Source: Desulfarculus baarsii DSM 2075
Lineage (GTDB): Bacteria > Desulfobacterota > Desulfarculia > Desulfarculales > Desulfarculaceae
Direction: 5' to 3'
Assembly: GCF_000143965.1 (NCBI RefSeq)
Contig: NC_014365.1
Location: 2,011,501 to 2,075,500 of the forward strand
DNA length: 64,000 bases
Shown here: positions 1-64,000 of the stretch, in pieces
Layout: each line of letters opens with the position of its first letter
How positions within the stretch are numbered: position 1 is the first letter of the stretch
Notes under the pieces: generated by a model
Seen by the model: the letters and a program-made list of their open reading frames with translations, nothing else
Told to the model about the DNA's origin: nothing
Database searches by the model: none
Translations under genes and position numbers: made by a program

Positions 1-391
1 AGAGTCGGTCGCCCCAGACGCCTTCGTTCACGGCTTCGATCCGCAGGGCGTCGGCGGGCGTCGCCTCCCGGTTCTGCAGGACGACGGACGCCTTGAGCGC
101 CGTCAGCGTGTCCCGGTCGGTGGGGTCGGTGAGATGGGCGATGCGGGTGACGTAGAGGACCGAGCCGCCGTTATCGAAAAACGCCCGGGCGGCGTAGGCC
201 AGATAGCTCTCATTGATGTAAGAGCCGAAACGGTTGATGAACTGCTCCCAGCTCGTTACCAGCACGGGCTTGTTGATCGGGCCTTTCTCGGCCACCCCGA
301 CCATGGCGGCCGACGAGGTCGAGATCTGCTTCACATAGAAACTGAAGTCCGTTTCCCGGGTGTAAATCCCGGGCGATAGATAGGTCGGCAT
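1..391 (-). CDS. Phage tail sheath protein, partial (N-terminus)
   Basis: The first 130 codons of a protein beginning MPTYLSPGIYTRE, which runs off the left edge of the window. The opening (YLSPGIYTRE, followed by a segment rich in small and hydrophobic residues and GPINKPVLVTSWEQF) is typical of contractile-tail sheath proteins of the gpFI / Mu gpL type. The ATG at 391 has GGAGG 8 nt upstream and follows the 85-aa gene with only 2 nt between. As the last visible gene of the structural operon, it identifies the prophage as a contractile-tailed (myovirus-like) phage. The C-terminal sheath domain and the tube gene would lie to the left of the window. Confidence 0.85.
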   Translation of the reverse strand, partial: MPTYLSPGIYTRETDFSFYVKQISTSSAAMVGVAEKGPINKPVLVTSWEQFINRFGSYINESYLAYAARAFFDNGGSVLYVTRIAHLTDPTDRDTLTALKASVVLQNREATPADALRIEAVNEGVWGDRL

Positions 392-393
392 GA

Positions 394-651
394 TTATTTC
401 CTCCGCTTGCTGGTGGTCTTGGCCTCATCGGTTCCGGCGTCCTCGGTCGCCGTGGGCTTTCCCGGCTCCGGTTCCGCGCCGCCGGTCAGGTCCGTGATGC
501 GCACCAGGCCGCGTTTTCCGGCGGTCTTGATCTCGGCGGAGAGTTCCTTGCGGGCGATGCTCTTGCGTTCTCGCGGCCCGAGGTGGAGGGTTCCCTGGCC
601 GGAGAGGTTGAACGTCAGGGGTTGGAACTGCAGGTTTCTGATCTCGATCAC
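394..651 (-). CDS. Small phage tail-region protein of unknown function
   Basis: An 85-aa protein with a GTG start at 651 (AAAGGAG upstream) and a TAA stop 2 nt before the sheath start codon. The N-terminal half (MIEIRNLQFQPLTFNLSGQG) looks like a small beta structure. The C-terminal third is low-complexity and charged (Glu/Pro/Thr/Lys) and ends in basic residues. Its place between a tail-terminator-like gene and the sheath is typical of small accessory tail proteins. I do not recognise a family. Its tight spacing with both neighbours indicates co-translation in the tail operon driven from the element at 1237-1267. Confidence 0.6.
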   Translation of the reverse strand: MIEIRNLQFQPLTFNLSGQGTLHLGPRERKSIARKELSAEIKTAGKRGLVRITDLTGGAEPEPGKPTATEDAGTDEAKTTSKRRK

Positions 652-663
652 GGTTGTTCTCCT

Positions 664-1212
664 TTACGGTTGAATGGTTCGTTGCTCTGTCACGTCGCCG
701 TGAAACTGGAAGGTCCGGTCCCGGATCAGCCGACCGTCGCGCAGGTCGCCGTCGTACACCGGGCAGGATTCGATGCGGATGCGTCCGGAGCTCTGCCGGA
801 GGTTGGAGAGGTTCACCCGGGCCAGACCGCCCAGAGGAACCAGCTCGGTGAGGTTCAGGCTGCCCTGGTCGGTGATGGCGATCTCCGGGTGAAGCTGAAG
901 GAACCGTGATACCGACTCGTGAAAACCGAGCAGTTCGGCCTCCCGATCCACGGTTACCACCAGGTCGAAATCGAGGTGATAGAGCCGGGGAAACCGGCAC
1001 TCCTCGAAACTCAGCTCCGCGACATTCTTCTCGAACAGGCGGCTCTGGCTGCGGCGGAAACGGTCTTCTGTCAGCTTCGGCCCCTGGAGGATGACGCTGG
1101 GGGTGCGCTGGACCTCGAACAGGTCATCCGGGAACACCAGCACGGTGTCCGGGTGGATGGCCTGCTTGGCCAGGCGGATCAGGGTTTCTGTGACGGTCTG
1201 TATCGTGCTCAA
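664..1212 (-). CDS. Tail terminator / neck-type protein (first gene of tail operon)
   Basis: 182 aa, starting with TTG at 1212 and GGAGG 6 nt upstream (1219-1223). It begins STIQTVTETLIRLAKQAIHP and has an alpha/beta make-up of the kind seen in phage tail-completion proteins. The assignment rests mainly on position: after the gp10-like tail-completion gene (7516-7031) and before the sheath gene. In the uninterrupted phage it would directly follow the 7031-7516 gene; the efflux cargo now separates them. A copy of the conserved phage promoter-like element ends 25 nt upstream of the start, so the predicted leader is very short. The exact function is inferred. Confidence 0.55.
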   Translation of the reverse strand: MSTIQTVTETLIRLAKQAIHPDTVLVFPDDLFEVQRTPSVILQGPKLTEDRFRRSQSRLFEKNVAELSFEECRFPRLYHLDFDLVVTVDREAELLGFHESVSRFLQLHPEIAITDQGSLNLTELVPLGGLARVNLSNLRQSSGRIRIESCPVYDGDLRDGRLIRDRTFQFHGDVTEQRTIQP

Positions 1213-1236
1213 GGGACGCCTCCGTTTTCTGCCTGG

Positions 1237-1267
1237 TTACTTACCGGAAGCGCTGGCGATGTGTCGG
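1237..1267 (-). promoter_or_regulatory. P1: phage sigma-type promoter element, tail operon
   Basis: On the minus strand it reads CCGA-N16-CCGGTAAGTAA, one of seven intact copies with exactly the same spacing. The -10-like GGTAAGTAA ends 25 nt before the TTG start of the tail gene, with a GGAGG Shine-Dalgarno sequence in between, as expected for a promoter. It overlaps the left copy of the 39-bp repeat that flanks the efflux cargo. The tail operon therefore kept a working copy after the insertion. Confidence 0.7.
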
Positions 1268-1279
1268 AGGCTCAAAGCG
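1241..1279. repeat. Left 39-bp direct repeat flanking the efflux cargo
   Basis: Matches 7000-7038 in direct orientation at 38 of 39 positions (T to C at one place). The repeat contains most of the phage promoter element and the sequence that encodes the last residues and stop codon of the 7031-7516 gene. It marks the left junction of the AT-richer insert. Confidence 0.9.
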
Positions 1280-1335
1280 GAGGGTACTGCAGAGGGGCTC
1301 TTTCTTCAGCATCAACAGTTTTTCAAAAAAACTGG

Positions 1336-1378
1336 TTGACAAATCCCGTACAAGGAATAAAGATAGTAATCAATTACT
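1336..1378 (+). promoter_or_regulatory. Promoter and TetR-type operator of the efflux operon
   Basis: TTGACA at 1336-1341 is followed 17 nt later by a weak -10 (AAAGAT, 1359-1364). Immediately downstream lies a palindrome, AGTAAT-CA-ATTACT (1365-1378), just before the TetR-family gene. The arrangement suggests autorepression of the whole cargo operon. The -35 and the palindrome are visible; the regulator assignment is inferred from adjacency. Confidence 0.6.
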
Positions 1379-1397
1379 CACTTTCATGGAGGCTTAT

Positions 1398-2006
1398 ATG
1401 AACTCATCAAACAAACATCTTCCGGCTGAGGAACGACGGGCAGTGACGGTAGAGGCGGTGGTCGAGTTGGCTGGTGAACAGAACCCGAGCGAGATTACCA
1501 CGGCTGCCATAGCCAAACGCATGGGACTGACCCAGGGTGCACTTTTTCGTCATTTCCCAAACAAGGATGCCATCTTACAAGCTGTTATGGAATGGGTGGC
1601 CGAACGATTAATGTCCCGCATTGAAAAAGCAGTTCATGCAGAGCCCTCTCCTCTTGCCGCACTCGAAAGCATGTTTATGGCGCATGTGGACTTTATAACA
1701 GAGCACCCTGGTATTCCCCGTATGTTGTTTGGTGAATTGCAACGATCTGAAGAAACCGCGCCCAAGCGGATGGCGCAAACGCTCATCCGCCGTTATGGGG
1801 AGCGCCTCAATCGTTTGTTTGAACAAGGAAAGACCTGCGGTGAGCTTGATGGAAAGCTTGATAACGAGGCTGCGGCCACTCTCTTCATCGGGACTATTCA
1901 AGGATTGGTCATGCAATCGTTGATAGCTGGAGATGTTAGCCATATGCGTCGCAATGCACCGAAAGTTTTTGCCATCTATCAACGGGGCATCAGGAGTGCA
2001 TCATGA
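1398..2006 (+). CDS. TetR/AcrR-family transcriptional regulator
   Basis: 202 aa from the ATG at 1398 (GGAGG at 1388-1392; an in-frame ATG at 1386 overlaps that ribosome site). The N-terminal helix-turn-helix domain (about residues 15-60) has the family signature: the ITTAAIAKRMGLTQGALFRHF run matches the TetR recognition helix pattern. The C-terminal ligand-binding domain is all-helical. It is the first gene of a six-gene + strand operon and overlaps the HlyD gene by 4 nt (ATGA). It is the likely local repressor acting at the palindrome 1365-1378. Its ligand is unknown. The base composition is more AT-rich than in the surrounding phage genes. Confidence 0.9.
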   Translation: MNSSNKHLPAEERRAVTVEAVVELAGEQNPSEITTAAIAKRMGLTQGALFRHFPNKDAILQAVMEWVAERLMSRIEKAVHAEPSPLAALESMFMAHVDFITEHPGIPRMLFGELQRSEETAPKRMAQTLIRRYGERLNRLFEQGKTCGELDGKLDNEAAATLFIGTIQGLVMQSLIAGDVSHMRRNAPKVFAIYQRGIRSAS

Positions 2007-3154
2007 AAAAATTGCCCTTCCAAAAACGTACTTTGGCGCTGATAGCTGTACTTTTTCCTCTGCTTGCGCTTTTTGTCTATGTGGCCTTGCGTTCGGGGCC
2101 GCTTGCACCGGTATCAGTTGTATTAGCCACCGTCGAGAACAAGAGCATCTCACCGAAACTATTCGGCATCGGAACCATTGAGGCTCGTTACACCTACAAA
2201 ATTGGCCCAACGTTTGCGGGGCGAGTCAAACGTTTGGACGTACACGTAGGTGAGCGTGTCAAGGCTGGGCAAGTGCTTGGCGAAATGGACCCGGTCGATC
2301 TTGATGAACGTATCAGGGCTCAAGATGCCACGCTGAAACGTGCAAACGCTCAGTTAAACGAAGCGCAGGCGCGTAAGGATTATGCGCAGACACAGGCTTT
2401 ACGTTACGAGCAGTTACTTAAAGCGCGGTCCACCAGTGAGGAAGTGGTAGCCACTAAACAACAAGACCTCTTGGTTGCGAAAGCAGGGCTGACTGCGGCG
2501 CGAGAGGAACTATCTCGTGTACGTGCAGAACGAGAGGCATTAGAGGCGCAGCGCAGCAATTTGTCTCTGGTTGCGCCAGTTGACGGCTTGGTCGTTTCGC
2601 GTGATGCCGACCCGGGAACCACCGTGGTCGCAGGTCAGGCTGTCGTAGAGCTGATCGACCCGAGCACACTGTGGGTCAATGTCCGCTTCGATCAAATTCG
2701 TGCGCGAGGTCTCGCCGCAGGCTTATCAGCCCAGATCACATTACGTTCTCAGGCAGGTGAGCTGCAGGCTGGACGTGTACTGAGAGTCGAACCCCTGGCA
2801 GACGCAGTAACGGAAGAAACACTGGCCAAGGTTGTCTTCGATCAAATTCCTGATCCGCTGCCACCTATCGGCGAACTGGCCGAAATCACGATTACCTTAC
2901 CGACGCTTGCGGCAACACCGGTTGTCCCAAATGCCGCTATCCATCATAAGGACAGCAGACTGGGCGTGTGGCAGGTCACTAATGGCGATCTTCGCTTTAC
3001 AGCAGTTTCACTGGGGATTGCCGATTTGGAGGGTCGTGTTCAAATACGAGAAGGGCTCAAGGTTGGTGACCAAGTAGTGGCTTACAGCGAAAACGCCCTG
3101 AATGAGCGTAGCCGGATTCACGTCGTTGACCATATTCCGGGGGTGACGCAATGA
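2003..3154 (+). CDS. HlyD/RND-type periplasmic adaptor (membrane fusion protein)
   Basis: 383 aa. An N-terminal signal anchor (about residues 10-30, FALIAVLFPLLALFVYVAL-like) is followed by a biotinyl-lipoyl-like half-motif with GRVKRLDVHVGERVKAGQ (about 70-90), a long coiled-coil hairpin (about 100-195), the second half-motif VAPVDGLVVSRDADPGTTV, and beta-barrel and membrane-proximal domains. This is the usual adaptor architecture and length. It overlaps the upstream TetR gene and the downstream permease gene by ATGA. It should bridge the inner-membrane ABC transporter to the outer-membrane factor encoded at 5544-7061. Confidence 0.92.
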   Translation: MKKLPFQKRTLALIAVLFPLLALFVYVALRSGPLAPVSVVLATVENKSISPKLFGIGTIEARYTYKIGPTFAGRVKRLDVHVGERVKAGQVLGEMDPVDLDERIRAQDATLKRANAQLNEAQARKDYAQTQALRYEQLLKARSTSEEVVATKQQDLLVAKAGLTAAREELSRVRAEREALEAQRSNLSLVAPVDGLVVSRDADPGTTVVAGQAVVELIDPSTLWVNVRFDQIRARGLAAGLSAQITLRSQAGELQAGRVLRVEPLADAVTEETLAKVVFDQIPDPLPPIGELAEITITLPTLAATPVVPNAAIHHKDSRLGVWQVTNGDLRFTAVSLGIADLEGRVQIREGLKVGDQVVAYSENALNERSRIHVVDHIPGVTQ

Positions 3155-4356
3155 TCAGCTTGGCAGGACGCGACATCATGCACTCCTGGGGTAAGTTCGT
3201 CTTCACCGGTATGGGTCTTGGGCTACTCATCGGCATCACACTGTCTATGGCAGGGATTTATCGTGGCATGGTGGATGATGCCAAAGTGTTGCTCGACAAT
3301 AGCGGTGCTGATCTCTGGGTGGTACAGAAGGACACTCTTGGTCCCTACGCTGAGTCATCAAGTCTCTACGATGATATCTGGCGCGGGATTCGAGGCATGC
3401 CGGGGGTGGAGCGGGCGGCAAACATCACTTATCTCACCATGCAGGTGGGAAAACAAGATGGTGACGTACGTGCCATGGTTACTGGCGTCACTCCTGGAGA
3501 ACCTGGGACACCCGGGTGGCCGCCATATCTAGTCGCGGGTCGCCAGATTACTCGGAGCCATTACGAGGCCGTCGCCGACATCGCTTCCGGATTTAAACTT
3601 GGCGACCGTATCCAGATCCGCCGCAATCACTACACCATAGTCGGCCTGACCAGAAGGATGGTCTCTTCCAATGGCGACCCAATGGTGTTCATTCCTCTTA
3701 AAGACGCCCAGGAAGCACAGTTTCTCAAGGATAATGACGCCATCCGAGAGCAGCGTCGACGCACGGCCGAGAACCCTGCTTTCAACCGGCCCGGAGTGCC
3801 AGGCCTGCTCGATGCGGTTATTGCCTCTCAAAGCACCAACCCCTACGTCAATGCGGTTTTGGTGCGGGTTGAACCGGGCCATGCCCCGGAAGAAGTCGCT
3901 GAGTCGATCCGCCGCTGGAAGCGCTTAACCGTCTATACCCGCAGCCAGATGGAGGAGATTTTGGTTGGTAAGCTGATCGCTACCTCCGCCAGACAGATCT
4001 TCATGTTTCTGGTGATCCTTTCGATTGTCAGCTCCGCCATTGTGGCCTTCATCATCTACACCCTGACACTCGGGAAAATTCGTGAAATTGCTGTCTTGAA
4101 ACTGATCGGCACTAAAAATCGCACCATTGTCGGTTTGATCATGCAACAGTCCATCGCTTTAGGTTTGATCGGCTTTGTGGTGGGTAAGATTTCGGCAACG
4201 TTATTGATGGCGCCAATCTTTCCCAAATATGTGCTGCTGCAACCACTCGACTCCGTTATGGGTTTTATCGCCGTGGTTATGATCTGCGTACTGTCGAGCA
4301 TTATCGCTATTCGTGCCGCGCTCAGAGTCGATCCGGCCGAAGCCATAGGGGGCTGA
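3151..4356 (+). CDS. ABC transporter permease, MacB/DevC (FtsX) type
   Basis: 401 aa. One N-terminal transmembrane segment (GKFVFTGMGLGLLIGITLSM) is followed by a large periplasmic domain (about residues 45-265) and a C-terminal set of three membrane segments (about 280-395). This is the FtsX/MacB topology. The sequence resembles DevC-like permeases (LAGRDIMHSWGKF start, GADLWVVQ in the extracytoplasmic domain). It is encoded between the adaptor (ATGA overlap) and the ATPase (2-nt gap). Type VII ABC exporters of this kind use mechanotransmission to move substrates from periplasm to outside. The substrate is unknown. Confidence 0.9.
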   Translation: MISLAGRDIMHSWGKFVFTGMGLGLLIGITLSMAGIYRGMVDDAKVLLDNSGADLWVVQKDTLGPYAESSSLYDDIWRGIRGMPGVERAANITYLTMQVGKQDGDVRAMVTGVTPGEPGTPGWPPYLVAGRQITRSHYEAVADIASGFKLGDRIQIRRNHYTIVGLTRRMVSSNGDPMVFIPLKDAQEAQFLKDNDAIREQRRRTAENPAFNRPGVPGLLDAVIASQSTNPYVNAVLVRVEPGHAPEEVAESIRRWKRLTVYTRSQMEEILVGKLIATSARQIFMFLVILSIVSSAIVAFIIYTLTLGKIREIAVLKLIGTKNRTIVGLIMQQSIALGLIGFVVGKISATLLMAPIFPKYVLLQPLDSVMGFIAVVMICVLSSIIAIRAALRVDPAEAIGG

Positions 4357-4357
4357 C

Positions 4358-5068
4358 ATGACTGCTAAAGGTATTCGTATCCAGGGGTTAAAAAAACGTT
4401 ATGGAAGTGGCGATACCGCCGTTGATGCCCTAAAGACCGTCGACATGCACGTTGCGCCGGGCGAGGTCGTTGGACTGATAGGTCCTTCTGGATCTGGCAA
4501 AACCACGCTCCTTAAATGTTTGGGAGCGGTGATCGAGCCGACCGCCGGAAAAATGATACTCGGAGATGACGTCATTTATGATGACGGCTGGAAGGTCAAA
4601 GATCTTCGTGCCTTGCGGCGGGACCGGATAGGCTTTGTATTCCAAGCACCTTATCTGATTCCTTTCCTCGATGTCACCGACAACGTAGCCCTTCTGCCCA
4701 TGCTGGCGGGAATGCCAAATGCCGAGGCGCGTAAACGGGCAATAGGATTGTTTAAAGCGCTTGATGTGGAGCATCGCGCCAAGGCCATGCCATCTCAACT
4801 CTCTGGTGGAGAACAGCAACGAGTGGCTATTGCACGTGGCTTGGTGAATCGTCCCCCGGTAATACTGGCCGATGAACCGACCGCTCCGCTTGATAGTGAG
4901 CGCGCCCTGGCCGTAATCCGGATCTTGAACGATATGGCCAAAAAATTCGAGACCGCCATTATTGTCGTCACCCACGATGAAAAAATCATTCCCACCTTCA
5001 AACGCATATATCACATCCGTGACGGGGTAACCTATGAAGAAGAAGGCGAAGGACGTGGTTTCGAATGA
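4358..5068 (+). CDS. ABC transporter ATP-binding protein, MacB/LolD type
   Basis: 236 aa nucleotide-binding domain. Walker A is GPSGSGKTTL (about residue 42), a Q-loop lies at VFQAPYL, the signature is LSGGEQQRVAIARGL (about 147), Walker B is VILADEPTAPLD, and the H-loop is VVTHD. The length is normal for a LolD/MacB-type stand-alone ATPase. It energises the permease encoded just upstream. Confidence 0.95.
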   Translation: MTAKGIRIQGLKKRYGSGDTAVDALKTVDMHVAPGEVVGLIGPSGSGKTTLLKCLGAVIEPTAGKMILGDDVIYDDGWKVKDLRALRRDRIGFVFQAPYLIPFLDVTDNVALLPMLAGMPNAEARKRAIGLFKALDVEHRAKAMPSQLSGGEQQRVAIARGLVNRPPVILADEPTAPLDSERALAVIRILNDMAKKFETAIIVVTHDEKIIPTFKRIYHIRDGVTYEEEGEGRGFE

Positions 5069-5092
5069 GATCAATACAGAAAGGTATTCAAA

Positions 5093-5554
5093 ATGACAAA
5101 AGACGTCTGGCTTAAACGAGTCGCATTGGTTGTGCTCATGACTATTTTAACCGCAATCAGTTCTGCAACGTGGGCCGAAGAGAACGATAGTGCAGTCAAA
5201 GCGCTCTCGCTGAGAATTATCATGCAGGAATTGAGCAATAACATGCAGATAGTGACTGATGCCATTTCCAGAGAGGACTGGGAACAGGTGGCGGGAACTG
5301 CGCCGCAGATTGCCAATCATCCACAGCCGCCGATAGCAGAGAAGATGCGCATTTTAGGTTTTGCAGGTTCCAATGTGAGCAACTTCAAAAGTTTTGACAA
5401 GCAGACACATCAAGCCGCAAAGGAATTAGAAAAAATCGCCATGAGAAAAGACGGTAAAGGGGTGATAGCACAGTTCGCAACACTCCAAAAAAGTTGTCTC
5501 GCTTGTCACCAGAGTTTTAGAAAAACCTTCAAGGAGCATTTTTATGGGAAATAA
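5093..5554 (+). CDS. Cytochrome c'-like periplasmic haem protein
   Basis: 153 aa. A cleavable signal peptide (hydrophobic core VALVVLMTILTAISSATWA, cleavage about residue 30) precedes a mostly helical body, and a single haem-binding motif, CLACH, lies close to the C-terminus. This is the layout of the cytochrome c' / b562-like family. The start has an AAAGG-type site upstream, and the 3' end overlaps the outer-membrane factor gene by 11 nt, so it belongs to the operon. A haem protein inside an efflux operon is unusual. A redox or NO/metal-sensing role, or protection coupled to export, is possible but is inference. Confidence 0.85.
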   Translation: MTKDVWLKRVALVVLMTILTAISSATWAEENDSAVKALSLRIIMQELSNNMQIVTDAISREDWEQVAGTAPQIANHPQPPIAEKMRILGFAGSNVSNFKSFDKQTHQAAKELEKIAMRKDGKGVIAQFATLQKSCLACHQSFRKTFKEHFYGK

Positions 5555-7061
5555 TAATATGGTTGTTCATTATGCTCTGATAGGAATGTGTCTTCTGACG
5601 TTGACAGGATGTGCTGTTGGGCCTGACTTCCAGCGCCCGGCACCCCCTGATGTGATTGGTTATACTCCCACCCCGCTGGCTACAAGTTTGAATTCCTCCC
5701 CCACCACGCTGGGTGATCCACAAAACATTATTAAGGCAGAACGACTAACAAAACATTGGTGGCGAGCGATGGGTGCCGACAAACTAGACATGCTCATCAG
5801 CGAGGCCCTGGAACGTAATCCAACCCTGATGGCGGCAGAGGCTACTTTGCGTCAGGCTCAGGAACTTTACGCGGCGAGGGCTGGTTCGACGCTTTATCCA
5901 CAATTAGAGGGCAACTTGGGTGGCCAGCGCCAACGCTTCAATCCTGGAACATTAGGACAAACCGGAGAAGCACGGGAATTCAGTCTCTACAACGCTGGCG
6001 TGGGTGTTCGCTATACATTTGATCTGGCCGGGGGCAATCGTAGGGCGTTGGAAGCTCTGGCTGCCCGGAGCGATTATCAGCAGTTTCAATTGGAAGGTGC
6101 TCGTTTGACATTGGTGGCAAATATCGTCACAACGGCCATCACTCAGGCAAGCCTGAAAAGGCAGACTGAAATTATCGAAAACATCTTGAAGTCGCAGGAA
6201 AACCAACTCGAACTAACCCGGGAACGCATTCGTCTTGGTCATGGAGAACCGGACGATGCGTTAGCCCTGCAGACACAGTTGGAGCAAACGCGCGCCAAAC
6301 TGCCGCCGTTACGTTATCAACTTCAACAAAACGAACATTTTTTGGCCGTTCTTGTGGGTAAAGCTCCAGGAGAGAGTTTGTTGCCGTCGTTTACCTTGGA
6401 GGATTTCACCTTGCCGCCGGAGTTGCCATTGTTAATCCCCTCTGAACTGGTGCGTGCAAGGCCGGATATTCTCGGTGCTGAAGCGTTGCTGCATGCCTCT
6501 AATGCAGAATACGGGGTCGCAATATCGAAACTATATCCCCAACTCAACCTTAGTGCCGATCTTGGATCGCAGGCACTGACGACCGGTGCGTTGTTCGGCG
6601 GTGGTTCTGCTGTTTGGAGTCTGGTGGGGCAACTGACACAACCCCTGTTCAATCCAGGCTTGCCCGCTGAAAAGAGAGCAGCTCTCGCCGCTTTCGATGC
6701 GGCTGCGGCAAACTACCAGTCCGTTGTTCTGGAAGCTCTTCGCAACGTAGCTGATGTACTGAGGGCATTGGAGAATGATTCAAAAAGGCTGGAGGCTCTT
6801 TCTGCCGCTGATTCCGCTTCAGGGAAGTCCCTAGAGTCGACACAGCGCCGGTATAAGCTTGGAACTGTAAGCTATTACGATCTGCTTATCGCACAGCAGC
6901 AACGGCTTCAAACCGAACTCGATCTGACAGAAGGCCAGGCAAAACGCCTGGTCAACACTGCCGCGTTTTACCAGGCGATGGGCGGCGGATTAAATGGCAT
7001 TACCGGAAGCGCTGGCGATGTGCCGGAGGCTCAAAGCGCGGAGCGGATCGCCTCGCGATAG
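5544..7061 (+). CDS. NodT/TolC-family outer-membrane efflux lipoprotein
   Basis: 505 aa. It has a lipoprotein signal with lipobox LTGCA (Cys about residue 23), then VGPDFQRPAPP, the standard opening of RND-type outer-membrane factors. Two OEP repeats with long helices follow (about 70-280 and 290-490). The family normally ends near AFYQAMGGGL. Here about 22 extra residues (GITGSAGDVPEAQSAERIASR) are encoded by the phage-derived 39-bp repeat and phage sequence beyond it, because the native stop was lost at the junction. The gene runs 31 nt into the oppositely oriented phage gene. It completes a tripartite exporter with the adaptor, permease and ATPase. Confidence 0.92.
   Translation: MGNNNMVVHYALIGMCLLTLTGCAVGPDFQRPAPPDVIGYTPTPLATSLNSSPTTLGDPQNIIKAERLTKHWWRAMGADKLDMLISEALERNPTLMAAEATLRQAQELYAARAGSTLYPQLEGNLGGQRQRFNPGTLGQTGEAREFSLYNAGVGVRYTFDLAGGNRRALEALAARSDYQQFQLEGARLTLVANIVTTAITQASLKRQTEIIENILKSQENQLELTRERIRLGHGEPDDALALQTQLEQTRAKLPPLRYQLQQNEHFLAVLVGKAPGESLLPSFTLEDFTLPPELPLLIPSELVRARPDILGAEALLHASNAEYGVAISKLYPQLNLSADLGSQALTTGALFGGGSAVWSLVGQLTQPLFNPGLPAEKRAALAAFDAAAANYQSVVLEALRNVADVLRALENDSKRLEALSAADSASGKSLESTQRRYKLGTVSYYDLLIAQQQRLQTELDLTEGQAKRLVNTAAFYQAMGGGLNGITGSAGDVPEAQSAERIASR
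7000..7038. repeat. Right 39-bp direct repeat, with decayed promoter copy (P2)
   Basis: The direct copy of 1241-1279. Read on the minus strand the promoter core is degraded: CCGG replaces CCGA, and the -10 side reads CCGGTAATGCC instead of CCGGTAAGTAA. The repeat includes the stop codon and final residues of the minus-strand gene 7516-7031, so this side is the original location and the left copy is the duplicate. Confidence 0.88.
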
Positions 7062-7516
7062 TTCTGGAGGATTTGCTCGCGGTACTTCTCCATCACCGGA
7101 TGCAGAAATGGTCTGGCGGGGATGACGATGGTCGCGCCATTCGGATGTTTGATGGTGGCTCCGTACTCCATGACGGCACCGATGTTCACCATGTCTTCCC
7201 CGTCCTTGTTGACGGTGCCACGCAGCAGGCCGACGAACGCCTTGTCGGCCATGATCTTCTGGGTGATGGCGTTGACGAGAAAGCCGGTGTCGATGAGCGC
7301 CTTGCTGGAACCTTTGCGCTCGATGGTGCTCTCGGCGAGCTTCACGAAGGCCTGTCCGCCCGGGGCCTGGGAGCGAATCCCCCGCTGGATCTCGCGCACC
7401 AGAAAAAGGGCGTTGCGGATCGTGGCCTGACGCAGGGCCGTGGCCAGGCGCGGCCCCATGCCGGTGGTCAGCTTGGCGCGGGCCTTGTCCCAGTCACCGG
7501 TCCGCCTAACGCCCAT
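7031..7516 (-). CDS. HK97 gp10-like tail-completion / head-tail joining protein
   Basis: 161 aa from an ATG at 7516, overlapping the preceding gene. Basic N-terminus, then MRNALFLVREI-type helix and a GSSKALIDTGFLVNAITQKI segment. The pattern 'S-alpha-LIDTGxLxxAI' and the late AVMEYGATIKHP / IPARPFL motif are characteristic of the HK97 gp10 / Mu gpG-like tail-completion family. It is the last gene upstream of the cargo insertion. In the intact phage it would be followed by promoter P1 and the tail operon. Confidence 0.75.
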   Translation of the reverse strand: MGVRRTGDWDKARAKLTTGMGPRLATALRQATIRNALFLVREIQRGIRSQAPGGQAFVKLAESTIERKGSSKALIDTGFLVNAITQKIMADKAFVGLLRGTVNKDGEDMVNIGAVMEYGATIKHPNGATIVIPARPFLHPVMEKYREQILQNYREAIRSAL

Positions 7517-7865
7517 TGAGCTTCACCAGTTGCAGGTTCTTGTGAGTGACGGTGCCGAAGAAGTGTTCTTCTTCCACACTCTGTATGCGATAGGTTTCCC
7601 TGTCTGCGGCCAGGCGGTCTTCACCCTTGACATCAGCATTCGGAAGGACACAGGCGAGCGCGTCGATCTTGCCGCTCAGCTCCTCCGGCGGGGTTTCGTT
7701 CAGTTCGAGGGGGATGACAGCGACTTCCACGTATTCGGCATCGTCGGTGCCGTAGAGCCGCTCGCCGGGAACCACGCGCAGGATGCGTGCTGTCTGGCCG
7801 GAGGAGAGGATCAGCCGGGCGACGTCGGCCACGGCTTCGGCGCGTTCCCGGTCATTCAACAACAT
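7506..7865 (-). CDS. Head closure / head-tail connector protein
   Basis: 119 aa, ATG at 7865, overlapping both neighbours (14 nt upstream, 11 nt downstream). The beta-rich sequence includes ILRVVPGERLYGTDDAEYVEV and a C-terminal ETYRIQSVEEEHFFGTVTHKNLQLVKL. The latter 'Y.I.sv.ee..fg...h..l.l.kl' pattern is common in phage head-closure proteins. Function is inferred from order: adaptor, closure, tail completion. Confidence 0.6.
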   Translation of the reverse strand: MLLNDRERAEAVADVARLILSSGQTARILRVVPGERLYGTDDAEYVEVAVIPLELNETPPEELSGKIDALACVLPNADVKGEDRLAADRETYRIQSVEEEHFFGTVTHKNLQLVKLNGR

Positions 7866-8316
7866 CGAGATCGATCCCTTGTTCGTAGATGACCGGCGTA
7901 AGGCCGCTCGGGGTCAGGATGTAGGCTTCCTGATCGAGCTGGGTGGCCGGACGCAGCTCGGTGAGCCGCTGGCGGTAGTCGGCGAGCAGATCGGCTTCGA
8001 GCTTGGCCCAGTGGCCGGGCTGGCCGGTTTTGTCCACCCGCTTGTCGCCGCTGGAAAAGGAGAAGGCGTTGGCGGTGGCCGAACGCATGACCTGGCAGGC
8101 GTGGATCTGCGCCATGATCACCAGGAGCTCGCGGACCTCACCGGTGGGATCGGGGGTGATCTCTCCGGCTATGACCGTCAGCGATTGGTCGAGGTCACGG
8201 CCGACCCGGAAAACGGCCTTCCGGACGCACCTCTCCAGAGTCTGATCCTCGAAGAGAGATGCGCCCGGATCGGACAGGTCGAGCCGCAGGTCGGCGATGA
8301 GGTTACTCAGCAGCAC
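7852..8316 (-). CDS. Head-tail adaptor-type protein
   Basis: 154 aa, GTG start at 8316. Helical protein beginning LLSNLIADLRLDLSDPGASLFEDQTLERCVRKAVFRVGRDL. This resembles gp6/gp15-type adaptor proteins, which dock under the portal. The overlap of 14 nt with the downstream closure gene and with the upstream gene is typical of translationally coupled connector genes. Family assignment is by composition and order. Confidence 0.6.
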   Translation of the reverse strand: MLLSNLIADLRLDLSDPGASLFEDQTLERCVRKAVFRVGRDLDQSLTVIAGEITPDPTGEVRELLVIMAQIHACQVMRSATANAFSFSSGDKRVDKTGQPGHWAKLEADLLADYRQRLTELRPATQLDQEAYILTPSGLTPVIYEQGIDLDVVE

Positions 8317-8662
8317 CTTGCAGACCCTCCAGACGGCTCTTGAGCGCGTCGATCACCGTGCGGCGTTTCTCGGTGTCCATGTAGCCTTTGAGGGTTTCGG
8401 GATTGGCTTCCTCGTTGACCCTGGAGATGGCGTCGGTGGCGGAGAGTTTGCTCAGGTCCACCGGTTCCGCGTCCTGGTCGGGCTCTGGAGGGGCGAGCGG
8501 TTCCTGCTTCGGTTTGTCGGCCATGGCCAGGCGGCCGTTCTTGAGAGCCGCCTGGATCTGCTTGGTGAGGCGTTCCACCTCAACCACCTGACCGGGTTTG
8601 AGCTTCAACCCGGCGTCGGGGATCACCAGAACGCCGGGACGGATGTTCTTGATTCGATTCAT
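8303..8662 (-). CDS. Small phage head-region protein
   Basis: 119 aa, ATG at 8662 with AGGAGGTGATG upstream. Beta-type N-terminus (NIRPGVLVIPDAGLKLKPGQVVEVE), a proline/acidic linker in the middle (about 55-75), and a helical C-terminus (DTEKRRTVIDALKSRLEGLQ). It lies directly after the major capsid gene, where small head-associated or connector proteins are encoded. The family is not recognised. Confidence 0.55.
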   Translation of the reverse strand: MNRIKNIRPGVLVIPDAGLKLKPGQVVEVERLTKQIQAALKNGRLAMADKPKQEPLAPPEPDQDAEPVDLSKLSATDAISRVNEEANPETLKGYMDTEKRRTVIDALKSRLEGLQGAAE

Positions 8663-8681
8663 GTCACATCACCTCCTAAGA

Positions 8682-9545
8682 TTACGGAACCAGTTTGACC
8701 TTGGCCATGATGTCGGGGCGAGTAATGCCCTGACCGATCTCGGACCACACCAGCCAGCCGGTCTTGAAGCGGGTCTTCTGATCGATGGACTCCGTCTTCA
8801 GGTTTTCGCGCACCGGCATCTTTCCGACCTCTTCATCCGGGACGATGATGATCTCGTCCAGCGGCATGGAGGCGGTCAGCAGAATGCCGCCGGTTCCGTA
8901 GTTCTTGATGACGCCCTTCTGGCGCAGCTCGAGCTTGGTCTGGGGATCGAGGTTCCAGCCGCGCATGTCGTTGAACCGGCGGCCGCGCATGACGATGTAC
9001 TTCACCGACAGCTCCAGGTCCTCGATGATCGAGATGGCTTCGTTCAGCGCCTCTTCGGTGAGCAGGTCGCCGGTGACCTCGATGGTGTTGGTCGCCGGGA
9101 TGGCCGAGGAGAGCACCGAGATGGTGCGGCGGTCCATCTCCTTGCGGATGGCGTCGGCGGCGCTGGTCTGGATGTCCATCAGCGTGCCGATGTTGCCGTT
9201 CTTGAGGACGGACACGTCCACCATCGGATTGGAGTGGATGCGGTTGGTGGGGAACTCGACTTCGTCCTTGCCCACCTCCTGCTCCTGGGCATCGCCGTCC
9301 TTGCTGATCCAGTGGGCCTTGACGGTCGGTTTCTTCTGGTAAACCGGACGTTCGCCCTTTGGCAGCGTGTGCTTGGTGAGCAGCAGCGAGGAGATCTCCT
9401 TGCGCTTGATCTCCTGTTCGATGGGCGCGGCAATGGCGGCGGCAAGCGCCCGCATGCCTTCGGGCGACTCGAGAGCCTCGCTCATGAGCCGCGCCATGGT
9501 TTCCATGTACTCCTGGGAGTGGATCTTCAACTGATTGGTTTTCAT
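8682..9545 (-). CDS. Major capsid protein (HK97 fold)
   Basis: 287 aa, ATG at 9545 with AAGGAG upstream. The N-terminal arm (NQLKIHSQEYMETMARLM) is followed by an E-loop-like region, a long spine helix region (ETGxL-type EEALNEAISIIEDL) and a P-domain ending EIGQGITRPDIMAKVKLVP. Size and position (after scaffold and decoration genes, before connectors) fit a major capsid protein. The ending resembles other HK97-fold capsid proteins, in which a beta-hairpin gives a host or environment match ('IGQGI...'). Confidence 0.8.
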   Translation of the reverse strand: MKTNQLKIHSQEYMETMARLMSEALESPEGMRALAAAIAAPIEQEIKRKEISSLLLTKHTLPKGERPVYQKKPTVKAHWISKDGDAQEQEVGKDEVEFPTNRIHSNPMVDVSVLKNGNIGTLMDIQTSAADAIRKEMDRRTISVLSSAIPATNTIEVTGDLLTEEALNEAISIIEDLELSVKYIVMRGRRFNDMRGWNLDPQTKLELRQKGVIKNYGTGGILLTASMPLDEIIIVPDEEVGKMPVRENLKTESIDQKTRFKTGWLVWSEIGQGITRPDIMAKVKLVP

Positions 9546-9563
9546 GTGCGTTGGCTCCTTGGG

Positions 9564-9926
9564 TTAGACGAGCAGGCGGAATTTGAGGACGCCGCTCTGT
9601 ACGGAAATGGCGTGGGCGACGACGTGCTCTCCGGCCGCGACGCCGTTGGTCAGGCGACCGCCCGCCGAAACTTTCAGGTCGTCTCCGGCGACGACGGTCC
9701 CTTCGAAGGCGTCGGTCTCGTAAACGCCGCCGTCGCAGTAGATACCGGGCATTTCGCCACGGGCGTAGTCCTTGATCAGGATGCCGAAGGAGCGCTTGGT
9801 GGGATCGGTGTTGACGGCGAACAGGTCGTCGCCGACCACGCGGACCACTTGGCCAAGCTGGCCGTCGCCCTGGATGTGGCCGTCGCCATAGGCGAGGCTG
9901 CGGTGACACGGATTGATAAATGACAT
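9564..9926 (-). CDS. Capsid decoration-type protein
   Basis: 120 aa, ATG at 9926 with GGAGGAAAC upstream. Gly- and Val-rich beta protein (GQVVRVVGDDLFAVNTDPTKRSFGILIKDYARGEMPGIYCDGGVYET). The 'GxvvkvxgdglvvlatdptkrsfGil' kind of beta-barrel pattern is common in phage structural proteins encoded just before the capsid gene (lambda gpD-like position). Role inferred from order and composition. Confidence 0.6.
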   Translation of the reverse strand: MSFINPCHRSLAYGDGHIQGDGQLGQVVRVVGDDLFAVNTDPTKRSFGILIKDYARGEMPGIYCDGGVYETDAFEGTVVAGDDLKVSAGGRLTNGVAAGEHVVAHAISVQSGVLKFRLLV

Positions 9927-9938
9927 GGTGTTTCCTCC

Positions 9939-10520
9939 TTATGCGTTGATTTCCGAGTGTTCGGGAGAGTCCTCGCCGACACGGTTGCGGTAAGCGGCCA
10001 TGAACCCGTCGCGCAGGCGGTCCTCGAGCGACACCTTGCGGTCGTCCACATCGTGGGGCCGGACACCGGCGTCGCTGCGCAGTGGGGTTTCCGTCGATGC
10101 CTTGGCGGCGGGCTTGCCGCCCTGGTCGCTGTCGGCGGGTTTCTCTTCCTTGTCCGCTTTTGCCGACTTGGGCAGACGTTCGTAAGCAGCCTCGGTGGCG
10201 GCGAAGGCTTCGTCGGACAGTTTGGCCAGGCGTTTCAGTTCGGCTTCCCGGTCCTCCTCGGAAGCGAAGGAGAGCCCCTGCTTCTCCAGACGGGTGAGCA
10301 GCTTCTTGGCCCGGGAGCGGCAGGCAGTCGCCTTTTGTTCGGCTTCCAGTTCCTGGACGCGTTTCTGCAGCTCGGCGACCTGGGCCTTGAGCTGCCGGTT
10401 TTCCTTTTCCAGGTCGGTAACGCGGGCAGGATCGCCTTCCTGCTGGGCCGGTTTCTTCTTGGCCGCTTCAGATTCAGTCTTGGCGGCCGGGTCATCGGTG
10501 GGTTTGGTTTTGTCTTCCAT
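9939..10520 (-). CDS. Nested scaffolding protein from internal start
   Basis: The in-frame ATG at 10520 (MEDKTKPTDDPAAK) is preceded by AAGGAGA at 10528-10534 with a 7-nt spacer, a strong ribosome site in the middle of a larger gene. Translation from it gives 193 aa: an acidic/basic low-complexity start, a coiled coil (VTDLEKENRQLKAQVAELQ), and a charged C-terminal tail. The arrangement copies lambda Nu3 nested in gene C, where the scaffold is the 3' part of the protease gene. The site and coiled coil are seen; the function is inferred. Confidence 0.65.
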   Translation of the reverse strand: MEDKTKPTDDPAAKTESEAAKKKPAQQEGDPARVTDLEKENRQLKAQVAELQKRVQELEAEQKATACRSRAKKLLTRLEKQGLSFASEEDREAELKRLAKLSDEAFAATEAAYERLPKSAKADKEEKPADSDQGGKPAAKASTETPLRSDAGVRPHDVDDRKVSLEDRLRDGFMAAYRNRVGEDSPEHSEINA

Positions 10521-12341
10521 CGTGGAATCTCCTTCGGGTTGGGATTGGTCGGGCTGGCTCTGAAGGGACGCCACCTGCAGAATCCTGGCGTTCTCGTCCG
10601 CGCCCTTGCGGTCGAGCAGTCCCAGTCCGGTGAAAGTGACGCCCTGCAGAATCTCGAAAACGGGTTGGCCGTTGAAATCACGGCCCTTGAATTTGCGCAG
10701 GTGGGTGCAGTAGTCGGCCTTGTTCTGGAAGCGCTTGTGGCAGACCGAGCATTCGCCTTCCTGGTAGTCGCACTCCATGGAGACCTGGGAGATGATCCCG
10801 CGCTTCATCAGCTTGTAGGCCAGCCGGGCGGCCGGGGTGTCGTGGACATACAGCTCGCCGACGCATTCCACGCGGCCGCCGTTGTCGTCCTCCAGGTAGT
10901 CGGCGGCGACGATGCCACCCACGATGTCGTTGAACTCCTGCGAATGCTGCAGATCGACCTTCTTGTTCACGGCCGTCATGTGCCGACCGGACAACTCCTC
11001 GGCGGTGAAGTGGTCGCCGTTCTTGTTGGTCCCGGTTCGGCAGAGAACGAAGCTGAACTGGGGGTCGCCCGCCGAACCGACATCCATGGCCTCGGTCGCG
11101 AGGCGTTCACCATCGCCCAGCCGGATGTCCACGGGGATGCTGGTGTGGAAGTTCGCGGCGGCGGCCATCGGAACGGGTTTCTCCTCCCGTTCGGCGCTGG
11201 CCTTGGCCCCGGGAGCGCAGACGAACAGACGTTCTTTGGCGTTGGAAGCCTCGCCGTGCTTGGAGGTGATGGCGTAGTGGTGATCCTTGGACTTCATCCG
11301 GCTCTGTTTGCCGAAGGAGCCGATGATCCGCTTCATCTCCTGCTCGTTGGGATAGGCGTGATCGCGGTAGGAAATCAGCCAGTGCGGAATGTGCTTGGCA
11401 TTGCCGAGAAAGGTCTGGAAGAACTCGCTGGCGTTGGCCTTGGTGACGGTCTTGTGGTCGGTCTCGTAATACTTGACCTTGGTGTCGGCCTTGATTTCGA
11501 GCCCTTCCCAATAGGTCATGAGCCCTTCCACGAAGTGGTAGGCCCGCTCGTAGTTGGTAGTCGAAAACTCGGTGGCGTAGGGCGGATCGAAGTAGGCCAG
11601 ATCCGCCTTGGCTTTCGGCAGCAGGTCGTTGATGTCCTGCCGGTGGGCCTTGTTCTCCTTGTCGTTGTCGAAGACCAGGGCGTTGATGCGCTGCAGGTTC
11701 TTGCGCAGACGATCCTTGAACTCGTCGGGGGTGTCCTGGCGGCGGCCATAATCGGTGGACGACGAGAAGTGGCCGAAGCCGCCCTTGCCGCTCATGCAGG
11801 TCTTGCCGAGGCTGAACAGGGCGATGTCTTTCTTGAAGCCGGAGAGCTTGTCGCAGTTGGCGCGGATGGTGTCGATCAGCGCATGGACGCCCTTTGCGAA
11901 GAAGATGCCCTTGAAGTTGTCCTGGACGAAGCTGCCCGCCTTGGCGTTGTCGGCCAGAAGCGCTTCGATCTCGTCCTCGCTCAGGCGAACCGAGTTGTTC
12001 TCGATGATCGCCTTGGCGGCGTGGTGGCAGTAGCGGAGCCGGTCGTTGGCGATGACCTGGAGGCCCTTGGTCTTGTACATGTAGGCCACGACCGCAGACC
12101 CCGAAAAGGCGTCGAGCACGGTGCCAACGCCTTCCGGGGTATGCTTCCAGATCCAGTCGACGAGCTTCTGCTTACTGCCGATGTAGTTGGTGATGTACTT
12201 GGGGCGTTTCTCGGGAGGGAGCTCTTCAGGAGCGGACTGTTCGGCGGCCTCGGTCCCAAGCGCATCGGGATCGAGAGTCAGCGCCGCATCGGCCTCCAGT
12301 AGAAACGCCAGCCTTTCCAGGTCTGTGGCGAACAGTTCCAT
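9939..12341 (-). CDS. Fusion: DNA adenine methylase + prohead protease + scaffold
   Basis: 800 aa from the ATG at 12341 (GGAG 6 nt upstream; a TTG at 12344 is also possible). Residues about 45-370 form a D12-class N6-adenine methyltransferase: the AdoMet motif DAFSGSAVV, the catalytic motif YFDPPY (about 235), and NYIGSKQKLVDW at the start. Residues about 385-600 look like a phage prohead protease domain (GTNKNGDHFTAEEL, LQHSQEFNDIVGG, MKRGIISQVSMECDY) with an inserted Cys/His cluster (CSVCHKRF...CTHLRKF). From about 608 on the sequence is a charged coiled coil typical of scaffolds. An internal start at 10520 probably yields the scaffold alone. Joining a DNA methylase to a capsid protease in one chain is unusual. 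A missed frameshift or stop is not evident: the frame is open throughout. Confidence 0.8.
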   Translation of the reverse strand: MELFATDLERLAFLLEADAALTLDPDALGTEAAEQSAPEELPPEKRPKYITNYIGSKQKLVDWIWKHTPEGVGTVLDAFSGSAVVAYMYKTKGLQVIANDRLRYCHHAAKAIIENNSVRLSEDEIEALLADNAKAGSFVQDNFKGIFFAKGVHALIDTIRANCDKLSGFKKDIALFSLGKTCMSGKGGFGHFSSSTDYGRRQDTPDEFKDRLRKNLQRINALVFDNDKENKAHRQDINDLLPKAKADLAYFDPPYATEFSTTNYERAYHFVEGLMTYWEGLEIKADTKVKYYETDHKTVTKANASEFFQTFLGNAKHIPHWLISYRDHAYPNEQEMKRIIGSFGKQSRMKSKDHHYAITSKHGEASNAKERLFVCAPGAKASAEREEKPVPMAAAANFHTSIPVDIRLGDGERLATEAMDVGSAGDPQFSFVLCRTGTNKNGDHFTAEELSGRHMTAVNKKVDLQHSQEFNDIVGGIVAADYLEDDNGGRVECVGELYVHDTPAARLAYKLMKRGIISQVSMECDYQEGECSVCHKRFQNKADYCTHLRKFKGRDFNGQPVFEILQGVTFTGLGLLDRKGADENARILQVASLQSQPDQSQPEGDSTMEDKTKPTDDPAAKTESEAAKKKPAQQEGDPARVTDLEKENRQLKAQVAELQKRVQELEAEQKATACRSRAKKLLTRLEKQGLSFASEEDREAELKRLAKLSDEAFAATEAAYERLPKSAKADKEEKPADSDQGGKPAAKASTETPLRSDAGVRPHDVDDRKVSLEDRLRDGFMAAYRNRVGEDSPEHSEINA

Positions 12342-12397
12342 CAACGTCTCCGGTCAGTTTGCTGTGCTCTCCGCGACCTGCGAGGAGCGTTCAGCGG

Positions 12398-12428
12398 TTA
12401 CTTACCGGAAGCGTCGGCGATGTGTCGG
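12398..12428 (-). promoter_or_regulatory. P3: phage sigma-type promoter element, capsid operon
   Basis: Minus strand CCGA-N16-CCGGTAAGTAA, between the small gene ending at 12445 and the methylase/protease/scaffold gene starting at 12341. N16 is almost identical to that of P1 (ACATCGCC shared). It lies 57 nt from the start codon. Confidence 0.7.
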
Positions 12429-12444
12429 AGGGTGACGGCGAATT

Positions 12445-12798
12445 TCAGCGGACGGGGTTCAGCCGGGCCAGAACGGCCTTGCCGCAGGCGTCGAGGGAGG
12501 GGTATTCGTCGCTCTCGGTGATCTCGGAAAAGACCCCGTCATAGGGGGATCGGGACAGCCGGTGGTATTCGAGAAAATCTGCCGGAAGCGAGGTGGCCCC
12601 GGCCTCGACCAGACGGTTGACCACCCAGGCGGCTTCGTCCTTGCGGTCGGCAAGCCCGCTCGGCCCCCGGTCGAGGTAGTACATCTCCACATCCAGACCG
12701 GGACCCAGCCCCTGAACCCAGACGCCCACGGGCACGTATTCCGGGACGGTGGCCTCCCGGTCGGCGACTATCGAGTCGATCATATAGCGCAGTTTCAT
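12445..12798 (-). CDS. Small phage protein after MuF-effector gene; possible immunity protein
   Basis: 117 aa, ATG at 12798 overlapping the previous stop (ATGA). It begins MKLRYMIDSIVADREATVPEYVPVGVW and is acidic overall with a helical C-terminus. No family is recognised. It is the second of two small genes wedged between the giant MuF/kinase-like gene and promoter P3, a place where structural phages usually have none. In MuF-type polymorphic toxin loci, immunity genes sit at this position. That role is a hypothesis only. Confidence 0.55.
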   Translation of the reverse strand: MKLRYMIDSIVADREATVPEYVPVGVWVQGLGPGLDVEMYYLDRGPSGLADRKDEAAWVVNRLVEAGATSLPADFLEYHRLSRSPYDGVFSEITESDEYPSLDACGKAVLARLNPVR

Positions 12799-13307
12799 GA
12801 CCAGTCCTCCGCGATCCGGAGATGCTCTGCCAGAAGCTGGGCGTCGATCCGGTGGAATCTTTCGGCGTTTTTCTGCCGGTAGGCGGTCCAGCGTTGCCAG
12901 TCCGCCGCGAGCTCGGGCTCCGAGACCGGCTCCATCATTTCGACATGGTGAATCCGGCCCAGATCGTCGGTCAGATCGACAATCAGCCACCCTTCGGCCT
13001 CCTTACCGTCATGTTCGGCCGTCAGTGTGTCTTCGACCCGGACATCGACCACCTTGACGGTGTGGGCGTGCTGGAAGCCCTCGTCGTAACCGAGCGCCTT
13101 CCACAACAGCCAGAAATCGGTGCGCAGATGGTTGCCAGCGGTGTCGAAATGGGGAGCGATCCGGGTGACGGTGAAGCTGTCCACCAGGGTGTCCAGAAAG
13201 AGAGCCCCGGATTCCCTGACGGTCATGCGGCTGCCCCGGTTGTTGAACCAGTGCAGCGCTTCCTGCAGCCGCCGTTTCTCCTGCTCGATAAAGTCCTTCA
13301 TGGTCAT
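12795..13307 (-). CDS. Unknown phage protein overlapping MuF gene; possible immunity protein
   Basis: 170 aa. Its ATG (13307) overlaps the stop codon of the 1529-aa gene, so it is translationally coupled to it. N-terminal helix (DFIEQEKRRLQEALHWFNN) is followed by a beta-rich middle (SFTVTRIAPHFDTAG, VKVVDVRVEDTLTAEHDG, GWLIVDLTDDLGRIHHVEMM) and a helical end. The stretch ALHWFNNRGSRMTV occurs before a beta domain, suggesting a nuclear transport factor-like or cystatin-like small fold; I could not settle this. Tight coupling to the putative effector suggests a chaperone or immunity role, unproven. Confidence 0.6.
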   Translation of the reverse strand: MTMKDFIEQEKRRLQEALHWFNNRGSRMTVRESGALFLDTLVDSFTVTRIAPHFDTAGNHLRTDFWLLWKALGYDEGFQHAHTVKVVDVRVEDTLTAEHDGKEAEGWLIVDLTDDLGRIHHVEMMEPVSEPELAADWQRWTAYRQKNAERFHRIDAQLLAEHLRIAEDWS

Positions 13308-16300
13308 TGTTTGCGTTTGCTCCAGCTTTGCGGGGTATGGACGATGTCCTCCACCTTTCGCCCGTCGGGCAGTTTCTTGATGCCACGCCGGGTGAAACTC
13401 TGGATGATCTCTCGGCGTTCGTTGTCGCTTCTGGCGACGATGAATTCGATGTTGTCCAGCAGCGTCACCGAGTATTTGAAGATGGTCTCGTTGCCATGGC
13501 GCTGCGAGAACCGCTTCCAGTCGTCGATGCTGGCCCCCCGGTTGCGCTGCACGTAGTCGTCGATCACCTTGCCGTAGGCGTCATGGTCGTAGCTGATGGC
13601 GTCCATGCGCCGCAGCATCTGTTTCTTGAAATAGAGCGCCGGTGAGGCGTCGCTGGCCGGTTGCTTCTTGATCCGGGTGAAGAAATAGCTCGCGCCGCCG
13701 GTCTGCATGTCAGCCACCGGGGACATTCCGCCCGGAGCCACGCCCATGCGCATCTTCTCGACCGTGCTGACCATGGCTCCGTTGTTCTCCATGATCAAGT
13801 CGATGAAGCCGGACATACTCTCGCCGTTGGTCAGATCGTGGACCAGCGAATAGCCCTTCATCTGTTTTTCCAGGTCTTCCTCGGTGATGTCGAACCGGAG
13901 CTGGTGCCGGTATCCGCCCTTGGCGTCGCGGTCCAGAAAGCCCGCCTGGTATTCGCCCAGCGGGTTGTACCCGGAAAGCTGGGTGATGTCCTGGACGCCT
14001 AGCTCCTTTTGCCAATAGCCGCGCAGGGCCTGGACCCGCTCGGAGGAGGTGGCGTTTCGGTCGTCGAGGGATTTCTGCAGCCGTTTGTAGTCGGCGCTCT
14101 TGTCGGTCTTGCGGATGTAGGCGAGCTTTTCGAGGTACATCTGCTCCGCGTTTTCCGCCGTGGCCACCCGGGTGTCGATCCCAAGCTGTTCGAGCTTTTC
14201 CAGCATCGCCTCGACCCGTCCGGGGGTGGCGTCGCCGTCCAGGATCATTTCCAGCTCGCCGCGCTGGGCATAGAGGTTGGTGTCGGACCAGGGGCGATAG
14301 CGGACCCGGGTGCCGTCCTCGAAGGTGACGGTGTACTGGTGCCCGTCCTGCATGCGGGAGTTGTGATTGAACAGCGTCCTGTTGTCGATGTCGTCGGCCT
14401 CGACGGTGATGGTGCCGGACCCGATCCTGCGCTTGGTGTGGGTCACCTTGCCGCGTTCCACCTTGAACGGCGGTTTCTCCTTGGGTTTCTGCGCGTCGAG
14501 CTTGGGCAGGTACTGCTCGAAAACGCCGTTGGTGGCCCGGTCCCAGTCGACGGACTCTTCGATCTCCTTGACCCATTTCAGATAGTGGTCCGCCATCTCC
14601 TTGACCTTGGGGTCGGCGCTCTTCTGCAGGGTCTCCAGTTTCTTGCGCAGGCGCAGGGCCTTGTCGATCTTGGTCCGATTGTACTTGCCATCGCCCACGT
14701 GGAAATTGACGTTTTTGACGGCGTCCAGAATCGTCGGAAAGAAGCTGTCTTCGACCAGCGGTTGTCCCTTTTCCCCGGCCGCCGTCTGCACATACCTGCG
14801 CAGCACCTCGTCGATTCGGCGGTCCGTGTCCGGCCGGATCTTCATCTTGACCACGGTGCGCTTCTTCCCCTTGAAGCTCTCGGTGAAGATCAGCGCGTTC
14901 TGGTCCTCCACGTCGCCGCTGTCGAAGGGCAGCGTCTTGCCCTGCCAGCCGAGTTTGCGGGCCTCCTCGACCAGGGCTTCCTCGGCGGAGGAGAGCAGCT
15001 TTTTCTTGCCGGTGGCGGTACTCAGCTTGCCGAAACGGAAGCCCCGATCCCCCAGCACATCGGCGTAATAAGCCTCGAAGTCCCGTCGAAGATTGTGCTT
15101 TCGTTCCAGGGCCAGATCGTAGAAATGCCTCAGCCCGGCCGGGTCCTTGGCGAACCGGCCCTCGGCGTAGGGGCGCAGCAGATCGAGATAATCCTCGTCG
15201 GCGATCTTTTCGACTTCCTGGATGTAGCGAAGGGTCGCGTTCGGATCGACCCGTACCTTCCCTTCCTTGGCCGCCCGGAAGACCTTGTTGTAAAACGGCT
15301 CTTCCTCGCCGCAGACGCCGTTGGGGTGATAGTCGAGCGAGAGCTTGTCCTGGCCCAGAAACTTGAATGCCTGGCCTTTGTCGATGCCGTAGACGCGACC
15401 GTCCCGGGCGCGGATGAACTGCTTGGAATGTCCGTCGTGGTTGGCGATCAGCCAGTCGACCACATGCTCGCGCTGGATCTGCTCCAGTTCGATGGTGGTC
15501 AGATCCTGGGGCAGTATGTTGCGAAAATCGAAGTCGTCCCGCAGATCGGTGCGCCATTTCTGGATGGAGCCGGTGCGGCCGTTCAATTGGATGGTGCGCA
15601 CCTCGATGGAATGGGGGTCGATCAGGCGGCCAATCTTGTAGGCGGCTTCCTCTCCGAAGGCGATGAACTCATCGTCCTTGCGGCCAATGGGCTTGAACAG
15701 CCATTTGTCGCCGTTTTCGTCTGTCCAGAACTCCTTTTCGTGTGCGCCGCCGACGGCGGCCTTGCCGGATTTCTTGAACTTCGAAGGCAGACTCTTCTGC
15801 TGCCACGCGGTGTCAACGGTGGCGAACTCCGCACCTTTCTTGCCGATCTTGGCCTCGGTCGGCTTGACCGGGCTCTGCTGTGGAGCCGATTTCGGCGGCT
15901 CTTTCTTCGGCGTGGCGGGCTTGGCAGGAGCGGTTTTCTTCTTGCCGCCATGCTTTTCGGCCCAGGCGGCGTGCTTGGCGTCGATGCTGGCCTGAACCGC
16001 CTTGATTTTCGTCGGGTCGGTCTCGGTGAAGAGCGTGGTCAGCTCGTCTTTGTTGGCCCACTGCCAATACTGGACCTTGGTCTCCTTGGCGAGCGTCTTG
16101 AGCTCTGCCGATTTCAGTTTGCCGACCTGATCCTGGAAGAGCTGTTTTTTGAGGGCGATTTCCTTGCTGTGGGCCGCAAGCAGTTCCTGGGGCAGATCGG
16201 TGCCGCCGGAAACCGCCTGTTCCGCCTTGGCAATCGCGTCGAGGAAATCCTTGTAGCCGGTCGGCGTGTCGGGAACGACCACGGCCTTGGCGGCGTCTTC

Positions 16301-17893
16301 GAGTGCCGTTTTCTGTTTCAGGATCAGCTTTTGTTTAGCCTCGTCGACCGCCTTTTTCTTGACCGACTCGGCCATGTCGGCACCGGCCTTCTTCTGCAAC
16401 GCCTCAACGAGCTGCTGCTTGTTCTTGAGGATGCCGATGCCGTGCTTCTGTTTGGCCGCCGCGAGTTCCTTGCCCATCAGGCCGCTGTGATCCACGCCGG
16501 GCTCCAGCTTGTCGAGCAGCTCGATGGTCTCCTGTTTGGTCATATTGAGGGAGATGCCGTTCTCCTTCGTCATCTCCTTGAGCTGCTGGGCGGTCATGCC
16601 CTCCAGCCCCTCGGCGGGCGGGATCTTCGCCATCTGGGCGGCGAGCAGCTTGGCCTGTTTGAGCTCCGCCTGCTTCAGTCCGAGCAGCTCGACCAGTTCT
16701 TCCTTGGTCCGCAGCAGGCCGATCTTGTGTTCCTTGAGTTTGGCGCTGAGCGCCGCTCCGGCCAGGTCGCCGTGATCGATCCCCGGTTCGGCCAGATCGA
16801 GCAGCTTGATGAAATCGGCCTTGGTCCGGGCGATGGCCACGCCGTTCTGTTTCGCCAGGGTCTGGAGCTGTTTGACCGTCAGCGAGCCGAGGTCGGCGAT
16901 GTCGCCGTTTTCAAAGGCGCTCTTGAGCTTGGCGTTCTCCTTGGCCTGGGCGTCGGCCATGCCTTCCAGCACGTGGGGCGGGAGAATGCAGGCGTCCCCC
17001 TGCGATGCCTGGGTGGCGGCCTTGGCGGCCATCTCGCTGCCGCAGACGGTCATCGGCCAGGCCACGATATTGGTGCAGCGGCAGTGCGGATGCGCGGGTT
17101 GCTGGGGGAACTTGTCGATGGGAAAGGTCTTGCCGTCCAGGCCGCCGCAGACCGGGCACATGCGCTCGTCCTCCATGGCCAGCCATTCCAGCTTCTGGAT
17201 GCCGACCCGCTCGTGGAACTTGAGCCTGCCCATGTTGTGGGCGCGGAGTACCTCGGTGCGGGCGATCATCTCCATGCGGTACTGGGCCTTGCTGAACACC
17301 CGGCTTCCGGCCTGGCGAAAGGAATCCTTGTCGACGATCACCTTGCCCATGTCCCGGACGATGTCGTCGGCTCCCTTGCCCGTGGCGATGCCGTTCAGGA
17401 TGGTGCGCTTGATTCCGTCTGCGAGTTCGCGGTGGACGTCACCGGCGAGCGTGAGGTTGTACTGCGCCATGAAGTCGAGGGCATTGGTGTCGACGATGGT
17501 GAACACCTTGGTGGCCAGCTTGTCGATGCCTTCGGGTTTGAGGTCGGCGTAGAACGGCAGCGCCGCGTCGGCGAGTTCGCCGATTCCCTGCTGGATGCCG
17601 AGCTTGAAGGAGTCCTTGGTTGTCTTGCGAAAGACCAGGGTCTGCTCCCGCTTGAGCCGTTTCATGGTGTCGTCGAGTTCGAGCTGGAGCTTTTCCAGCC
17701 CCTTGAGCGCGGCGAGCTTGTTGTCCGGCAGGGAGCCGAGGGAGCGGTACTGGAGGATGGCGCGGGCGACCTCGTCTTCGGCCTGTTTCAGCGACTGGGT
17801 GAGCTGGGCCGTGACCTGGTCGTTGTAGCGGTTGCGGGCCGTCAGACTCTTCAGTGTGGCCGCCTGGATGCGCTGCTTGAGGTCCGACGGCAT
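13304..17893 (-). CDS. Giant MuF head-morphogenesis protein with SAP-like repeats and kinase-like domain
   Basis: 1529 aa, far longer than the usual 300-500 aa MuF protein. Residues about 1-280 are the MuF domain: TEVLRAHNMGRL, then MCPVCGGLDG (about 243) and HPHCRC (about 270). Residues about 325-640 hold five SAP/HeH-like repeats (for example LTVKQLQTLAKQNGVAI and MTAQQLKEMTKENGISL). A Lys/Pro linker follows (about 655-700). Residues about 710-960 resemble a HipA / PI3K-like kinase: WLFKPIGRKDDE (ATP-binding Lys), LIANHDGHSKQF (catalytic loop, about 815), GIDKGQAF (metal-binding D-x-G, about 838). The last 550 residues have no recognised family. The gene overlaps the portal gene (stop/start) and the downstream 170-aa gene. 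MuF fusions are known carriers of polymorphic toxin domains injected with phage DNA or deployed in lysogens; that this is one is inference. Confidence 0.8.
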   Translation of the reverse strand: MPSDLKQRIQAATLKSLTARNRYNDQVTAQLTQSLKQAEDEVARAILQYRSLGSLPDNKLAALKGLEKLQLELDDTMKRLKREQTLVFRKTTKDSFKLGIQQGIGELADAALPFYADLKPEGIDKLATKVFTIVDTNALDFMAQYNLTLAGDVHRELADGIKRTILNGIATGKGADDIVRDMGKVIVDKDSFRQAGSRVFSKAQYRMEMIARTEVLRAHNMGRLKFHERVGIQKLEWLAMEDERMCPVCGGLDGKTFPIDKFPQQPAHPHCRCTNIVAWPMTVCGSEMAAKAATQASQGDACILPPHVLEGMADAQAKENAKLKSAFENGDIADLGSLTVKQLQTLAKQNGVAIARTKADFIKLLDLAEPGIDHGDLAGAALSAKLKEHKIGLLRTKEELVELLGLKQAELKQAKLLAAQMAKIPPAEGLEGMTAQQLKEMTKENGISLNMTKQETIELLDKLEPGVDHSGLMGKELAAAKQKHGIGILKNKQQLVEALQKKAGADMAESVKKKAVDEAKQKLILKQKTALEDAAKAVVVPDTPTGYKDFLDAIAKAEQAVSGGTDLPQELLAAHSKEIALKKQLFQDQVGKLKSAELKTLAKETKVQYWQWANKDELTTLFTETDPTKIKAVQASIDAKHAAWAEKHGGKKKTAPAKPATPKKEPPKSAPQQSPVKPTEAKIGKKGAEFATVDTAWQQKSLPSKFKKSGKAAVGGAHEKEFWTDENGDKWLFKPIGRKDDEFIAFGEEAAYKIGRLIDPHSIEVRTIQLNGRTGSIQKWRTDLRDDFDFRNILPQDLTTIELEQIQREHVVDWLIANHDGHSKQFIRARDGRVYGIDKGQAFKFLGQDKLSLDYHPNGVCGEEEPFYNKVFRAAKEGKVRVDPNATLRYIQEVEKIADEDYLDLLRPYAEGRFAKDPAGLRHFYDLALERKHNLRRDFEAYYADVLGDRGFRFGKLSTATGKKKLLSSAEEALVEEARKLGWQGKTLPFDSGDVEDQNALIFTESFKGKKRTVVKMKIRPDTDRRIDEVLRRYVQTAAGEKGQPLVEDSFFPTILDAVKNVNFHVGDGKYNRTKIDKALRLRKKLETLQKSADPKVKEMADHYLKWVKEIEESVDWDRATNGVFEQYLPKLDAQKPKEKPPFKVERGKVTHTKRRIGSGTITVEADDIDNRTLFNHNSRMQDGHQYTVTFEDGTRVRYRPWSDTNLYAQRGELEMILDGDATPGRVEAMLEKLEQLGIDTRVATAENAEQMYLEKLAYIRKTDKSADYKRLQKSLDDRNATSSERVQALRGYWQKELGVQDITQLSGYNPLGEYQAGFLDRDAKGGYRHQLRFDITEEDLEKQMKGYSLVHDLTNGESMSGFIDLIMENNGAMVSTVEKMRMGVAPGGMSPVADMQTGGASYFFTRIKKQPASDASPALYFKKQMLRRMDAISYDHDAYGKVIDDYVQRNRGASIDDWKRFSQRHGNETIFKYSVTLLDNIEFIVARSDNERREIIQSFTRRGIKKLPDGRKVEDIVHTPQSWSKRKQ

Positions 17894-19401
17894 CAGCGAG
17901 GCTCCCGGCGGTCGATGAAACGACAGGCCGGGGCGTCGAAGGTGCGCTCGCTGTTGTGGACCCGGCAGTGGTTGGTGTCAGCAATGAAGTGGCTGCACTC
18001 GTCGCACACGGCAGCAATGCCGGTGGACTCCAGGTCGCCCGACCAGACCAATGCCGCCTCCGCCGTGGGTTCATCGTCCTCGGCCGGAATCCCGAGCATC
18101 TTCCGGGCGCGAGGCACGCTGAGAATGCCGGAGACGACCATATCCACCACCGGCTTCACCTGCTTCTCGTCCATCAGGTCGATCTGCTTGCGTTCGGTCT
18201 CGCGGTTGGCGGCCTCGATGTCCGGGTCCAGGTCCATCTTGAGCTGAAGGCTGGAGCGGCTGATGAGCTTGCGGTCGTAGAGTTCGATGAGGAGCTTCTT
18301 GAAATCGACCGCGTCGCTGGGGTCGAGGTCGTTGAAGATGAACTGGATGCTTTTGTCGCCGTGGCCGTTCAGCTCCATCCAGTCGTCGAACACCCAGTCG
18401 AGGAGCTTGCGTGCGGCCTGTTTGATCTCGCGGATCATGACCATCATCTTCTGCATGCTCACCGAGGCGGTGGCGAAATTCGGGCCGTCTCCGGTCACCA
18501 GCGAGCGTGACAGCCCCAGGGCCACCACGATGTCTTCCTTCACCTCTTTGACCTTGTCCTCGACGTTGAGGACCTGACCGTCGGTGCCGTGGGTTTCGAC
18601 GTTGACGTAGAACGGGACCACCAGGCCGCTTTTCATGTCCATCTTGTTGACCATGTCGCGAACCTGTTCGAGCATCCGCTGGTCCGGCATCACCATCTTC
18701 TGGCCGAACGCGCCGCCCACCTTGAGCAGGCGAAAGGGCGTGGCCCAGCGCTTGGCGATGGCCTGTTCGGCCCGGCGGTAGTCGCGCAGCAGTTCGATGG
18801 CTTGAAAGGCGGGAAGCACGAGGGAGTTACCCCGAGGCGAGAAGGCCGGAGCATCCCATTTGAGGTGGACCACCTGTTCGACGGGCAGCGGGATGGATTC
18901 CCCGCCGCCGGGGGTGTCCTCGGGAAATTGCCGGGCCTCGATCAGCTCGCCCTGGGCGTATTTGACTTTGACCGAAACCGGGTTGACGCAGACCAGTTCC
19001 TCGATGTCCTGGCCAGACTTGGTGAAGCGCTTGAAGCCGATGGCGTCGCCTTTCACCAGGAGCTGAAGAACCATGTCCTTGATGAATTGCGTGATGTTCA
19101 ACCGCCAGGCGGCCTCCAGTGCCTGCTCCTTGAGGGTCTCGTCATCGCTGGTGATTTTGATCTCGTCGCCCACGGCGAAGGTGCGCCAGGAGTTGACGCA
19201 ATTCTTCACCAGCGGCTCCTCGACGTAGTATTCCCATGCCTTACGGGCGCGTTCTTCCCAGGTGGCCGGAATAGCCTCGGCGGCGTTGACCTTGCTGAAG
19301 GCCGCCGAGTCGAGCGCGGCCGCTGCGGCCAGCGGCGCGATGACAAAGCCTGTGGTGTCCAGGCTTTCGGGTTGTTCGTCCTGATGGGCGGTGCTTTCCA
19401 C
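17893..19401 (-). CDS. Portal protein with C-terminal Cys cluster
   Basis: 502 aa, GTG start at 19401. The central region has classical phage portal features: NPVSVKVKYAQGE, PVEQVVHLKWDAPAFSPRGNSLVLPAFQAIELLRDYRRAEQA, and GDGPNFATASVS. It follows the large terminase gene and precedes the MuF gene, the standard packaging order. The last 50 residues add a CDEC...HC...C pattern that may bind zinc, an extension I do not know from standard portals. Promoter element P4 lies 75 nt upstream. Confidence 0.88.
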   Translation of the reverse strand: MESTAHQDEQPESLDTTGFVIAPLAAAAALDSAAFSKVNAAEAIPATWEERARKAWEYYVEEPLVKNCVNSWRTFAVGDEIKITSDDETLKEQALEAAWRLNITQFIKDMVLQLLVKGDAIGFKRFTKSGQDIEELVCVNPVSVKVKYAQGELIEARQFPEDTPGGGESIPLPVEQVVHLKWDAPAFSPRGNSLVLPAFQAIELLRDYRRAEQAIAKRWATPFRLLKVGGAFGQKMVMPDQRMLEQVRDMVNKMDMKSGLVVPFYVNVETHGTDGQVLNVEDKVKEVKEDIVVALGLSRSLVTGDGPNFATASVSMQKMMVMIREIKQAARKLLDWVFDDWMELNGHGDKSIQFIFNDLDPSDAVDFKKLLIELYDRKLISRSSLQLKMDLDPDIEAANRETERKQIDLMDEKQVKPVVDMVVSGILSVPRARKMLGIPAEDDEPTAEAALVWSGDLESTGIAAVCDECSHFIADTNHCRVHNSERTFDAPACRFIDRREPR

Positions 19402-19475
19402 GTGATCCTCTCGGTAGTTTCAGCCATGACAGCCGCACATCCGGCCCGTGTGGGCCGAACCCGGCTCGATGCCGG

Positions 19476-19506
19476 TTACTTACCGGAGAGGGGTGGAATG
19501 CGTCGG
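19476..19506 (-). promoter_or_regulatory. P4: phage sigma-type promoter element, portal/head genes
   Basis: Minus strand CCGA-N16-CCGGTAAGTAA in the 163-nt gap between the large terminase stop (19565) and the portal start (19401). The N16 differs from those of P1/P3, so conservation is confined to the two boxes and their flanks. Confidence 0.7.
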
Positions 19507-19564
19507 AGGATGCCTCCAGACAAAGTGTTGCCACTTCCTAAAAACTGGTAACGATTTGTCTGGT

Positions 19565-21088
19565 TCAGATGAAGACCGGATTGGTGAGGACCGGCTTGAG
19601 CGAGACCACCTCTTCGCCGACCGGGTCGAGGTTGCCTTCCTCCCGGATCAGCATGGCGCATCGCACCGCGTCGATGATGTGGTCGTTGCCCTTGGAATAG
19701 ATGATCTTGCCGTCCCGCAGGGTGTAGGTGTGGGTGGTGAACTGGTCTTCCACCTCCAGGTCGTCCGAGGGGAAAATGACCTGCTTACGCTGTAGGGCTC
19801 CGTTGATGAGGCTGGTCATCAGCTCCTTGGTCCGTTTCTTGATTTCCTTGCCGTCGCGCACCGCCAGCCGGGTCATGCCGCCGAAGTCGTATCCCTTGAG
19901 CCTGCCTTCCAGCTCCAGACCCTTGTATTTGTCCAGGGTGAGCAGCTCCTGAACCACGGCCAGACCGTTGCCGCCATTGTCCACGCCGATGCCCGCCGGG
20001 GTGTAGTAACGCTCCAGCAGCGCGATGATCTGGGCGATGTGCGGATAGGAAACGTGTTCAAGATGCACGCGCAGGATCATCTTCAGCAGCGTCCGCTCAC
20101 CGATCTCCATCTCCTGGAATACGACAATCTCGGTGGGATCGTTGGTGTAGCCCAGGTCGCCGCCGACCCAGAACTGACCGCTGCGGGGCGTGAGGTTGAG
20201 CAGCATCTCCAGCCGGTCGTGGGCCGCTTCCTCGGTGTCGCAGTCGCGCATCTCGGAATCGGTGATGACGATCTTCTGGTACTCCAGCAGATCCTGCCGA
20301 CAGAGGTTGAACTGCTCGACATTGAAGGCCCCATAGGATGGCTTACCGTGTTCACCGGCCACCTCGTGCTGCCAACCGGAGCTGTCACGGCCGCCGTAGA
20401 ACTCCAGCAATTCGGCCTCGCGATCCTCGGTCCACAGGGGATTGAGCCAGGACGGCCAGCGGAACACATGGAACTGATCCGATGAGGTGAGCCGGTAATA
20501 GGTGGTGTCGCGCAGGCCGTTGGGCGTTGAGTAGATGCGTAGCGTCCCCCCGGCCTTGAGGCACTGGCGCAGCGCCTTCCAGGCCCGTTCGGTCAGCCAG
20601 GCTCCTTCATCGACCCAGACGCGGCCCACGTGCAGGGACCGGAAGGCGTCGCCATAGGCCCCGGCCGGGCGGAAATAGAGCACCGAACCGTTGGTGAACT
20701 CCAGCCGGAAGTAGGGTTTGCGGTGGATCTTGGGCTTGCCGTACTTGGTCAGGGCAATGCTGTTCATCAGATCCGGGTTGGTGTCGAGCTGGAACTCGAT
20801 CTCTTCGATGATGGTATCGAGGTGCCCCTGGTGCGGAGCCGCGATGAGGCCCTGGCCGCCCCGGGTGGTAAAGGCGTAATGGAGCGCGTCGGTCGAGAGC
20901 ACGATGGACTTGCCCACGTCCCGGCCGTCGAGGTGGATGATGTTCTTGGCCGGGCAGCGCAGGTCCTCCACCTGGTGCGGCCAGTAGTCGCGGCCTGAGC
21001 CATCCCGGTTGTAGAGGTAGGCTTGCCCCCACAACACGGGATCGCTCAGGGTCGCCGCAAGTTTGCGCTCCTTGTCGGTTACCGCCAT
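19565..21088 (-). CDS. Terminase large subunit (TerL)
   Basis: 507 aa. The ATPase half has a Walker A variant (LDGRDVGKSIVLSTDAL, about residue 55), an adenine-binding WPHQVEDLRC before it, and Walker B RVWVDEGAWL (about 155). The C-terminal RNase-H-like nuclease has the metal-binding aspartates in WVGGDLGYTND (about 310) and GVDNGGNGLAVVQEL (about 365). This is the packaging motor that pumps DNA through the portal encoded just downstream. ATG at 21088 abuts the preceding small gene. Confidence 0.92.
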   Translation of the reverse strand: MAVTDKERKLAATLSDPVLWGQAYLYNRDGSGRDYWPHQVEDLRCPAKNIIHLDGRDVGKSIVLSTDALHYAFTTRGGQGLIAAPHQGHLDTIIEEIEFQLDTNPDLMNSIALTKYGKPKIHRKPYFRLEFTNGSVLYFRPAGAYGDAFRSLHVGRVWVDEGAWLTERAWKALRQCLKAGGTLRIYSTPNGLRDTTYYRLTSSDQFHVFRWPSWLNPLWTEDREAELLEFYGGRDSSGWQHEVAGEHGKPSYGAFNVEQFNLCRQDLLEYQKIVITDSEMRDCDTEEAAHDRLEMLLNLTPRSGQFWVGGDLGYTNDPTEIVVFQEMEIGERTLLKMILRVHLEHVSYPHIAQIIALLERYYTPAGIGVDNGGNGLAVVQELLTLDKYKGLELEGRLKGYDFGGMTRLAVRDGKEIKKRTKELMTSLINGALQRKQVIFPSDDLEVEDQFTTHTYTLRDGKIIYSKGNDHIIDAVRCAMLIREEGNLDPVGEEVVSLKPVLTNPVFI

Positions 21089-21366
21089 CAGTGCATTCCC
21101 GTCCTCAAGGCGCTGCCGAGGATGGTGCCCACCAGTTCCGTCAGGATCTGCTGCACGGCCAGAGTGTTCTTCCTGTCGTGGACAGCCTCCTGAATGTCGA
21201 TGATGGCCTGGTCCAACTCCGCCCAGGCCAGGTACTGCTGCTGGGCCGCTTCCAGACGGCCGAGGGCGTTCTCAATCCGTCCCGCCGCCAGCTCGGTGCC
21301 GATTTCGACCAGGGCCTCACCGGCCTGGCGGACGGCATCGCTGTTTTCCTGAAGGATCTCTTTCAT
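21088..21366 (-). CDS. Small phage protein upstream of terminase
   Basis: 92 aa, ATG at 21366 overlapping the stop of the lipoprotein gene (ATGA). Almost fully helical (MKEILQENSDAVRQAGEALVEIG, ALGRLEAAQQQYLAWAELDQAIIDI) with a mildly hydrophobic C-terminus (TELVGTILGSAL). Together with the lipoprotein gene it forms a pair directly before TerL. Lysis (spanin-like) or packaging accessory functions are both conceivable; no family recognised. Confidence 0.5.
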   Translation of the reverse strand: MKEILQENSDAVRQAGEALVEIGTELAAGRIENALGRLEAAQQQYLAWAELDQAIIDIQEAVHDRKNTLAVQQILTELVGTILGSALRTGMH

Positions 21367-21635
21367 TGGCCTGCCTCCTGGTTCGAGCCGTTGGCCCACT
21401 GGTCAAGGGCGTCCACGGCGGTCTGCAGGCGCAGGCCGACACCGGTCAGGCGCTCGGCGTCCGGGTGGCCGACCTCGCGTAGCGCCTTGTTGGCCTCGGT
21501 CACATACTCGGGTGTGTGGCGGTTGACGGTGGCCACTGCCGACTGGATCTGGGCCGGAGGCCGGTAGGTGGCGCAGCCGGTCATGATCCCGGCCAGGACC
21601 AGCGGGATGGTCCATTCGAGTGTCTTCTTCAACAT
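21363..21635 (-). CDS. Small phage lipoprotein
   Basis: 90 aa from the ATG at 21635 (AAAGGAGAT upstream). The N-terminus is a lipoprotein signal: KK, hydrophobic core TIPLVLAGIM, lipobox MTGCA (Cys about residue 20). The mature part is short and helical with no long proline stretch. It could be an outer-membrane spanin or another prophage surface lipoprotein (for example an exclusion protein). It starts the minus-strand gene set that leads into TerL and is divergent from the recombinase cassette. Confidence 0.6.
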   Translation of the reverse strand: MLKKTLEWTIPLVLAGIMTGCATYRPPAQIQSAVATVNRHTPEYVTEANKALREVGHPDAERLTGVGLRLQTAVDALDQWANGSNQEAGQ

Positions 21636-21668
21636 GTTGATCTCCTTTGGTTTATGGGTTTGGGGCAC

Positions 21669-21686
21669 ATGCAGAAAGATCTCTGC
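21669..21686. promoter_or_regulatory. Palindrome in divergent intergenic region
   Basis: TGCAGA-AAGATC-TCTGCA, 6-bp arms with a 6-nt centre, between the divergent starts of the lipoprotein gene (21635, minus) and the + strand recombinase cassette (21777). Symmetry and position suggest a repressor operator controlling one or both directions. No regulator is assigned. Confidence 0.4.
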
Positions 21687-21776
21687 AAACACTTGATTTC
21701 CAACGAAATAGAAGCGTCATTGGATGTGACGCGGGATGGTCCCGCATCCACGAAAACCGGAACCGGAGGCAGGCCA

Positions 21777-21970
21777 TGACCTACGACAGAAACCGCCAGC
21801 AGGCACTCAAGGCGTACCGAGAAAAGCAGGAGAACATCGCCCGGCTGATCGAGGGCATTCGCGGCAAGCTCGAAGCGGACGCGAAGCAGCCGGACATCAC
21901 CTGGGCGAGCGTCGGCTCCCTCGGCCACGTCGAGGAACTGCTGCGGGAGCTTGACGAGTTCCTGTCCTGA
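21777..21970 (+). CDS. Small protein, first gene of recombinase cassette
   Basis: 64 aa with ATG at 21777 (CCGGAGG upstream). Strongly helical and charged: TYDRNRQQALKAYREKQENIARLIEG, then a helical C-terminus ending ELLRELDEFLS. It is followed 33 nt later by the truncated integrase-like gene in the same direction. All three genes run opposite to the surrounding phage genes. A role as a recombination-directionality or DNA-bridging helper is possible but speculative. Confidence 0.55.
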
Positions 21971-22003
21971 ACACACCGGGCCACCGACAAAGGAGACATC
22001 GAC

Positions 22004-22378
22004 ATGACCGAATGCACCGTGCATCAAGCCGCCGAGGCTTTCATCGGCTACCTGCGGGAATCCGGAAAGAAAGAGCGGACCCTTTACACCTACCGGAAGG
22101 ACCTCGACGCGGTGGAGGCCTTCTTCGGCGCGGATCGCCAGCTCGCCGAGATCCGGCTTCCCCAGGTCGGCAAGTTCTACAAGTCCGACCTGCTGCTCAA
22201 ACTCCCTGACGGCAAGGAGCGGGCCGAGCGCACCATTGCCAAGACCGTCCGGGTGTTCCGCATGATGATGGTCTGGGCCAGGGAGTCGGGGCGCATCGAG
22301 GAGCTGCCGCTGCCCAAGAGCACGCCCATGGGCCACAGCCGGGTAAAGGAGTCCAGCGATGAGCAACCGAACGGCTGA
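22004..22378 (+). CDS. Stand-alone core-binding (SAM-like) domain of tyrosine recombinases
   Basis: 124 aa, ATG at 22004 with AAAGGAG upstream. The whole protein corresponds to the N-terminal DNA-binding domain of Xer/phage integrases (AFIGYLRESGKKERTLYTYRKDLDAVEAFFG, RTIAKTVRVFRMMMVWARESG). There is no catalytic domain and no R-H-R-Y residues. It ends by overlapping the next gene by 20 nt. The frame stays open to a clean stop and the next gene has its own complete copy of the domain, so this is not simply a frameshifted half. It may modulate or bind sites in competition with the full recombinase. Confidence 0.7.
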   Translation: MTECTVHQAAEAFIGYLRESGKKERTLYTYRKDLDAVEAFFGADRQLAEIRLPQVGKFYKSDLLLKLPDGKERAERTIAKTVRVFRMMMVWARESGRIEELPLPKSTPMGHSRVKESSDEQPNG

Positions 22379-23273
22379 CCTCGATCTGACGGGCGCGACA
22401 GAGGCGTTCTGTGCCCGCCTGTCGGCCGAAGGACGCTCCCCGGCGACCATAGCCGCATACCGCCGGGACCTCGCCCTGGTGGCTCGCGTGGCCGGGGAGC
22501 TGGCCCCGGGTATCGTCTGTCGGGCGGTCACGGCAGGATTCCTCGACCAGGTGTTTTCCGACGGGGCGGTCACCGAGAGTGAGCGCGGCCCACGCTCGGC
22601 GGCCTCGGTCCATCGGATGAAGGCGGCGGTGCGAGCCTTTTTCGCCTGGGCCGTCGAAGTGGGCGTGGTCGATGACAATCCGGCTCGGTCCATCCGCATG
22701 CATCGGTTGCCGAGAAAACTGCCGGTGTTCCTGACCACCGCCGAAAAGAAACGTCTGCTCAAGGAGCTCAAGGGACGGACCGACTTCTCCGCGCTGCGCG
22801 ACCGCGCCATGATCGAGGTGCTGCTGGGCACAGGGATCAGGCTTGGCGAGCTGGCCGCGCTCGACATGGATGACATCGACCTCGACGCCAAGCATCTGCG
22901 GGTGCGGGCCAAGGGAAATGTGCCGCAGGTCAAGTTCATCAAGACCGACCTCCGCACATTGCTGCGCCGTTACCTGGCCGAGCGTCGTCGACATGGCCGC
23001 CCGGAAATGGAAGCCCTGTTCCTGTCGAACCGGGACGGCAGACTCTGCCAGCGGCAGATAGCCAACCGGCTCGCTCACTGGCTGCGGAAGGCCGGGATCG
23101 AAAAGGAACTGACGCCGCACGGGCTGCGGCATACCTTCGCCACCCACCTCTACAGCGCGACCAATGACCTGCTCGTGGTGCAGCGGGCCTTGGGGCACCG
23201 GGACGTGTCCACCACCCAGGTCTACACCCACCTCGTGGACGGTCAGCTCGAGGAAGCCCTCGAACGCCTCTGA
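22359..23273 (+). CDS. XerC/D-like tyrosine recombinase
   Basis: 304 aa, ATG at 22359 with AAAGGAG upstream. The N-terminal core-binding domain (about 10-100) is followed by a catalytic domain with GTGIRLGELAALD (first Arg), a conserved Lys region near VRAKGNVPQVKF, TPHGLRHTFATHL (H-x-x-R), LGHRDVSTTQVYTH (His and the Tyr nucleophile). All catalytic positions are present and the length is that of XerC/D rather than of long phage integrases. It is encoded inside the packaging region while a separate serine integrase sits at the prophage end, so it is unlikely to be the main integrase. A repeat array lies 200 nt downstream. Confidence 0.9.
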   Translation: MSNRTADLDLTGATEAFCARLSAEGRSPATIAAYRRDLALVARVAGELAPGIVCRAVTAGFLDQVFSDGAVTESERGPRSAASVHRMKAAVRAFFAWAVEVGVVDDNPARSIRMHRLPRKLPVFLTTAEKKRLLKELKGRTDFSALRDRAMIEVLLGTGIRLGELAALDMDDIDLDAKHLRVRAKGNVPQVKFIKTDLRTLLRRYLAERRRHGRPEMEALFLSNRDGRLCQRQIANRLAHWLRKAGIEKELTPHGLRHTFATHLYSATNDLLVVQRALGHRDVSTTQVYTHLVDGQLEEALERL

Positions 23274-23473
23274 TCCTTCCGGACCCGACGATGGGAGCGG
23301 CCTCGGCTGCTCCTGTTTTCGTTGGGCGAGACAGTGTCGAAGACAGTGAGTGACAGTGCCCGCAGAAGAACACGTCCGCCGATGATGAATGATCATGACG
23401 GAGGGTCTCTGCCTCCCGGGCGGAGCGGGTAATATCGATTGACCATAATTTCTCCTTCGCTGTCTGTCGGCCG

Positions 23474-23716
23474 CACATGGCTATAACTGCTTGGCTTATG
23501 CGCTCCGGGCGCGGAACACACATGGCAATATCTGCTTGGCTTATGCGATGGCTGCTGGCGAAGGAATGGCTGTTTGCGGGGCTTGTCCGGTTCGGCCTGG
23601 GTCTCGACATGCCAATATCTACTTGGGTTGTGTGAGAGAGCCCCGGCGTGAACATGCCTATATCTGCTTGGCTTATGCGGTTCGGCTTATGCGCACACAT
23701 GCCAAGCGGATATCGG
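23474..23716. repeat. Array of about 29-bp imperfect repeats beside the tyrosine recombinase
   Basis: Direct copies at 23474-23502, 23519-23547, 23606-23634 and 23651-23679 share CATGSCNATATCTGCTTGG plus CTTATGCG in most copies; a half-copy lies at 23681-23693, and an inverted copy (GCCAAGCGGATAT) at 23694-23716. Each unit is itself an imperfect palindrome, GCCAA-N7-TTGGC. Unit spacing is irregular (45, 87, 45 nt start to start). Dyad arms around a 7-nt centre are the geometry of tyrosine-recombinase core sites, and the recombinase gene ends 200 nt upstream. No convincing gene is seen between 23274 and 23873; the short frames here simply translate the repeats. Confidence 0.7.
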
Positions 23717-23797
23717 GAGCTGCTGGAGGAAGTCGAGGAGTGGAAATGATGATCGACGGCCGGTGAATGCCGATTCCGAAAGTGCAAGGAACACGTC

Positions 23798-23886
23798 TTA
23801 TCCGCAATTCCTGGTGTAGCTGTCTGCCGCAAGTCGCCGTGTGCCGGGGTCATCGGAAAAGCCCTCCATGGTGTTATCCGCAATTC
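23798..23886. repeat. 13-bp direct repeat bracketing the 3' end of the small terminase gene
   Basis: TTATCCGCAATTC occurs at 23798-23810 and again at 23874-23886; the second copy contains the stop codon and last codons of the minus-strand gene 24374-23874. The 63 nt in between hold no gene. Like the 39-bp repeat at the efflux cargo, it duplicates the end of a phage gene, which may mark a junction of inserted DNA. Confidence 0.5.
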
Positions 23887-24374
23887 TTTCCGCGTTTCTT
23901 GCGGCCGGAGGTTTTCGTTGCCGGGGCGTTGGCGGCCTCGGCCACCTTCTCGAGCAGCGCCGCCGCCCATTCCGCCGGAGAGGTCTGCGGGCCTTTCGGC
24001 TCCTCACCCTCGCGGGCAATCTTGGTGGTCTTGAGATCCTTCATGTGGCAGCGGATCATCCGGTCGAGCTTTTCGGCGGCGTCGGTGTTCCCCTCGATCT
24101 GGGCGCGGACCAGCTTCACCGAATAGACGCCCACCAACTCCACCTGCAGGAAGTCGCTGGACTTGTTGAACTCGAAGTCCTGGTTGAGGCGGTCGATGAT
24201 CGCGTCGAACATGACCTTCTCTTCCGGCGTCAGGCAGCGGTCGGCGAAGATGCCGTGACGCAGCCGGTTCTGGTTGCCCTCGGGCGCACCAGGCCCGCGC
24301 CGGGGCGGTTCGGTCTTACCCTCGTTGCGGTGCCAGCGGTCCAGCGTCTCTTTGTCCGGTTTGTTCAGTGCCAC
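23874..24374 (-). CDS. Likely terminase small subunit
   Basis: 166 aa, ATG at 24374. The N-terminal part is charged and includes GAPEGNQNRLRHGIFADRCL: the 'GN.NrlrHG' motif is typical of small-terminase or related phage DNA-binding proteins. Helical middle (EEKVMFDAIIDRLNQDFEFN, AAEKLDRMIRCHM) and a basic, low-complexity C-terminus (TKTSGRKKRGKN). Position before TerL (with a recombinase cassette between) supports TerS. Promoter element P5 is 92 nt upstream. Confidence 0.65.
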   Translation of the reverse strand: MALNKPDKETLDRWHRNEGKTEPPRRGPGAPEGNQNRLRHGIFADRCLTPEEKVMFDAIIDRLNQDFEFNKSSDFLQVELVGVYSVKLVRAQIEGNTDAAEKLDRMIRCHMKDLKTTKIAREGEEPKGPQTSPAEWAAALLEKVAEAANAPATKTSGRKKRGKNCG

Positions 24375-24465
24375 GTGGAAATCCTGCCGAATATTGTTTT
24401 CCCAAGCCGGGATGCGGGGCGGGAGGCCGATTTAGCCTCCAAACGCGCTCCCGCCGGTTCAGTGG

Positions 24466-24496
24466 TTACTTACCGGAAGCGGCGGCCAACTGTCGG
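24466..24496 (-). promoter_or_regulatory. P5: phage sigma-type promoter element, packaging genes
   Basis: Minus strand CCGA-N16-CCGGTAAGTAA. It overlaps the 3' end of the upstream regulator gene: the GGT AAG TAA of the -10-like box is also that gene's last two codons plus stop. It precedes the likely small terminase gene by 92 nt. Confidence 0.68.
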
Positions 24497-24744
24497 TCCC
24501 GGTCCTGTTTTCGTTCGGCGGCGATGATCTGGTTGACCCGGCGAGTGGTCACTCCAGCGAGGTTGGAGATCTCCTGGCTGCTGATCCCCTGCATATGAAG
24601 GGCAAGCACCAGGTCGCGGCGCTCCTGGTAAAAGCGGCTCGGTGCCGGGACCCAGAGAATCCCGGTGTAATGCTTCTGGATCTGCTCGAAGAGTTCCTCG
24701 GGCAGAACATCCTTGGCGTTGGCGTAGCGTTTCTTTTTCTTCAC
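24466..24744 (-). CDS. Mor-like / CD3324-type helix-turn-helix regulator
   Basis: 92 aa, GTG start at 24744, three nt after the previous stop. NAKDVLPEELFEQIQKHYTG at the N-terminus is the dimerisation motif of Mor-type and related regulators, and MQGISSQEISNLAGVTTRRVNQIIAAER is a clear helix-turn-helix. Lysine-rich start. It lies at the boundary between replication and packaging genes, and could act together with the phage sigma factor in middle or late transcription; that is inferred. Confidence 0.75.
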   Translation of the reverse strand: MKKKKRYANAKDVLPEELFEQIQKHYTGILWVPAPSRFYQERRDLVLALHMQGISSQEISNLAGVTTRRVNQIIAAERKQDRDRQLAAASGK

Positions 24745-24747
24745 GGC

Positions 24748-25518
24748 TCAATCCTCCACTTTCTTCATCCACGGCTGCGGCACGTCCGGGTTGTAGAACC
24801 GCAGCGTGCTGGGACGCCCGGACTTCGGCCCGTGGATAATTTCGATAGAACGCTCGGTGACCTCGCCAATCTCCTGATCGCCATCGACGAAGCAGACCAG
24901 GCCGTAGTCCTCGCCGCAGGGAAACCGGAAGCGGCCCTGGTTCTGATAGAGGCGTGCCTCGGACCAGCCCTTGGCCATGGCCTCCTCACGGATGGCGTCG
25001 ACCTTGGCGACAGCCTGGGAAGTCACCGGCTGCTTACATTTCCAAGCTTGGTTCCCGGGATAAATCCAGTCCTTTCTGGGAGCTTCGACGGGTTTCTCCT
25101 GGGGCTCGGGACGAAGCGCGGGTGGCCGGTAGTTCTTCGGGGAAAAGGACTGCAGGACCTCCTGGAGGCTTTCCTTGCCGAATTCCCGGATGGCCAGCTC
25201 CTGCAGGGCGTTGAATCGCTGCCGCAGCGTATTCCAGGCATCCTCGGGGAGCTTTCCGGCCTTGTGCGCGGCTTGGGCGGTGACCATGCGGGAACGTAGC
25301 CAGGCAAAGTATTCAGGCGACAGACGGCGACACAGCGTGCCGTCGATCTCCATGTCTTCAGGCCAGTCGCGTGCGTCTTCGATCTCGTGGACGTCGAGCC
25401 CAGTGGAGACATAGATGGCGGGCTGCGGTGGTTGCGGTGGTAATAATGGGACTTCACATCCGGCCGAGGCGTCCTGACCTCCGGCGGTGTGCTTGATCAT
25501 GGTTTTCAGAAGGCTCAT
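24748..25518 (-). CDS. Phage protein of unknown function, replication/packaging boundary
   Basis: 256 aa, ATG at 25518. The first 40 residues include PPQPPQP, encoded by two of the TGCGGTGG iterons (25424-25440). The middle is helical (PEYFAWLRSRMVTAQAAHKAG, LPEDAWNTLRQRFNALQELAIREFG). The C-terminal 80 residues form a compact alpha/beta segment (RLYQNQGRFRFPCGEDYGLVCFVDG, EIGEVTERSIEIIHG). Proteins with this ending are common in proteobacterial prophages, but I know no function. Promoter element P6 begins 41 nt upstream. Confidence 0.55.
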   Translation of the reverse strand: MSLLKTMIKHTAGGQDASAGCEVPLLPPQPPQPAIYVSTGLDVHEIEDARDWPEDMEIDGTLCRRLSPEYFAWLRSRMVTAQAAHKAGKLPEDAWNTLRQRFNALQELAIREFGKESLQEVLQSFSPKNYRPPALRPEPQEKPVEAPRKDWIYPGNQAWKCKQPVTSQAVAKVDAIREEAMAKGWSEARLYQNQGRFRFPCGEDYGLVCFVDGDQEIGEVTERSIEIIHGPKSGRPSTLRFYNPDVPQPWMKKVED

Positions 25519-25952
25519 GGTTTCAGGCTCCAGAAATACGGGTTAATCGCTTTTCCCGTTACTTACCGGATCTGCCCTGAAACCGTCGGTGACCATCTGC
25601 TGCGGTGGATACGTGCGGTGGCTGCGGTGGTCGTGCGGTGGAAGGTTTCCTCGTCCCACCGCAGGGCATGGCTCTTTGTTTGTTATTTGTTTTTAGATAG
25701 TTATGAAGAAAGAGAAGATAGAGTGCGGTGGTTGCGGTGGTATTTGGGGAATGTCTCTCTCGCTGGGCCGGAATTTCTCTAGCGGGAAACGCCAGGTTGG
25801 TAGGAAGGAAAAATATTTCAGCCCATAGGGGGTGAGACCTCTGGGTTTACCACCGCAACCACCGCAAAGGCCATGAAAGCTCTGTCTGGCAAGGGTTTGG
25901 CGTGCGGTGGTTATCCACCGCAAGGGACAGCGGTGTTCACCGCACCACCGCA
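25424..25952. repeat. Iteron cluster (14 copies of TGCGGTGG) with AT-rich island: candidate phage origin
   Basis: Perfect copies of TGCGGTGG or its complement begin at 25424, 25433, 25601, 25614, 25623, 25634, 25656 (inverted), 25724, 25733, 25850, 25859 (inverted), 25903, 25915 and 25945 (inverted); a near copy begins at 25937. Several come in 9-10-nt pairs. Between the groups, 25668-25722 is a clear AT-rich stretch in otherwise GC-rich DNA. The cluster fills the 487-nt gap between the primase-helicase gene and the next gene. Iterons around an AT-rich unwinding element are the hallmark of replicon origins. Apart from P6 I see no gene in this gap. Confidence 0.6.
25559..25589 (-). promoter_or_regulatory. 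P6: phage sigma-type promoter element
   Basis: Minus strand CCGA-N16-CCGGTAAGTAA inside the iteron region, 41 nt upstream of the ATG of the 256-aa gene. It drives the two genes ending at 24466. Confidence 0.68.
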
Positions 25953-26005
25953 AAAGAAAAGGACGCCCGAGAGCGTCCTGGATGATTTGGTCAGATGGCG
26001 TGGAG

Positions 26006-29000
26006 TTAGAGATTGGCAGTCTTGACGATCCGGTATTCGAAGTTCTTGGTGTGGGCGTTGCGCTGCCGGTCGATGTCAAACCCGGCGTCCCGGATGACGT
26101 CCAGGTCGTTGCTGATGCGCCGACCGAGCTGGGCGGGCTTCTTGTATTCGAACTCGAGGTTGAATTCCCGGCCGACCCTGCGCAGCGCCGCGAGCAGCCG
26201 TCCCGCCGACACCGGTTCCATGGTGTTCTCGTTCTCGAACCTCACCTGATAGCGTTCGATGAACCCCACCACGTGGTTTGCCCGGTCGTCCTCGCCGTAG
26301 CGGGCCTTCTCGTCCAGTTCCACCGCGTTCCGGTAGGCATGGAAGAGCGACGCCAGCGCCGTGGCAATGGGGTTCGACTCCCGGGCCATTTCCTGGCTGG
26401 TGTCGTTGATGGAATGGATCTGCTCGATGAACAGCGGGCTCAGCTCCTCGAGTCCGGTGGTCACCTCGTGCTCCTCGGACCCGGCCAGCATCATCAGATA
26501 CATCAGGCTCAGATAGTCGTTGCACCGGCGCTTGCCATGGGTCGGCATGGTTCGGTGCAGCAGACGCATGACCTGTTTCTGGGCTCCGTCCCGAATCATC
26601 GCCAACACATGGCTGGTCCGCTTCATGATGGCCGAGATGATCAGGTCCCGGTTCTGCTGGATGGCGGAGATGACCTCCGATTCCAGAAAGCAGTCGCTGG
26701 CCTGGTTGGCGAGGTCGAAGTTGATAACGAAGGACCTCGACAGTATCTCCGAAAGCTCCCCGCACAGCGGCTCGATGCCGGTGGTGTTCAGCAGGCATTT
26801 GGTCCGCTCGGTGATGGTCTCGCTGTCTGTGCCGCTCTTGCGTTTCTCCTTGGCGATGCCGGTGATGCTGGTCAGCATGAAGGTGGTCAGATCCTCGGTC
26901 ATCTGCTTGACCTCGATGTTGTCGAGGACGATGAGCGGGTTCTGCGAGCCATCGGTGTAGTTCGCCGCGTCGGTGGCTTTCTTGTGCTGGGGCTCGCCGT
27001 AAAGCAGCGTCGACGTGATCTTGCTGGCGGTGGTCTTGCCCGATCCGGCCGAACCCTCGAAGCGGGTCATGGGCCGCGTCCCGGCGAAGTCGATCAGCAG
27101 GAAACAGGAGAGCCAGGAAAGGATGAGAAATCGATCCCCCTGCGGACAGGTCATATTGCCCACCAGCAGATCGACCAGGAGCCGGTCCGCCTCTTCGAGG
27201 TCGGCGTCGGGCAGGAATTTCAGCGGCTTCATCTTGCGCGAGCCGTCCAGGATGATGCCGTCCTCGTTGCCGCCGTTCTTCATGATCTGAATCTCGTCCG
27301 GGGTGATCTTGGCGATCTCGTGCTCCGGATTGTTCAGGTTGAAATAGACGGTGTAGGAGGCCACATCGGTGTGCAGCCAGGAAAAATGGTCGCGCACCTG
27401 GCCACGGATCATCGCCAGGCTTGGCAACACCTCGAAAAATGTCCGTCCGCCGTTGGAGGTCGGCACCATGCCCGCGTGCTTATAGAGCATGGCCGCGTAA
27501 TGGCGCTTGCGGCCCCGGTCCGGCGAATCCATCCAGTAGATGGCGTTGTCGAAATACATGAACGGCTCGCCCTGCAGGGTGTGAAAGAACTGGGCACCGT
27601 TGGCGGTAAACCAGTCGTAGGCGGCCTCGGCGGCCAGTGTGTAGTCGGGAGCGCCGTTCTCCAGTTCTGTGTCGATCAGCACCTCGTCGACCCGGGCGCG
27701 GCATGATCCGGGCATCGCGCCGGACATCCGCTTGGCCTTCTTCTTTTCGTTACGGAACTCGACCTTGCGGTCCTTCTGGATGGCGCGGATCTGCTCTTTC
27801 AGGGTGCCCATCGAAACGCCACCGCCGATGCGCTCCTGCACCAGCTTCAGCAGGCGGGCCTGTTCCAGCGGCGACTGCTCGGAAATCTCCCTCAGGATCG
27901 GTTCGAGCAGGCGGTTGCGTTCCTCCTCTTCAGCGCCCTCGGGTAGCGAGCGCACGCCGAACTCGATGGGCGTGCTGGCTTCTGCGAGCAGGCGTTCGAA
28001 ATCCTCCCGGGTATGCCCGGCGGCAATGTAATCGTTGACGTCTATCTTGGCGGTGGCGAGAAGCGCCTCGGCCGCCTGAATCTCTTCGGCGGGACGTCCC
28101 GCCAGCAGCTTGGCCAGCTCCTTCGGCCCCACGCTCGCCGTCAGGCCGAAGCGTTTGGTCAGCTCCTGCCGGGCCGAGATCTGTGTCTCCGACAAGGGCA
28201 GCGTCACCAGGCGGGTGTCGATCTTGTGTTCGGCCAGGGTGCGAGCGGTTTGCAGCGCCCCCTTGAGACCGGCCTGGGAGAGTTCGTTGTCCTGGCAGAT
28301 GTAGACGGTTTCGACGCCGCGCAGCTTGGGGATCAGGCGCTCCCAATCGGCGGCCCGGATGCGAACGGTGACCGGCGACACGGTGGGCAGGCCCAGTTGC
28401 ATCAGCGCCAGGCAATCGGTCACCCCCTCGGTGATGATCACCTTGCCGGGCCTGGCCAGCAGGCAGTCCTCGTTGAACAGCAGCGCGTTGTTGATGAAGT
28501 CGGCGACGTAGGGCCGCTGGTGCTCGTCGTGAACCGGCAGTTTCTTGTATTTCCCTTGCTCCCAGCCCACGTCCGGGGTCCACGGCGTCTTGCGGCCGAT
28601 CATGAACACCACCCGGCCACGGCTCCAGTAGGGAAAGACGATGCGGCGCTCGAAAAATGGCGTCAGGCCATCCTGGCTCGTGGGCCGGAAAGCGCCGGTG
28701 GCGGCAAGCTCCCGCTTGGAGAAGCCGTCTTCGCCCCGGGTCAGTTGGGCGACCGCGCCGGACGCGTTGTCCGCGTAGCCGATCAGGAGATCGTCGATGG
28801 TCTCCTCGCTCAGGGCGTATTTGGATTTCAGCCAGTCGAGGACCTCCGGCGACTCCTTGAGCCTGGCGTGGTAAAGCCTGGCCAGCGCGGTCAGCGCGTC
28901 CTTGACCCGCAGTTCGAAGGCGCGGTCGGCTTCCGTCTGGGCCAGACGCTCCTGGCTGAGGCCATAGCGCGACAGCGGCGGTAAGCCCGCCTTCTTGGCG

Positions 29001-29320
29001 AGATAGTCCCGGGCCTGACGGTGGCTGTCCGGCATCGGACCGGATTGCCCGGCGGTGACCGAGCCCGTCTGAATGAACTCAACGAGCTGCAGCACATCAC
29101 CGCCGACTCCGCAGCCGAAGCAGTACCAGCCCTGCTTGTCGAGCATCACGTGCAGCGACAGGCGCGACTGGCTCTGATGGTTGGGGCAGTCGCACATCAA
29201 GCGCTGGCCGGTCTCCTGGGTGATCCGTCCCGGCAGGAGTTCCCGGGCCACGTCACCGATGTCTATCTCGGTGACGAGCCGGTAATACTCTCTGACGTTA
29301 TCCGTTCCGCCCATACTCAT
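26006..29320 (-). CDS. Primase-helicase (CHC2 zinc finger, Toprim, P-loop ATPase)
   Basis: 1104 aa. Residues about 20-90 form a CHC2-type zinc finger (CDCPNH, then CFGCGVGGD). The Toprim domain follows (about 290-370: IITEGVTDCLALMQLG, VYICQDNE). A linker region (about 400-560) leads to a C-terminal helicase-like ATPase with Walker A EGSAGSGKTTASKI (about 750), Walker B PLIVLDNIE, and sensor NTTGIEPL. The domains correspond to DnaG-like primase plus a phage helicase in one chain. ATG at 29320 overlaps the stop of the RecD2-type gene. It ends at the candidate origin. Confidence 0.88.
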   Translation of the reverse strand: MSMGGTDNVREYYRLVTEIDIGDVARELLPGRITQETGQRLMCDCPNHQSQSRLSLHVMLDKQGWYCFGCGVGGDVLQLVEFIQTGSVTAGQSGPMPDSHRQARDYLAKKAGLPPLSRYGLSQERLAQTEADRAFELRVKDALTALARLYHARLKESPEVLDWLKSKYALSEETIDDLLIGYADNASGAVAQLTRGEDGFSKRELAATGAFRPTSQDGLTPFFERRIVFPYWSRGRVVFMIGRKTPWTPDVGWEQGKYKKLPVHDEHQRPYVADFINNALLFNEDCLLARPGKVIITEGVTDCLALMQLGLPTVSPVTVRIRAADWERLIPKLRGVETVYICQDNELSQAGLKGALQTARTLAEHKIDTRLVTLPLSETQISARQELTKRFGLTASVGPKELAKLLAGRPAEEIQAAEALLATAKIDVNDYIAAGHTREDFERLLAEASTPIEFGVRSLPEGAEEEERNRLLEPILREISEQSPLEQARLLKLVQERIGGGVSMGTLKEQIRAIQKDRKVEFRNEKKKAKRMSGAMPGSCRARVDEVLIDTELENGAPDYTLAAEAAYDWFTANGAQFFHTLQGEPFMYFDNAIYWMDSPDRGRKRHYAAMLYKHAGMVPTSNGGRTFFEVLPSLAMIRGQVRDHFSWLHTDVASYTVYFNLNNPEHEIAKITPDEIQIMKNGGNEDGIILDGSRKMKPLKFLPDADLEEADRLLVDLLVGNMTCPQGDRFLILSWLSCFLLIDFAGTRPMTRFEGSAGSGKTTASKITSTLLYGEPQHKKATDAANYTDGSQNPLIVLDNIEVKQMTEDLTTFMLTSITGIAKEKRKSGTDSETITERTKCLLNTTGIEPLCGELSEILSRSFVINFDLANQASDCFLESEVISAIQQNRDLIISAIMKRTSHVLAMIRDGAQKQVMRLLHRTMPTHGKRRCNDYLSLMYLMMLAGSEEHEVTTGLEELSPLFIEQIHSINDTSQEMARESNPIATALASLFHAYRNAVELDEKARYGEDDRANHVVGFIERYQVRFENENTMEPVSAGRLLAALRRVGREFNLEFEYKKPAQLGRRISNDLDVIRDAGFDIDRQRNAHTKNFEYRIVKTANL

Positions 29321-31545
29321 TCGGCCTCCGCGACACGGGCGAAATCGGCTTCCGCGTGCTGGGCGGCGTCCAGAAACAGGGGCAGAAAGGTCCGGCGGTC
29401 ATCCACCTGGCAACGCTTGGCGCAGTTCTGGATGCCCCAATGGTCGCCCAGAACAATGGCGGTGCGCCGGGCGCGGGTCACCCCGGTGTAGAGCAGATTG
29501 CGGTGATGCATGAAGGAATGCGCCTTGTGGACCACCACCACGGCGCAGGGGAACTCGGAACCCTGGGTTTTGTGGATGGTGAGCGCATAGGCGAGCTGCA
29601 GATCCTGCAGGTCGGGCGAACCCTTCTCCAGTTCCACCGGCATGCCGTCGAAGTCGATGACCAGGGTGCCGTTCGCGAGGACATCGACCACATAGCCGAT
29701 GGCACCGTTCATCACGTGCAGGTCGTAGTTGTTCCGGGTCTGGATGACCTTGTCGTGCTTGAGAAACGGAGCGCGGCGGCCCATGGCGACCGGCGGCACC
29801 TCGGTGTTCCAGAGCTTGCGCTGGATGAGCCGCTGCAGTTCCTCGTTCAGTTCCTTGGTGCCGAGCGGTCCCTTGTGGGTCGGCGTCAGCACCTGCACGT
29901 CCTTGATGATGTCGAAACCCAGGGCGTCGAGCCGCTCCAGAAACAGGTCCAGCAGAAACGAGCGTGCCGCCATCGGATCGGTGAACTGATCCACCAGGTA
30001 CCAATCCCGGCATCCGGTCACCGATGCCTCGCTGGTCTTGCGCACCTCGCCCTTGAGAACGGCGGTGCAGTTCTCCTTGAGGACGCCCGCCTGGCGCACG
30101 ACCTTGTCGAGGATGACCGTGGGAATGGAGCGTGTCTGGATCAGATCGCGCAGGATGTTTCCCGGTCCCACCGGCGGAAGCTGGTTGTGATCACCGACCA
30201 GCAGCACCGTGGTCCGCGACAGGTCGACCGCCTCGAACAGGTGCCAGGCCAGCGGCACGTCGACCATCGAAAACTCGTCGACTACCAGGACGTCAGCATC
30301 GATGGGATTCTCCTTGCTGCGCGAGAAACCCTTGCCGTCATAGCCGAGCAGGCGGTGAATGGTGGTGCCGCTGCGACCGCTGACTTCCTCCAGCCGCTTG
30401 GCCGCCTTGCCGGTCGGCGCGGCGAGCACGACCTCCAGATCGCTCTCCTCACAGATGGTGTTGATGACCGAGATGGTGTAGCTCTTGCCCGAACCGGCTC
30501 CACCCGAGATCAAACTGATGCTGTGTTTGAGGGCCGAGCGCACCGCTTCGAGCTGCTTATCGTTCAGCGTTGATGCGCAGCGCCGAATCAGGGCATCGAG
30601 TTTCTTGACGGACTGGAAATGCGGGTTGGGTGTTTCGGCCTGGCCGAACAACGAGGCCAGCTCCCGCTCCATGCGGACGATCTCCGGCAGAGCGACCACG
30701 AAACGTCCGCCGTGGGAATCGCAGGAAAGCGCCTGTTCTTCGATGAGCGCGTCGAGGGCGCTCTCGATACGGACCCGGCTGTCCAGGGCATCCATGACCA
30801 GCAGCAGATTGGCCTGGTCCACCAGATCCTCGTATTCGATCCAGCAGTGGCCATTGTCCAGGGCTTCCCGAACGCAGAAATTCAACCCGGCCCGGATACG
30901 GGGAACGTGGTCCTTGGGGGTGCCCAGCTTGCGGGCAATCTTGTCGACCTTCTTGAAGCCGAATCCCCGGATCTCCCGAATGAGGATATACGGGTCTTCC
31001 TTCAGAATATCGAGGCAGTTGCCGCCGAGTCTTTCGACCAGGGTGGTGACCTGATGATGGGTCAGGCCGAAAGCCGAAAGCCAGGCCATGACGGTGTTGA
31101 CGCTGCGGTTCTTCAGCCATTCGTCACGCAGCCGCTTGGCTGCATCCAGGGGCAGCCGGGCTTTGAGGGCGATGCGCTCAGGGTCACTCAAAAGGGTTTC
31201 TTCAAAGGCGTCGCCGAAACTCTCGACGATCAATCTGGCCTTGGCCGGACCAATGCCCTTGATCTCCGGATGGTTGGCCAGATAGTGGATCAGCCCTTCC
31301 GGATCGAGTTCGAGGTCGTGCTCCATCCCGTCGACCTTGAACTGACGGCCGTATTTGGGATGGGTGGACCACGACCCGAGCAGGACCACAGGCTGATTTT
31401 CCCGGGCGAACAAATTGCCCGCGAACTGGGCTTCCTCACCGGTCGGGGTGAGCAGTCGGCCTGCGGAGAACTTGGGTCCGGCATAGTAAACGCGCTCTAT
31501 TCTTCCCCGGAGTCGCGCCGGGTTACTCTCATTTCTTTTTGGCAT
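29317..31545 (-). CDS. RecD2-type helicase, phage copy
   Basis: 742 aa from the ATG at 31545 (GGAGG 8 nt upstream), inside the 3' end of the ERCC4-nuclease gene. N-terminal OB-like region (about 10-75), helix-hairpin-helix repeats (IKGIGPAKARLIVESFG, and a second pair about 180-235), then the SF1B helicase: SGGAGSGKSYTI (Walker A, about 345), LVVDEFSMVDVPLA (Walker B), GDHNQLPPVGPGN, and the C-terminal UvrD-like motif ALTIHKTQGSEFP. The architecture matches the chromosomal RecD2 at 47509-49671, so the window holds two. Likely role in phage replication or recombination. Confidence 0.9.
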   Translation of the reverse strand: MPKRNESNPARLRGRIERVYYAGPKFSAGRLLTPTGEEAQFAGNLFARENQPVVLLGSWSTHPKYGRQFKVDGMEHDLELDPEGLIHYLANHPEIKGIGPAKARLIVESFGDAFEETLLSDPERIALKARLPLDAAKRLRDEWLKNRSVNTVMAWLSAFGLTHHQVTTLVERLGGNCLDILKEDPYILIREIRGFGFKKVDKIARKLGTPKDHVPRIRAGLNFCVREALDNGHCWIEYEDLVDQANLLLVMDALDSRVRIESALDALIEEQALSCDSHGGRFVVALPEIVRMERELASLFGQAETPNPHFQSVKKLDALIRRCASTLNDKQLEAVRSALKHSISLISGGAGSGKSYTISVINTICEESDLEVVLAAPTGKAAKRLEEVSGRSGTTIHRLLGYDGKGFSRSKENPIDADVLVVDEFSMVDVPLAWHLFEAVDLSRTTVLLVGDHNQLPPVGPGNILRDLIQTRSIPTVILDKVVRQAGVLKENCTAVLKGEVRKTSEASVTGCRDWYLVDQFTDPMAARSFLLDLFLERLDALGFDIIKDVQVLTPTHKGPLGTKELNEELQRLIQRKLWNTEVPPVAMGRRAPFLKHDKVIQTRNNYDLHVMNGAIGYVVDVLANGTLVIDFDGMPVELEKGSPDLQDLQLAYALTIHKTQGSEFPCAVVVVHKAHSFMHHRNLLYTGVTRARRTAIVLGDHWGIQNCAKRCQVDDRRTFLPLFLDAAQHAEADFARVAEAE

Positions 31546-31979
31546 CTCGCGATCCTCCGGTGAAAACGTGTCAGGTACTCCTCGACAAAACGGCAGGCGG
31601 CCTGCCGGTCCGAGCAGAAGTAGACGGGGACACCGAAGTCGACGACGATGGAGGCGACCGTTCCGATCAGCGCGTGCGGGTGGGCATCGCTGCGGTAGCG
31701 GCCATCGACCAGATCGCGAAAGTTGCACTCGACAACCACACAGGCGGATTCGTAGGCGGAGAGCTTTTCCAGCTCGCGGTGAAACCGCTTGCGCCCCCGG
31801 ATGACGGTGGAGACGAAATCCGTCAGGGATTTGCGCTCCACCGCCACCCGTTCTTCGAGGCCGACCAGTGAGTAATCACCGGCGGGCAGCGCCTTGCGAA
31901 CCGCCGAAACCTTGTCGCTATCGAAGCTGTAGGGCTCCTGTTCGCGGGTGTCGACGACAACGGTGATCCGGTCCATCAT
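31497..31979 (-). CDS. ERCC4-domain nuclease
   Basis: 160 aa. The ERCC4 (XPF/Mus81-type) nuclease signature is complete: VVVDTREQEPYSF, AGDYSLVG, VAVERKSLTDFVSTVI. The family motif is GD-x(n)-V-ERK-x3-D. No helix-hairpin-helix follows, so this is a minimal structure-specific nuclease as in many phage recombination modules. Its start shares one nucleotide with the stop of the DUF669-type gene, and its 3' end overlaps the helicase gene by 49 nt. Confidence 0.85.
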   Translation of the reverse strand: MMDRITVVVDTREQEPYSFDSDKVSAVRKALPAGDYSLVGLEERVAVERKSLTDFVSTVIRGRKRFHRELEKLSAYESACVVVECNFRDLVDGRYRSDAHPHALIGTVASIVVDFGVPVYFCSDRQAACRFVEEYLTRFHRRIARCQKEMRVTRRDSGEE

Positions 31980-32452
31980 CAGAACGGGATCATGTCGTCC
32001 ATCGCCGCGCCGGGAGCCCCGGCATCGTCGGCCATGACAATGCGACGGTTGAAGTAGATGTTCTCGTTTTCACCGCGAGTGCGTTTGGTCACCTCCAGCT
32101 TGATGTTGAGAAGCTGCTCGAGGTGGCCCGGCAGGTCGGAGAGCTTCTGAAGCTGCAGCCCGCAGGTATAGAGGTCCTGCTTGAGCCACTTGATGTTCTC
32201 GTTGCTGGCCATGACGTTGTTGCGCCAGAGCAGACGGCCCTTGTGGGTCGGCGCGAGAATGCGCAGAGTCCACTTGAGCATGGGATTGCCCGAGGTCTGG
32301 GCGCGGGTCAGTTCGACCCGGTCGACGTTGACCTGGTACTTGCCGTCGGGGACGGCCTCGAACTCACGTTCCTCGACTTCGGCGGTTTCAAAGGCGTCGT
32401 CGAACTGCGCCAGGTCGAGGTTGCTGCTGGATTGGTTTTCGTAGTGTTCCAT
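31979..32452 (-). CDS. DUF669-type phage recombination-associated protein
   Basis: 157 aa, ATG at 32452 with AAGGAG upstream. The sequence (EREFEAVPDGKYQVNVDRVELTRAQTSGNPMLKWTLRIL, GRLLWRNNVM, LLNIKLEVTKRTRGENENIYFNRRI) follows the DUF669 pattern: a beta-rich core with a conserved 'P.G.Y.v.v...e...t..gnpml.w.l.il' start. The acidic first 30 residues are flexible. Members are encoded beside single-strand annealing or Sak4-type proteins and may bind single-stranded DNA. Confidence 0.75.
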   Translation of the reverse strand: MEHYENQSSSNLDLAQFDDAFETAEVEEREFEAVPDGKYQVNVDRVELTRAQTSGNPMLKWTLRILAPTHKGRLLWRNNVMASNENIKWLKQDLYTCGLQLQKLSDLPGHLEQLLNIKLEVTKRTRGENENIYFNRRIVMADDAGAPGAAMDDMIPF

Positions 32453-32464
32453 GGTCGGATCTCC

Positions 32465-33235
32465 TTACTGATGAGGTTTCGCCGCCGCACTCGCGGTCGG
32501 CTCCGGCTTCGGCCGGGCGGCACTCGCCGCAGCTCCGGCTGCCGTGTTGTTGAAGGCTTTAACGAAGCTCGAAAAATCGAGGGGGATGACTTCGGGGAGT
32601 CGCCCGGTGCGGTCACCAGCGTCGTAGTTGGGACTGGGCTTGGTGCGCATCACGCGCTGCCAGACCGGCTTGCCGTCGTCGCCGGTTTTCATGTCCAGAT
32701 CGCAGAACAGGATCAGATCCACCAGGCCGGTGACCAGCTTCCGCGCCTTTTCCGGCAGCGTCGGCACGATGCGGGTGTGTTTGCCGGTCCGGGTCTCAAT
32801 GTCCCGCTCCTGGGAGTGGGAGATCAGGATCAGCCCGTAGGGCAGGAAGGCCAGCTTGTTGATGACGCGCTGGAACTCGTTGTTGATCAGCGCGTAGCCC
32901 TTGCCGTAGCCCAGGTCGGATTCGTGCTCGATCTTGAATTTCTTGCAGACGTAGTCCGAGCACATCTTGTAGGCGTTATCCACCGTGTCGACGACGATGG
33001 TCTTGAACTCATGCTTGCCCTCGGCGATCTCGGCGCAGGCCTGCAGAAGGTCGTCCCAGCAGGTGATCGGGGTCTGGAACACCTCCAGGGCGTTCAGGCC
33101 CGGCTCGGTCGCCAGGAACAGTGCGTCATCGGCCTTGGAGCACCAGGTGCTCTTGCCGATCTTGCTCGGGCCGTACACCAGGGCGGTGAGGTCCGAGAGC
33201 GTGTGTTTGGGTTTGCTTTTGGTCTTGGGAAGCAT
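32465..33235 (-). CDS. RecA-like phage ATPase (Sak4/AAA_24 type)
   Basis: 256 aa. Walker A LVYGPSKIGKSTWC (about residue 20), Walker B-like TIVVDTVDNAYKMC (about 80), then GLILISHSQERDIET (about 130). This is the RecA-like core of the phage nucleotide-binding / Sak4 group. The C-terminus (last 40 residues) is Ala/Pro-rich and probably a flexible protein-binding tail, as in single-strand annealing partners. Encoded with nuclease and DUF669 genes in one recombination module. Confidence 0.82.
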   Translation of the reverse strand: MLPKTKSKPKHTLSDLTALVYGPSKIGKSTWCSKADDALFLATEPGLNALEVFQTPITCWDDLLQACAEIAEGKHEFKTIVVDTVDNAYKMCSDYVCKKFKIEHESDLGYGKGYALINNEFQRVINKLAFLPYGLILISHSQERDIETRTGKHTRIVPTLPEKARKLVTGLVDLILFCDLDMKTGDDGKPVWQRVMRTKPSPNYDAGDRTGRLPEVIPLDFSSFVKAFNNTAAGAAASAARPKPEPTASAAAKPHQ

Positions 33236-33261
33236 GGCTTCGTCTCCTTATGGTTGGGATT

Positions 33262-34278
33262 TCAAAACACCGGAGCGGCGTCTTCACCGGCTCCGTCCCG
33301 CAGCTCTTCGTGCGGGGCGATCCGTTGGAAATGGTTTTCAATGACGTTGGGGTTGCCGCCCGAGCGGCAGAGCTGGAAGTAGGCGCAGGGCCTTCCGTAC
33401 TGGAAGCAGTAGCTGGTGTTGCGGTAGAAGGTGTCGCGCCGACGGGCGTCGAGCATGGCCTTGGAGAGTTCCCACAGCTCCGCCCGCAGTTCCTCTAACT
33501 GGTCGCGGGAGATGTAGAGCACCTCGCGATGGAACATTCCCGGCTCGAGGTACTTCTCCTGGAGCCGTTGCTGGAAGGTGTCGTCGTCCTCCGGCAGCTT
33601 GCGCTTGGCGCTGCTCTTGCCGGTTTTCGACTTGGCGATCAGCTCCGCCCGGCGGGCCTCGAACTCGGCTTCGGTCTCACCCTTGCCCTGGCGCAGCTTG
33701 GCCTTGACCAGGACGTTGTAGATGATGCCGCTGACCGTGATGCCGAGGGTCTGCTCCAGGTACCAGGCGTAGAGGATGATCTGGAAGTCGGTCCACAGCC
33801 GTTCCAGGTAACTGGCGTCGATCTGTGAAGCGGTTTTGTGTTCCAGCAGGAAATACTGACCATCTTGACGGACGATGCCGTCCACCTTTCCGGCGAGAAT
33901 GAAACTGCGCGAGGTCGCGCCTGTCGCCGGGTTGACGATGGGACCTTCGAAGGTCTTTTCGAGCGCGACGACCTCGAATTCTTCGGCCGGGTAGTGTTCC
34001 GCATAGGCGCTCATCATGGCTCGGGCGAGATGCCAGTCGGCCTGTTGATGATCGTCCTGCGCCCGGTTCGGATATGTCCGGTCGATGTGGTCGAGGACCT
34101 TGGCCAGATCCCGCTCGCCGTGCCAGCACTCCAGGCAGTCGTGAATGACCGAGCCGAAGGCCAGATTAGGGTCACGCTCGAGCGGCACCAGCTCGTCGAT
34201 GTAGCGCCACTTGCAGGCCATGCGGCAGTTGCGGAACAGCCGCCACATGGAATAGGTGGTGGTCATCAGCTCGCTCAT
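33262..34278 (-). CDS. PD-(D/E)XK exonuclease, Cas4/RecB-like
   Basis: 338 aa. The nuclease core is visible: FGSVIHDCLECW (conserved His of RecB motif), GKVDGIVRQDGQYFLLEHKTA (motif II/III, D...EHK), and ILYAWYLEQ (Q/Y motif). A Cys near the N-terminus (CRMACKW) plus three near the C-terminus (SYCFQYGRPCAYFQLC) match the 4-Cys iron-sulfur arrangement of Cas4/AddB nucleases. It overlaps the upstream gene by ATGA. Probable 5'-3' or single-strand exonuclease feeding the RecA-like ATPase. Confidence 0.85.
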   Translation of the reverse strand: MSELMTTTYSMWRLFRNCRMACKWRYIDELVPLERDPNLAFGSVIHDCLECWHGERDLAKVLDHIDRTYPNRAQDDHQQADWHLARAMMSAYAEHYPAEEFEVVALEKTFEGPIVNPATGATSRSFILAGKVDGIVRQDGQYFLLEHKTASQIDASYLERLWTDFQIILYAWYLEQTLGITVSGIIYNVLVKAKLRQGKGETEAEFEARRAELIAKSKTGKSSAKRKLPEDDDTFQQRLQEKYLEPGMFHREVLYISRDQLEELRAELWELSKAMLDARRRDTFYRNTSYCFQYGRPCAYFQLCRSGGNPNVIENHFQRIAPHEELRDGAGEDAAPVF

Positions 34279-34613
34279 ACCGCCACCCCCGCTGTAGCGG
34301 CGGCGGGCGCTGCGCGATGCTTGGAGGCGCAGGCGCAGCCCGACGGCTGGGTTCGTTCGATCAGGACCGAGCGTTCGCCGTATTCCTTGGTGGCGAAGCC
34401 GGTGAAGATGCGGGCGAGATCACTGCCGACATCGGTGGAGGCGTCGATCACGCAGGTGCGTCGGGCCTTGTCCAAATTGAACCGGCTCTCCATCCGCACA
34501 CGGGAACGGCCATGCAGGCTTTCGACGGCCAGCATCGCCAGCATGAAAGTGTCTTCCAGTTCCTGGGCCGGGACCGACTCGTCAAAACGGTACTTGTAGG
34601 TGTCGTGAGTCAT
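34275..34613 (-). CDS. Unknown protein, first gene of replication operon
   Basis: 112 aa, ATG at 34613 with GGAG upstream; overlaps the nuclease gene (ATGA). MTHDTYKYRFDESVPAQELEDTFMLAMLAVESLHG is followed by ARRTCVIDASTDVGSDLARIFTGFATKEYG, an alpha/beta pattern suggesting a small enzyme-independent domain. The last 20 residues are Ala-rich. Not assigned to a named family by me. Its place directly behind promoter P7 marks it as the leader gene of the replication unit. Confidence 0.6.
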   Translation of the reverse strand: MTHDTYKYRFDESVPAQELEDTFMLAMLAVESLHGRSRVRMESRFNLDKARRTCVIDASTDVGSDLARIFTGFATKEYGERSVLIERTQPSGCACASKHRAAPAAATAGVAV

Positions 34614-34683
34614 GGTTGAACTCCTCTTTCGTTCAGGTTCAGATTTCCGAGGCCCCGGATAGCCGCACCATGCGGCACGGTGC

Positions 34684-34714
34684 TTACTTACCGGAGCCGG
34701 AGCCGATGCGTCGG
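34684..34714 (-). promoter_or_regulatory. P7: phage sigma-type promoter element, replication operon
   Basis: Minus strand CCGA-N16-CCGGTAAGTAA immediately after the stop codon of the sigma-factor gene (34718) and 71 nt before the first replication gene. So the sigma gene is followed at once by a promoter of the kind it is proposed to recognise. Confidence 0.7.
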
Positions 34715-34717
34715 AGA

Positions 34718-35302
34718 TCACAGGTAGTCCTCGAGCCCGGCCTCGCGGAACGCGTCCCGCAGCTTGCTCAGCCGGTCGTAGAGGGTGGTTCTGGGAATGC
34801 CCATCTCCCGGGCGACCTCGGCCATGGTGCTGTCGTGCAGGCGCACGCACAGATCCCGGAGCTCTTCCGGCAGCGAGGCGATGGCCCGGTCGAGATCCAT
34901 GCGGATCTCATGGGCGAGACGCTCCCTTGTCTCGCGGTTGCCGCCTCCCAGAGAGCCTTCGCTGTCCAGGAAGTCGATCCGCTCGGTGGTGTCGCCTTCA
35001 CCGTTGTCGAGGGGTTCGTTGAGTGACGTTTGGCAGAGCCGCCAGTCCCGGCATTGGGCGAACCGGGCCTCCAGAATGGTGGAGATGTGACGTTCGACGA
35101 TCCGGGCCATGAAGGTGGTCTTCTTGGCCTTGGCGGGATTGAAATGCCGCATCCGCTGCAGCAGATCGATCATCAGTTCCTGTTCGAGGTCGGGTCTGTC
35201 GTCCTCGGTGAATCCGGCCTTGCCTACGAGTTGACGTGCTTTGTGCCGAATGAGGTCGGCGGCATACTTGTCGATGCCGTCGTAAGAATTTTGTGAAACC
35301 AT
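34718..35302 (-). CDS. Phage-encoded sigma-70-family (ECF-like) sigma factor
   Basis: 194 aa. Residues about 35-75 are region 2 (DLEQELMIDLLQRMRHFNPAKAKKTTFMARIVERHISTIL), with the 'LxQE...LL...f.p.k..f..f' pattern of ECF sigma factors. Residues about 140-185 are region 4 (LPEELRDLCVRLHDS, then the helix-turn-helix TMAEVAREMGIPRTTLYDRLSKLRDAF). Region 1 and region 3 are absent, as in ECF factors. An acidic linker of about 30 residues joins the two. The ribosome site GAGGAGG is part of a perfect hairpin (35308-35326) and a branched fold lies just upstream. No copy of the CCGA/GGTAAGTAA element precedes it, so it should be transcribed from another promoter and may then activate P1-P8. Confidence 0.88.
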   Translation of the reverse strand: MVSQNSYDGIDKYAADLIRHKARQLVGKAGFTEDDRPDLEQELMIDLLQRMRHFNPAKAKKTTFMARIVERHISTILEARFAQCRDWRLCQTSLNEPLDNGEGDTTERIDFLDSEGSLGGGNRETRERLAHEIRMDLDRAIASLPEELRDLCVRLHDSTMAEVAREMGIPRTTLYDRLSKLRDAFREAGLEDYL

Positions 35303-35307
35303 CGGGG

Positions 35308-35326
35308 CCTCCTCGGAGCGAGGAGG
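35308..35326 (-). promoter_or_regulatory. Hairpin sequestering the sigma gene's ribosome binding site
   Basis: Minus strand: CCTCCTCG, loop CTC, CGAGGAGG. The 8-bp perfect stem contains the GAGGAGG Shine-Dalgarno sequence, which lies 5 nt before the ATG at 35302. In this form the site would be hidden, so translation of the sigma factor is probably controlled. Confidence 0.65.
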
Positions 35327-35334
35327 AGGTCCGC

Positions 35335-35435
35335 GTGGGTGTCGGCACGGGCCAGATCACAGGACAAAGCTGTCGCGTGGGCGAAGGGGTCGCAGGTACG
35401 CCGCCAATTGCCGTATTCGGCTCGGCGACACCCAC
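35335..35435 (-). ncRNA. Structured leader upstream of sigma gene (riboswitch-like, family unknown)
   Basis: The ends GTGGGTGTCG and CGACACCCAC (35335-35344 and 35426-35435) pair perfectly over 10 bp and enclose about 80 nt. Inside lie at least two small hairpins: GCCG-AATA-CGGC (35410-35421) and GACA-GCTT-TGTC (35363-35374), giving a closed multi-branched shape. It is followed 8 nt later by the ribosome-site hairpin of the sigma gene, an aptamer/expression-platform order. I cannot match it to a known riboswitch class. The opposite strand would fold similarly, so orientation is inferred from the gene. Confidence 0.5.
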
Positions 35436-35497
35436 AACAGCCTCCGCCATGCGTCCAGCTTGTTGTCCAGTGTCTAAGGGTTCAGGTCGTTACGTGT

Positions 35498-35824
35498 TCA
35501 GGCTGCCCGTTCCTCGATGCGCATCAGGAACGGGAGACCGTGCTTGATCTCGAGCAGGCAGACTTTTCCGCTGCCCATCTGCGCGAGGTGCTCCAGCAGC
35601 GTCACGACCTCTTGCTTGAGGATGAAGTCATCCTGGTCGCGCTCGGGCCGGGGACCGCTCTGTCCGCCCAGCTTGATCTCGCGCTCGATGACCGTGTCAG
35701 GGGTGAGTTCCGGCTCGCCGTCGCGGACCGGAATGTTGGTGATGCGGCCGAAGTTGATGTCCTGCATCAACTCGATGAGTCGCCGCTTCGGTGGGGTGAG
35801 GTGTGCTTTGCTTGTCTGGTTCAT
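35498..35824 (-). CDS. Small phage protein upstream of sigma factor
   Basis: 108 aa, ATG at 35824 with GGAGG upstream. N-terminal basic helix (LTPPKRRLIELMQDINFGRITNIPV), acidic middle, and C-terminal helix-strand (ILKQEVVTLLEHLAQMGSGKVCLLEIKHG). Located between the repressor module and the sigma gene, so probably an early gene. Function unknown; the INFGRI...VRDGEP element recurs in prophage early-region proteins in my reading, but I cannot name a family. Confidence 0.6.
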   Translation of the reverse strand: MNQTSKAHLTPPKRRLIELMQDINFGRITNIPVRDGEPELTPDTVIEREIKLGGQSGPRPERDQDDFILKQEVVTLLEHLAQMGSGKVCLLEIKHGLPFLMRIEERAA

Positions 35825-35891
35825 GCCGAACCTCCTTCATTTCTGGACCGACCGGGAGACAGGTCCGGCATGAATTTCCCGGGTGGCGGTC

Positions 35892-35910
35892 GTGAACTTT
35901 TTGTGTTCAC
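35892..35910. promoter_or_regulatory. Palindrome upstream of the early gene
   Basis: GTGAAC-N7-GTTCAC, 6-bp perfect arms, 68 nt upstream of the ATG at 35824. It lies in the 320-nt gap (35825-36144), which holds no gene and otherwise contains an AT-rich stretch (36015-36040) and the terminator at 36084-36125. It could be an operator for transcription of the 108-aa gene and the sigma gene. Confidence 0.4.
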
Positions 35911-36083
35911 CAGACCTGTCACCCTGCTTTGGCGAATTTTCGTTGCGACCCCGAAAAACGCCCTGGCTCAAGGAGGAGGAAAGCCCGTAAGGCTCTGATT
36001 GGTGGTGGATTTACAGAGGAAAACTTTTTTAACTTTTTTTGCCCGGCCCCAGTGAAATTTCACCGGGCGGGCCTCCAAGACGC

Positions 36084-36125
36084 AAAAAGCCCCGATCCAG
36101 AATCCTGAATCGGGGCTTTAGTTTT
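36084..36125 (-). terminator. Rho-independent terminator after the repressor operon
   Basis: Minus strand AAAGCCCCGAT / ATCGGGGCTTT (11-bp stem, 12-nt loop) followed by TTTTTG. It ends the repressor operon 20 nt after the last stop codon and separates it from the early genes. The stem is symmetric, with TTTAGTTTT on the other side, so it can also stop + strand transcripts. Confidence 0.85.
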
Positions 36126-36144
36126 GCCTGGTAATGAAGGGTGG

Positions 36145-37209
36145 TCAGTAGACCTCAGCACCTTCCGGGAGGATGCGGAACTTACACCGGTAGGTCTTGG
36201 TGTCCTTGACCCATTCGATGGGATCGTCATCGAGCCGGAAGAATTCCCGCAGGTGCTTCGACAACTCTTGCTTCTGTTTCTTCAGTTTGTCCGACGCGTA
36301 TCGGCTGCGCCAGTCGATCTCGCCACGGGAGTTGGCAAACCCCTCAAGCAATTTCCATTGCTCGGTAGGATTGCCATTCTTCCTGCTCGCCATTCCCATT
36401 TGCGTATAAGTGTATCGACCGCTCTGATCTCCCGCCCATATTGTGACGGTATGGCCATCACGGAATTGAATCTTGATTTGTGGCCATGTGGTGCCCGGCG
36501 GTGTCGGGAAAAACACTGTGCCGCCTGAATCCGGCTCAGGCACCTGGCCCATAAGGGGCGCGAATATCTCAGTCTTGTCCCGACGGGTCAAGAATCGTGG
36601 GGCATCACCCAGGTACAGATCTTCGTTCAGCGCAATGAAAAGGCTGCCTTTCTGCGCCAGCAGTGTTTCAACTACAGGACTCAGATGAAGGCGAGTGGGC
36701 GCGATTAGGACAAAGGGTTTGGGGGTCGAAAGGCATAATGATCGGACGACCTCGGTCAGCGCATCCTTGCTGTCCTGCATCGTCAGCACAACCGGAAAGT
36801 CCATCCCCGCCGTGGGTATGAAATCGCCCAGTCTCCATGTGTAGGGCAGGCCATCGAGTTTCGAGTCTCGGTGTTCTATTCCCAAGGCCTCGCAGATAGC
36901 GCCATTGATGGCTGACTGCTTGAGCCGGTAGATCAGGGTCTGCTTTGTGGTGAGTTGGACGGCTGTATATTCCTTTTCATTGCAGATGGCCCGGATGTTG
37001 GTCTTCGCATGGGTGACAACACTCCGTGGGCATCCGAGGCCACATTCCGTTGGGCAATCCACGGCGGTCGCGTGATTCTTGGTCAGTTGAAGGAAGTGAT
37101 CCCGAAACAACGGGTACCGGTCCCAACCGGAGAGCGCCTTGTCCCAATCGAACAGCGCCGCCGACTTTCCAGGCAATCTCTCCAGATATGCCCAGAAGGG
37201 ATCACTCAT
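36145..37209 (-). CDS. Unknown protein B of the lysogenic module
   Basis: 354 aa from the ATG at 37209. The N-terminal 90 residues hold a Cys cluster, CPTECGLGCPRSVVTH plus IRAICNE, possibly metal binding. The centre is an alpha/beta domain (FPVVLTMQDSKDALTEVVRSL, KPFVLIAPTRLHLSPVVETLLAQKGSLFIALNEDL). The C-terminal 60 residues (SDKLKKQKQELSKHLREFFRLDD) look like a winged-helix ending. Its start overlaps the stop of the preceding gene (8 nt), so the pair is co-translated and co-expressed with the repressor. I do not recognise the family. Expression in the lysogen suggests superinfection immunity or defence, as inference. Confidence 0.6.
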   Translation of the reverse strand: MSDPFWAYLERLPGKSAALFDWDKALSGWDRYPLFRDHFLQLTKNHATAVDCPTECGLGCPRSVVTHAKTNIRAICNEKEYTAVQLTTKQTLIYRLKQSAINGAICEALGIEHRDSKLDGLPYTWRLGDFIPTAGMDFPVVLTMQDSKDALTEVVRSLCLSTPKPFVLIAPTRLHLSPVVETLLAQKGSLFIALNEDLYLGDAPRFLTRRDKTEIFAPLMGQVPEPDSGGTVFFPTPPGTTWPQIKIQFRDGHTVTIWAGDQSGRYTYTQMGMASRKNGNPTEQWKLLEGFANSRGEIDWRSRYASDKLKKQKQELSKHLREFFRLDDDPIEWVKDTKTYRCKFRILPEGAEVY

Positions 37210-38368
37210 CCGACGCCCCTCCGGCTCCGACAATAAAGCCCCTGAGTCCGAGCCAGCGCTCGATAACCTCGGCATCACCATCCCGCTTGAATTGCGCTCG
37301 GTTACCTGAACTCAAGGTGACCGACCTAGGCGTCTTCGAACCGTCGAATTTAATCTGGAAGCTTGCTTTCACGATTTTTCCGCCTGCGGGAAGGGATTTT
37401 TCCCGATCACGAAGGGAGGCAAACAGATCCTCTGACCGACGAATCTCGACGTCCTTATGAGCGCCACCCCAAAAGACCTGAACTTCCTTCAGCCTGACAT
37501 ACTCGATGCCATCGACGTCGTCACATAGGAGCGCGTCCTCACCAATTTGCCGCAAAGGTTCCAGGTCAAATCGGCTGCGCTCGTTGAAAAACTCTTCGTC
37601 TCCGAACAGGTGGAATCCGAATTTCTTGCGGTAGAGCTCCTTCTCCCCCTTGGTTTCGGCGTTCATTCGGATTTCCCCGATGACGGGGTTGTAGGCAAGC
37701 ACGTCGAATTTTTCAGGGCGGAAGTATTGGCTGGTGGATTCACCGGCCTCAATGACCGCTTCACGGGCATAGGGCTTACCGTGGCGCACGAGGAACCATG
37801 TGTGGCCTTCCTTCGGATAGACGAACACCTTGGAATACTTGCCCCGACGCTTCTTGGAAAACCATTCGTCAAGATCGGCTTCGAGGGCCGCGAGGGTTTC
37901 CTCCGATGGCAGCACGAAATCCGGCAGCGGGTTTTTCTTGGTCTTGAAATACTCGAAGGACCTGACGTTCATGAAGAACTGTTCGGCGTGTACCTTCTCG
38001 ATGATTTCCCGGTCAGCCATCCAGACCTGGATCGCCAAGTCTGCCGGTGCGGCGTTTTCCCCGATCTCCACGTCGATGTCCGTTCCAGCGATCTCATCCT
38101 GAATGGAATCAAAACCCTCGGGGGTCGAGACTTCATTGACATAAAACAGCGCCTCGGCGAGATCATCCGGGGTCGTACTGTCTGGCGTCAGCAAAAGGTG
38201 GCTGAGGGCGTTGTAGTCCAGTCCATCTTCCTGCTGAACTGGTGGCAACTCTACGCCGCGAGCTGAAAAATAGGCGGCATGAGGCTCCAGAAAGGCAATG
38301 AGATGCTTCCTGTCGATTCGCCGGAGCATCTCCGGCTTCGAAAAGCGGCGTAGGTTGAAAGTTGCCAT
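37202..38368 (-). CDS. Unknown protein A of the lysogenic module
   Basis: 388 aa, ATG at 38368 with AGGAG upstream. The N-terminus FNLRRFSKPEMLRRIDRKHLIAFLEPHAAYF is helical; the middle (GKYSKVFVYPKEGHTWFLVRHGKPYAREAVIE, FDVLAYNPVIGEIRMNAETKGEKELYRKKFGFHLFGDEEFF) is beta-rich; the last part (LKEVQVFWGGAHKDVEIRRSEDLF, GKIVKASFQIKFDG) may be a second beta domain. No catalytic signature is evident to me. It lies 47 nt after the LexA-like repressor gene in the same operon and overlaps protein B. Of all genes in the window, these two are the best candidates for an undescribed lysogen-expressed system. Confidence 0.6.
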   Translation of the reverse strand: MATFNLRRFSKPEMLRRIDRKHLIAFLEPHAAYFSARGVELPPVQQEDGLDYNALSHLLLTPDSTTPDDLAEALFYVNEVSTPEGFDSIQDEIAGTDIDVEIGENAAPADLAIQVWMADREIIEKVHAEQFFMNVRSFEYFKTKKNPLPDFVLPSEETLAALEADLDEWFSKKRRGKYSKVFVYPKEGHTWFLVRHGKPYAREAVIEAGESTSQYFRPEKFDVLAYNPVIGEIRMNAETKGEKELYRKKFGFHLFGDEEFFNERSRFDLEPLRQIGEDALLCDDVDGIEYVRLKEVQVFWGGAHKDVEIRRSEDLFASLRDREKSLPAGGKIVKASFQIKFDGSKTPRSVTLSSGNRAQFKRDGDAEVIERWLGLRGFIVGAGGASDE

Positions 38369-38414
38369 CAAATACTCCTGTCGTTTTGTCGTTATTCGTC
38401 CATGTCTGTCTCGG

Positions 38415-39038
38415 TTAATTCCGTTTCCATCCAACGACCTTGCCTAAAACTCGAAGGTCATCCTCCGGCCTGATCCGGATCTTTCTTACCTCCGGGTTCT
38501 CGGGCACCAATTCGATGAGCTCGTCTTTGATTTTCAGCCGTTTGACGGTCGCCTCGTTGTTGAGCAGCGCTACAACGATGTCACCATCCTCGGCGATGGG
38601 CTGCTGCCGCACGATGATCAAATCGCCATCGTTGATACCGGCACCGATCATGCTGTCACCCACCGCACGGAGTGCGAAGTGCTGTCCGGAACGAACGACG
38701 TCCGACTCGACCAGCACTTGGCCGGTGATGTTCTCCTCGGCCAGGATGGGATGGCCAGCCGCCACCATACCCACAACAGGTACTGAAACCAGAGAGGCAG
38801 CCATCTCGCTGGGGCGACGGGCGACGGCAATGCCTCGCGACTTCCCGTCCTCCCGCTTCAGGTATCCCTTGCGCACAAGTTGATTGATTCGGTCGTGGGC
38901 ACTCGCCGGGCTGATTTCAAAGATCTCGCTCAGTTCCTTCACCGTTGGAGGGAAGCCCTTGGCATCGACGAAACGACATATCGCTTCGAGCGTTTTCCGC
39001 TGCAACGGCGTTATCTCATCCGTTTTCGCTTTGCCCAT
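38415..39038 (-). CDS. LexA-like phage repressor (S24 family)
   Basis: 207 aa from the ATG at 39038 (GGAG upstream). The winged helix-turn-helix (about 10-70) resembles LexA: PLQRKTLEAICRFVDAKGFPPTVKELSEIFEISPASAHDRINQL. A cleavage-type site VVGMVAAGHP lies at about residue 92. The S24 catalytic Ser is in GDSMIG (about 130) and the Lys in ATVKRL (about 166). All elements for RecA-stimulated self-cleavage are there, so induction by DNA damage is expected. It controls the module from a promoter with an operator at 39102-39119 and sits divergent to the integration genes. Confidence 0.9.
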   Translation of the reverse strand: MGKAKTDEITPLQRKTLEAICRFVDAKGFPPTVKELSEIFEISPASAHDRINQLVRKGYLKREDGKSRGIAVARRPSEMAASLVSVPVVGMVAAGHPILAEENITGQVLVESDVVRSGQHFALRAVGDSMIGAGINDGDLIIVRQQPIAEDGDIVVALLNNEATVKRLKIKDELIELVPENPEVRKIRIRPEDDLRVLGKVVGWKRN

Positions 39039-39094
39039 GGCGTCTCCATTTCTGTTGAAAGACAAAAAGGCGCGATGCGCCAGCAAACCCTAAT

Positions 39095-39122
39095 AATATA
39101 AACCTGACGCATATCAGGTCAA
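39095..39122 (-). promoter_or_regulatory. Repressor promoter with embedded operator
   Basis: Minus strand TTGACC (39117-39122), 16 nt, TATATT (39095-39100): a good sigma-70 promoter. Between and over these boxes lies the palindrome ACCTGA-N6-TCAGGT (39102-39119). A second half-site, ACCTGA, is at 39136-39141, directly next to the CCGA of element P8. Binding of the repressor would thus act on its own promoter and, by position, on the divergent P8. Confidence 0.7.
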
Positions 39123-39144
39123 GAAATAATCTCACACCTGATTT

Positions 39145-39175
39145 CCGACACTTCCATGAGCCCCTCGGTAAGTAA
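39145..39175 (+). promoter_or_regulatory. P8: phage sigma-type promoter element, integration module
   Basis: Plus strand CCGA-N16-TCGGTAAGTAA, same spacing as the six minus-strand copies but in the opposite orientation, in front of the + strand genes starting at 39340 and 39617. This is the key directional control: the element flips with the direction of transcription. Confidence 0.7.
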
Positions 39176-39339
39176 GGCCTGAAGAAAGCCGGTTTGAAAC
39201 CGGACGAGCAGTTAGAAACCAGATAACCGACCAGAGGCGGAGCTGAGGCGGTTGTGGGTGCCATCGAACGCGCATCCCGACCGCCACCGTTTTCTGGCAT
39301 CCACACCATCCAGTCCCCCGGTCCCACCGGAGGTGTTCG

Positions 39340-39582
39340 ATGTTGGATGTACAGGAAATGAATGATGGGCCGGGGACGGATGACCTTGGCGAAAATGGCA
39401 AACCCGGCCGCCTGTCGGGTGAGGCGAGGCTCCAGTCAGCCGCCTCCATTCTGGCCACTGCGATCCTGCGCCGAAAGGCCAAAAAAGCATGTGAAGGCAG
39501 TGAGTTAGAGATTTTCGAAGATTCTTCCCCTGTGCTCGGAGAAGGACTTGATTCATTGCCGGAACAGAGCATTCATTCATGA
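39340..39582 (+). CDS. Small ORF at head of integration module
   Basis: 80 aa, ATG at 39340 with GGAGG upstream. Acidic N-terminus and Ala-rich helix (SGEARLQSAASILATAILRRKAKKAC), then acidic tail. Coding support is modest; the ribosome site and position 165 nt after P8 favour a real gene. Small genes of this kind often precede the DUF2924/serine-recombinase pair. No function assigned. Confidence 0.5.
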   Translation: MLDVQEMNDGPGTDDLGENGKPGRLSGEARLQSAASILATAILRRKAKKACEGSELEIFEDSSPVLGEGLDSLPEQSIHS

Positions 39583-39616
39583 CAACTCGTCCGGAAACCA
39601 AAATAAGGAGTTGAAA

Positions 39617-40141
39617 ATGAATGAGTTACAGAATGTCGCCACGGGCGGCAAGAATCAGGACCGAACCCGAAACTCAGTCCTTCGGCAGATGGCCCTGCTG
39701 CAATCCATGTCCCTGGAACAGCTCCGGGAAAAATGGCTCGACCTCTACGGAGAAGAGCCACCCCAGTACAAGAAACAATTCCTCATCAAGCGGCTGGCCT
39801 ATCGCATCCAGGAGCTTTTCTACGGCGGGCTGTCCGAACAGGCTAAGGTCCATCTCCAGCAGGTCGCCAAGGAGGACCCGGTCGCCACTGTCAATCGACG
39901 CATCCCAGAGGAGCGGAAATCTAACGAGGCGATCCTGCCCGGGACCAGACTGGTGCGGGTATGGAACGACCGGCGCTATGAGGTGATCGTCCTTGCCGAT
40001 GGCTACGAGTTTGAAGGCCGCACCTTCCGGTCACTCAGCGCGGTGGCCAGAGAGATCACCGGGACGCGCTGGAACGGGAAAGTCTTTTTCGGACTGAAGA
40101 AGGTTTACGGCAGAAAAGCCGAGGGAGGTTCGGATGCTTGA
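39617..40141 (+). CDS. DUF2924 protein
   Basis: 174 aa, ATG at 39617 with AAGGAG upstream. The central motif MSLEQLREKWLDLYGEEPPQYKKQFLIKRLAYRIQELFYG and the later RLVRVWNDRRYEVIVLADGYEFEGRTFRSLSAVAREITGTRWNGKVFFGL are the standard DUF2924 features. Members are encoded next to large serine recombinases in proteobacterial prophages and integrative elements, and are thought to assist. The gene overlaps the recombinase gene by 8 nt. Confidence 0.88.
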   Translation: MNELQNVATGGKNQDRTRNSVLRQMALLQSMSLEQLREKWLDLYGEEPPQYKKQFLIKRLAYRIQELFYGGLSEQAKVHLQQVAKEDPVATVNRRIPEERKSNEAILPGTRLVRVWNDRRYEVIVLADGYEFEGRTFRSLSAVAREITGTRWNGKVFFGLKKVYGRKAEGGSDA

Positions 40142-41720
40142 TAACAGCAATGTCGCGCCGGGCAAAAACAAGACCCTGCGCTGCGCCATTTACACCCGCA
40201 AGAGTCATGAGGAAGGGCTCGAACAGGAGTTCAACTCGTTGGATGCGCAACGGGAATCGGCGGAACACTATATCGAAGCCCAGAGAATGCGTGGCTGGAC
40301 GGCTCTGCCGGATCGCTACGACGATGGTGGTTTCTCGGGTGGGAATATGGAGCGTCCGGGGCTGCGTCGCCTGCTGGCGGACATCGATGCCGGGAAGATT
40401 GACGTGATCGTGGTCTACAAGGTTGACCGCCTGTCCCGCTCGCTGCTGGACTTCATGAAGATGATCGACCTCTTCAACGAGAAGGGTGTCAGCTTCGTCT
40501 CGGTCACCCAGCACTTCAGCACCACCGACCCCACCGGCCGGATGTTTCTCGGCATCCTGATCACCTTCGCCCAGTACGAGCGGGAGGTCATCGCCGAGCG
40601 TATCCGGGACAAGGTGGCGGCAGCCAAGCGCCGGGGAAAATACTGCGGTGGCGTGCCCATCCTCGGATACGACGTCGACCGGGATAACAAGAAGCTGCTG
40701 GTCAACCCGGATGAAGCCAGGACGGTACAGTACATCTTCCGCCGCTTCATCCAGATCGGCTCGGCCAAGAAACTGGGCCAGGAATTGAACGAACAGGGAT
40801 ACCGCACCAAGGCCTGGACCACCAAGAAAGGTAAGGTGCGCGAGGGCTCCGAATGGAACACCGCCCATATCTACCGGCTGCTGAACAACCGGATCTATAT
40901 CGGCGAGATCGCCCACAAGGACCGTAGTTACCCTGGTGAGCACGAAGGGATCATCGACCGGGCGACCTGGGACAAGGTTAAGGCCATCCTGGAGGACAAC
41001 AAACCGGTCAAGGTTTCCATGGCCAGAACCAAAATGGTCGCCCCGCTGAAAGGCGTCATCCGCTGCGGCCACTGCGGATGCGCGATGGGTCCGACCTACG
41101 CTCGCAAGAACGGCCGCCACTACACCTATTACATCTGCCAGAAGGACAGCAAGCGGACCGTGAGCCGGTGCCCGCTCAAACGAATTCCCGCCGGGGACAT
41201 CGAGCAGGCCGTGATTGAGCAGTTGAGCGCGGTGTTTCGCACGCCGACGCTGGTGGCCAAAACCTTCTTCGCGGCCCGGGACATCGAGCAGGCGGAGCGG
41301 GAGCGGCTGCTCAAGCAGAAAGCCCAGCTCGAGATGGAGCTGTCGCAGGCGAGGGAGCAGGCACTCGAACTGATGAAACCCGGCAGCGATCAGCCGGGCA
41401 AGGCCGAGATGCTCACGACCGTCAACCGCCAGGCGGTCGATCTCTCGAAACAACTGACGCACGTGAGCGAGCGATGCAGAGCCTACCGGGGGAACAGCAT
41501 CACGGAGCAGGATGTCTCGGAGGCCTTCCAGAATGTCGAGGGCTTCTGGGAAGACCTTTTCCCGGTGGAGCGAAACCGGCTCATCCGCCTCCTGGTGGAT
41601 AAGGTGGAGATCCGGGAGACCGGAATCAATATGGAGCTGCGCACCAACGGGCTGACAACACTCATCGCCGAGCTGGCTGGTCTGGCCTGCGAAGTCACCG
41701 AACGGAGGGTAAGCCGATGA
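40134..41720 (+). CDS. Large serine recombinase (prophage integrase)
   Basis: 528 aa, ATG at 40134 with GGAGG upstream. The resolvase domain has the nucleophile region CAIYTRKSHEEG (Ser about 18), and VYKVDRLSRSLLDF; the recombinase domain and zinc ribbon (RCGHCGCAMGPTY, then a second Cys pair YICQKDSKRTVSRC) follow, then a coiled coil (about 380-430). This is the full serine integrase layout. It lies at the end of the prophage next to ssrA and probably performs integration and excision. The 3' end overlaps the next gene by 4 nt. Confidence 0.92.
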   Translation: MLDNSNVAPGKNKTLRCAIYTRKSHEEGLEQEFNSLDAQRESAEHYIEAQRMRGWTALPDRYDDGGFSGGNMERPGLRRLLADIDAGKIDVIVVYKVDRLSRSLLDFMKMIDLFNEKGVSFVSVTQHFSTTDPTGRMFLGILITFAQYEREVIAERIRDKVAAAKRRGKYCGGVPILGYDVDRDNKKLLVNPDEARTVQYIFRRFIQIGSAKKLGQELNEQGYRTKAWTTKKGKVREGSEWNTAHIYRLLNNRIYIGEIAHKDRSYPGEHEGIIDRATWDKVKAILEDNKPVKVSMARTKMVAPLKGVIRCGHCGCAMGPTYARKNGRHYTYYICQKDSKRTVSRCPLKRIPAGDIEQAVIEQLSAVFRTPTLVAKTFFAARDIEQAERERLLKQKAQLEMELSQAREQALELMKPGSDQPGKAEMLTTVNRQAVDLSKQLTHVSERCRAYRGNSITEQDVSEAFQNVEGFWEDLFPVERNRLIRLLVDKVEIRETGINMELRTNGLTTLIAELAGLACEVTERRVSR

Positions 41721-42139
41721 AAATGAAGCCGACCATTACCGTAGCCGACAACGGCAACCTGCAGATCCACATCCCGATGCTGATCCGGCGCATGCGCGGC
41801 CGCAAGACGGTCATCGCTCCCCAGGCCCTGGATGGAGATATCCCCGGAGCGCAGGAACCGGTGCAGTCCGCCGTCCTTCAGGCGCTGGGAAGGGCCTTTT
41901 CCTGGGCCGACATCCTCGAATCCGGCCAGATCAAGTCCATCAGCGAGCTTGCCCGTACCCTCGACGTCGATGGCTCGTATGTGGCCCGCATCCTCAAGCT
42001 AACGACCCTGGCCCCCGACATCGTCGAAGCCCTGATCAACGGCGAGGAACCCAACGGGCTCTCGCTGGCCAAGCTGACCCAGACCTTTCCCGAGGACTGG
42101 GCCGAGCAGCGCCGCCAGTTCGGCTTCGCCACCGACTGA
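41717..42139 (+). CDS. HTH protein paired with serine recombinase
   Basis: 140 aa, ATG at 41717 overlapping the recombinase stop. N-terminal basic part (PMLIRRMRGRKTVIAPQALDG) and a C-terminal ParB/KorB-like helix-turn-helix (IKSISELARTLDVDGSYVARILKLTTLAPDIVEALINGEEPNGLS). This companion recurs in DUF2924-recombinase loci and may act as directionality or regulatory factor, unproven. It is followed by a strong terminator. Confidence 0.75.
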   Translation: MKMKPTITVADNGNLQIHIPMLIRRMRGRKTVIAPQALDGDIPGAQEPVQSAVLQALGRAFSWADILESGQIKSISELARTLDVDGSYVARILKLTTLAPDIVEALINGEEPNGLSLAKLTQTFPEDWAEQRRQFGFATD

Positions 42140-42163
42140 CGACCGAACCGGAGACCACCACAG

Positions 42164-42195
42164 AGAGCCGACCATCAGCGTCGGCTCTTTTACTT
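42164..42195 (+). terminator. Rho-independent terminator of the integration module
   Basis: AGAGCCGAC / GTCGGCTCT (9-bp perfect stem, 7-nt loop) followed by TTTTACTTT, 25 nt after the stop of the HTH gene. It marks the end of the prophage genes. The stretch 42196-42494 holds no gene I can support and must contain the prophage/chromosome junction, unless the junction is at the tmRNA end itself. Confidence 0.88.
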
Positions 42196-42494
42196 TAGGG
42201 GTGGGAAACCGGAGTTGACCACGCTTCTTTTCATGGGCGAAGCGGGCGATTTCGAAAAAAACGTCCGGTTGCGGCATCGAACGATGACCTAAGACAACCG
42301 CCAAAAATGGCAATCAGCCGCAAACCCATATCAATCAAGGATGTAGCTTTCCGGACGAGCTTCGGACTTGGTCCGGAGAAAACAGAGAATCAGGGGCCAA
42401 ACAGAGAAAGAAAGGCGGGAGGATGGGGAGAATCGATGGTGCGAAGAGGTGCTTTGGAAAGATGTGAAACGGGCGCAAACCCTTTAGAAACAAG

Positions 42495-42546
42495 GGGAAA
42501 AAGAAAACCCGTCACCCCGGAGAATGACCCCAGAGAGACGGGTTTG
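42495..42546 (-). terminator. Terminator of ssrA
   Basis: Minus strand AAACCCGTC / GACGGGTTT (9-bp stem with an inner G/C-rich part) followed by TTCTTTTT, 12 nt downstream of the tmRNA CCA end. Confidence 0.85.
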
Positions 42547-42557
42547 TCTTTTCTAAC

Positions 42558-42910
42558 TGGTGGAGGCGGGGGGAATCGAACCCCCGTCCGAAAGCTTTCA
42601 GCCCAGGCTTCTACATGCTTATCCCTTGCTTGATCTCATCGCCAACGCCCCCAAGGGCAGGGGAGCCAACGACCAGCCTCACATGTTATTTTGGTCGAAG
42701 GGCCTATGTGGCCGAACCCTCAACCTATCCCGCTAGTCGACGCTCGGTTCCGGTTCCGCGGGAGAGTACCGGGCGAACGATAGCCTTAAGCGGCTACAGC
42801 GTAATTGTAATCGTCTGCGATTACTTTAGTTCCCACCGAATAACGGGTCAGCAGGATCCCGGCATGCTACTCTGAGCGTCAACTACCTCCGTCGAAACCA
42901 TGTCGCCCCC
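42558..42910 (-). ncRNA. ssrA: Transfer-messenger RNA (tmRNA)
   Basis: 353 nt. 5' end GGGGGCGACATGGTTTCGAC and 3' end with the T-arm (GGGGGTTCGATTCCCCC) and CCTCCACCA are canonical, and pair in the tRNA-like acceptor. The tag frame reads GCA GAC GAT TAC AAT TAC GCT GTA GCC GCT TAA, giving ADDYNYAVAA, with the usual ALAA-type protease-recognition end as AVAA. A promoter-like TTGCGG-N17-TATCAT precedes it. ssrA 3' ends are common phage integration targets, and the prophage lies immediately 3' of it. Confidence 0.97.
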
Positions 42911-43082
42911 AAAAACTTCTTTACTAATGATATAGCCTGGCGGAGCCGTCCGCAAGCCGGTCCGAGACATTACGCGTATCATTATGCATTTTAAGGGGTT
43001 GACAACTTGTTCCAGATTATGCATATTCGCTGTGGCGCATTATTTGAATCCTGTCCGTTCATCTAATACAAGGAGTGTGAGA

Positions 43083-43388
43083 GTGGCCCTGACCAAGGAT
43101 CATATCATCAGCGAGGTCTTCGAGCGCACTCAGCTCCCCAAGAGCCGTTCTCGCGAAGTTGTTGAAACCACGCTGGAAATCATCAAGAACAGCTTGGCTG
43201 ACAGCGATGATTTACTGATCAGCGGTTTTGGCAAATTTCTGGTCAAGGACAAGCGCGCCCGTCGTGGCCGCAATCCGCAGACCAAGGCCGACATGAAACT
43301 TCGGGCCCGCAAGGTGGTGGTGTTCAAGACCTCCGGCGTCCTGCGCAAGCACCTCAACGGCGAAGAGGATTTGTCGGAACAACAATAA
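43083..43388 (+). CDS. ihfA: Integration host factor alpha-like HU-family protein
   Basis: 101 aa from the GTG at 43083 (AAGGAG at 43069-43074). ALTKDHIISEVFERTQLPKSRSREVVETTLEIIKNSL and GFGKFLVKDKRARRGRNPQTKADMKLRARKVVVFKTS follow the HU/IHF pattern, including GRNP at the DNA-intercalating loop. The N-terminus and length favour IHF alpha over HU. Divergent from ssrA. The alpha/beta distinction is probable, not certain. Confidence 0.88.
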   Translation: MALTKDHIISEVFERTQLPKSRSREVVETTLEIIKNSLADSDDLLISGFGKFLVKDKRARRGRNPQTKADMKLRARKVVVFKTSGVLRKHLNGEEDLSEQQ

Positions 43389-43418
43389 GCGCGCTCGTGC
43401 GTTGGCCCATCACCGGAT

Positions 43419-43463
43419 CACCCGCCCACGCGGCCGTCTGGCTTTGCCCGTGGGCGGGTTTTT
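43419..43463 (+). terminator. Terminator of ihfA
   Basis: ACCCGCCCACG / CGTGGGCGGGT with an 18-nt loop and a TTTTT run, 30 nt after the ihfA stop and just before the end of the convergent rlpA gene. Confidence 0.85.
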
Positions 43464-43484
43464 GGGCCGTGGCCGCCCAACCCT

Positions 43485-44252
43485 CTACCAAACCACCAGA
43501 AAAGCTTGCTCAAAGCCCGACGAGCGCAGGCTCGCCTCCAAGCTTTGGGCCTTGTTCAGATCCTGCTCCTTGCCCACCCGCACGCGGTAGAAGCGCTTAT
43601 CGCCGTGGTCGTAGTTGACCACGTTGACCTCGCCGTATTTGGCGCGCAGGCTGGCGGCCAGACGCCAGGCGTTGCTTTCCTGTGTGAACGCGCCGACCTG
43701 CACGGTAAAGGGACCCCAAGGGGCGGAGGAGGGCGAGGGGATCTGGCCGCCGGGCAACTGGTCTTCACGATAGCCCAAAGCCAGGACTTCGACGCTGGCC
43801 GTGCCCGGGCCGATCATGTCGATCTCGCGGGCGGCGGCCTTGGAGAGGTCGATCACCCGATCGGAGACGAATGGCCCGCGGTCGTTGATGCGCACCACCG
43901 TGGATTTGCCGTTGGATGTGTTGGTCACCTGGACGTAGGTGCCAAACGGCAGCAGTTTGTGGGCGGCGGTCATGGACTCCATGTCGTAGATTTCGCCATT
44001 GGACGTGCGCTTGCCGTGAAACTGTCCGCCATACCACGAGGCCACGCCAGTTTCCTTGAAACCGTCGGCGTTGGGCAGTGGGTAGTATGTCTTGCCGAAA
44101 ACGGTGTATGGCTTGGTGGTGACCCTGTCGGATGGCTTGGTCGGCGGCGGGACGCTGGGGGTCTTGGCGCAGCCTACGAGGGTCAACAGGGCCATGCCGA
44201 CAAGGCATGCCACGATAATCGCTTTGGGCCAAACAATACCGTTGCGGTGCAT
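43485..44252 (-). CDS. rlpA: RlpA-family septal lipoprotein with SPOR domain
   Basis: 255 aa. Lipoprotein signal with lipobox LVGC (Cys about 28). The double-psi beta-barrel (about 70-160) has [25 protein letters not shown] and [22 protein letters not shown], with the catalytic Asp of lytic transglycosylases in NDRGPF. A C-terminal SPOR domain (about 175-253: [28 protein letters not shown]) binds denuded septal glycan. Acts at the septum or outer membrane in cell separation. Divergent from the MscS gene. Confidence 0.93.
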
Positions 44253-44360
44253 CGTTCTTCTCGTTAATGTTGACGCCGATCGTTCGCCTTCTTACCATAG
44301 CGCAGTTTTGAAAAAATTCCAAACACGGCCGCCCCGTAAAACACAGGCAGGTAAAACGCC

Positions 44361-45227
44361 ATGCAGTTTGGATTGGCCGATCTGGCCAACATGTGGTCCT
44401 GGTTGGAAAACCACCAATTGATTTTGGCGGCCGTGGCGATCGTTGGCGCGTTGGTCGCGGCCAAACTGGTGGACATCGCCTTCAGCAAGGCCTTCACCAT
44501 CGCATCCAAGCGCACCCAGACCGACCTGGACGACAAGGTCCTCGACACCTTGCATCGCCCGATCCAAGTGGTGGTGCTGCTGATAGCGGGCGATCTGTTG
44601 GCCGACGCCCTGCTCAGGGACCACGCCCTGGCCACCAATCTGATTTCCAAGAGCATTTACACGCTGATAGTGGTGTTGTACACCTGGACGCTTTTGCAGA
44701 TCAGCCGCACGGTTTTCAGGCATTTCACCTATTCGTCGCGGGTGAAGTCCGGCTGGCGGCAGCTTTTGCCGCTGTTCAACAACATCGCCACGCTGCTGAT
44801 CATTTTGCACGGCGTTTACGTGTTGTTGTCGTTTTGGGGCATCAACGTCACGCCATTGATGGCCTCGGCCGGCATCGCCACGGCCGTGGTGGCCTTGGCC
44901 TCAAAGGACACGCTGGCCAACTTTTTCGGCGGCATCAGCATCTTTGTCGATCGGCCATACCAGATCGGCGATTATATAGTATTGGAGACGGGCGAGCGTG
45001 GGGAGGTCGTGGCCATAGGCATGCGTAGCACGCGCATCCTCACCCGCGACGACGTGCTGATCTCGGTGCCCAACTGGCCGGCCGATCGCGGCCGCGTCAT
45101 GCACGAAATCAACAAGAACATCCACGCCGGGTTCAAGCGGGCTGGCATCGACATTCCTTATCCACAGCGCGTGGTTCATCTGCGGCCGGCGCCCGGGGCG
45201 TCGCTCGACGATGATGCCGGCGATTAG
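44361..45227 (+). CDS. Small-conductance mechanosensitive channel (MscS family)
   Basis: 288 aa. Four hydrophobic segments: about residues 18-38, 70-88, 92-112 and 135-155. The pore-lining helix TM3 is Ala/Gly-rich (ASAGIATAVVALASKDTLANFFGGISIFVDRPYQIGDYI), which is the family signature, followed by the beta domain (VLETGERGEVVAIGMRSTRILTRDDVLISVPN). The C-terminal domain is short. The protein releases osmolytes on hypo-osmotic shock. The start at 44361 has only a weak ribosome site. Confidence 0.92.
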   Translation: MQFGLADLANMWSWLENHQLILAAVAIVGALVAAKLVDIAFSKAFTIASKRTQTDLDDKVLDTLHRPIQVVVLLIAGDLLADALLRDHALATNLISKSIYTLIVVLYTWTLLQISRTVFRHFTYSSRVKSGWRQLLPLFNNIATLLIILHGVYVLLSFWGINVTPLMASAGIATAVVALASKDTLANFFGGISIFVDRPYQIGDYIVLETGERGEVVAIGMRSTRILTRDDVLISVPNWPADRGRVMHEINKNIHAGFKRAGIDIPYPQRVVHLRPAPGASLDDDAGD

Positions 45228-45440
45228 CGCTATTTCGCGGCGTTTCTGTGGTTGCATTTGCCGAGCCAGGTTCGCATAAGATATATTATGTAAACCAATC
45301 CGTGGACAGAGTTCTTTTGGCTTTGCGCGGTCGCCCGGGCCATGGCGGCATACCCCGGCCTTGAGCTTGACTTTGCCGCGCGGAACTGGTATCCCTTTCC
45401 AGCAAGAGCCGGCCAACCATCCACCAAGGGCAACAGCAGC

Positions 45441-46013
45441 ATGATCACGCCCGCTTCCCGCCAAGCGCCGAAAATCTGCTACAACGCCGGGCATATCGCC
45501 AAGGGCATCGACGCCATTGCCCGTTCGGTGGTGGCCAAACGCCCCGACCCGGACGGCTTGGCCATTATTGGCATCCACACCGGCGGCGACATTTTACTGC
45601 GGCGCATCATCCAGGCCATCAGCCGGCGCATCGGCCGCCTGCCCGTGGTGGACGTGGGGCTTTTGGACATCAGCTTCTATCGCGACGACTGGAGCCGCCT
45701 GAGCCAAGCGCCCACCGTGCGGGCCACGATCATCCCCTTTGATATCGATGAGCGCCACATCCTGCTGGTCGATGACGTGATCTTCACTGGCCGCACCATC
45801 CGCGCCGGCCTGGAGGCCATTTTTTCGCTGGGCCGGCCGGCCTCGGTGGATTTGGCCGTGTTGGTCGACCGTGGCCACCGCGAACTGCCCATCCAGCCCA
45901 ATTATGTGGGGCTGACCCTGCCCACCCAACTCCAGCAGTCGGTCAACGTGTTTTTGCATGAAGACCCGCAGGCCGACTATGCCTTGCTCGAAGACGCCAA
46001 ATACAGCGTCTGA
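45441..46013 (+). CDS. pyrR: PyrR pyrimidine operon regulator / uracil phosphoribosyltransferase
   Basis: 190 aa from the ATG at 45441. The PRPP-binding motif ILLVDDVIFTGRTIRAG (about 105) and GLAIIGIHTGGDILLRRI at the start are diagnostic, as is RPASVDLAVLVDRGHRELPIQPNYVG near the end. PyrR binds pyrimidine mRNA leaders when UMP is plentiful, and has weak UPRTase activity. No other pyr gene is adjacent here. An upstream in-frame ATG at 45342 exists but the extension is unlike the family. Confidence 0.92.
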   Translation: MITPASRQAPKICYNAGHIAKGIDAIARSVVAKRPDPDGLAIIGIHTGGDILLRRIIQAISRRIGRLPVVDVGLLDISFYRDDWSRLSQAPTVRATIIPFDIDERHILLVDDVIFTGRTIRAGLEAIFSLGRPASVDLAVLVDRGHRELPIQPNYVGLTLPTQLQQSVNVFLHEDPQADYALLEDAKYSV

Positions 46014-46150
46014 GCTTGGTTTGTTAGCGGTCCGAACTAGTGGGAACAATCTTCCCGCCAAGGCTGGGCCGGCAACATCTTCCACGCCGTCACGACCGCG
46101 ATTCCTTTGATAACTTGATGTAATTGCAAGATATAATCTCCTTAAGCCTT

Positions 46151-46167
46151 TTGGCATGGCGCTTGCT
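46151..46167 (+). promoter_or_regulatory. Sigma-54 promoter
   Basis: TTGGCATG-N4-TTGCT: GG (46153-46154) and GC (46165-46166) are separated by exactly 10 nt, and the bases around them match the -24/-12 consensus closely. It lies 30 nt upstream of the start codon at 46197. Confidence 0.8.
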
Positions 46168-46196
46168 ATATCTTGGGGCAAGTGTGGAGGACCGCG

Positions 46197-46646
46197 ATGC
46201 TCAAGGTAGATAACAACCTATTTTTCGCCAACGCGGTGACAGGCAAGGATCGCGCGGAGCAACCGGTTTCCGGCCAGGCGGCAAGCTTTGCTCAATATTT
46301 GCAAAGCGCGGTCGAGGAACAATCGTCCGTTCAGGCGGGCGATGTGTCTGGGCTGGATTGTCCGCCCTGTGACGACCGTGGCGACACTCGTGACGCCATT
46401 CTGGGCCTCGCTGGCGAGTTGCTGGAAAATATTGAATCTTTTGCCTCGGCCCTCGGTGATGTCAACCGATCGCTGAAGGATGTGGAGCCCATGGTGGGCC
46501 AGATGCAGACCCTGGCCGAGCGCCTGAACGCGCTGAACGACGATGGGGCGCTAACCGCGGATTCGGAGCTAAAGGGCCTTTTGTCCGACGTGATTTCCCA
46601 GGCCCAGGCCGAGGTCATGAAGTTCCGTCGCGGGGATTACGCCTGA
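46197..46646 (+). CDS. Unknown protein behind a sigma-54 promoter
   Basis: 149 aa, ATG at 46197 with GTGGAGG upstream. N-terminus LKVDNNLFFANAVTGKDR and a low-complexity region (about 25-60) precede a helical domain (DAILGLAGELLENIESFASALGDVNRSLKDVEPMVGQMQTLAERLNAL). Its stop shares a nucleotide with the start of the next small gene (TGATG). Sigma-54 control in this group is typical of flagellar and regulated genes; the helical make-up would suit an anchoring, chaperone or FlgM/FlgN-like role. No family recognised. Confidence 0.65.
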   Translation: MLKVDNNLFFANAVTGKDRAEQPVSGQAASFAQYLQSAVEEQSSVQAGDVSGLDCPPCDDRGDTRDAILGLAGELLENIESFASALGDVNRSLKDVEPMVGQMQTLAERLNALNDDGALTADSELKGLLSDVISQAQAEVMKFRRGDYA

Positions 46647-46795
46647 TGGCTAACGCCAACGGCGACGCAGCGCCGGAGCGCGAGGATATTTGCCAGGTCT
46701 TGGCGCGGATCGTGCGCGCCATCGAGGCGCTCAAGCCAGGCCAGGCGGAGCGAGTGCAGGATCCGCTCAGGCGGAACCTGCTGAAGAAAGCGTGA
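46646..46795 (+). CDS. Small 49-aa partner of the sigma-54-driven gene
   Basis: MANANGDAAPEREDICQVLA, then helix VRAIEALKPGQAERVQDP and a basic end. It is coupled to the upstream gene by TGATG. The helical, charged make-up and strict overlap support a real gene even though it is short. Confidence 0.55.
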   Translation: MANANGDAAPEREDICQVLARIVRAIEALKPGQAERVQDPLRRNLLKKA

Positions 46796-46908
46796 AAAAA
46801 CGCCCGTTACGGGCTGAAATATCTTCTTCGGTCCCCTCCGAAGCAAGACGCGGGCGGCTGTAAAGGGTCCCCAACCAAATTTTGCGGTCGCCAACAACAC
46901 ACTCCCTA

Positions 46909-46938
46909 TTGCGGGCAAGTCGACGGGCTTGCCCGCAA
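46909..46938. terminator. Bidirectional hairpin between convergent units
   Basis: TTGCGGGCAAG / CTTGCCCGCAA, 11-bp perfect stem with an 8-nt loop, in the gap between the 49-aa gene and the convergent aroK. The downstream T-run on the + side is weak (CCTTTTAT). The rest of 46796-46985 holds nothing I can assign. Confidence 0.55.
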
Positions 46939-46985
46939 GCCTTTTATAGGCTTGTGAAGAAAACAAGACAACGCCGCGACAATAT

Positions 46986-47516
46986 TTATATATTTTGGGC
47001 AAGTGCTTCCAGGGCGGCCAGGGTCGCCTCCGCGCCGCCGGGACCGTCAAGATCCAGGCGCAGGTGGGCGGCTGCTTCGTAGAGCGGCCGTCGGGCCGTG
47101 AAAAGCCGTTCCAAAGAACCATCGCCCAGGCCGATCACCGCCCGCGTGGGCAGATTGTCGACGCGGGCGGCGATGTTGGCCGGTTGGTCGTGCAGATAAA
47201 CCACGTGGCCGATGGCCCGCAGATGGCCCATGGCCTTGGCCGAATAGACCGCGCTGCCGCCGGTGGCGACGACATGCCGGCGCAAGTCGGTCAGGCCAAG
47301 AATCGTCCTTTCTTCCAGCGCCTTGAACCCCTCTTCGCCCTTTTGCGCGACGATTTGTTGCAGGCCCATGCCGGCGCGTTTTTCCATCAATTCGTCCACG
47401 TCCAGAAACGTCCAGCCCAGCCGCGCCGCCAGTCGACGGCCCAGATAGCTTTTGCCCACCCCGGCCATGCCGATCAAGCAGATATTGGCCCGTGGCCCGT
47501 GAGCTGGCTCAGTCAT
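46986..47516 (-). CDS. aroK: Shikimate kinase
   Basis: 176 aa from the ATG at 47516, which overlaps the recD2 stop. Walker A GMAGVGKSYLGRRLA (about 17), DVDELMEKRAG (shikimate-binding Asp), and ATGGSAVYS (the family GG motif). The lid Arg region is near PTRAVIGLG, and RRPLYEAAAHL closes the fold. It phosphorylates shikimate in chorismate synthesis. The gene is the last of the addB-addA-recD2-aroK unit, an unusual neighbour for DNA repair genes. Confidence 0.9.
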   Translation of the reverse strand: MTEPAHGPRANICLIGMAGVGKSYLGRRLAARLGWTFLDVDELMEKRAGMGLQQIVAQKGEEGFKALEERTILGLTDLRRHVVATGGSAVYSAKAMGHLRAIGHVVYLHDQPANIAARVDNLPTRAVIGLGDGSLERLFTARRPLYEAAAHLRLDLDGPGGAEATLAALEALAQNI

Positions 47517-49671
47517 TGTCCGTTCCCAACAGCGCCTTGATCCGCCGCCCCAGCAGGCTGTGACGCATGATCGGCTGGGCGTGCTCCACCGCCCGACGCA
47601 GCGCCGTGGCCGAACCAACCACCACCACCAGTTTTTTGCCCCTGGTCACCGCCGTGTACAGCAGCGGCCTGTTCAGCAGCACGAAATGCTCGTTGCCCAG
47701 GGCCAACACCACCGCCGGATATTCGCTGCCCTGGGATTTATGCACCGTCACCGCGTAGGCCAGGTTCAACTCGGCCGCTTCGGCCAGGCTGTAAGTCACA
47801 ACCCGTCCGTCGATGGACACCGCCAGTCCTTCGTCGTCGGCTCGCAGCACCTGACCCATGTCGCCGTTGAAAACCTCCAACTCGTAGTTGTTGCGCGACT
47901 GCATCACCTTGTCGCCCACGCCCGGCCCCGGCCCCTGGCCGGCAGGGTTGAGGGCCTGACGCAGCAGGCGGTTGAGGTTGTGGCAGCCCATGGCCCCCTT
48001 GTGCATGGGGGCCAAGGTCTGGATGTCGTCAATGGGGTCGAAACCATACTTGTTGGGCAGGCGCTTGGCCACCAGGTCGCGGACGAGTTCGGCCGCCCGT
48101 TCGGGGTCGGGCTCTTCCAAGAAATAGAAATCAGCCTCCTGGCCTGGCGCGGGCAAAGTGGGCATCCGACCGCCCAGGATGCGGTGGGCGTTTTCGACGA
48201 TCAGGCTGGCCCGGCCCTGGCGGAATATTTCCGTCAGCCGCCCTACCCTGGCCGCGCCGCTGTCGATGATCTGCCGAAAAAACAGCCCCGGCCCCACCGG
48301 CGGCAGTTGGTCGGCGTCGCCCACCAGGACCAAACAGGCCCCGTCGGCCGTGGCCGCCAGCAGATGGGCTCCCAGCCAGATGTCGATCATGCTGGCCTCG
48401 TCGACGATGATCAACTGGCCTTCCAATGGCCGATCGGCCCCGCGCAAAAAGCTGTTTTCCTTGGGGCTGAACTCCAAGAGCCGGTGCAGGGTCTGGGCCG
48501 GGCGACCGCTGGCCTCGGCCAGGCGTCGGGCCGCTCGCCCGGTGGGCGCGGCCAGGGCCACGTTTTGGCCCATGCGCTGGGCGATGTTGATCAGCGCCCG
48601 CACCAGGGTGGTCTTGCCCGTGCCCGGCCCGCCGGTCAGCACGGCCAGAGGCGCGGCCAACAGCGCCCGCAGGGCCTCGGCCTGGCCCGTCGACGGCTCG
48701 AAATGCAGGCTACGCCCGGCCCACTCCACGGCCTTGGCCACCCGCTCGGGCGCAAGCAGCCCCCGCCCCCGGCTCAGCCGGGCCACGCTTTGGGCCGCGC
48801 TTTGCTCCAAGGCCAACATGCCGGCCAGATAGACCGCCCGTGGGCCAAAGGCTTCCTCGACGACGATGCGGCGCTCTTGATGCAGTCGGGCGAAGGCCGG
48901 GCCCAGGGCGGCCTGGGGCAGGCCCAACAGGCCGGCGGCCTGGGGCATGAGTTCGTCGTATGGCAAAAAAACGTGGCCTTCGTCCCCGGCCTGGCGCAGG
49001 CTGTAGAGCAGCCCGGCGGCCACCCGCGAGGGGTGGTCGGCGGCCATGCCCAGGCGGCGGGCGATCTGGTCGGCGGTGGCGAAACCAATGCCCCGCACCT
49101 CGGCGGCCAGGCGATGGGGTTCGTTTTGCGCCACGGCCAGGGTCTGGTCGCCAAAGCGACGATGGATGCGCATCACCGTGCCCGGCCCCACGCCGTGGCC
49201 CTGCAAGAGGATCATGGCCTCGCGCAGCATGCCTTGGCTGATCACGGCCTGGGCGATGCTGGCGGCGCGCTTGGCCCCGACGCCCGGCACGGCGGTCAGG
49301 CTGCGCGGGTCGTTGACGATCTTTTCGATGGCGCCCTCGCCCAGCACATCGACGATGCGCCCGGCCATCACCGGCCCCACGCCCTTGACCAGGCCCGAGG
49401 CCAGATAGCGCCGCACGCCCTCGGCGTCGCCGGGCTGGGCCAAGTGACACGACTCCACCTCCAATTGCTGGCCGAACTTGGCGTGCAGCACCAGCCGTCC
49501 GCTGGCCTCCACTTCCTGGCCCTCGGCCACGCCGGGCATCTTGCCCACCAGCGTCATCAGCCCCGGCTGGCCGGCCACGGCCACCTTGGCCACGGTGTAG
49601 GCGTTTTCCGGGTTGTGGAAGGTGATGCGCTCCACCCGGCCGCGCATGGTCGTGTTTGTTTGCTCGCTCAC
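47509..49671 (-). CDS. recD2: RecD2 helicase (chromosomal)
   Basis: 720 aa from the GTG at 49671, which overlaps the addA stop (GTGA). N-terminal OB/pre-helicase region beginning RGRVERITFHNPENAYTVAKV, HhH repeats (VKGVGPVMAGRIVDVLGEGAIEKI), Walker A TGGPGTGKTTLVRA (about 345), Walker B LIIVDEASMIDIWLG, GDADQLPPVGPG, and AVTVHKSQGSEYP near the end. Without RecBC partners of the classical kind, RecD2 acts alone as a 5'-3' helicase. It shares its full domain order with the prophage gene 29317-31545. Confidence 0.93.
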   Translation of the reverse strand: MSEQTNTTMRGRVERITFHNPENAYTVAKVAVAGQPGLMTLVGKMPGVAEGQEVEASGRLVLHAKFGQQLEVESCHLAQPGDAEGVRRYLASGLVKGVGPVMAGRIVDVLGEGAIEKIVNDPRSLTAVPGVGAKRAASIAQAVISQGMLREAMILLQGHGVGPGTVMRIHRRFGDQTLAVAQNEPHRLAAEVRGIGFATADQIARRLGMAADHPSRVAAGLLYSLRQAGDEGHVFLPYDELMPQAAGLLGLPQAALGPAFARLHQERRIVVEEAFGPRAVYLAGMLALEQSAAQSVARLSRGRGLLAPERVAKAVEWAGRSLHFEPSTGQAEALRALLAAPLAVLTGGPGTGKTTLVRALINIAQRMGQNVALAAPTGRAARRLAEASGRPAQTLHRLLEFSPKENSFLRGADRPLEGQLIIVDEASMIDIWLGAHLLAATADGACLVLVGDADQLPPVGPGLFFRQIIDSGAARVGRLTEIFRQGRASLIVENAHRILGGRMPTLPAPGQEADFYFLEEPDPERAAELVRDLVAKRLPNKYGFDPIDDIQTLAPMHKGAMGCHNLNRLLRQALNPAGQGPGPGVGDKVMQSRNNYELEVFNGDMGQVLRADDEGLAVSIDGRVVTYSLAEAAELNLAYAVTVHKSQGSEYPAVVLALGNEHFVLLNRPLLYTAVTRGKKLVVVVGSATALRRAVEHAQPIMRHSLLGRRIKALLGTDND

Positions 49672-52600
49672 GGCGCGCCGCTCCCGGCGCAGACGGGCCC
49701 CAAGGGGCAGCCGTCGGCCACGCAACCAGCCGCCGGAGCGACCTGGGCCAGCTCCCGCGCGGCCAAGGCGTCGGCCATGGGCCCGGCCGCCTGTCTCAGA
49801 TCCTCCAAGGCCTGGTCCAGTTGGGCGGCCGTGAATTCCAGGTAATGCAACGCGGCCCGTTCGGGGCCAAGGTGGGCCAGCACCGCTCGCGGTGGGGCCA
49901 TGGCCTGATCCTTGCCGCCGCTCCACAGGGCGGCGGCGTAGATGAGCATCTGTCCATGATATTTGGCCGGGTCCAGCCTTCGGCCCACTTTATAGTCGAC
50001 GATCAGCCAGCGGCCGTCCTCCATGGGGGCCAGCAGGTCGAATTCGCCGCGCAGCTCCAGGCCCGGTCCGCCGCCTTGCCCAGGCAGGCACAACAGAAAT
50101 GGCTGTTCGCGAAACACCGTGCAGGGTGGCAGTTGGGCCAGCGCGGCGGCCAGGTCGGTCTGAAAAAAATGCCCGGCCATCAGGCTGGCCTGGGTCAGCA
50201 ATCCGCCGTCGGCCTTGCCGGCCGCCAGAAGGCTTTCGGTTAGCAGCTCAAGGCCCGCCGCGCCGGCGGCCAAATCCACTTGCTGCAAAAGCATGTGGGC
50301 CAGGCTGCCCAGGCGCGCGGCCTGGGCCGGGTCGTCGCCGCCCGTCCCGCCCATTCCCGGCAAAAGCGCCGTGTCCAGGCCCAGGCGCTGGGTCAGGAAA
50401 AAGCGTCGCGGGCAGGCCCAGAAATCCTCCACCGCGCTGACCGAGGCCCGCACGGCCGCTGGCCCGAGCGCCGGCCGTATCAGGCAACGTTGGGCGAGCA
50501 TGCGGCCCTCTTCGGCCAACGGCCCCGCCTCGGCGGGCAAATAGTCGGGCCAAGCCGCGGCCGGGCCCAGGGCCGGGGCGTCGGCAACGGCGTCGCCAAC
50601 GACGCCCAGATCCACGTGACTGGCCAACTCATCGCCGGCGATGAAGGCGTCGGCCCATTTCTGCCAGGGCCCCGGGCGCTTGCCGGCGCTCATGCACAAC
50701 ACCAGCCGCTCTTGGGCGCGGGTGCAGGCCACGTAAAAGAGCCTGGCCGATTCGGCCTCCTCGATGGCCGTGGCGCGCTGGCTCAGGCGCTGATGGATGG
50801 CCGTTTCCAGGCGTTGGCCGCTGGCGAAGTCGATGGGCCGCGGGCTGATCACGCCGTTTTGATCCGGCCCGACCAGGGCCCGTGGCCCGCCGCCGGCCTG
50901 GCCCGCCAGATCGGCCAGCACGACTACCGGGAATTGCAGGCCCTTGGCCTGGTGTATCGTCATGATGCGCACGATTTGGCCGTCGTCGCCGGCCAGCGGG
51001 GCCTGGGCGTCGCCGGGGTCTTGGGCCAGCATGGCCATCAAACGCCGCAGGCAGGCCTCCACGCCGTCGTCGTATTCACGAGCCGTTTCGATCAACTTGC
51101 GCAGGTTGGCCGCCTTTTGCTCGCCGGAAGGCAGGCCGGCCAGCACTTGCATGTAGTCGCCGGCCTCGATAACCGCCGTAATCAGCTCGGCCGGGGTCAT
51201 GCGTCGGGCGCGCGGCCCCAGGTCGGCCAGCAGCCGGCGGGCCATGGACAGGCGCTCGTGTTGCTCGGTCGGCAGCCAATCGGGCAGCGCGCGGCCCTGG
51301 GCCAGGGCCTGGGACGGTTTGAGTTGCGGGCCGTGGTGGGCCATGGCCAAGAGGCTCTCGTCGCTGAGGCCCACCAGCGGCGAGCGCAGAAGCGCCGTTA
51401 CGGCCAGGTCGTCATCGGGCCAGAGCAAGGCCCGCATGGCCATGACCACGTCGGCCACTTCCTGGCAACCGAAAAAGCCTTTGCCTTTGACGGTGCAAAA
51501 GTCCAGATCCTGGCGGCGCAGGGCCTCCTCATAGACTCGAACCGCTGTCAGCTTGCGCAGCAAAATGGCGATCTGGCCCGGCCGAACCTGGCCGCCGGCG
51601 ACGAGCCCGGCCAAGTGGGCGGCCAAGGCCGTGGCCTCCCTGGCTCGGCGTTGCTCGGCGTTTTGATCGTCGCCGCCGCAATGCAAAAGCTCCAGGGCCG
51701 GGCCGCCGGAAAAATCGCCCGCCGCCCTGCCCGGCCGCTGGCGATCGTCGTCGCGGAAATCCACGTAGGCATGGGGCGCGTGCTGGCGGTTTTTGCCCTG
51801 GGCAAACACCTGATCGAACAAGCGATTGAAAAACTCGACCAGGCGCGGGTCGGAGCGAAAATTGCGGCGTAGCGCGGCCAACACGCCCGGCCCTCCGCCC
51901 TCGAAATCGGCCATGGTCTGGTTGTAGAGGCTCACGTCAGCGCCGCGAAAGGCGTAAATCGACTGCTTGCGGTCGCCAACGATCAACAGCAGCGGAGCAT
52001 CGGGGCCGGGGTCGTCGCTCCCCAGGCCACAGAGCAGGCCCACCAGCGCGCCCTGCACGGGGTTGACGTCCTGAAATTCATCGACCATCAGCGCCCGGAA
52101 GCGCCCGCGCAGCGCCGGCAGCAGCTCGGGCCGTTGGCGCAATAAGCGCAGCGCCCCCAGCAACAGATCGTCGAACGACAGCGCGGCCAGGCGGGCGCAC
52201 TCGGTGGCCACGGCCTGGCTCAGGCGCTCCTGCAGGACGAACAGGTCATCGGCCAGGCCGCCGGCCAGCGGGGCCATGGCCGCCTGGGCAATTTTTGTGG
52301 CCTCATTCTTGAGGATGGCCCTGGCGTTGACAATCCGCTCGTCTTTACCGCGATCGCCGCCCAGCATTTTGTGGGCCAGCATGGCCGTGGCAAGATCTGG
52401 CTCGGATTGGGCAAGCTTGGGCCGTAGCTCTGGCCATTGCTCAAGAAAAGCCGTCAAATCATTGAAATACTGTGGTGGTTTGGCCTTGTTCTTGGGGGCT
52501 ACGGCCGCCAGGGCGGTGGCCAGATCACGGGCGGCCTGGTCCATCGAGGCCAAGGCTTTTGGGCCGGCGTCGATCAACTCGGCGTGGGCCTGGGCCGTGG

Positions 52601-53147
52601 CCCGACGGGCTTGGGCCGTTTCCAGGCCCATGGTGGCCAAGGCCTGGTGCAGGGCGCGCAGCTTGGCCTCGATGTCGTCCATGCCGTGATGCATCAGCAG
52701 GCGGCCCAGGGCCGGGTCGTCGTGATCCATGGCTTGGCGCAGCACCTCGGCCACGGCTTCGCTCAGCATTTCATCAAAGGCCTGGCCGTCGAGGATGGCG
52801 AAATCCGGGTCCAGGCCCAACAACGAGCCGTATTCGCGCAGCAGCGCCGCGCAAAAACCGTGGATGGTGCTGATCGGCGACCACTCCAGTTGATTGATGA
52901 TCTCCGCCCAGCGGCCGCCCTCCTTGGCGGCCAGGGCAGCCACGCGGTCCATGACCCGGCCGCGCATCTCGGCGGCGGCCTTTTCGGTGAAGGTGATGGC
53001 CACGATCTGGCGCGGGGCCAGGGGTGGCCGCTGGTCGTTGCCGGCCAGCAGGCCCACGTAGGCCTTCACCAGGCAGCTGGTTTTGCCCGCGCCGGCCCCG
53101 GCGGTGACGCAGTAGTTTCGTTCCAGCCTGATGATGGATTCGCGCAT
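49668..53147 (-). CDS. addA: AddA-like UvrD-family helicase-nuclease
   Basis: 1159 aa from the ATG at 53147, 2 nt after the addB stop. Q-motif region and Walker A VTAGAGAGKTSCLV (about 15), AITFTEKAAAEMRGRV, MVDEFQDVNPVQ, and IMTIHQAKGLQFPVVVLADL are SF1A motifs. The C-terminal RecB-type nuclease shows RGEFDLLAPMEDGRWLIVDYKVG and QMLIYAAAL. Together with AddB it forms a double-strand-break end-processing enzyme. Length and two-part layout match AddA. Confidence 0.92.
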   Translation of the reverse strand: MRESIIRLERNYCVTAGAGAGKTSCLVKAYVGLLAGNDQRPPLAPRQIVAITFTEKAAAEMRGRVMDRVAALAAKEGGRWAEIINQLEWSPISTIHGFCAALLREYGSLLGLDPDFAILDGQAFDEMLSEAVAEVLRQAMDHDDPALGRLLMHHGMDDIEAKLRALHQALATMGLETAQARRATAQAHAELIDAGPKALASMDQAARDLATALAAVAPKNKAKPPQYFNDLTAFLEQWPELRPKLAQSEPDLATAMLAHKMLGGDRGKDERIVNARAILKNEATKIAQAAMAPLAGGLADDLFVLQERLSQAVATECARLAALSFDDLLLGALRLLRQRPELLPALRGRFRALMVDEFQDVNPVQGALVGLLCGLGSDDPGPDAPLLLIVGDRKQSIYAFRGADVSLYNQTMADFEGGGPGVLAALRRNFRSDPRLVEFFNRLFDQVFAQGKNRQHAPHAYVDFRDDDRQRPGRAAGDFSGGPALELLHCGGDDQNAEQRRAREATALAAHLAGLVAGGQVRPGQIAILLRKLTAVRVYEEALRRQDLDFCTVKGKGFFGCQEVADVVMAMRALLWPDDDLAVTALLRSPLVGLSDESLLAMAHHGPQLKPSQALAQGRALPDWLPTEQHERLSMARRLLADLGPRARRMTPAELITAVIEAGDYMQVLAGLPSGEQKAANLRKLIETAREYDDGVEACLRRLMAMLAQDPGDAQAPLAGDDGQIVRIMTIHQAKGLQFPVVVLADLAGQAGGGPRALVGPDQNGVISPRPIDFASGQRLETAIHQRLSQRATAIEEAESARLFYVACTRAQERLVLCMSAGKRPGPWQKWADAFIAGDELASHVDLGVVGDAVADAPALGPAAAWPDYLPAEAGPLAEEGRMLAQRCLIRPALGPAAVRASVSAVEDFWACPRRFFLTQRLGLDTALLPGMGGTGGDDPAQAARLGSLAHMLLQQVDLAAGAAGLELLTESLLAAGKADGGLLTQASLMAGHFFQTDLAAALAQLPPCTVFREQPFLLCLPGQGGGPGLELRGEFDLLAPMEDGRWLIVDYKVGRRLDPAKYHGQMLIYAAALWSGGKDQAMAPPRAVLAHLGPERAALHYLEFTAAQLDQALEDLRQAAGPMADALAARELAQVAPAAGCVADGCPLGPVCAGSGAP

Positions 53148-53149
53148 GC

Positions 53150-56100
53150 CTATGCTCCGTCGCCCTGCTCGGCTGTCGGGCTGGCCTTGGCCCGGCAGAT
53201 GGTCCCGAAGTCGCAATGCTCGCAAGCCGCCTTGGCCGGGCTGGCCGACAGCTGGCCGGCGCTGACGCGGGCCCAGAGCGCGGCCACGGCGTTATAGAGG
53301 TTTGCGCCGCCATTTTGGGCAATCCTGGCGCGTTCGTCACGGTTTTCGGCGAAAAAGTCGCTGGGAAGTTCTTCTCGTGCCTGAATTATGCCCTTTTCGG
53401 GGTTTTTGGTGCAGACGATCTGCCCCAGGGCCACCTCGGCCGGCCGTTGCTTGGCCGCGGCGGCCATATATAGCGGCAGTTGAAAGGCGCTGACAAACCA
53501 ATGCTCTTGCTTGGCTTGGGGCTTGTAGAGGTCGGGGTTGGCGGCGTGTTTGTAGTCGACAACGCGCAGGGCCTGGCGGCCGTCTTCCTGGCCCGCGTCC
53601 AGGCGGTCGAGCACGCCGCCCAGCACCAGGGCCGGGCCATCACCAACATCGAGGCTCAGGCCCCAGTCGTCGATGCGCTCTTCCACGGCCACCGGCCGCC
53701 AGCCGCCTTCCAGCGCCGACCACATTCGCTCCAGCGTGGCCGCCAGCAGCTCGCAAACGGCCCGCTTGCGCCAGCTTCGGGCAAACCCGTGGCTGGCCTG
53801 GTTTTTCCCGGCCTCGGCCCAGGCCCGCTCCAGACAATCTTCCAGGCGGGCGCGTCGGGCCTCGCGGTCCCAGCGCGGATCAAAGGCCTCGGGCGCGAAA
53901 AAGCGGGCCAAGGCGGTGTGGACCATCTGGCCTTCGTCGCGGCCGGCCAGGGCCAAGCCAGGCTCTTCGAGCGCGTCGACGCCCAGCAATCGCCCGAAAA
54001 ACCAGGCCATGGGACAAGCAGCCATGGCTTCGAGCTGGGTCGGGGCCAGCGTGCGCCATGCCGGCTGGGCCAAAACCTCGGCCAGCAGGGCCTGGGCCTG
54101 GGGCGAATGCAACCGGCCACCATATTCATCGGCCAATTCTTGCCTTCGTCCGCCGGGCAGTAGGTCCAGCCACAGCCGGCGGCGTTCGATCGCCGCCAGA
54201 TCGGCCAAGCGCCGCCAGCGCCGGGCCAAGCCGGCGTCGAGGCCCAGCCAGTGATGCAGCGCCGCCTGGGCCAGATCGGCCCGGCCTCGTCGGCGCAGCA
54301 AACCATGGCTCAGGCCGCCCAGTAGGCCTTGGGCGTCCACGGCCGTGGCCAAGCCCGGCGCCTGGCCATAAACGCCGCCCCTGGGTTCGGGCAAACGGCG
54401 TTGCAGCAGCCTGGCCGCCTCGCGCAGAAAAAACGCCGGCTCTTGCGAGGCGCCCTGGCCGTCTGCGGCGGCGCAAGAGAGCACCGCCCCGCGTTCGACG
54501 CCGGCCAACAACCAGCACAGACGCAGCATCTGTCCGGCGTATTCCTCGTCGTCGGTGCGCCAGACGGGCAGCCCCGCCTTCTGGCCCAGGGCCAGGCGTT
54601 CCTGGCTGGAGAGCATGTTGGGCGCTTGCGGCTTTTGAGGAAACTGGCCCAAATCCAGCCCGCCGGCCAAAACGTATTCCAGGCGCAGGCCCATGGCCTG
54701 ATCCAGGCGCAGCAGCCGCACCCCACCCCGCTGGCCGCCAGGGCCGGGCGCGCTTTGCAGGCGCAAGGCCTGCCGCAGAAGCGACAGCAGCCGTCCCGGC
54801 GACATGGCCCGCCCTTGCCTGACCGATTCGGCCGCCCGGCCCAGTTGGGCCAAGGCGTCTTCCAAGGCGGCCAGGGCGGCCAGATCGCGGGCGATAAACT
54901 CGGGCCGGCTCGGCTCGGCCAACACCACCGCGCCCAGGTTCAGCTCGGCCAGCAGGGCCAGGGCCGCGCCGACGAAATCCGGCAGTCCTTGGCGTCTGGC
55001 CAGCGGTCGCATGCGCTCCATCAGCCAGGCGCAGGCCTTGGCCAGGGCCACGCCCTCCTCGCCGGCCAGGCGGGTCTGGGGCGGCGTCTGGCGGGCGTCG
55101 ATATAGCCCGCCGCGGCCAGCAGGCTTTCGGCCCGTGGCGCTCGTTCCAGGCCGGCCAAGCGGGCCAGGGCCGGGCCCATGTAGGGTGAATGCCACACGG
55201 CCGACAGGGCATGGCGTTCGTAGTCCAGGCCAGGCAGTTCCAACAGGCCCAGCACGGCCAAAACCAACGGAGAGGCGGCCAGAGGGCGCTCGGACCGATA
55301 ATCAAGCGGCAGTTCCAGGCGCTTGGCCACATCCACGGCCATCTGGCCATAGATGTCAAGCTCGGGGAAAACCACGGCGATGCGCCGGGGGTCCACGCCG
55401 CCGGCGGTCAGTTCGGCCGCCCGGCAAAGCAGCGCCTCCACCTCGCCGTAGCGGCCGGCCGCCCGCCACAGCTCCAAGGCCGCTCCGGGGTCGCCAGGGC
55501 TTTCCGCACCGCCCAACATGGCCATGGCCAAGCCGGCCAGCGGTCCGTGCCCCGTGCTCATATCCCGCCAGTGAACAAGCAGATTGCCGCCGCCGCGCTC
55601 CAGATAGCCGGCCGTGTGCTCCAGCAACGCGGCCATGGGCCCTCGCGCGCCCAGGCCCGGCGTCAGGCAGAACTCCACCGTCACCGGCGCGCAAGTGGAC
55701 AACCCGCCCAACAGGCGCATATCCAGCGTGCGCAGCCACAACACATCGTGGACCACCACGCCGGCGCATTCATGCAACAAACGCGGCGCTCGGCCATTGT
55801 TCATGGCCTGGATCAACGCCGTCAGCCCGTCGGCCTGATCGGCCAAACCCACCTCGGCCAAGGCCAGATTGTAGCGCTCCAACAGGCCGGCCAGGCCTTC
55901 GTGGTTCAAGGCCCGCAGATCGGCCGGCCCCAACCCGGCGGCCTTGATCTCCACCAACAGCCGCCACAACCGCCGAGGCAAGCGCCAGCCGGCCCGCAGG
56001 CCGCTGAAAGCCTCGGCGTGGTCTGGGTGATCGGCCAACAAGCGTTGGGTCAAAAGCGCGCCGGCCAAGTCGCTGATCTGCCCCGGCGCGTCGGCCTGGT

Positions 56101-56248
56101 CCAACGATTGCAGCAGGGCCGGCAAAAAATTGTCGAGGGTAAAGGCTGGTTCGGCCAGCAAAAAGCCGCCCGGGGCCAGGCGGGCCTGCTCGGCTTGGGC
56201 CTGGGCCAAGGCCTGGCGTCCGGGCCAGATGTGCAGCAAATGGTTCAA
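53150..56248 (-). CDS. addB: AddB-like helicase/nuclease subunit
   Basis: 1032 aa from a TTG at 56248 with GGAGG 4 nt upstream. The long, divergent N-terminal part has a helicase-like body. The C-terminal nuclease has LGGVLDRLDAG, ALRVVDYKHAANPD (D...DYK) and FQLPLYMAAA. Cysteines in AACPMAWFFGR and CEHCDFGTIC form the four-Cys iron-sulfur pattern of AddB. The P-loop of the N-terminus is degenerate. It is the first gene of the repair unit and divergent from the 56363 gene. Start codon is less certain than the rest. Confidence 0.87.
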   Translation of the reverse strand: MNHLLHIWPGRQALAQAQAEQARLAPGGFLLAEPAFTLDNFLPALLQSLDQADAPGQISDLAGALLTQRLLADHPDHAEAFSGLRAGWRLPRRLWRLLVEIKAAGLGPADLRALNHEGLAGLLERYNLALAEVGLADQADGLTALIQAMNNGRAPRLLHECAGVVVHDVLWLRTLDMRLLGGLSTCAPVTVEFCLTPGLGARGPMAALLEHTAGYLERGGGNLLVHWRDMSTGHGPLAGLAMAMLGGAESPGDPGAALELWRAAGRYGEVEALLCRAAELTAGGVDPRRIAVVFPELDIYGQMAVDVAKRLELPLDYRSERPLAASPLVLAVLGLLELPGLDYERHALSAVWHSPYMGPALARLAGLERAPRAESLLAAAGYIDARQTPPQTRLAGEEGVALAKACAWLMERMRPLARRQGLPDFVGAALALLAELNLGAVVLAEPSRPEFIARDLAALAALEDALAQLGRAAESVRQGRAMSPGRLLSLLRQALRLQSAPGPGGQRGGVRLLRLDQAMGLRLEYVLAGGLDLGQFPQKPQAPNMLSSQERLALGQKAGLPVWRTDDEEYAGQMLRLCWLLAGVERGAVLSCAAADGQGASQEPAFFLREAARLLQRRLPEPRGGVYGQAPGLATAVDAQGLLGGLSHGLLRRRGRADLAQAALHHWLGLDAGLARRWRRLADLAAIERRRLWLDLLPGGRRQELADEYGGRLHSPQAQALLAEVLAQPAWRTLAPTQLEAMAACPMAWFFGRLLGVDALEEPGLALAGRDEGQMVHTALARFFAPEAFDPRWDREARRARLEDCLERAWAEAGKNQASHGFARSWRKRAVCELLAATLERMWSALEGGWRPVAVEERIDDWGLSLDVGDGPALVLGGVLDRLDAGQEDGRQALRVVDYKHAANPDLYKPQAKQEHWFVSAFQLPLYMAAAAKQRPAEVALGQIVCTKNPEKGIIQAREELPSDFFAENRDERARIAQNGGANLYNAVAALWARVSAGQLSASPAKAACEHCDFGTICRAKASPTAEQGDGA

Positions 56249-56362
56249 CGGACCTCCGCGCCCGATTTCAGCGATCACCGACGGCGAGTCTTGCTTTGCC
56301 GGCCTCAGGGTTATCTGATACCATGCCTCAAACGTGGAGTAAAACCCTTTGCGGGAGGCCCC

Positions 56363-56965
56363 GTGTCCGATCTGATCAACTTTCCCGGTGAACCAAGGGC
56401 CGTCGCGGCCGATAACGTCATCGCCGACAAGCCAATGCGCCTGCGCTGGGGCGATTGGCGCACGCACAAGGTGTTGCAGGCGCACGTGGGCGCGGCGGCG
56501 GCTTACGAGGATCAGCGGCGGGAGTTTCTGAGCCGGGGGCAGAGCCCGGCCGCCCAGATGCCGCCGGGCTTCGAGCTGGACGGCGGCGAAAAGGACACGG
56601 CGCTGGCTCTGCTGCGTTTTCGTGGCGACGAAGGCAAGCAGCGCCGCCTGATGCTCTTGGCCGTGCTGACCGAGGCCCTGATCAGCGTGCCCTGCGCCAT
56701 CTTGCGCACCGACCTGATCCGGCGGGTGTATCAACAGGTCGGCGAGCTTTCGCGCGAGTTGGGCCACCGCTGGAGCGGCGACTGTCAGCGGCTTTTGCCG
56801 CCGCTCAACGAAGACGCCCACGAGCCGGATTTCTTGGCCAAAGCCCTGATCAACATCGACAATCTGCGGGAATTTTTCGACACCGCCACCCGCATAGCCG
56901 ACGAACGCTACCAGAAAATGGCCAAAAGCTACGTCTTTTACTACCCGCGCGGTTTCTCGGCCTGA
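56363..56965 (+). CDS. Conserved protein of unknown function
   Basis: 200 aa from the GTG at 56363 (GGGAGG upstream). SDLINFPGEPRAVAADNVIADKPMRLRWGDWRTHKVLQ, then acidic loop and a mostly helical domain (LMLLAVLTEALISVPCAILRTDLIRRVYQQVGELSREL), ending KSYVFYYPRGFSA. No enzyme motif recognised. It is alone on the + strand between two minus-strand units, with 3 nt to the convergent amidohydrolase stop. Confidence 0.65.
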   Translation: MSDLINFPGEPRAVAADNVIADKPMRLRWGDWRTHKVLQAHVGAAAAYEDQRREFLSRGQSPAAQMPPGFELDGGEKDTALALLRFRGDEGKQRRLMLLAVLTEALISVPCAILRTDLIRRVYQQVGELSRELGHRWSGDCQRLLPPLNEDAHEPDFLAKALINIDNLREFFDTATRIADERYQKMAKSYVFYYPRGFSA

Positions 56966-56968
56966 GTT

Positions 56969-58093
56969 CTAGAAATTGCGCCAGCGCGGCCGGCACAGCA
57001 GCTCCGGCCGCCGGCGCGGGTCGTGCTCCAGGCCCAGCAGCCAGGCCCGCGCGCCCTTGGCGATAACCCCCACCTGCCCGCCCAGGCCCATCAGCCGGGC
57101 GGCGCGGCTGGTGGCCGCGTCGAATATCGTCTCCGAAGGCACGCCGGCCTCGATCCACAGATCTATTTCGCGCCGGACAGCCAGCAGATGCGGCAGGCCA
57201 TAGGAGCCGGCGTCGGTGCCCAGCACCAACTCCACGCCCAGGGCGTGACCGCGCGGGAGGTCTTTCATCTGGCGGTGGGCGATACGGCGCAGGTTGTCGA
57301 TGGTCGCCTGATCGTGACGGCCGTCCTGGTCCTCGGCGTGGGTGACGATGGGCGCCACCGTGGGTAGCCAACTGACGCCGCGTTCGGCCATGGCCTCCCA
57401 GGTCGGCTCATTCAGAAAAAAGCCGTGCTCCACCGAACGCGCGCCGCAGGCCACCGCCCGGCTGACGGCGGCCACGCCGCTGGCGTGAACGGCCACCGTT
57501 AGCCCGGCCTCGCGGGCCACAGCCGTCACCGCGCGCAGTTGGGCCTCGCCGACGGCGTCGGGGTGCTCCACCTGGCCGGGATACTCGAAGCTAAGTAGCC
57601 CCGAGACAAAGACCTTGAGCAGATCGACGCCGGCGGCCACGGCACGTCGGGCAGCTTGGGCGAAATCGTCCGGCGTTTGCAGCTTGTGGGCCAGCCAGCA
57701 TGACCCCGGCCCTTTGACGCCCAACCCCGGCCCCGAGGCCACCACCAGCGGGGCCTTGTCGGGCCGACCGCCGGGCGTTGGGTCCACCGGCCGCACGCCC
57801 AGGTCGCGCACGGCGACCACGCCGGCCTGGTGAAATTCGTCCAGGCTGCGCTCCAATGTGGAGCGCATCAGCAGGTGCACGTGGGCGTCCAGAGGCGCGG
57901 GCGAAAGCCACAGGCCGGGCAGATCCAGGCGCGGGCAGTCGGCGGCGGCCAGGGCTTCGTGCCCCAGGGCGGCCACGCGGCCATCACGCACCAACACGGC
58001 CGGCGGCTGATCGGCCGTCGTCTCGGCCCCGGCCAGGCCGGCGGCGACAAGGCAGATCGGACCTTTGGCCGGTGGTTCGCCCTCAGCGGGCAA
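56969..58093 (-). CDS. Metal-dependent amidohydrolase (imidazolonepropionase-like)
   Basis: About 374 aa; the start is probably the TTG at 58093 inside the flavodoxin gene's 3' end. Metal ligands appear in order: LDAHVHLLMRS (HxH, about 70), DLLKVFVSG (Lys region), LTVAVHASG (His), SVEHGFFL (His), LGTDAGSYG (Asp, about 305). The N-terminal DGRVAALG and C-terminal GVIAKGARAWLLGLEHDPRR motifs are those of the amidohydrolase beta-sandwich. The substrate is unknown. Translation appears coupled to the upstream flavodoxin gene. Confidence 0.85.
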   Translation of the reverse strand: MPAEGEPPAKGPICLVAAGLAGAETTADQPPAVLVRDGRVAALGHEALAAADCPRLDLPGLWLSPAPLDAHVHLLMRSTLERSLDEFHQAGVVAVRDLGVRPVDPTPGGRPDKAPLVVASGPGLGVKGPGSCWLAHKLQTPDDFAQAARRAVAAGVDLLKVFVSGLLSFEYPGQVEHPDAVGEAQLRAVTAVAREAGLTVAVHASGVAAVSRAVACGARSVEHGFFLNEPTWEAMAERGVSWLPTVAPIVTHAEDQDGRHDQATIDNLRRIAHRQMKDLPRGHALGVELVLGTDAGSYGLPHLLAVRREIDLWIEAGVPSETIFDAATSRAARLMGLGGQVGVIAKGARAWLLGLEHDPRRRPELLCRPRWRNF

Positions 58094-58565
58094 GGCGCAA
58101 CGCCAGGCCGGCCACGAGCTGGCCGTATTGATCGCATTCGGCCAGGGCGCGCTCGTCGGGCTCACCGATGGCCAGCGGGCCGAAGTGGCCGCCCTTGCGC
58201 GAACCCTGCACGACCATGCCGTGGATCATCAGCCCGGCCAGCAGGCTGATCATGGTTAGTTCGCCGCCGCCGCCGATGCCGCCGGTGCTGCAAAAGACCC
58301 CGCCGGCCTTGCCGGTCAACTCGCCCTTGCCGAAGAGCTTGATGGATTTGTCGATGAAGCTTTTCATCTCGGCGGCCATCACGCCGAAATAGCACGGCGA
58401 GCCCAGGATGACGCCGTCGTATTGGGCCAGGCTTTCGACCGAGATGTCGGTGACTTTCCTCACCTCGACCTGGCAGCCGGCCTCGGTCGCGGCCTGGCTG
58501 ATGCGTTGGGCCATCTTGCGGGTGTTGCCGCCGTGAGAATAGTATGCCACCAAGATGCTTGGCAT
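58083..58565 (-). CDS. Flavodoxin-like / NAD(P)H-dependent FMN reductase
   Basis: 160 aa from the ATG at 58565 (AAGGAG upstream). The FMN-phosphate loop YYSHGGNTRKMA (about 8), GVILGSPCYFGVMAAEMKSFIDKS (about 52) and GGVFCSTGGIGGGGEL (about 88) are the flavodoxin/WrbA-type signatures. Small size supports an electron carrier or quinone reductase role. It precedes and overlaps the amidohydrolase gene. Confidence 0.88.
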   Translation of the reverse strand: MPSILVAYYSHGGNTRKMAQRISQAATEAGCQVEVRKVTDISVESLAQYDGVILGSPCYFGVMAAEMKSFIDKSIKLFGKGELTGKAGGVFCSTGGIGGGGELTMISLLAGLMIHGMVVQGSRKGGHFGPLAIGEPDERALAECDQYGQLVAGLALRLAR

Positions 58566-58597
58566 GACATAATCTCCTTGTTGCAATGCGTTGGCTA

Positions 58598-58912
58598 TTA
58601 TTCTTCGCTAAACTCGGCGGCGGGCAAGGCCCGTTGGTCGTCTTCGGGCGGCAATTGGGTCAGGTGCATGGCCCCCAACAGGTTTTGCGTGGACGAGACG
58701 CGAACCATGCCGTTTACCACGCCGCCCAACTCGATCGACAGCGACTTGCAGGTCAGTTCGCCATGGACCCAGCCCTGGCTTTTGACGATGACCCGGTTGC
58801 CCACCACGTTGCCTTCCACGCCGCCCTCGATGATCATCAGGTCGTCGGAAAACAGGTCGCCGTGGATGTAGGTGCCCGCGGCCAGAATGGTCATTTTGTT
58901 GCCGCCGCCCAA
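58598..58912 (-). CDS. Bactofilin
   Basis: 104 aa from a TTG at 58912 (GGAGG 8 nt upstream; an ATG at 58894 is the alternative). TILAAGTYIHGDLFSDDLMIIEGGVEGNVVGNRVIVKSQGWVHGELTCKSLSIELGGVVNG is the repeating right-handed beta-helix of bactofilins (DUF583), with characteristic short flanking tails. Bactofilins form membrane-associated filaments that localise cell-wall enzymes. It is the last gene of the cell-shape unit, its start nested in the end of the M99-peptidase gene. Confidence 0.9.
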   Translation of the reverse strand: MGGGNKMTILAAGTYIHGDLFSDDLMIIEGGVEGNVVGNRVIVKSQGWVHGELTCKSLSIELGGVVNGMVRVSSTQNLLGAMHLTQLPPEDDQRALPAAEFSEE

Positions 58913-58913
58913 A

Positions 58914-60707
58914 TTAATTTCCTCCCAGGTCCAGTCCCACCTCACCGATGGGTTGTTCCCGCCGCAAGACCACCAATCTGAACTGACGCTGGCCGTTGGC
59001 GACCAAACGCCGCACCGGTTCGGACGCCGGGTCCACGGCGCGGCCGTCCAGGGAAATTTTGCCGCCGCCATCGTCGTAGAGGGCCAGGGAAAGGTTGCCT
59101 TCCGGGGCGACGTTGGTTTTCAGGTCGATGATTTCGATGCGCTGGCCACCGGCCGATCGAATGGTTTCGCCGTTGTAATAGACCATCTTGGGCCCGGGGC
59201 CATTGCTGACGACCAGGTAATCCAGCGCGGCCGGCGCCACCTCCACGCCGATCTCGCCGATGGGCGCGCCATTTTGGGTCGCCACCACCCGATAGCATTC
59301 CAGCCCGGCCGGGCTGGCCTTGGCGCACGAGGAAAAGCGTGGCAGCAGATCCCTGGTCGTGTCGATGAGATGGCCCCGGTCCTCGCCGGCGTTGCGGCCC
59401 TTGGCCGGGACAAAGCCCTTGAAATTGACCTCGATGCTGCGTTGGTCGTCAAGGTTGCTGATCAGGTCGACGATCTGCAATTTGTCGCCGCGCACCAGGC
59501 GCAACGTTTCGCCGGCGGCCAGCAGGCGGCGTTCGTCCTGGGTCTGCACCAGGAAGTAGAGGCGCTTGGCGCGCAAAACCGCGGCCTTGGGCTCGGCCGT
59601 CTCGACCAGCAGGCTGATCCGGCCGATCTCCTGGTGATCCTTGCGCACGACGATCTTGGTGTTTTTGTTGACGGCGAAGGCCTGGCGCATGTCGTTGACG
59701 GAGCCCAGGCCCAGGATGTCGCAGGATAAGCCCCGCTCGCAGTCGGCTTCGATGTGCATGACGTTGACGCTGTCGCCGGCGTTGACGCGCAAGGCGTCGC
59801 CTGGCGAGACCACCACCGGCAACTGGTCGTTGACGCCCACCACCAGGTAGCGCAGATTGGGCTTGCCCAAATAAACGCCCGGATTCATCGGCGTGATGCC
59901 CATATCTTCCATGAAGGCGTTGATGACCAGTTTGTGCAGGCCGATCTTTTGGGCCACGTCGGGCAAGGATTTGCTGGTCTCGACGCCAAAGGCCGGGATG
60001 TGGCGCTGGGTGAGGGCGTAATAAGTGGCGCTGCGGCGCTGTTCCTTGTGGTGGCTGTCGCGCGACAGCGTGCGGTGGTTATTGAATAGGAACTTGAGTT
60101 TAGCGTCTTTTATCAACGGGTTGACCCGCCGCAGCACCCGCTCGGCAATGGTTTGCAGCTCGATGACCTGGCCATTGGGCGTGACGTAGCGATCGGCGTC
60201 GGCGATGATGGATTGGCCGAAGCGCATGGGGTTGGCCATGGGCCCTTCCCAGGTTGGGCGAAAGAATCCGCTGCCTTCGTGCAGGTTGAGCAGCAAATCG
60301 CTTTCGGCGATCAGGCCTTTGAGCACGTTGATGATCTTGGCGTGGCGCTTGGCCGTGACCTGGTCGGCGAACTGGCGGTTCATGTCGCCATCGGGACCGC
60401 GATGGCGCAGGATGATCGAATAAAAGTTGGCTCTGGGCACCACGATCAGGTTGCCCTTGGCCAGGTTGATGTCGGCGTAGAGGTCGGCGCTGAGGAAGCC
60501 CCCCGGCTCGTCACCCTGGATGCCGCCGATGATCATCAGCGTCTTGCCGGCGACCTGGCCATAAACACGATACACGCTGAGTTCATCGGGCGTGTCGGCG
60601 AAAAACACCTGGTGATGCCGGCTGGGCCGCTGTGGTTGGGCGGCCTGCGCCACGGCCGCGACCAGCATGGCGGCCACCAAGGCGCTTATGAGGCCAAGCC
60701 TGATCAC
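58914..60707 (-). CDS. M99-type zinc carboxypeptidase (Csd4-like)
   Basis: 597 aa. Signal peptide (LISALVAAMLVAAVAQAA). The carboxypeptidase domain (about 30-275) has IIGGIQGDEPGGF (zinc His replaced by Gln at the H-x-x-E motif, as in Csd4), NLHEGSGFFRPTWEG and VETSKSLP. Three C-terminal beta domains (about 290-590) follow, as in Csd4. In Helicobacter this enzyme trims muropeptide tripeptides and determines helical shape. It is encoded with a bactofilin and L,D-transpeptidase-type gene, a strong context match. Confidence 0.88.
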   Translation of the reverse strand: MIRLGLISALVAAMLVAAVAQAAQPQRPSRHHQVFFADTPDELSVYRVYGQVAGKTLMIIGGIQGDEPGGFLSADLYADINLAKGNLIVVPRANFYSIILRHRGPDGDMNRQFADQVTAKRHAKIINVLKGLIAESDLLLNLHEGSGFFRPTWEGPMANPMRFGQSIIADADRYVTPNGQVIELQTIAERVLRRVNPLIKDAKLKFLFNNHRTLSRDSHHKEQRRSATYYALTQRHIPAFGVETSKSLPDVAQKIGLHKLVINAFMEDMGITPMNPGVYLGKPNLRYLVVGVNDQLPVVVSPGDALRVNAGDSVNVMHIEADCERGLSCDILGLGSVNDMRQAFAVNKNTKIVVRKDHQEIGRISLLVETAEPKAAVLRAKRLYFLVQTQDERRLLAAGETLRLVRGDKLQIVDLISNLDDQRSIEVNFKGFVPAKGRNAGEDRGHLIDTTRDLLPRFSSCAKASPAGLECYRVVATQNGAPIGEIGVEVAPAALDYLVVSNGPGPKMVYYNGETIRSAGGQRIEIIDLKTNVAPEGNLSLALYDDGGGKISLDGRAVDPASEPVRRLVANGQRQFRLVVLRREQPIGEVGLDLGGN

Positions 60708-61516
60708 TCCCCGGATTCCGGCTGGCGTTTTTCGCTGGATGATTCTTGTGGCGCCGAGGTTGCTTGTTCAGGCGCCTCCTGGCCCTGCTTGTCCTCATCC
60801 AGGAGCACGGTCTGGGTCAACAGCAATTGACCCCGACGGGAGTAGATAAAGAACTCCAGCCGATCGAATTTGCTGTCGGCGGTGGAAAAGCGCGCGGTGA
60901 GCTGGCGATAACGTTGAATGGCGAACGGCGTGGCGCGGCGATAGTTGATGGGCCGGCCAAGGGCGCTCAGGCGCATGGGCGGCCGAGATTCGAGCCACGG
61001 CTTGCCGCGGCGCTGGCCGTGAGCCACCACCATGATGTAGCCTTCGGCCCTGTCGCCGTCGTCGAGCTTGTTGGTGATGGCGTAGTTGACGACCATTTCG
61101 CCGCCTTCGATCTGCCGTGAAATATTGGACAGAGCGATCACTTCCGATTCGGTGGGATCTTCTTCCTGGGGCGGCTGGGGCGATGGGGTCGGCGTGGGTT
61201 CGGCCGCGCTGGCCTTTTGGGCCTGGGCTTCGGCTTTGGCCTTGAGGGCTTCCTCGGCCAAAAGCTCGCGTGTTTCCTGTTCCTGGGAGAGGTATTCCAA
61301 CCGCTCGGCCCGCAGCATCAGCAGATTGATCTGCTCGCCGTAATCGACCAACAGGCGGCTTTGCTTGTAGAACAAAAAGCCGCCCGCCACCAGGCCGGCG
61401 ATGAGCAACAGCAAAATCAAACCGATCAGGCCGATGAACCAGGAGCCAAAGCGCAGATTCCGAACCGGCCCGGATTTGCGCACGAGAACGATGTCCAACC
61501 CTTGTTTCATGGCCAA
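60704..61516 (-). CDS. Coiled-coil inner-membrane protein of the cell-shape unit
   Basis: 270 aa. A cytoplasmic basic N-terminus (KSGPVRNLRFGSW) precedes one membrane helix (about 28-50, FIGLIGLILLLLIAGLVAGGFLFY), then a periplasmic coiled coil (QINLLMLRAERLEYLSQEQETRELLAEEALKAKAEA), a Pro/acidic linker (about 105-125), and a beta domain (about 130-245). Overlaps the M99 gene by 4 nt. Probably an anchor between bactofilin and periplasmic enzymes, by analogy with Csd5/Csd7-type membrane partners; analogy only. Confidence 0.7.
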   Translation of the reverse strand: MAMKQGLDIVLVRKSGPVRNLRFGSWFIGLIGLILLLLIAGLVAGGFLFYKQSRLLVDYGEQINLLMLRAERLEYLSQEQETRELLAEEALKAKAEAQAQKASAAEPTPTPSPQPPQEEDPTESEVIALSNISRQIEGGEMVVNYAITNKLDDGDRAEGYIMVVAHGQRRGKPWLESRPPMRLSALGRPINYRRATPFAIQRYRQLTARFSTADSKFDRLEFFIYSRRGQLLLTQTVLLDEDKQGQEAPEQATSAPQESSSEKRQPESGE

Positions 61517-61550
61517 AACGATCCCCTCCCTAGATCCCGCCGCAGGCCCG

Positions 61551-63038
61551 CTAGCGTCTCTGTTGCGACCTTCTGGCCGGCGTGATGGCCCGCCATTGTT
61601 CGGATTTTATCCGCCAATCACCCTTGCGCTGAACCAGGGTCATGGTTTTCACACCGACGTCCTTGTGCCAGTCCGACTGATAGTATTGCACGAACTTGAC
61701 CTTGGCCGTGGAGCCATTGACGTTTATTTTGACGTCTTTGGCCGACACGCGCAAGACCTTGTAAACTTTGTTTAAATAGGCTTTTTTGTTGCGCCACTCG
61801 ACCTTGTTCATGCCGTCGGAATAAAAGTCGGCGGCATAATAGGACATATAGCGTTTGAGTTTTTTGCCCTCCCAGGCCCCGAGCCAGGCGTTGAGCAGGG
61901 CCTTGATTTCCTTTTCGGCCTTGGCTGGCTTTTCGACTTTTGCTGGCGTTGGCCTGGGGCGTTCGGCGGCGCGCACGGGCTTTGCCTTGGCCTCGACGGT
62001 GGCGCGCACGGGTTCGTTGGAGGCGGTTTTGGCGCCGCTGGGCGGCAGCCAACTGGCCAGTAATTTTACGCTGGCCGGGTCTTCCAACACCCACTGACTG
62101 CGCACCAAGCTCAGCGAATCGAGCGCGTGGCCCTGGAAGTATAGCCTGCGCGAGACAGGCAGGGTCTTGCCGTCACGACCGGCGATTTCCAGGTTGGCCA
62201 GGACGATCCATTGGTCTCCCGCCCCCCACAAGGCCGCGCCGGTAACCTTCTGGACGACGCCGCCGGCATGGCCCTTGCCGTCCAGCGCGGTCAACCGATT
62301 GGGCAAATCCTGCACGCCATCGAAAACGGGGCATCCTCCCTGTTTGACGGCCAAGGCGTGGCTGGCCGACTCTTGTTCCAAGGCGAAATTGCTGAAACGC
62401 AGGCGCTGCAGGAACTGGCAGGCCCGCTCCAGATCGGCCGGCTTGGGCAGTTGAAAGCGGTCCAGCACCAGCACCGGCGTGGACTGGTCCCTGATCATCT
62501 GGCTGAGGCGGGCCAGGTCGCGGTTGTCCAGGGTGATGCAACCATTGCTGGACCGAGGCCTGAGGTCGCGGTTGGTGCCATGCAGATAAATGCCGTCGCC
62601 CTGGCGCCCGTCGACGCAGTCGATGGCGTTGGGATAGTCCAGGTGCAGGGCCCGGTCGCCAAAGACGGTGACTTTGCGGTCTTCGTAGCGGTGAGTGATG
62701 AAATAGACGCCTTCGGGGGTCTTCTGGTCGCCGGACTGGGCCTTGTCGCCCTCCTTCTCGCCGGTGCCGCAGGGGAATTCCCACTGCAAGGCCATGTCGC
62801 CTAGGTATTTGAAGACCATGGCCCGTTGCAGGGATTTGTCCACCACGATGATGGCTGGATCGTCGACGCGACCCTGGTAGCAATATATAAAAGATGTGGG
62901 CTGTTCGGCCGCCGCGGGTTGCGTCTGGGCCGCGCAAGGCGACGACAAGGCCGCGAGCAAAAACGCCGCCAGCGTGAAAAACAGTCCTTGCAATCTGTGA
63001 AGTTGGGGAAAATCTGAGGAAAATCTGTTCCAGATCAT
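61551..63038 (-). CDS. L,D-transpeptidase-family protein with NTF2-like C-terminus (Csd6-like)
   Basis: 495 aa from the ATG at 63038. Signal peptide (LFFTLAAFLLAALSSPCAA) is followed by a YkuD catalytic domain (about 45-190) with IYLHGTNRDLRPRSSNGCITL: His, and the catalytic Cys in SNGCI. The C-terminal 120 residues (LLNAWLGAWEGKKLKRYMSYYAADFYSDG) are an NTF2-like pocket. Csd6 of Helicobacter has precisely this pairing and acts as an L,D-carboxypeptidase. Together with the M99 enzyme and bactofilin this forms a cell-curvature operon. Confidence 0.88.
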   Translation of the reverse strand: MIWNRFSSDFPQLHRLQGLFFTLAAFLLAALSSPCAAQTQPAAAEQPTSFIYCYQGRVDDPAIIVVDKSLQRAMVFKYLGDMALQWEFPCGTGEKEGDKAQSGDQKTPEGVYFITHRYEDRKVTVFGDRALHLDYPNAIDCVDGRQGDGIYLHGTNRDLRPRSSNGCITLDNRDLARLSQMIRDQSTPVLVLDRFQLPKPADLERACQFLQRLRFSNFALEQESASHALAVKQGGCPVFDGVQDLPNRLTALDGKGHAGGVVQKVTGAALWGAGDQWIVLANLEIAGRDGKTLPVSRRLYFQGHALDSLSLVRSQWVLEDPASVKLLASWLPPSGAKTASNEPVRATVEAKAKPVRAAERPRPTPAKVEKPAKAEKEIKALLNAWLGAWEGKKLKRYMSYYAADFYSDGMNKVEWRNKKAYLNKVYKVLRVSAKDVKINVNGSTAKVKFVQYYQSDWHKDVGVKTMTLVQRKGDWRIKSEQWRAITPARRSQQRR

Positions 63039-63343
63039 CGAGATAGCCCGGATTACATTCGAGTTGAAAAGCTGCATTGTGCCAATGTTGCCAAATAGAT
63101 GGTGCAGTTCATACCATATGATCACGTCAAATGGAAGAGGCTTTGATTAATTTCACATCAGTGAAATTAACTGGTAGCCCCACTGCCGTCATCAATCGTC
63201 CGCGACCCTCAAGTGGCCGAATGGGCCGGCAAAACGAAATGTCATTATGCAGACGTTACCACAACATCAATATCCGGGGCAAATCGCTTCGATCCGGCGG
63301 CCGCGCTTTCGGCCGATCCGACCGCGCCACCGGTAAAAAACGG

Positions 63344-63371
63344 TTGACAGCCCCCCGCGCCGCGTGATAAT
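63344..63371 (+). promoter_or_regulatory. Sigma-70 promoter of the beta-oxidation gene
   Basis: TTGACA (63344-63349), 16 nt, GATAAT (63366-63371). Located 150 nt upstream of the 3-hydroxyacyl-CoA dehydrogenase start. The rest of 63039-63520 has no gene I can support. Confidence 0.7.
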
Positions 63372-63383
63372 TTTCGCCACTAC

Positions 63384-63401
63384 TGAATGACACTTCATTC
63401 A
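63384..63401 (+). promoter_or_regulatory. FadR-like palindromic operator
   Basis: TGAATGA-CACT-TCATTCA, 7-bp perfect arms, placed 12 nt after the -10 box. TGAATGA...TCATTCA is the operator type of TetR-family fatty-acid-degradation regulators (as for Bacillus FadR). It fits a fatty-acid-CoA-responsive control of the gene behind it. Confidence 0.65.
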
Positions 63402-63520
63402 CACAGAGCAGTCTGCCGACCAGGGCTGATTCAAAAGATCCAGGCCCCTCGCTGGCGGCCCAGGCCGCCGCTGGCCGCGGGCCGATGATTTCAAGCTGCC
63501 CTTCCAAGGAGGTTTTGCAC

Positions 63521-64000
63521 ATGTCCCTCGAAATCAAGAAAGTGGGCGTCATTGGCGCTGGCGTGATGGGTGCGACCATCGCCGCTCACATGGCCAGCGT
63601 GGGTCTGCCCACGGTGCTGTTGGACATCGTTCCGTTCAAGATGCCCGACGAATTGGCCAAAAAAGGCGTCAAGGAAGATTCCAAGGCGTTCCGCAATTTC
63701 TTCGCGGCCAAAGGCCTCGAAGGCGTCAAGAAGTCCAAGCCCGCCTCCTTCTACACCCCCGATGACGCCGAGTTGGTGAGCATCGGCAACCTGGAGGACG
63801 ATTTCGACAAGTTGGCTGATTGCGACTGGATCGTCGAGGTCGTCGTCGAGCTGCTCAACATCAAAAAAGACCTGCTTTCGCGCATCGACAAAGTGCGCAA
63901 GCCCGGCGCCATCGTCACCACCAACACTAGCGGCATCTCCGTGGCCGCCATGAGCGCCCATCTCAGCGAAGATTTCCAGAAGCACTTCTTTGGCACCCAC
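63521..64000 (+). CDS. 3-hydroxyacyl-CoA dehydrogenase, partial (N-terminus)
   Basis: The first 160 residues, running off the right edge; ATG at 63521 with AAGGAGG at 63506-63512. KVGVIGAGVMGATIAAHMASVGLPTVLLDI is the Rossmann NAD-binding motif (GxGxMG). LEDDFDKLADCDWIVEVVVELLNIKKDLLSRID and TNTSGISVAAMS follow the family. Inserted acidic loop (about 50-90) is as in the larger, fadJ/fadB-like forms. The rest of the gene is outside the window. Behind a FadR-like operator it likely starts a beta-oxidation operon. Confidence 0.88.
   Translation, partial: MSLEIKKVGVIGAGVMGATIAAHMASVGLPTVLLDIVPFKMPDELAKKGVKEDSKAFRNFFAAKGLEGVKKSKPASFYTPDDAELVSIGNLEDDFDKLADCDWIVEVVVELLNIKKDLLSRIDKVRKPGAIVTTNTSGISVAAMSAHLSEDFQKHFFGTH

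What the first reader, a model, noticed from the sequence alone, without database searches (positions are those of the whole stretch)
39095..39175. Repressor operator embedded between sigma-70 boxes and abutting the phage promoter P8
ACCTGA-N6-TCAGGT spans the spacer of the repressor promoter; a further ACCTGA half-site ends 3 nt before the CCGA of P8 on the other strand. One regulator could shut both its own gene and the phage-sigma-driven integration module, a compact lysis/lysogeny switch combining two polymerase types.
Basis: partly seen in the sequence, partly recalled or inferred. Interest (0 to 1): 0.5.

Follow-up and report, generated by a model that had tools for sequence, protein, structure and literature searches.

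The report
Prophage repressor's own control site
The palindrome is real and is almost certainly where a virus-borne LexA-like repressor turns down its own gene, but the extra half-site beside the virus's own promoter is not conserved, so relatives do not support the idea that one repressor shuts both sides.

Summary
The motif is as described. ACCTGA-N6-TCAGGT (39102-39119) fills the spacer of a sigma-70-like promoter reading a LexA-family gene (38415-39038, -); it is unique in the 3.66-Mb genome. P8 (CCGAC-N17-GGTAAGTAA, 39145-39175, +) belongs to a set of eight sites found only in the prophage region.

The dyad is conserved, with changes in both halves. It lies within 50 bp of P8 in 22 of 22 related rows where that promoter is divergent from P8 (20 with a repressor hit; in L022 behind inserted genes; in 2 the contig ends first). 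It is absent at P8 in 8 of 8 rows without a repressor hit and 5 of 5 where the repressor lies downstream of the integrase. The extra ACCTGA occurs in 6 of 23 operator-bearing loci and in 3 of 3 rows where a MarR-type gene replaced the repressor.

Best reading: an autoregulatory operator heading a lambda cI-rexA-like operon (repressor, RdgC/RexA-fold protein, unknown partner), back-to-back with a phage-sigma promoter of the integration module. No second operator was found in the prophage, so a direct master switch is unsupported. Competition of two polymerases over a 22-bp spacer is possible, untested.

The parts
39102..39119 (.). Operator dyad ACCTGA-N6-TCAGGT in the spacer of the repressor promoter
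   Evidence: in relatives
39117..39122 (-). -35 box TTGACC of the repressor promoter
   Evidence: TTGACC in 22 of 22 divergent relatives
39095..39100 (-). -10 box TATATT of the repressor promoter
   Evidence: TATATT in 21 of 22 divergent relatives, TATGTT in L163
39136..39141 (+). Extra ACCTGA half-site beside P8; judged non-functional or at most lineage-specific
39145..39175 (+). P8: phage-sigma type promoter CCGAC-N17-GGTAAGTAA before the integration module
38415..39038 (-). LexA-family repressor, 207 aa, LexA HTH plus S24 protease (start ATG 39038 chosen by eye)
37202..38371 (-). Second gene of the repressor operon; model has an RdgC-like fold (a fold also reported for lambda RexA)
36145..37209 (-). 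Third gene of the repressor operon, no PDB fold match, no membrane segment by hydropathy
36084..36116 (-). Terminator-like hairpin and T run that would end the repressor operon (seen by eye; not in the list)
   Evidence: sequence
34718..35302 (-). Phage sigma factor (sigma-70/ECF superfamily), 194 aa
39620..40141 (+). DUF2924 protein of the integration module
40134..41720 (+). Large serine recombinase (integrase)

Best explanation
The dyad is the autoregulatory operator of a LexA-family prophage repressor. A repressor dimer on 39102-39119 blocks sigma-70 polymerase at the repressor promoter and so sets the level of the operon repressor - RdgC/RexA-fold protein - unknown partner, a layout like lambda cI-rexA-rexB. 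DNA damage would cleave the repressor and release the operon. P8, back-to-back and 22 bp from the -35 box, is an independent promoter read by polymerase carrying the phage sigma factor; it drives the DUF2924-recombinase module once sigma is made. Coupling between the two, if any, is steric competition of two polymerases for one short spacer rather than a dedicated second operator. Shown here: sequence, conservation, gene content, predicted fold. Inferred: binding, repression, cleavage, sigma use, operon structure, competition.
For: Exact dyad unique in the genome. Dyad in the TTGACC/-10 spacer in the window and 22 of 22 divergent relatives (L163 with one mismatch). Upstream of the repressor start a site of 12 bits or more within 260 bp in 31 of 39 rows with upstream sequence; rows sharing one of the seven operators used to build the matrix match by construction, and five of the 31 (L143, L147, L176, L192, L193) have only 3-4 of 6 matching half-site bases. 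Both-sided changes that keep a perfect dyad: ACCTTA..TAAGGT (L027, L029), ACCCAA..TTGGGT (L157), GCCTGA..TCAGGC (L181). Operator goes with the repressor promoter, not with P8: 22 of 22 against 0 of 8 and 0 of 5. No other site above 9 bits in window 1-42560 (next best 8.9 and 8.7, inside genes). LexA equivalog, 178.5 bits, cut-off 110.95. Second operon gene: RdgC by Foldseek E 1.5e-6, Z 11.5 over 222 residues. A chromosomal LexA-like gene and a UmuD-like gene carry another shared box (by eye).
Against: No binding data. Loci are related, many near-identical, so counts are not independent trials. L142, L167 and L196 show no clear dyad; L022 and L153 carry it further upstream, so there another gene comes first. 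In L027 and L030 the operator is present but the 1,031 bases held beyond it show another gene and no repressor. The operator-P8 neighbourhood is kept in two gene arrangements, so selection on adjacency is not excluded. RdgC similarity has TM-scores of 0.33/0.41 and rmsd 6.3. One operon transcript is assumed.
Confidence: 0.74

Rival explanations
1. One reading: the repressor also occupies the ACCTGA beside P8 (imperfect dyad 39136-39153 covering the P8 -35 box) and shuts both promoters, a compact lysis/lysogeny switch.
For: Half-site 3 nt from CCGA; 12 of 15 bases of 39136-39150 match 39105-39119 in inverted orientation; centres 34 bp apart, about three turns, which would suit cooperative dimers.
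Against: Half-site in 6 of 23 operator loci and kept in 3 of 3 rows with a MarR-type gene in place of the repressor; scores under 7 bits against 24.8 for the dyad; no operator at P8 when the repressor promoter lies elsewhere.
Confidence: 0.12
2. SOS cascade: release of the repressor promoter lets transcription run through the operon into the sigma gene, so the operator gates the sigma factor indirectly, as host LexA gates SigN of pBS32.
For: In the window arrangement and in the co-directional one, repressor operon and g35498-sigma lie in one direction; no sigma-70-like promoter found directly before g35498 in the three loci scanned.
Against: A terminator-like hairpin lies between and a structured leader precedes g35498; in the L022 arrangement the repressor operon points away from sigma.
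Confidence: 0.16
3. Repressor as activator: bound about 34-40 bp upstream of the P8 -35 box it recruits the phage-sigma polymerase, as GIL01 gp6 (a truncated LexA homologue) activates a late promoter.
For: 77-aa LexA-HTH-only repressors in one sublineage resemble gp6.
Against: Distance to P8 differs by about half a helical turn between lineages; P8 exists without the operator in 13 of 35 rows.
Confidence: 0.04
4. Chance palindrome in an AT-rich promoter.
For: A perfect 6-N6-6 dyad appears in 1.4% of shuffles of this stretch.
Against: Kept with both-sided changes at the same promoter position in relatives.
Confidence: 0.01

Closest known systems
Leptospira interrogans LexA2 (PMC3789691, passages read)
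   Same: Second LexA in a prophage-like region; [quoted passage not shown]
   Different: There the palindrome is adjacent to the putative promoter and the prophage is a remnant; here the dyad fills the sigma-70 spacer and faces a phage-sigma promoter.
lambda cI-rexA-rexB immunity operon (PMC11077077, passages read)
   Same: Repressor gene followed by a protein with RdgC-like fold; the paper also names Iml3 and Chl4 as relatives of RexA, and the model of the second gene matches Iml3/Chl4-type chains.
   Different: LexA-type, not CI-type, repressor; third protein shows no membrane segment whereas RexB is a membrane protein; one operator, not six.
Bacillus phage GIL01 LexA/gp6 switch (PMC6182141, passages read)
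   Same: Phage-encoded LexA homologue; short LexA-HTH-only form, like the 77-aa repressors of the L016/L126 type.
   Different: gp6 activates a late promoter; repression there is by host LexA.
SigN of pBS32 (PMC6751061, passages read)
   Same: ECF-like sigma factor of a mobile element under a LexA-repressed promoter, with a regulon predominantly on the element.
   Different: Host LexA controls sigN directly; here no operator was found before the sigma gene.
Wolbachia phage WO sigma factor (search listing)
   Same: Distant homologue, 25-27% identity; three Wolbachia papers mention DUF2924 and recombinase (listing only).
   Different: Promoters not examined here.

Membership tests
LexA family (TIGR00498) | LexA HTH plus S24 domain above the curated score | tested here: met
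   178.5 bits, cut-off 110.95; Pfam LexA_DNA_bind and Peptidase_S24
LexA family (TIGR00498) | Ala-Gly cleavage site and Ser/Lys dyad | tested here: met
   A94-G95, S129, K166 in the window protein; S129N in L026
LexA family (TIGR00498) | RecA-stimulated self-cleavage and binding of its palindrome | not testable with these tools
   needs protein
Prophage LexA2-type autoregulator | Single palindrome in its own promoter, distinct from the host SOS box | tested here: met
   host box read by eye from two promoters only; binding not tested
CI-type master immunity repressor | Operators at lytic promoters away from its own | tested here: not met
   no second site above 9 bits in window 1-42560, none of 8 or more in L116
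CI-type master immunity repressor | Present throughout the phage group | tested here: inconclusive
   no hit in L119/L130 and L128, which keep P8, integrase and sigma, but whether these are working phages is unknown
lambda RexA-like exclusion protein (second operon gene) | RdgC-like fold | tested here: met
   (Z 11.5, rmsd 6.3, 222 aligned); RexA itself not among the rows shown
lambda RexA-like exclusion protein (second operon gene) | RexB-like membrane partner | tested here: not met
   highest 19-residue mean hydropathy of the third protein 1.27
Phage-encoded sigma-70/ECF-type sigma | Sigma-70 family score above cut-off | tested here: met
   TIGR02937 56.3 bits, cut-off 42.9; Pfam regions 2 and 4 below their cut-offs
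Phage-encoded sigma-70/ECF-type sigma | Directs RNA polymerase to CCGAC-N17-GGTAAGTAA | not testable with these tools
   association only: 8 of 8 genome sites in the prophage region; -10 variants differ in phages with more distant sigma factors

The most novel reading that the evidence does not exclude
A back-to-back pair of promoters read by two different polymerases (host sigma-70 and phage sigma) shares one 21-28 bp AT-rich spacer. Repressor bound in the sigma-70 spacer removes the host polymerase and thereby frees, rather than shuts, the phage-sigma promoter of the integrase, so the repressor biases the decision by promoter competition. The whole divergent block was inverted as a unit in a sister lineage without breaking this pair.
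Probability: 0.12. Interest if true: 0.6.

Novelty: new variant of a known kind. Interest (0 to 1): 0.4.

Why it matters
It gives a firm operator consensus (about RACCTGA-N6-TCAGGTY, half-site bases changing on both sides in relatives) for a group of LexA-type prophage repressors in sulfate reducers and other bacteria. It places that repressor before an RdgC/RexA-fold protein or, in one relative examined, a QatC-like gene. It also shows, by natural replacement, that repressor and phage-sigma promoter are separable modules, which corrects an attractive but unsupported switch model.

Tried and rejected
Dual control through the 39136 half-site: rejected as a conserved feature. Other operators in the prophage: none found; at one mismatch the looser pattern hits one further genome place, the reversed control 12. 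Host LexA acting on this dyad: unlikely, since the chromosomal LexA-like gene and the UmuD-like gene share TGTATAGCAT upstream (by eye). Attachment site: tmRNA gene at 42558-42910, but no duplicated end was found to the left, so prophage borders stay open. Covariation of the g35498 leader: 0 of 21 pairs with both-sided change, inconclusive. Third operon gene: no PDB match with E up to 0.001. Second and third operon genes: no Pfam, PHROGs, PADLOC or NCBIfam hit. lambda RexA not among the rows shown. Second gene in phage records: no tblastn match; the repressor has 165 matching records, all under 60% identity, not followed. Papers: eight searches listed nothing on this phage group or promoter; the library is partial. 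Not examined: the 76 repressor loci, and 62 of the 69 (L191-L197 were used; L187-L190 repeat earlier contigs).

Full report
OBSERVATION. The palindrome ACCTGACGCATATCAGGT sits at 39102-39119, with TTGACC (39122-39117) and TATATT (39100-39095) around it on the - strand. The promoter scan alone is not above its shuffles (2 hits, mean 1.0, sd 1.0); conservation makes the promoter credible. The gene behind it starts best at ATG 39038 (GGAGA four bases upstream, by eye) and encodes a 207-aa LexA-family protein with LexA HTH and S24 domains. A further ACCTGA at 39136-39141 ends 3 nt before CCGA of P8. The exact dyad occurs once in the 3,655,731-bp genome. Allowing G or T at the fifth half-site base and one mismatch adds one place, 225 kb away; the reversed control has 12.

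P8. CCGAC-N17-GGTAAGTAA occurs eight times in the genome with spacing free from 8 to 20, always N17, always within genome 2,004,296-2,050,675, the prophage region. Seven sites are in the window, six on the - strand and P8 on the +. A CCGTC variant lies further left (L116 12820). One site lies just behind the sigma gene (34718-35302, -). That gene scores above the sigma-70/ECF cut-off in NCBIfam and below the Pfam cut-offs. Two further regions of the same genome carry sigma relatives (44%) and, in the 18-kb stretches taken, three sites each of a changed -10 form (GGTATGTAT, GGTACGTAT or GGTAGGTAT), one of them before DUF2924.

RELATIVES. Sigma searches gave 17 viral loci, 55 genome loci and 6 new viral loci by alignment. 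Repressor searches gave 76 and 69 loci; of these only L191-L197 were examined. Three main gene arrangements appear. (a) Window type: integrase module to one side, repressor operon and sigma to the other, divergent around operator and P8. (b) L022 type: the divergent block is inverted as a whole, so P8 points through the integrase towards sigma. (c) L151/L153/L194 type: integrase, repressor, sigma all one way, with the operator-like site about 3 kb from P8; L148-L150 are ordered the same way but no P8 motif was called there. Other orders exist (for example L193).

OPERATOR AND P8. Of 57 rows with a DUF2924 hit, a P8-type site was called in 35 (one artefact row dropped); in the other 21 none was called, some lying at contig ends, others in more distant phages. 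In 22 of the 35 the sigma-70 promoter is divergent, and the dyad lies 42-49 bp before the -35 box in all 22 (21 fit ACCNNA-N6-TNNGGT, L163 has one mismatch). Twenty of these have a repressor hit; in L022 it comes after two inserted genes, and in L027 and L030 the contig ends 1,031 bases beyond the operator inside another gene. In 8 rows without a repressor hit in the stretch held (L119 and L130 are one contig; L128 is identical to L119 over 1,500 bases) none has the dyad at P8. In 5 rows with the repressor downstream of the integrase none has it at P8. Rows are related, so these are not independent trials.

OPERATOR AND REPRESSOR. Within 260 bp upstream of the repressor start a site of 12 bits or more was found in 31 of 39 rows. 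Seven operators built the matrix, so rows sharing them match by construction. L143, L147, L176, L192 and L193 match in only 3-4 of 6 half-site bases. Of the other eight rows, L022 and L153 have the exact dyad further upstream, L157 a perfect dyad of changed sequence in the promoter spacer, L197 one close to the start codon, L195 a partial one, and L142, L167 and L196 none clear. Perfect dyads with changed halves: ACCTTA/TAAGGT, ACCCAA/TTGGGT, GCCTGA/TCAGGC.

THE HALF-SITE AT P8. It is present in the window, L127, L132, L134, L137 and L161 (6 of 23 operator loci) and in L119, L128 and L130, which lack the LexA-like gene. In L119 the repressor, promoter and dyad are replaced, up to the shared GAAATAATC, by a MarR-family gene and an ArsP-type permease with a palindrome of their own (TGGTTGAC-GAT-GTCAACCA) over the new -35 box. 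So the half-site does not depend on the repressor, and P8 does not depend on the operator.

WHAT THE OPERATOR CONTROLS. Behind the repressor lie two genes found in many relatives. The second (37202-38371) gives a model of mean pLDDT 84 that matches E. coli RdgC best (Foldseek E 1.5e-6, TM 0.33/0.41; Z 11.5, 222 residues, rmsd 6.3), then CENP-N, CENP-L and Iml3/Chl4-type chains. The lambda RexA paper reports RdgC, Iml3 and Chl4 as relatives of RexA, states that the rex genes lie next to cI and share its promoter, and cites RdgC as reducing RecA-dependent LexA cleavage (passages). The third gene (36145-37209) has no PDB match and no membrane segment by hydropathy. In L126 the 77-aa LexA-HTH-only repressor is followed instead by a 262-aa protein and a QatC-like protein (PADLOC 2.5e-53). 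The dyad thus heads an operon whose content varies.

MECHANISM. Most likely (0.74): negative autoregulation of this operon, relieved by DNA damage where the S24 domain is intact. The -35 boxes of the two promoters are 22 bp apart in the window and 21-28 bp in relatives, closer than two polymerases normally fit (general knowledge), so competition is plausible but unproven. Direct control of P8 by the repressor (0.12) and an SOS cascade into sigma by read-through (0.16) remain open and testable.

KNOWN KINDS. An autoregulated LexA paralogue in a prophage-like region is known (Leptospira LexA2), as are a LexA-gated mobile-element sigma (SigN) and a truncated phage LexA homologue that activates (GIL01 gp6). 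The unusual part is the combination with a divergent phage-sigma promoter and a RexA/RdgC-fold neighbour.

Noticed in passing
window 35822-35990 (-): Conserved leader before g35498-sigma. In window/L022 types CATGCCGGACCTGTC can pair either with upstream GACAGGTCTGG or with the ribosome site and start codon; in L143/L148/L150/L155 the same core precedes an intrinsic terminator. It looks like a switch-type RNA; no Rfam match with E up to 1 at this place in the scan of 30000-43500; 0 of 21 pairs with both-sided change.
   Followed up: partly
window 39245-39260 (+) and 35429-35444 (-): GAGGCNGTTGTGGGTG occurs in the P8 leader and before the sigma gene; one-mismatch copies lie near the sigma genes of the two other prophage-like regions.
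   Followed up: partly
L016, L018, L019, L031, L126, L133, L135: Repressor reduced to a 77-aa LexA HTH without S24 domain, operator kept; in L126 the cassette behind it holds a QatC-like gene.
   Followed up: partly
window 36145-41720 compared with L022, L138, L155: The repressor-integrase block is inverted as a unit relative to sigma in a sister lineage, so P8 points there towards sigma.
   Followed up: partly
genome 2846000-2864000 and 2889000-2907000 (L117, L118): Two further prophage-like regions in the same genome with 44% sigma relatives and a changed promoter form GGTA(T/C/G)GTAT.
   Followed up: partly
L119 5874-7608: Repressor and operator swapped for a MarR-family gene and an ArsP-type permease with their own palindrome; L128 is identical over 1,500 bases there.
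   Followed up: yes
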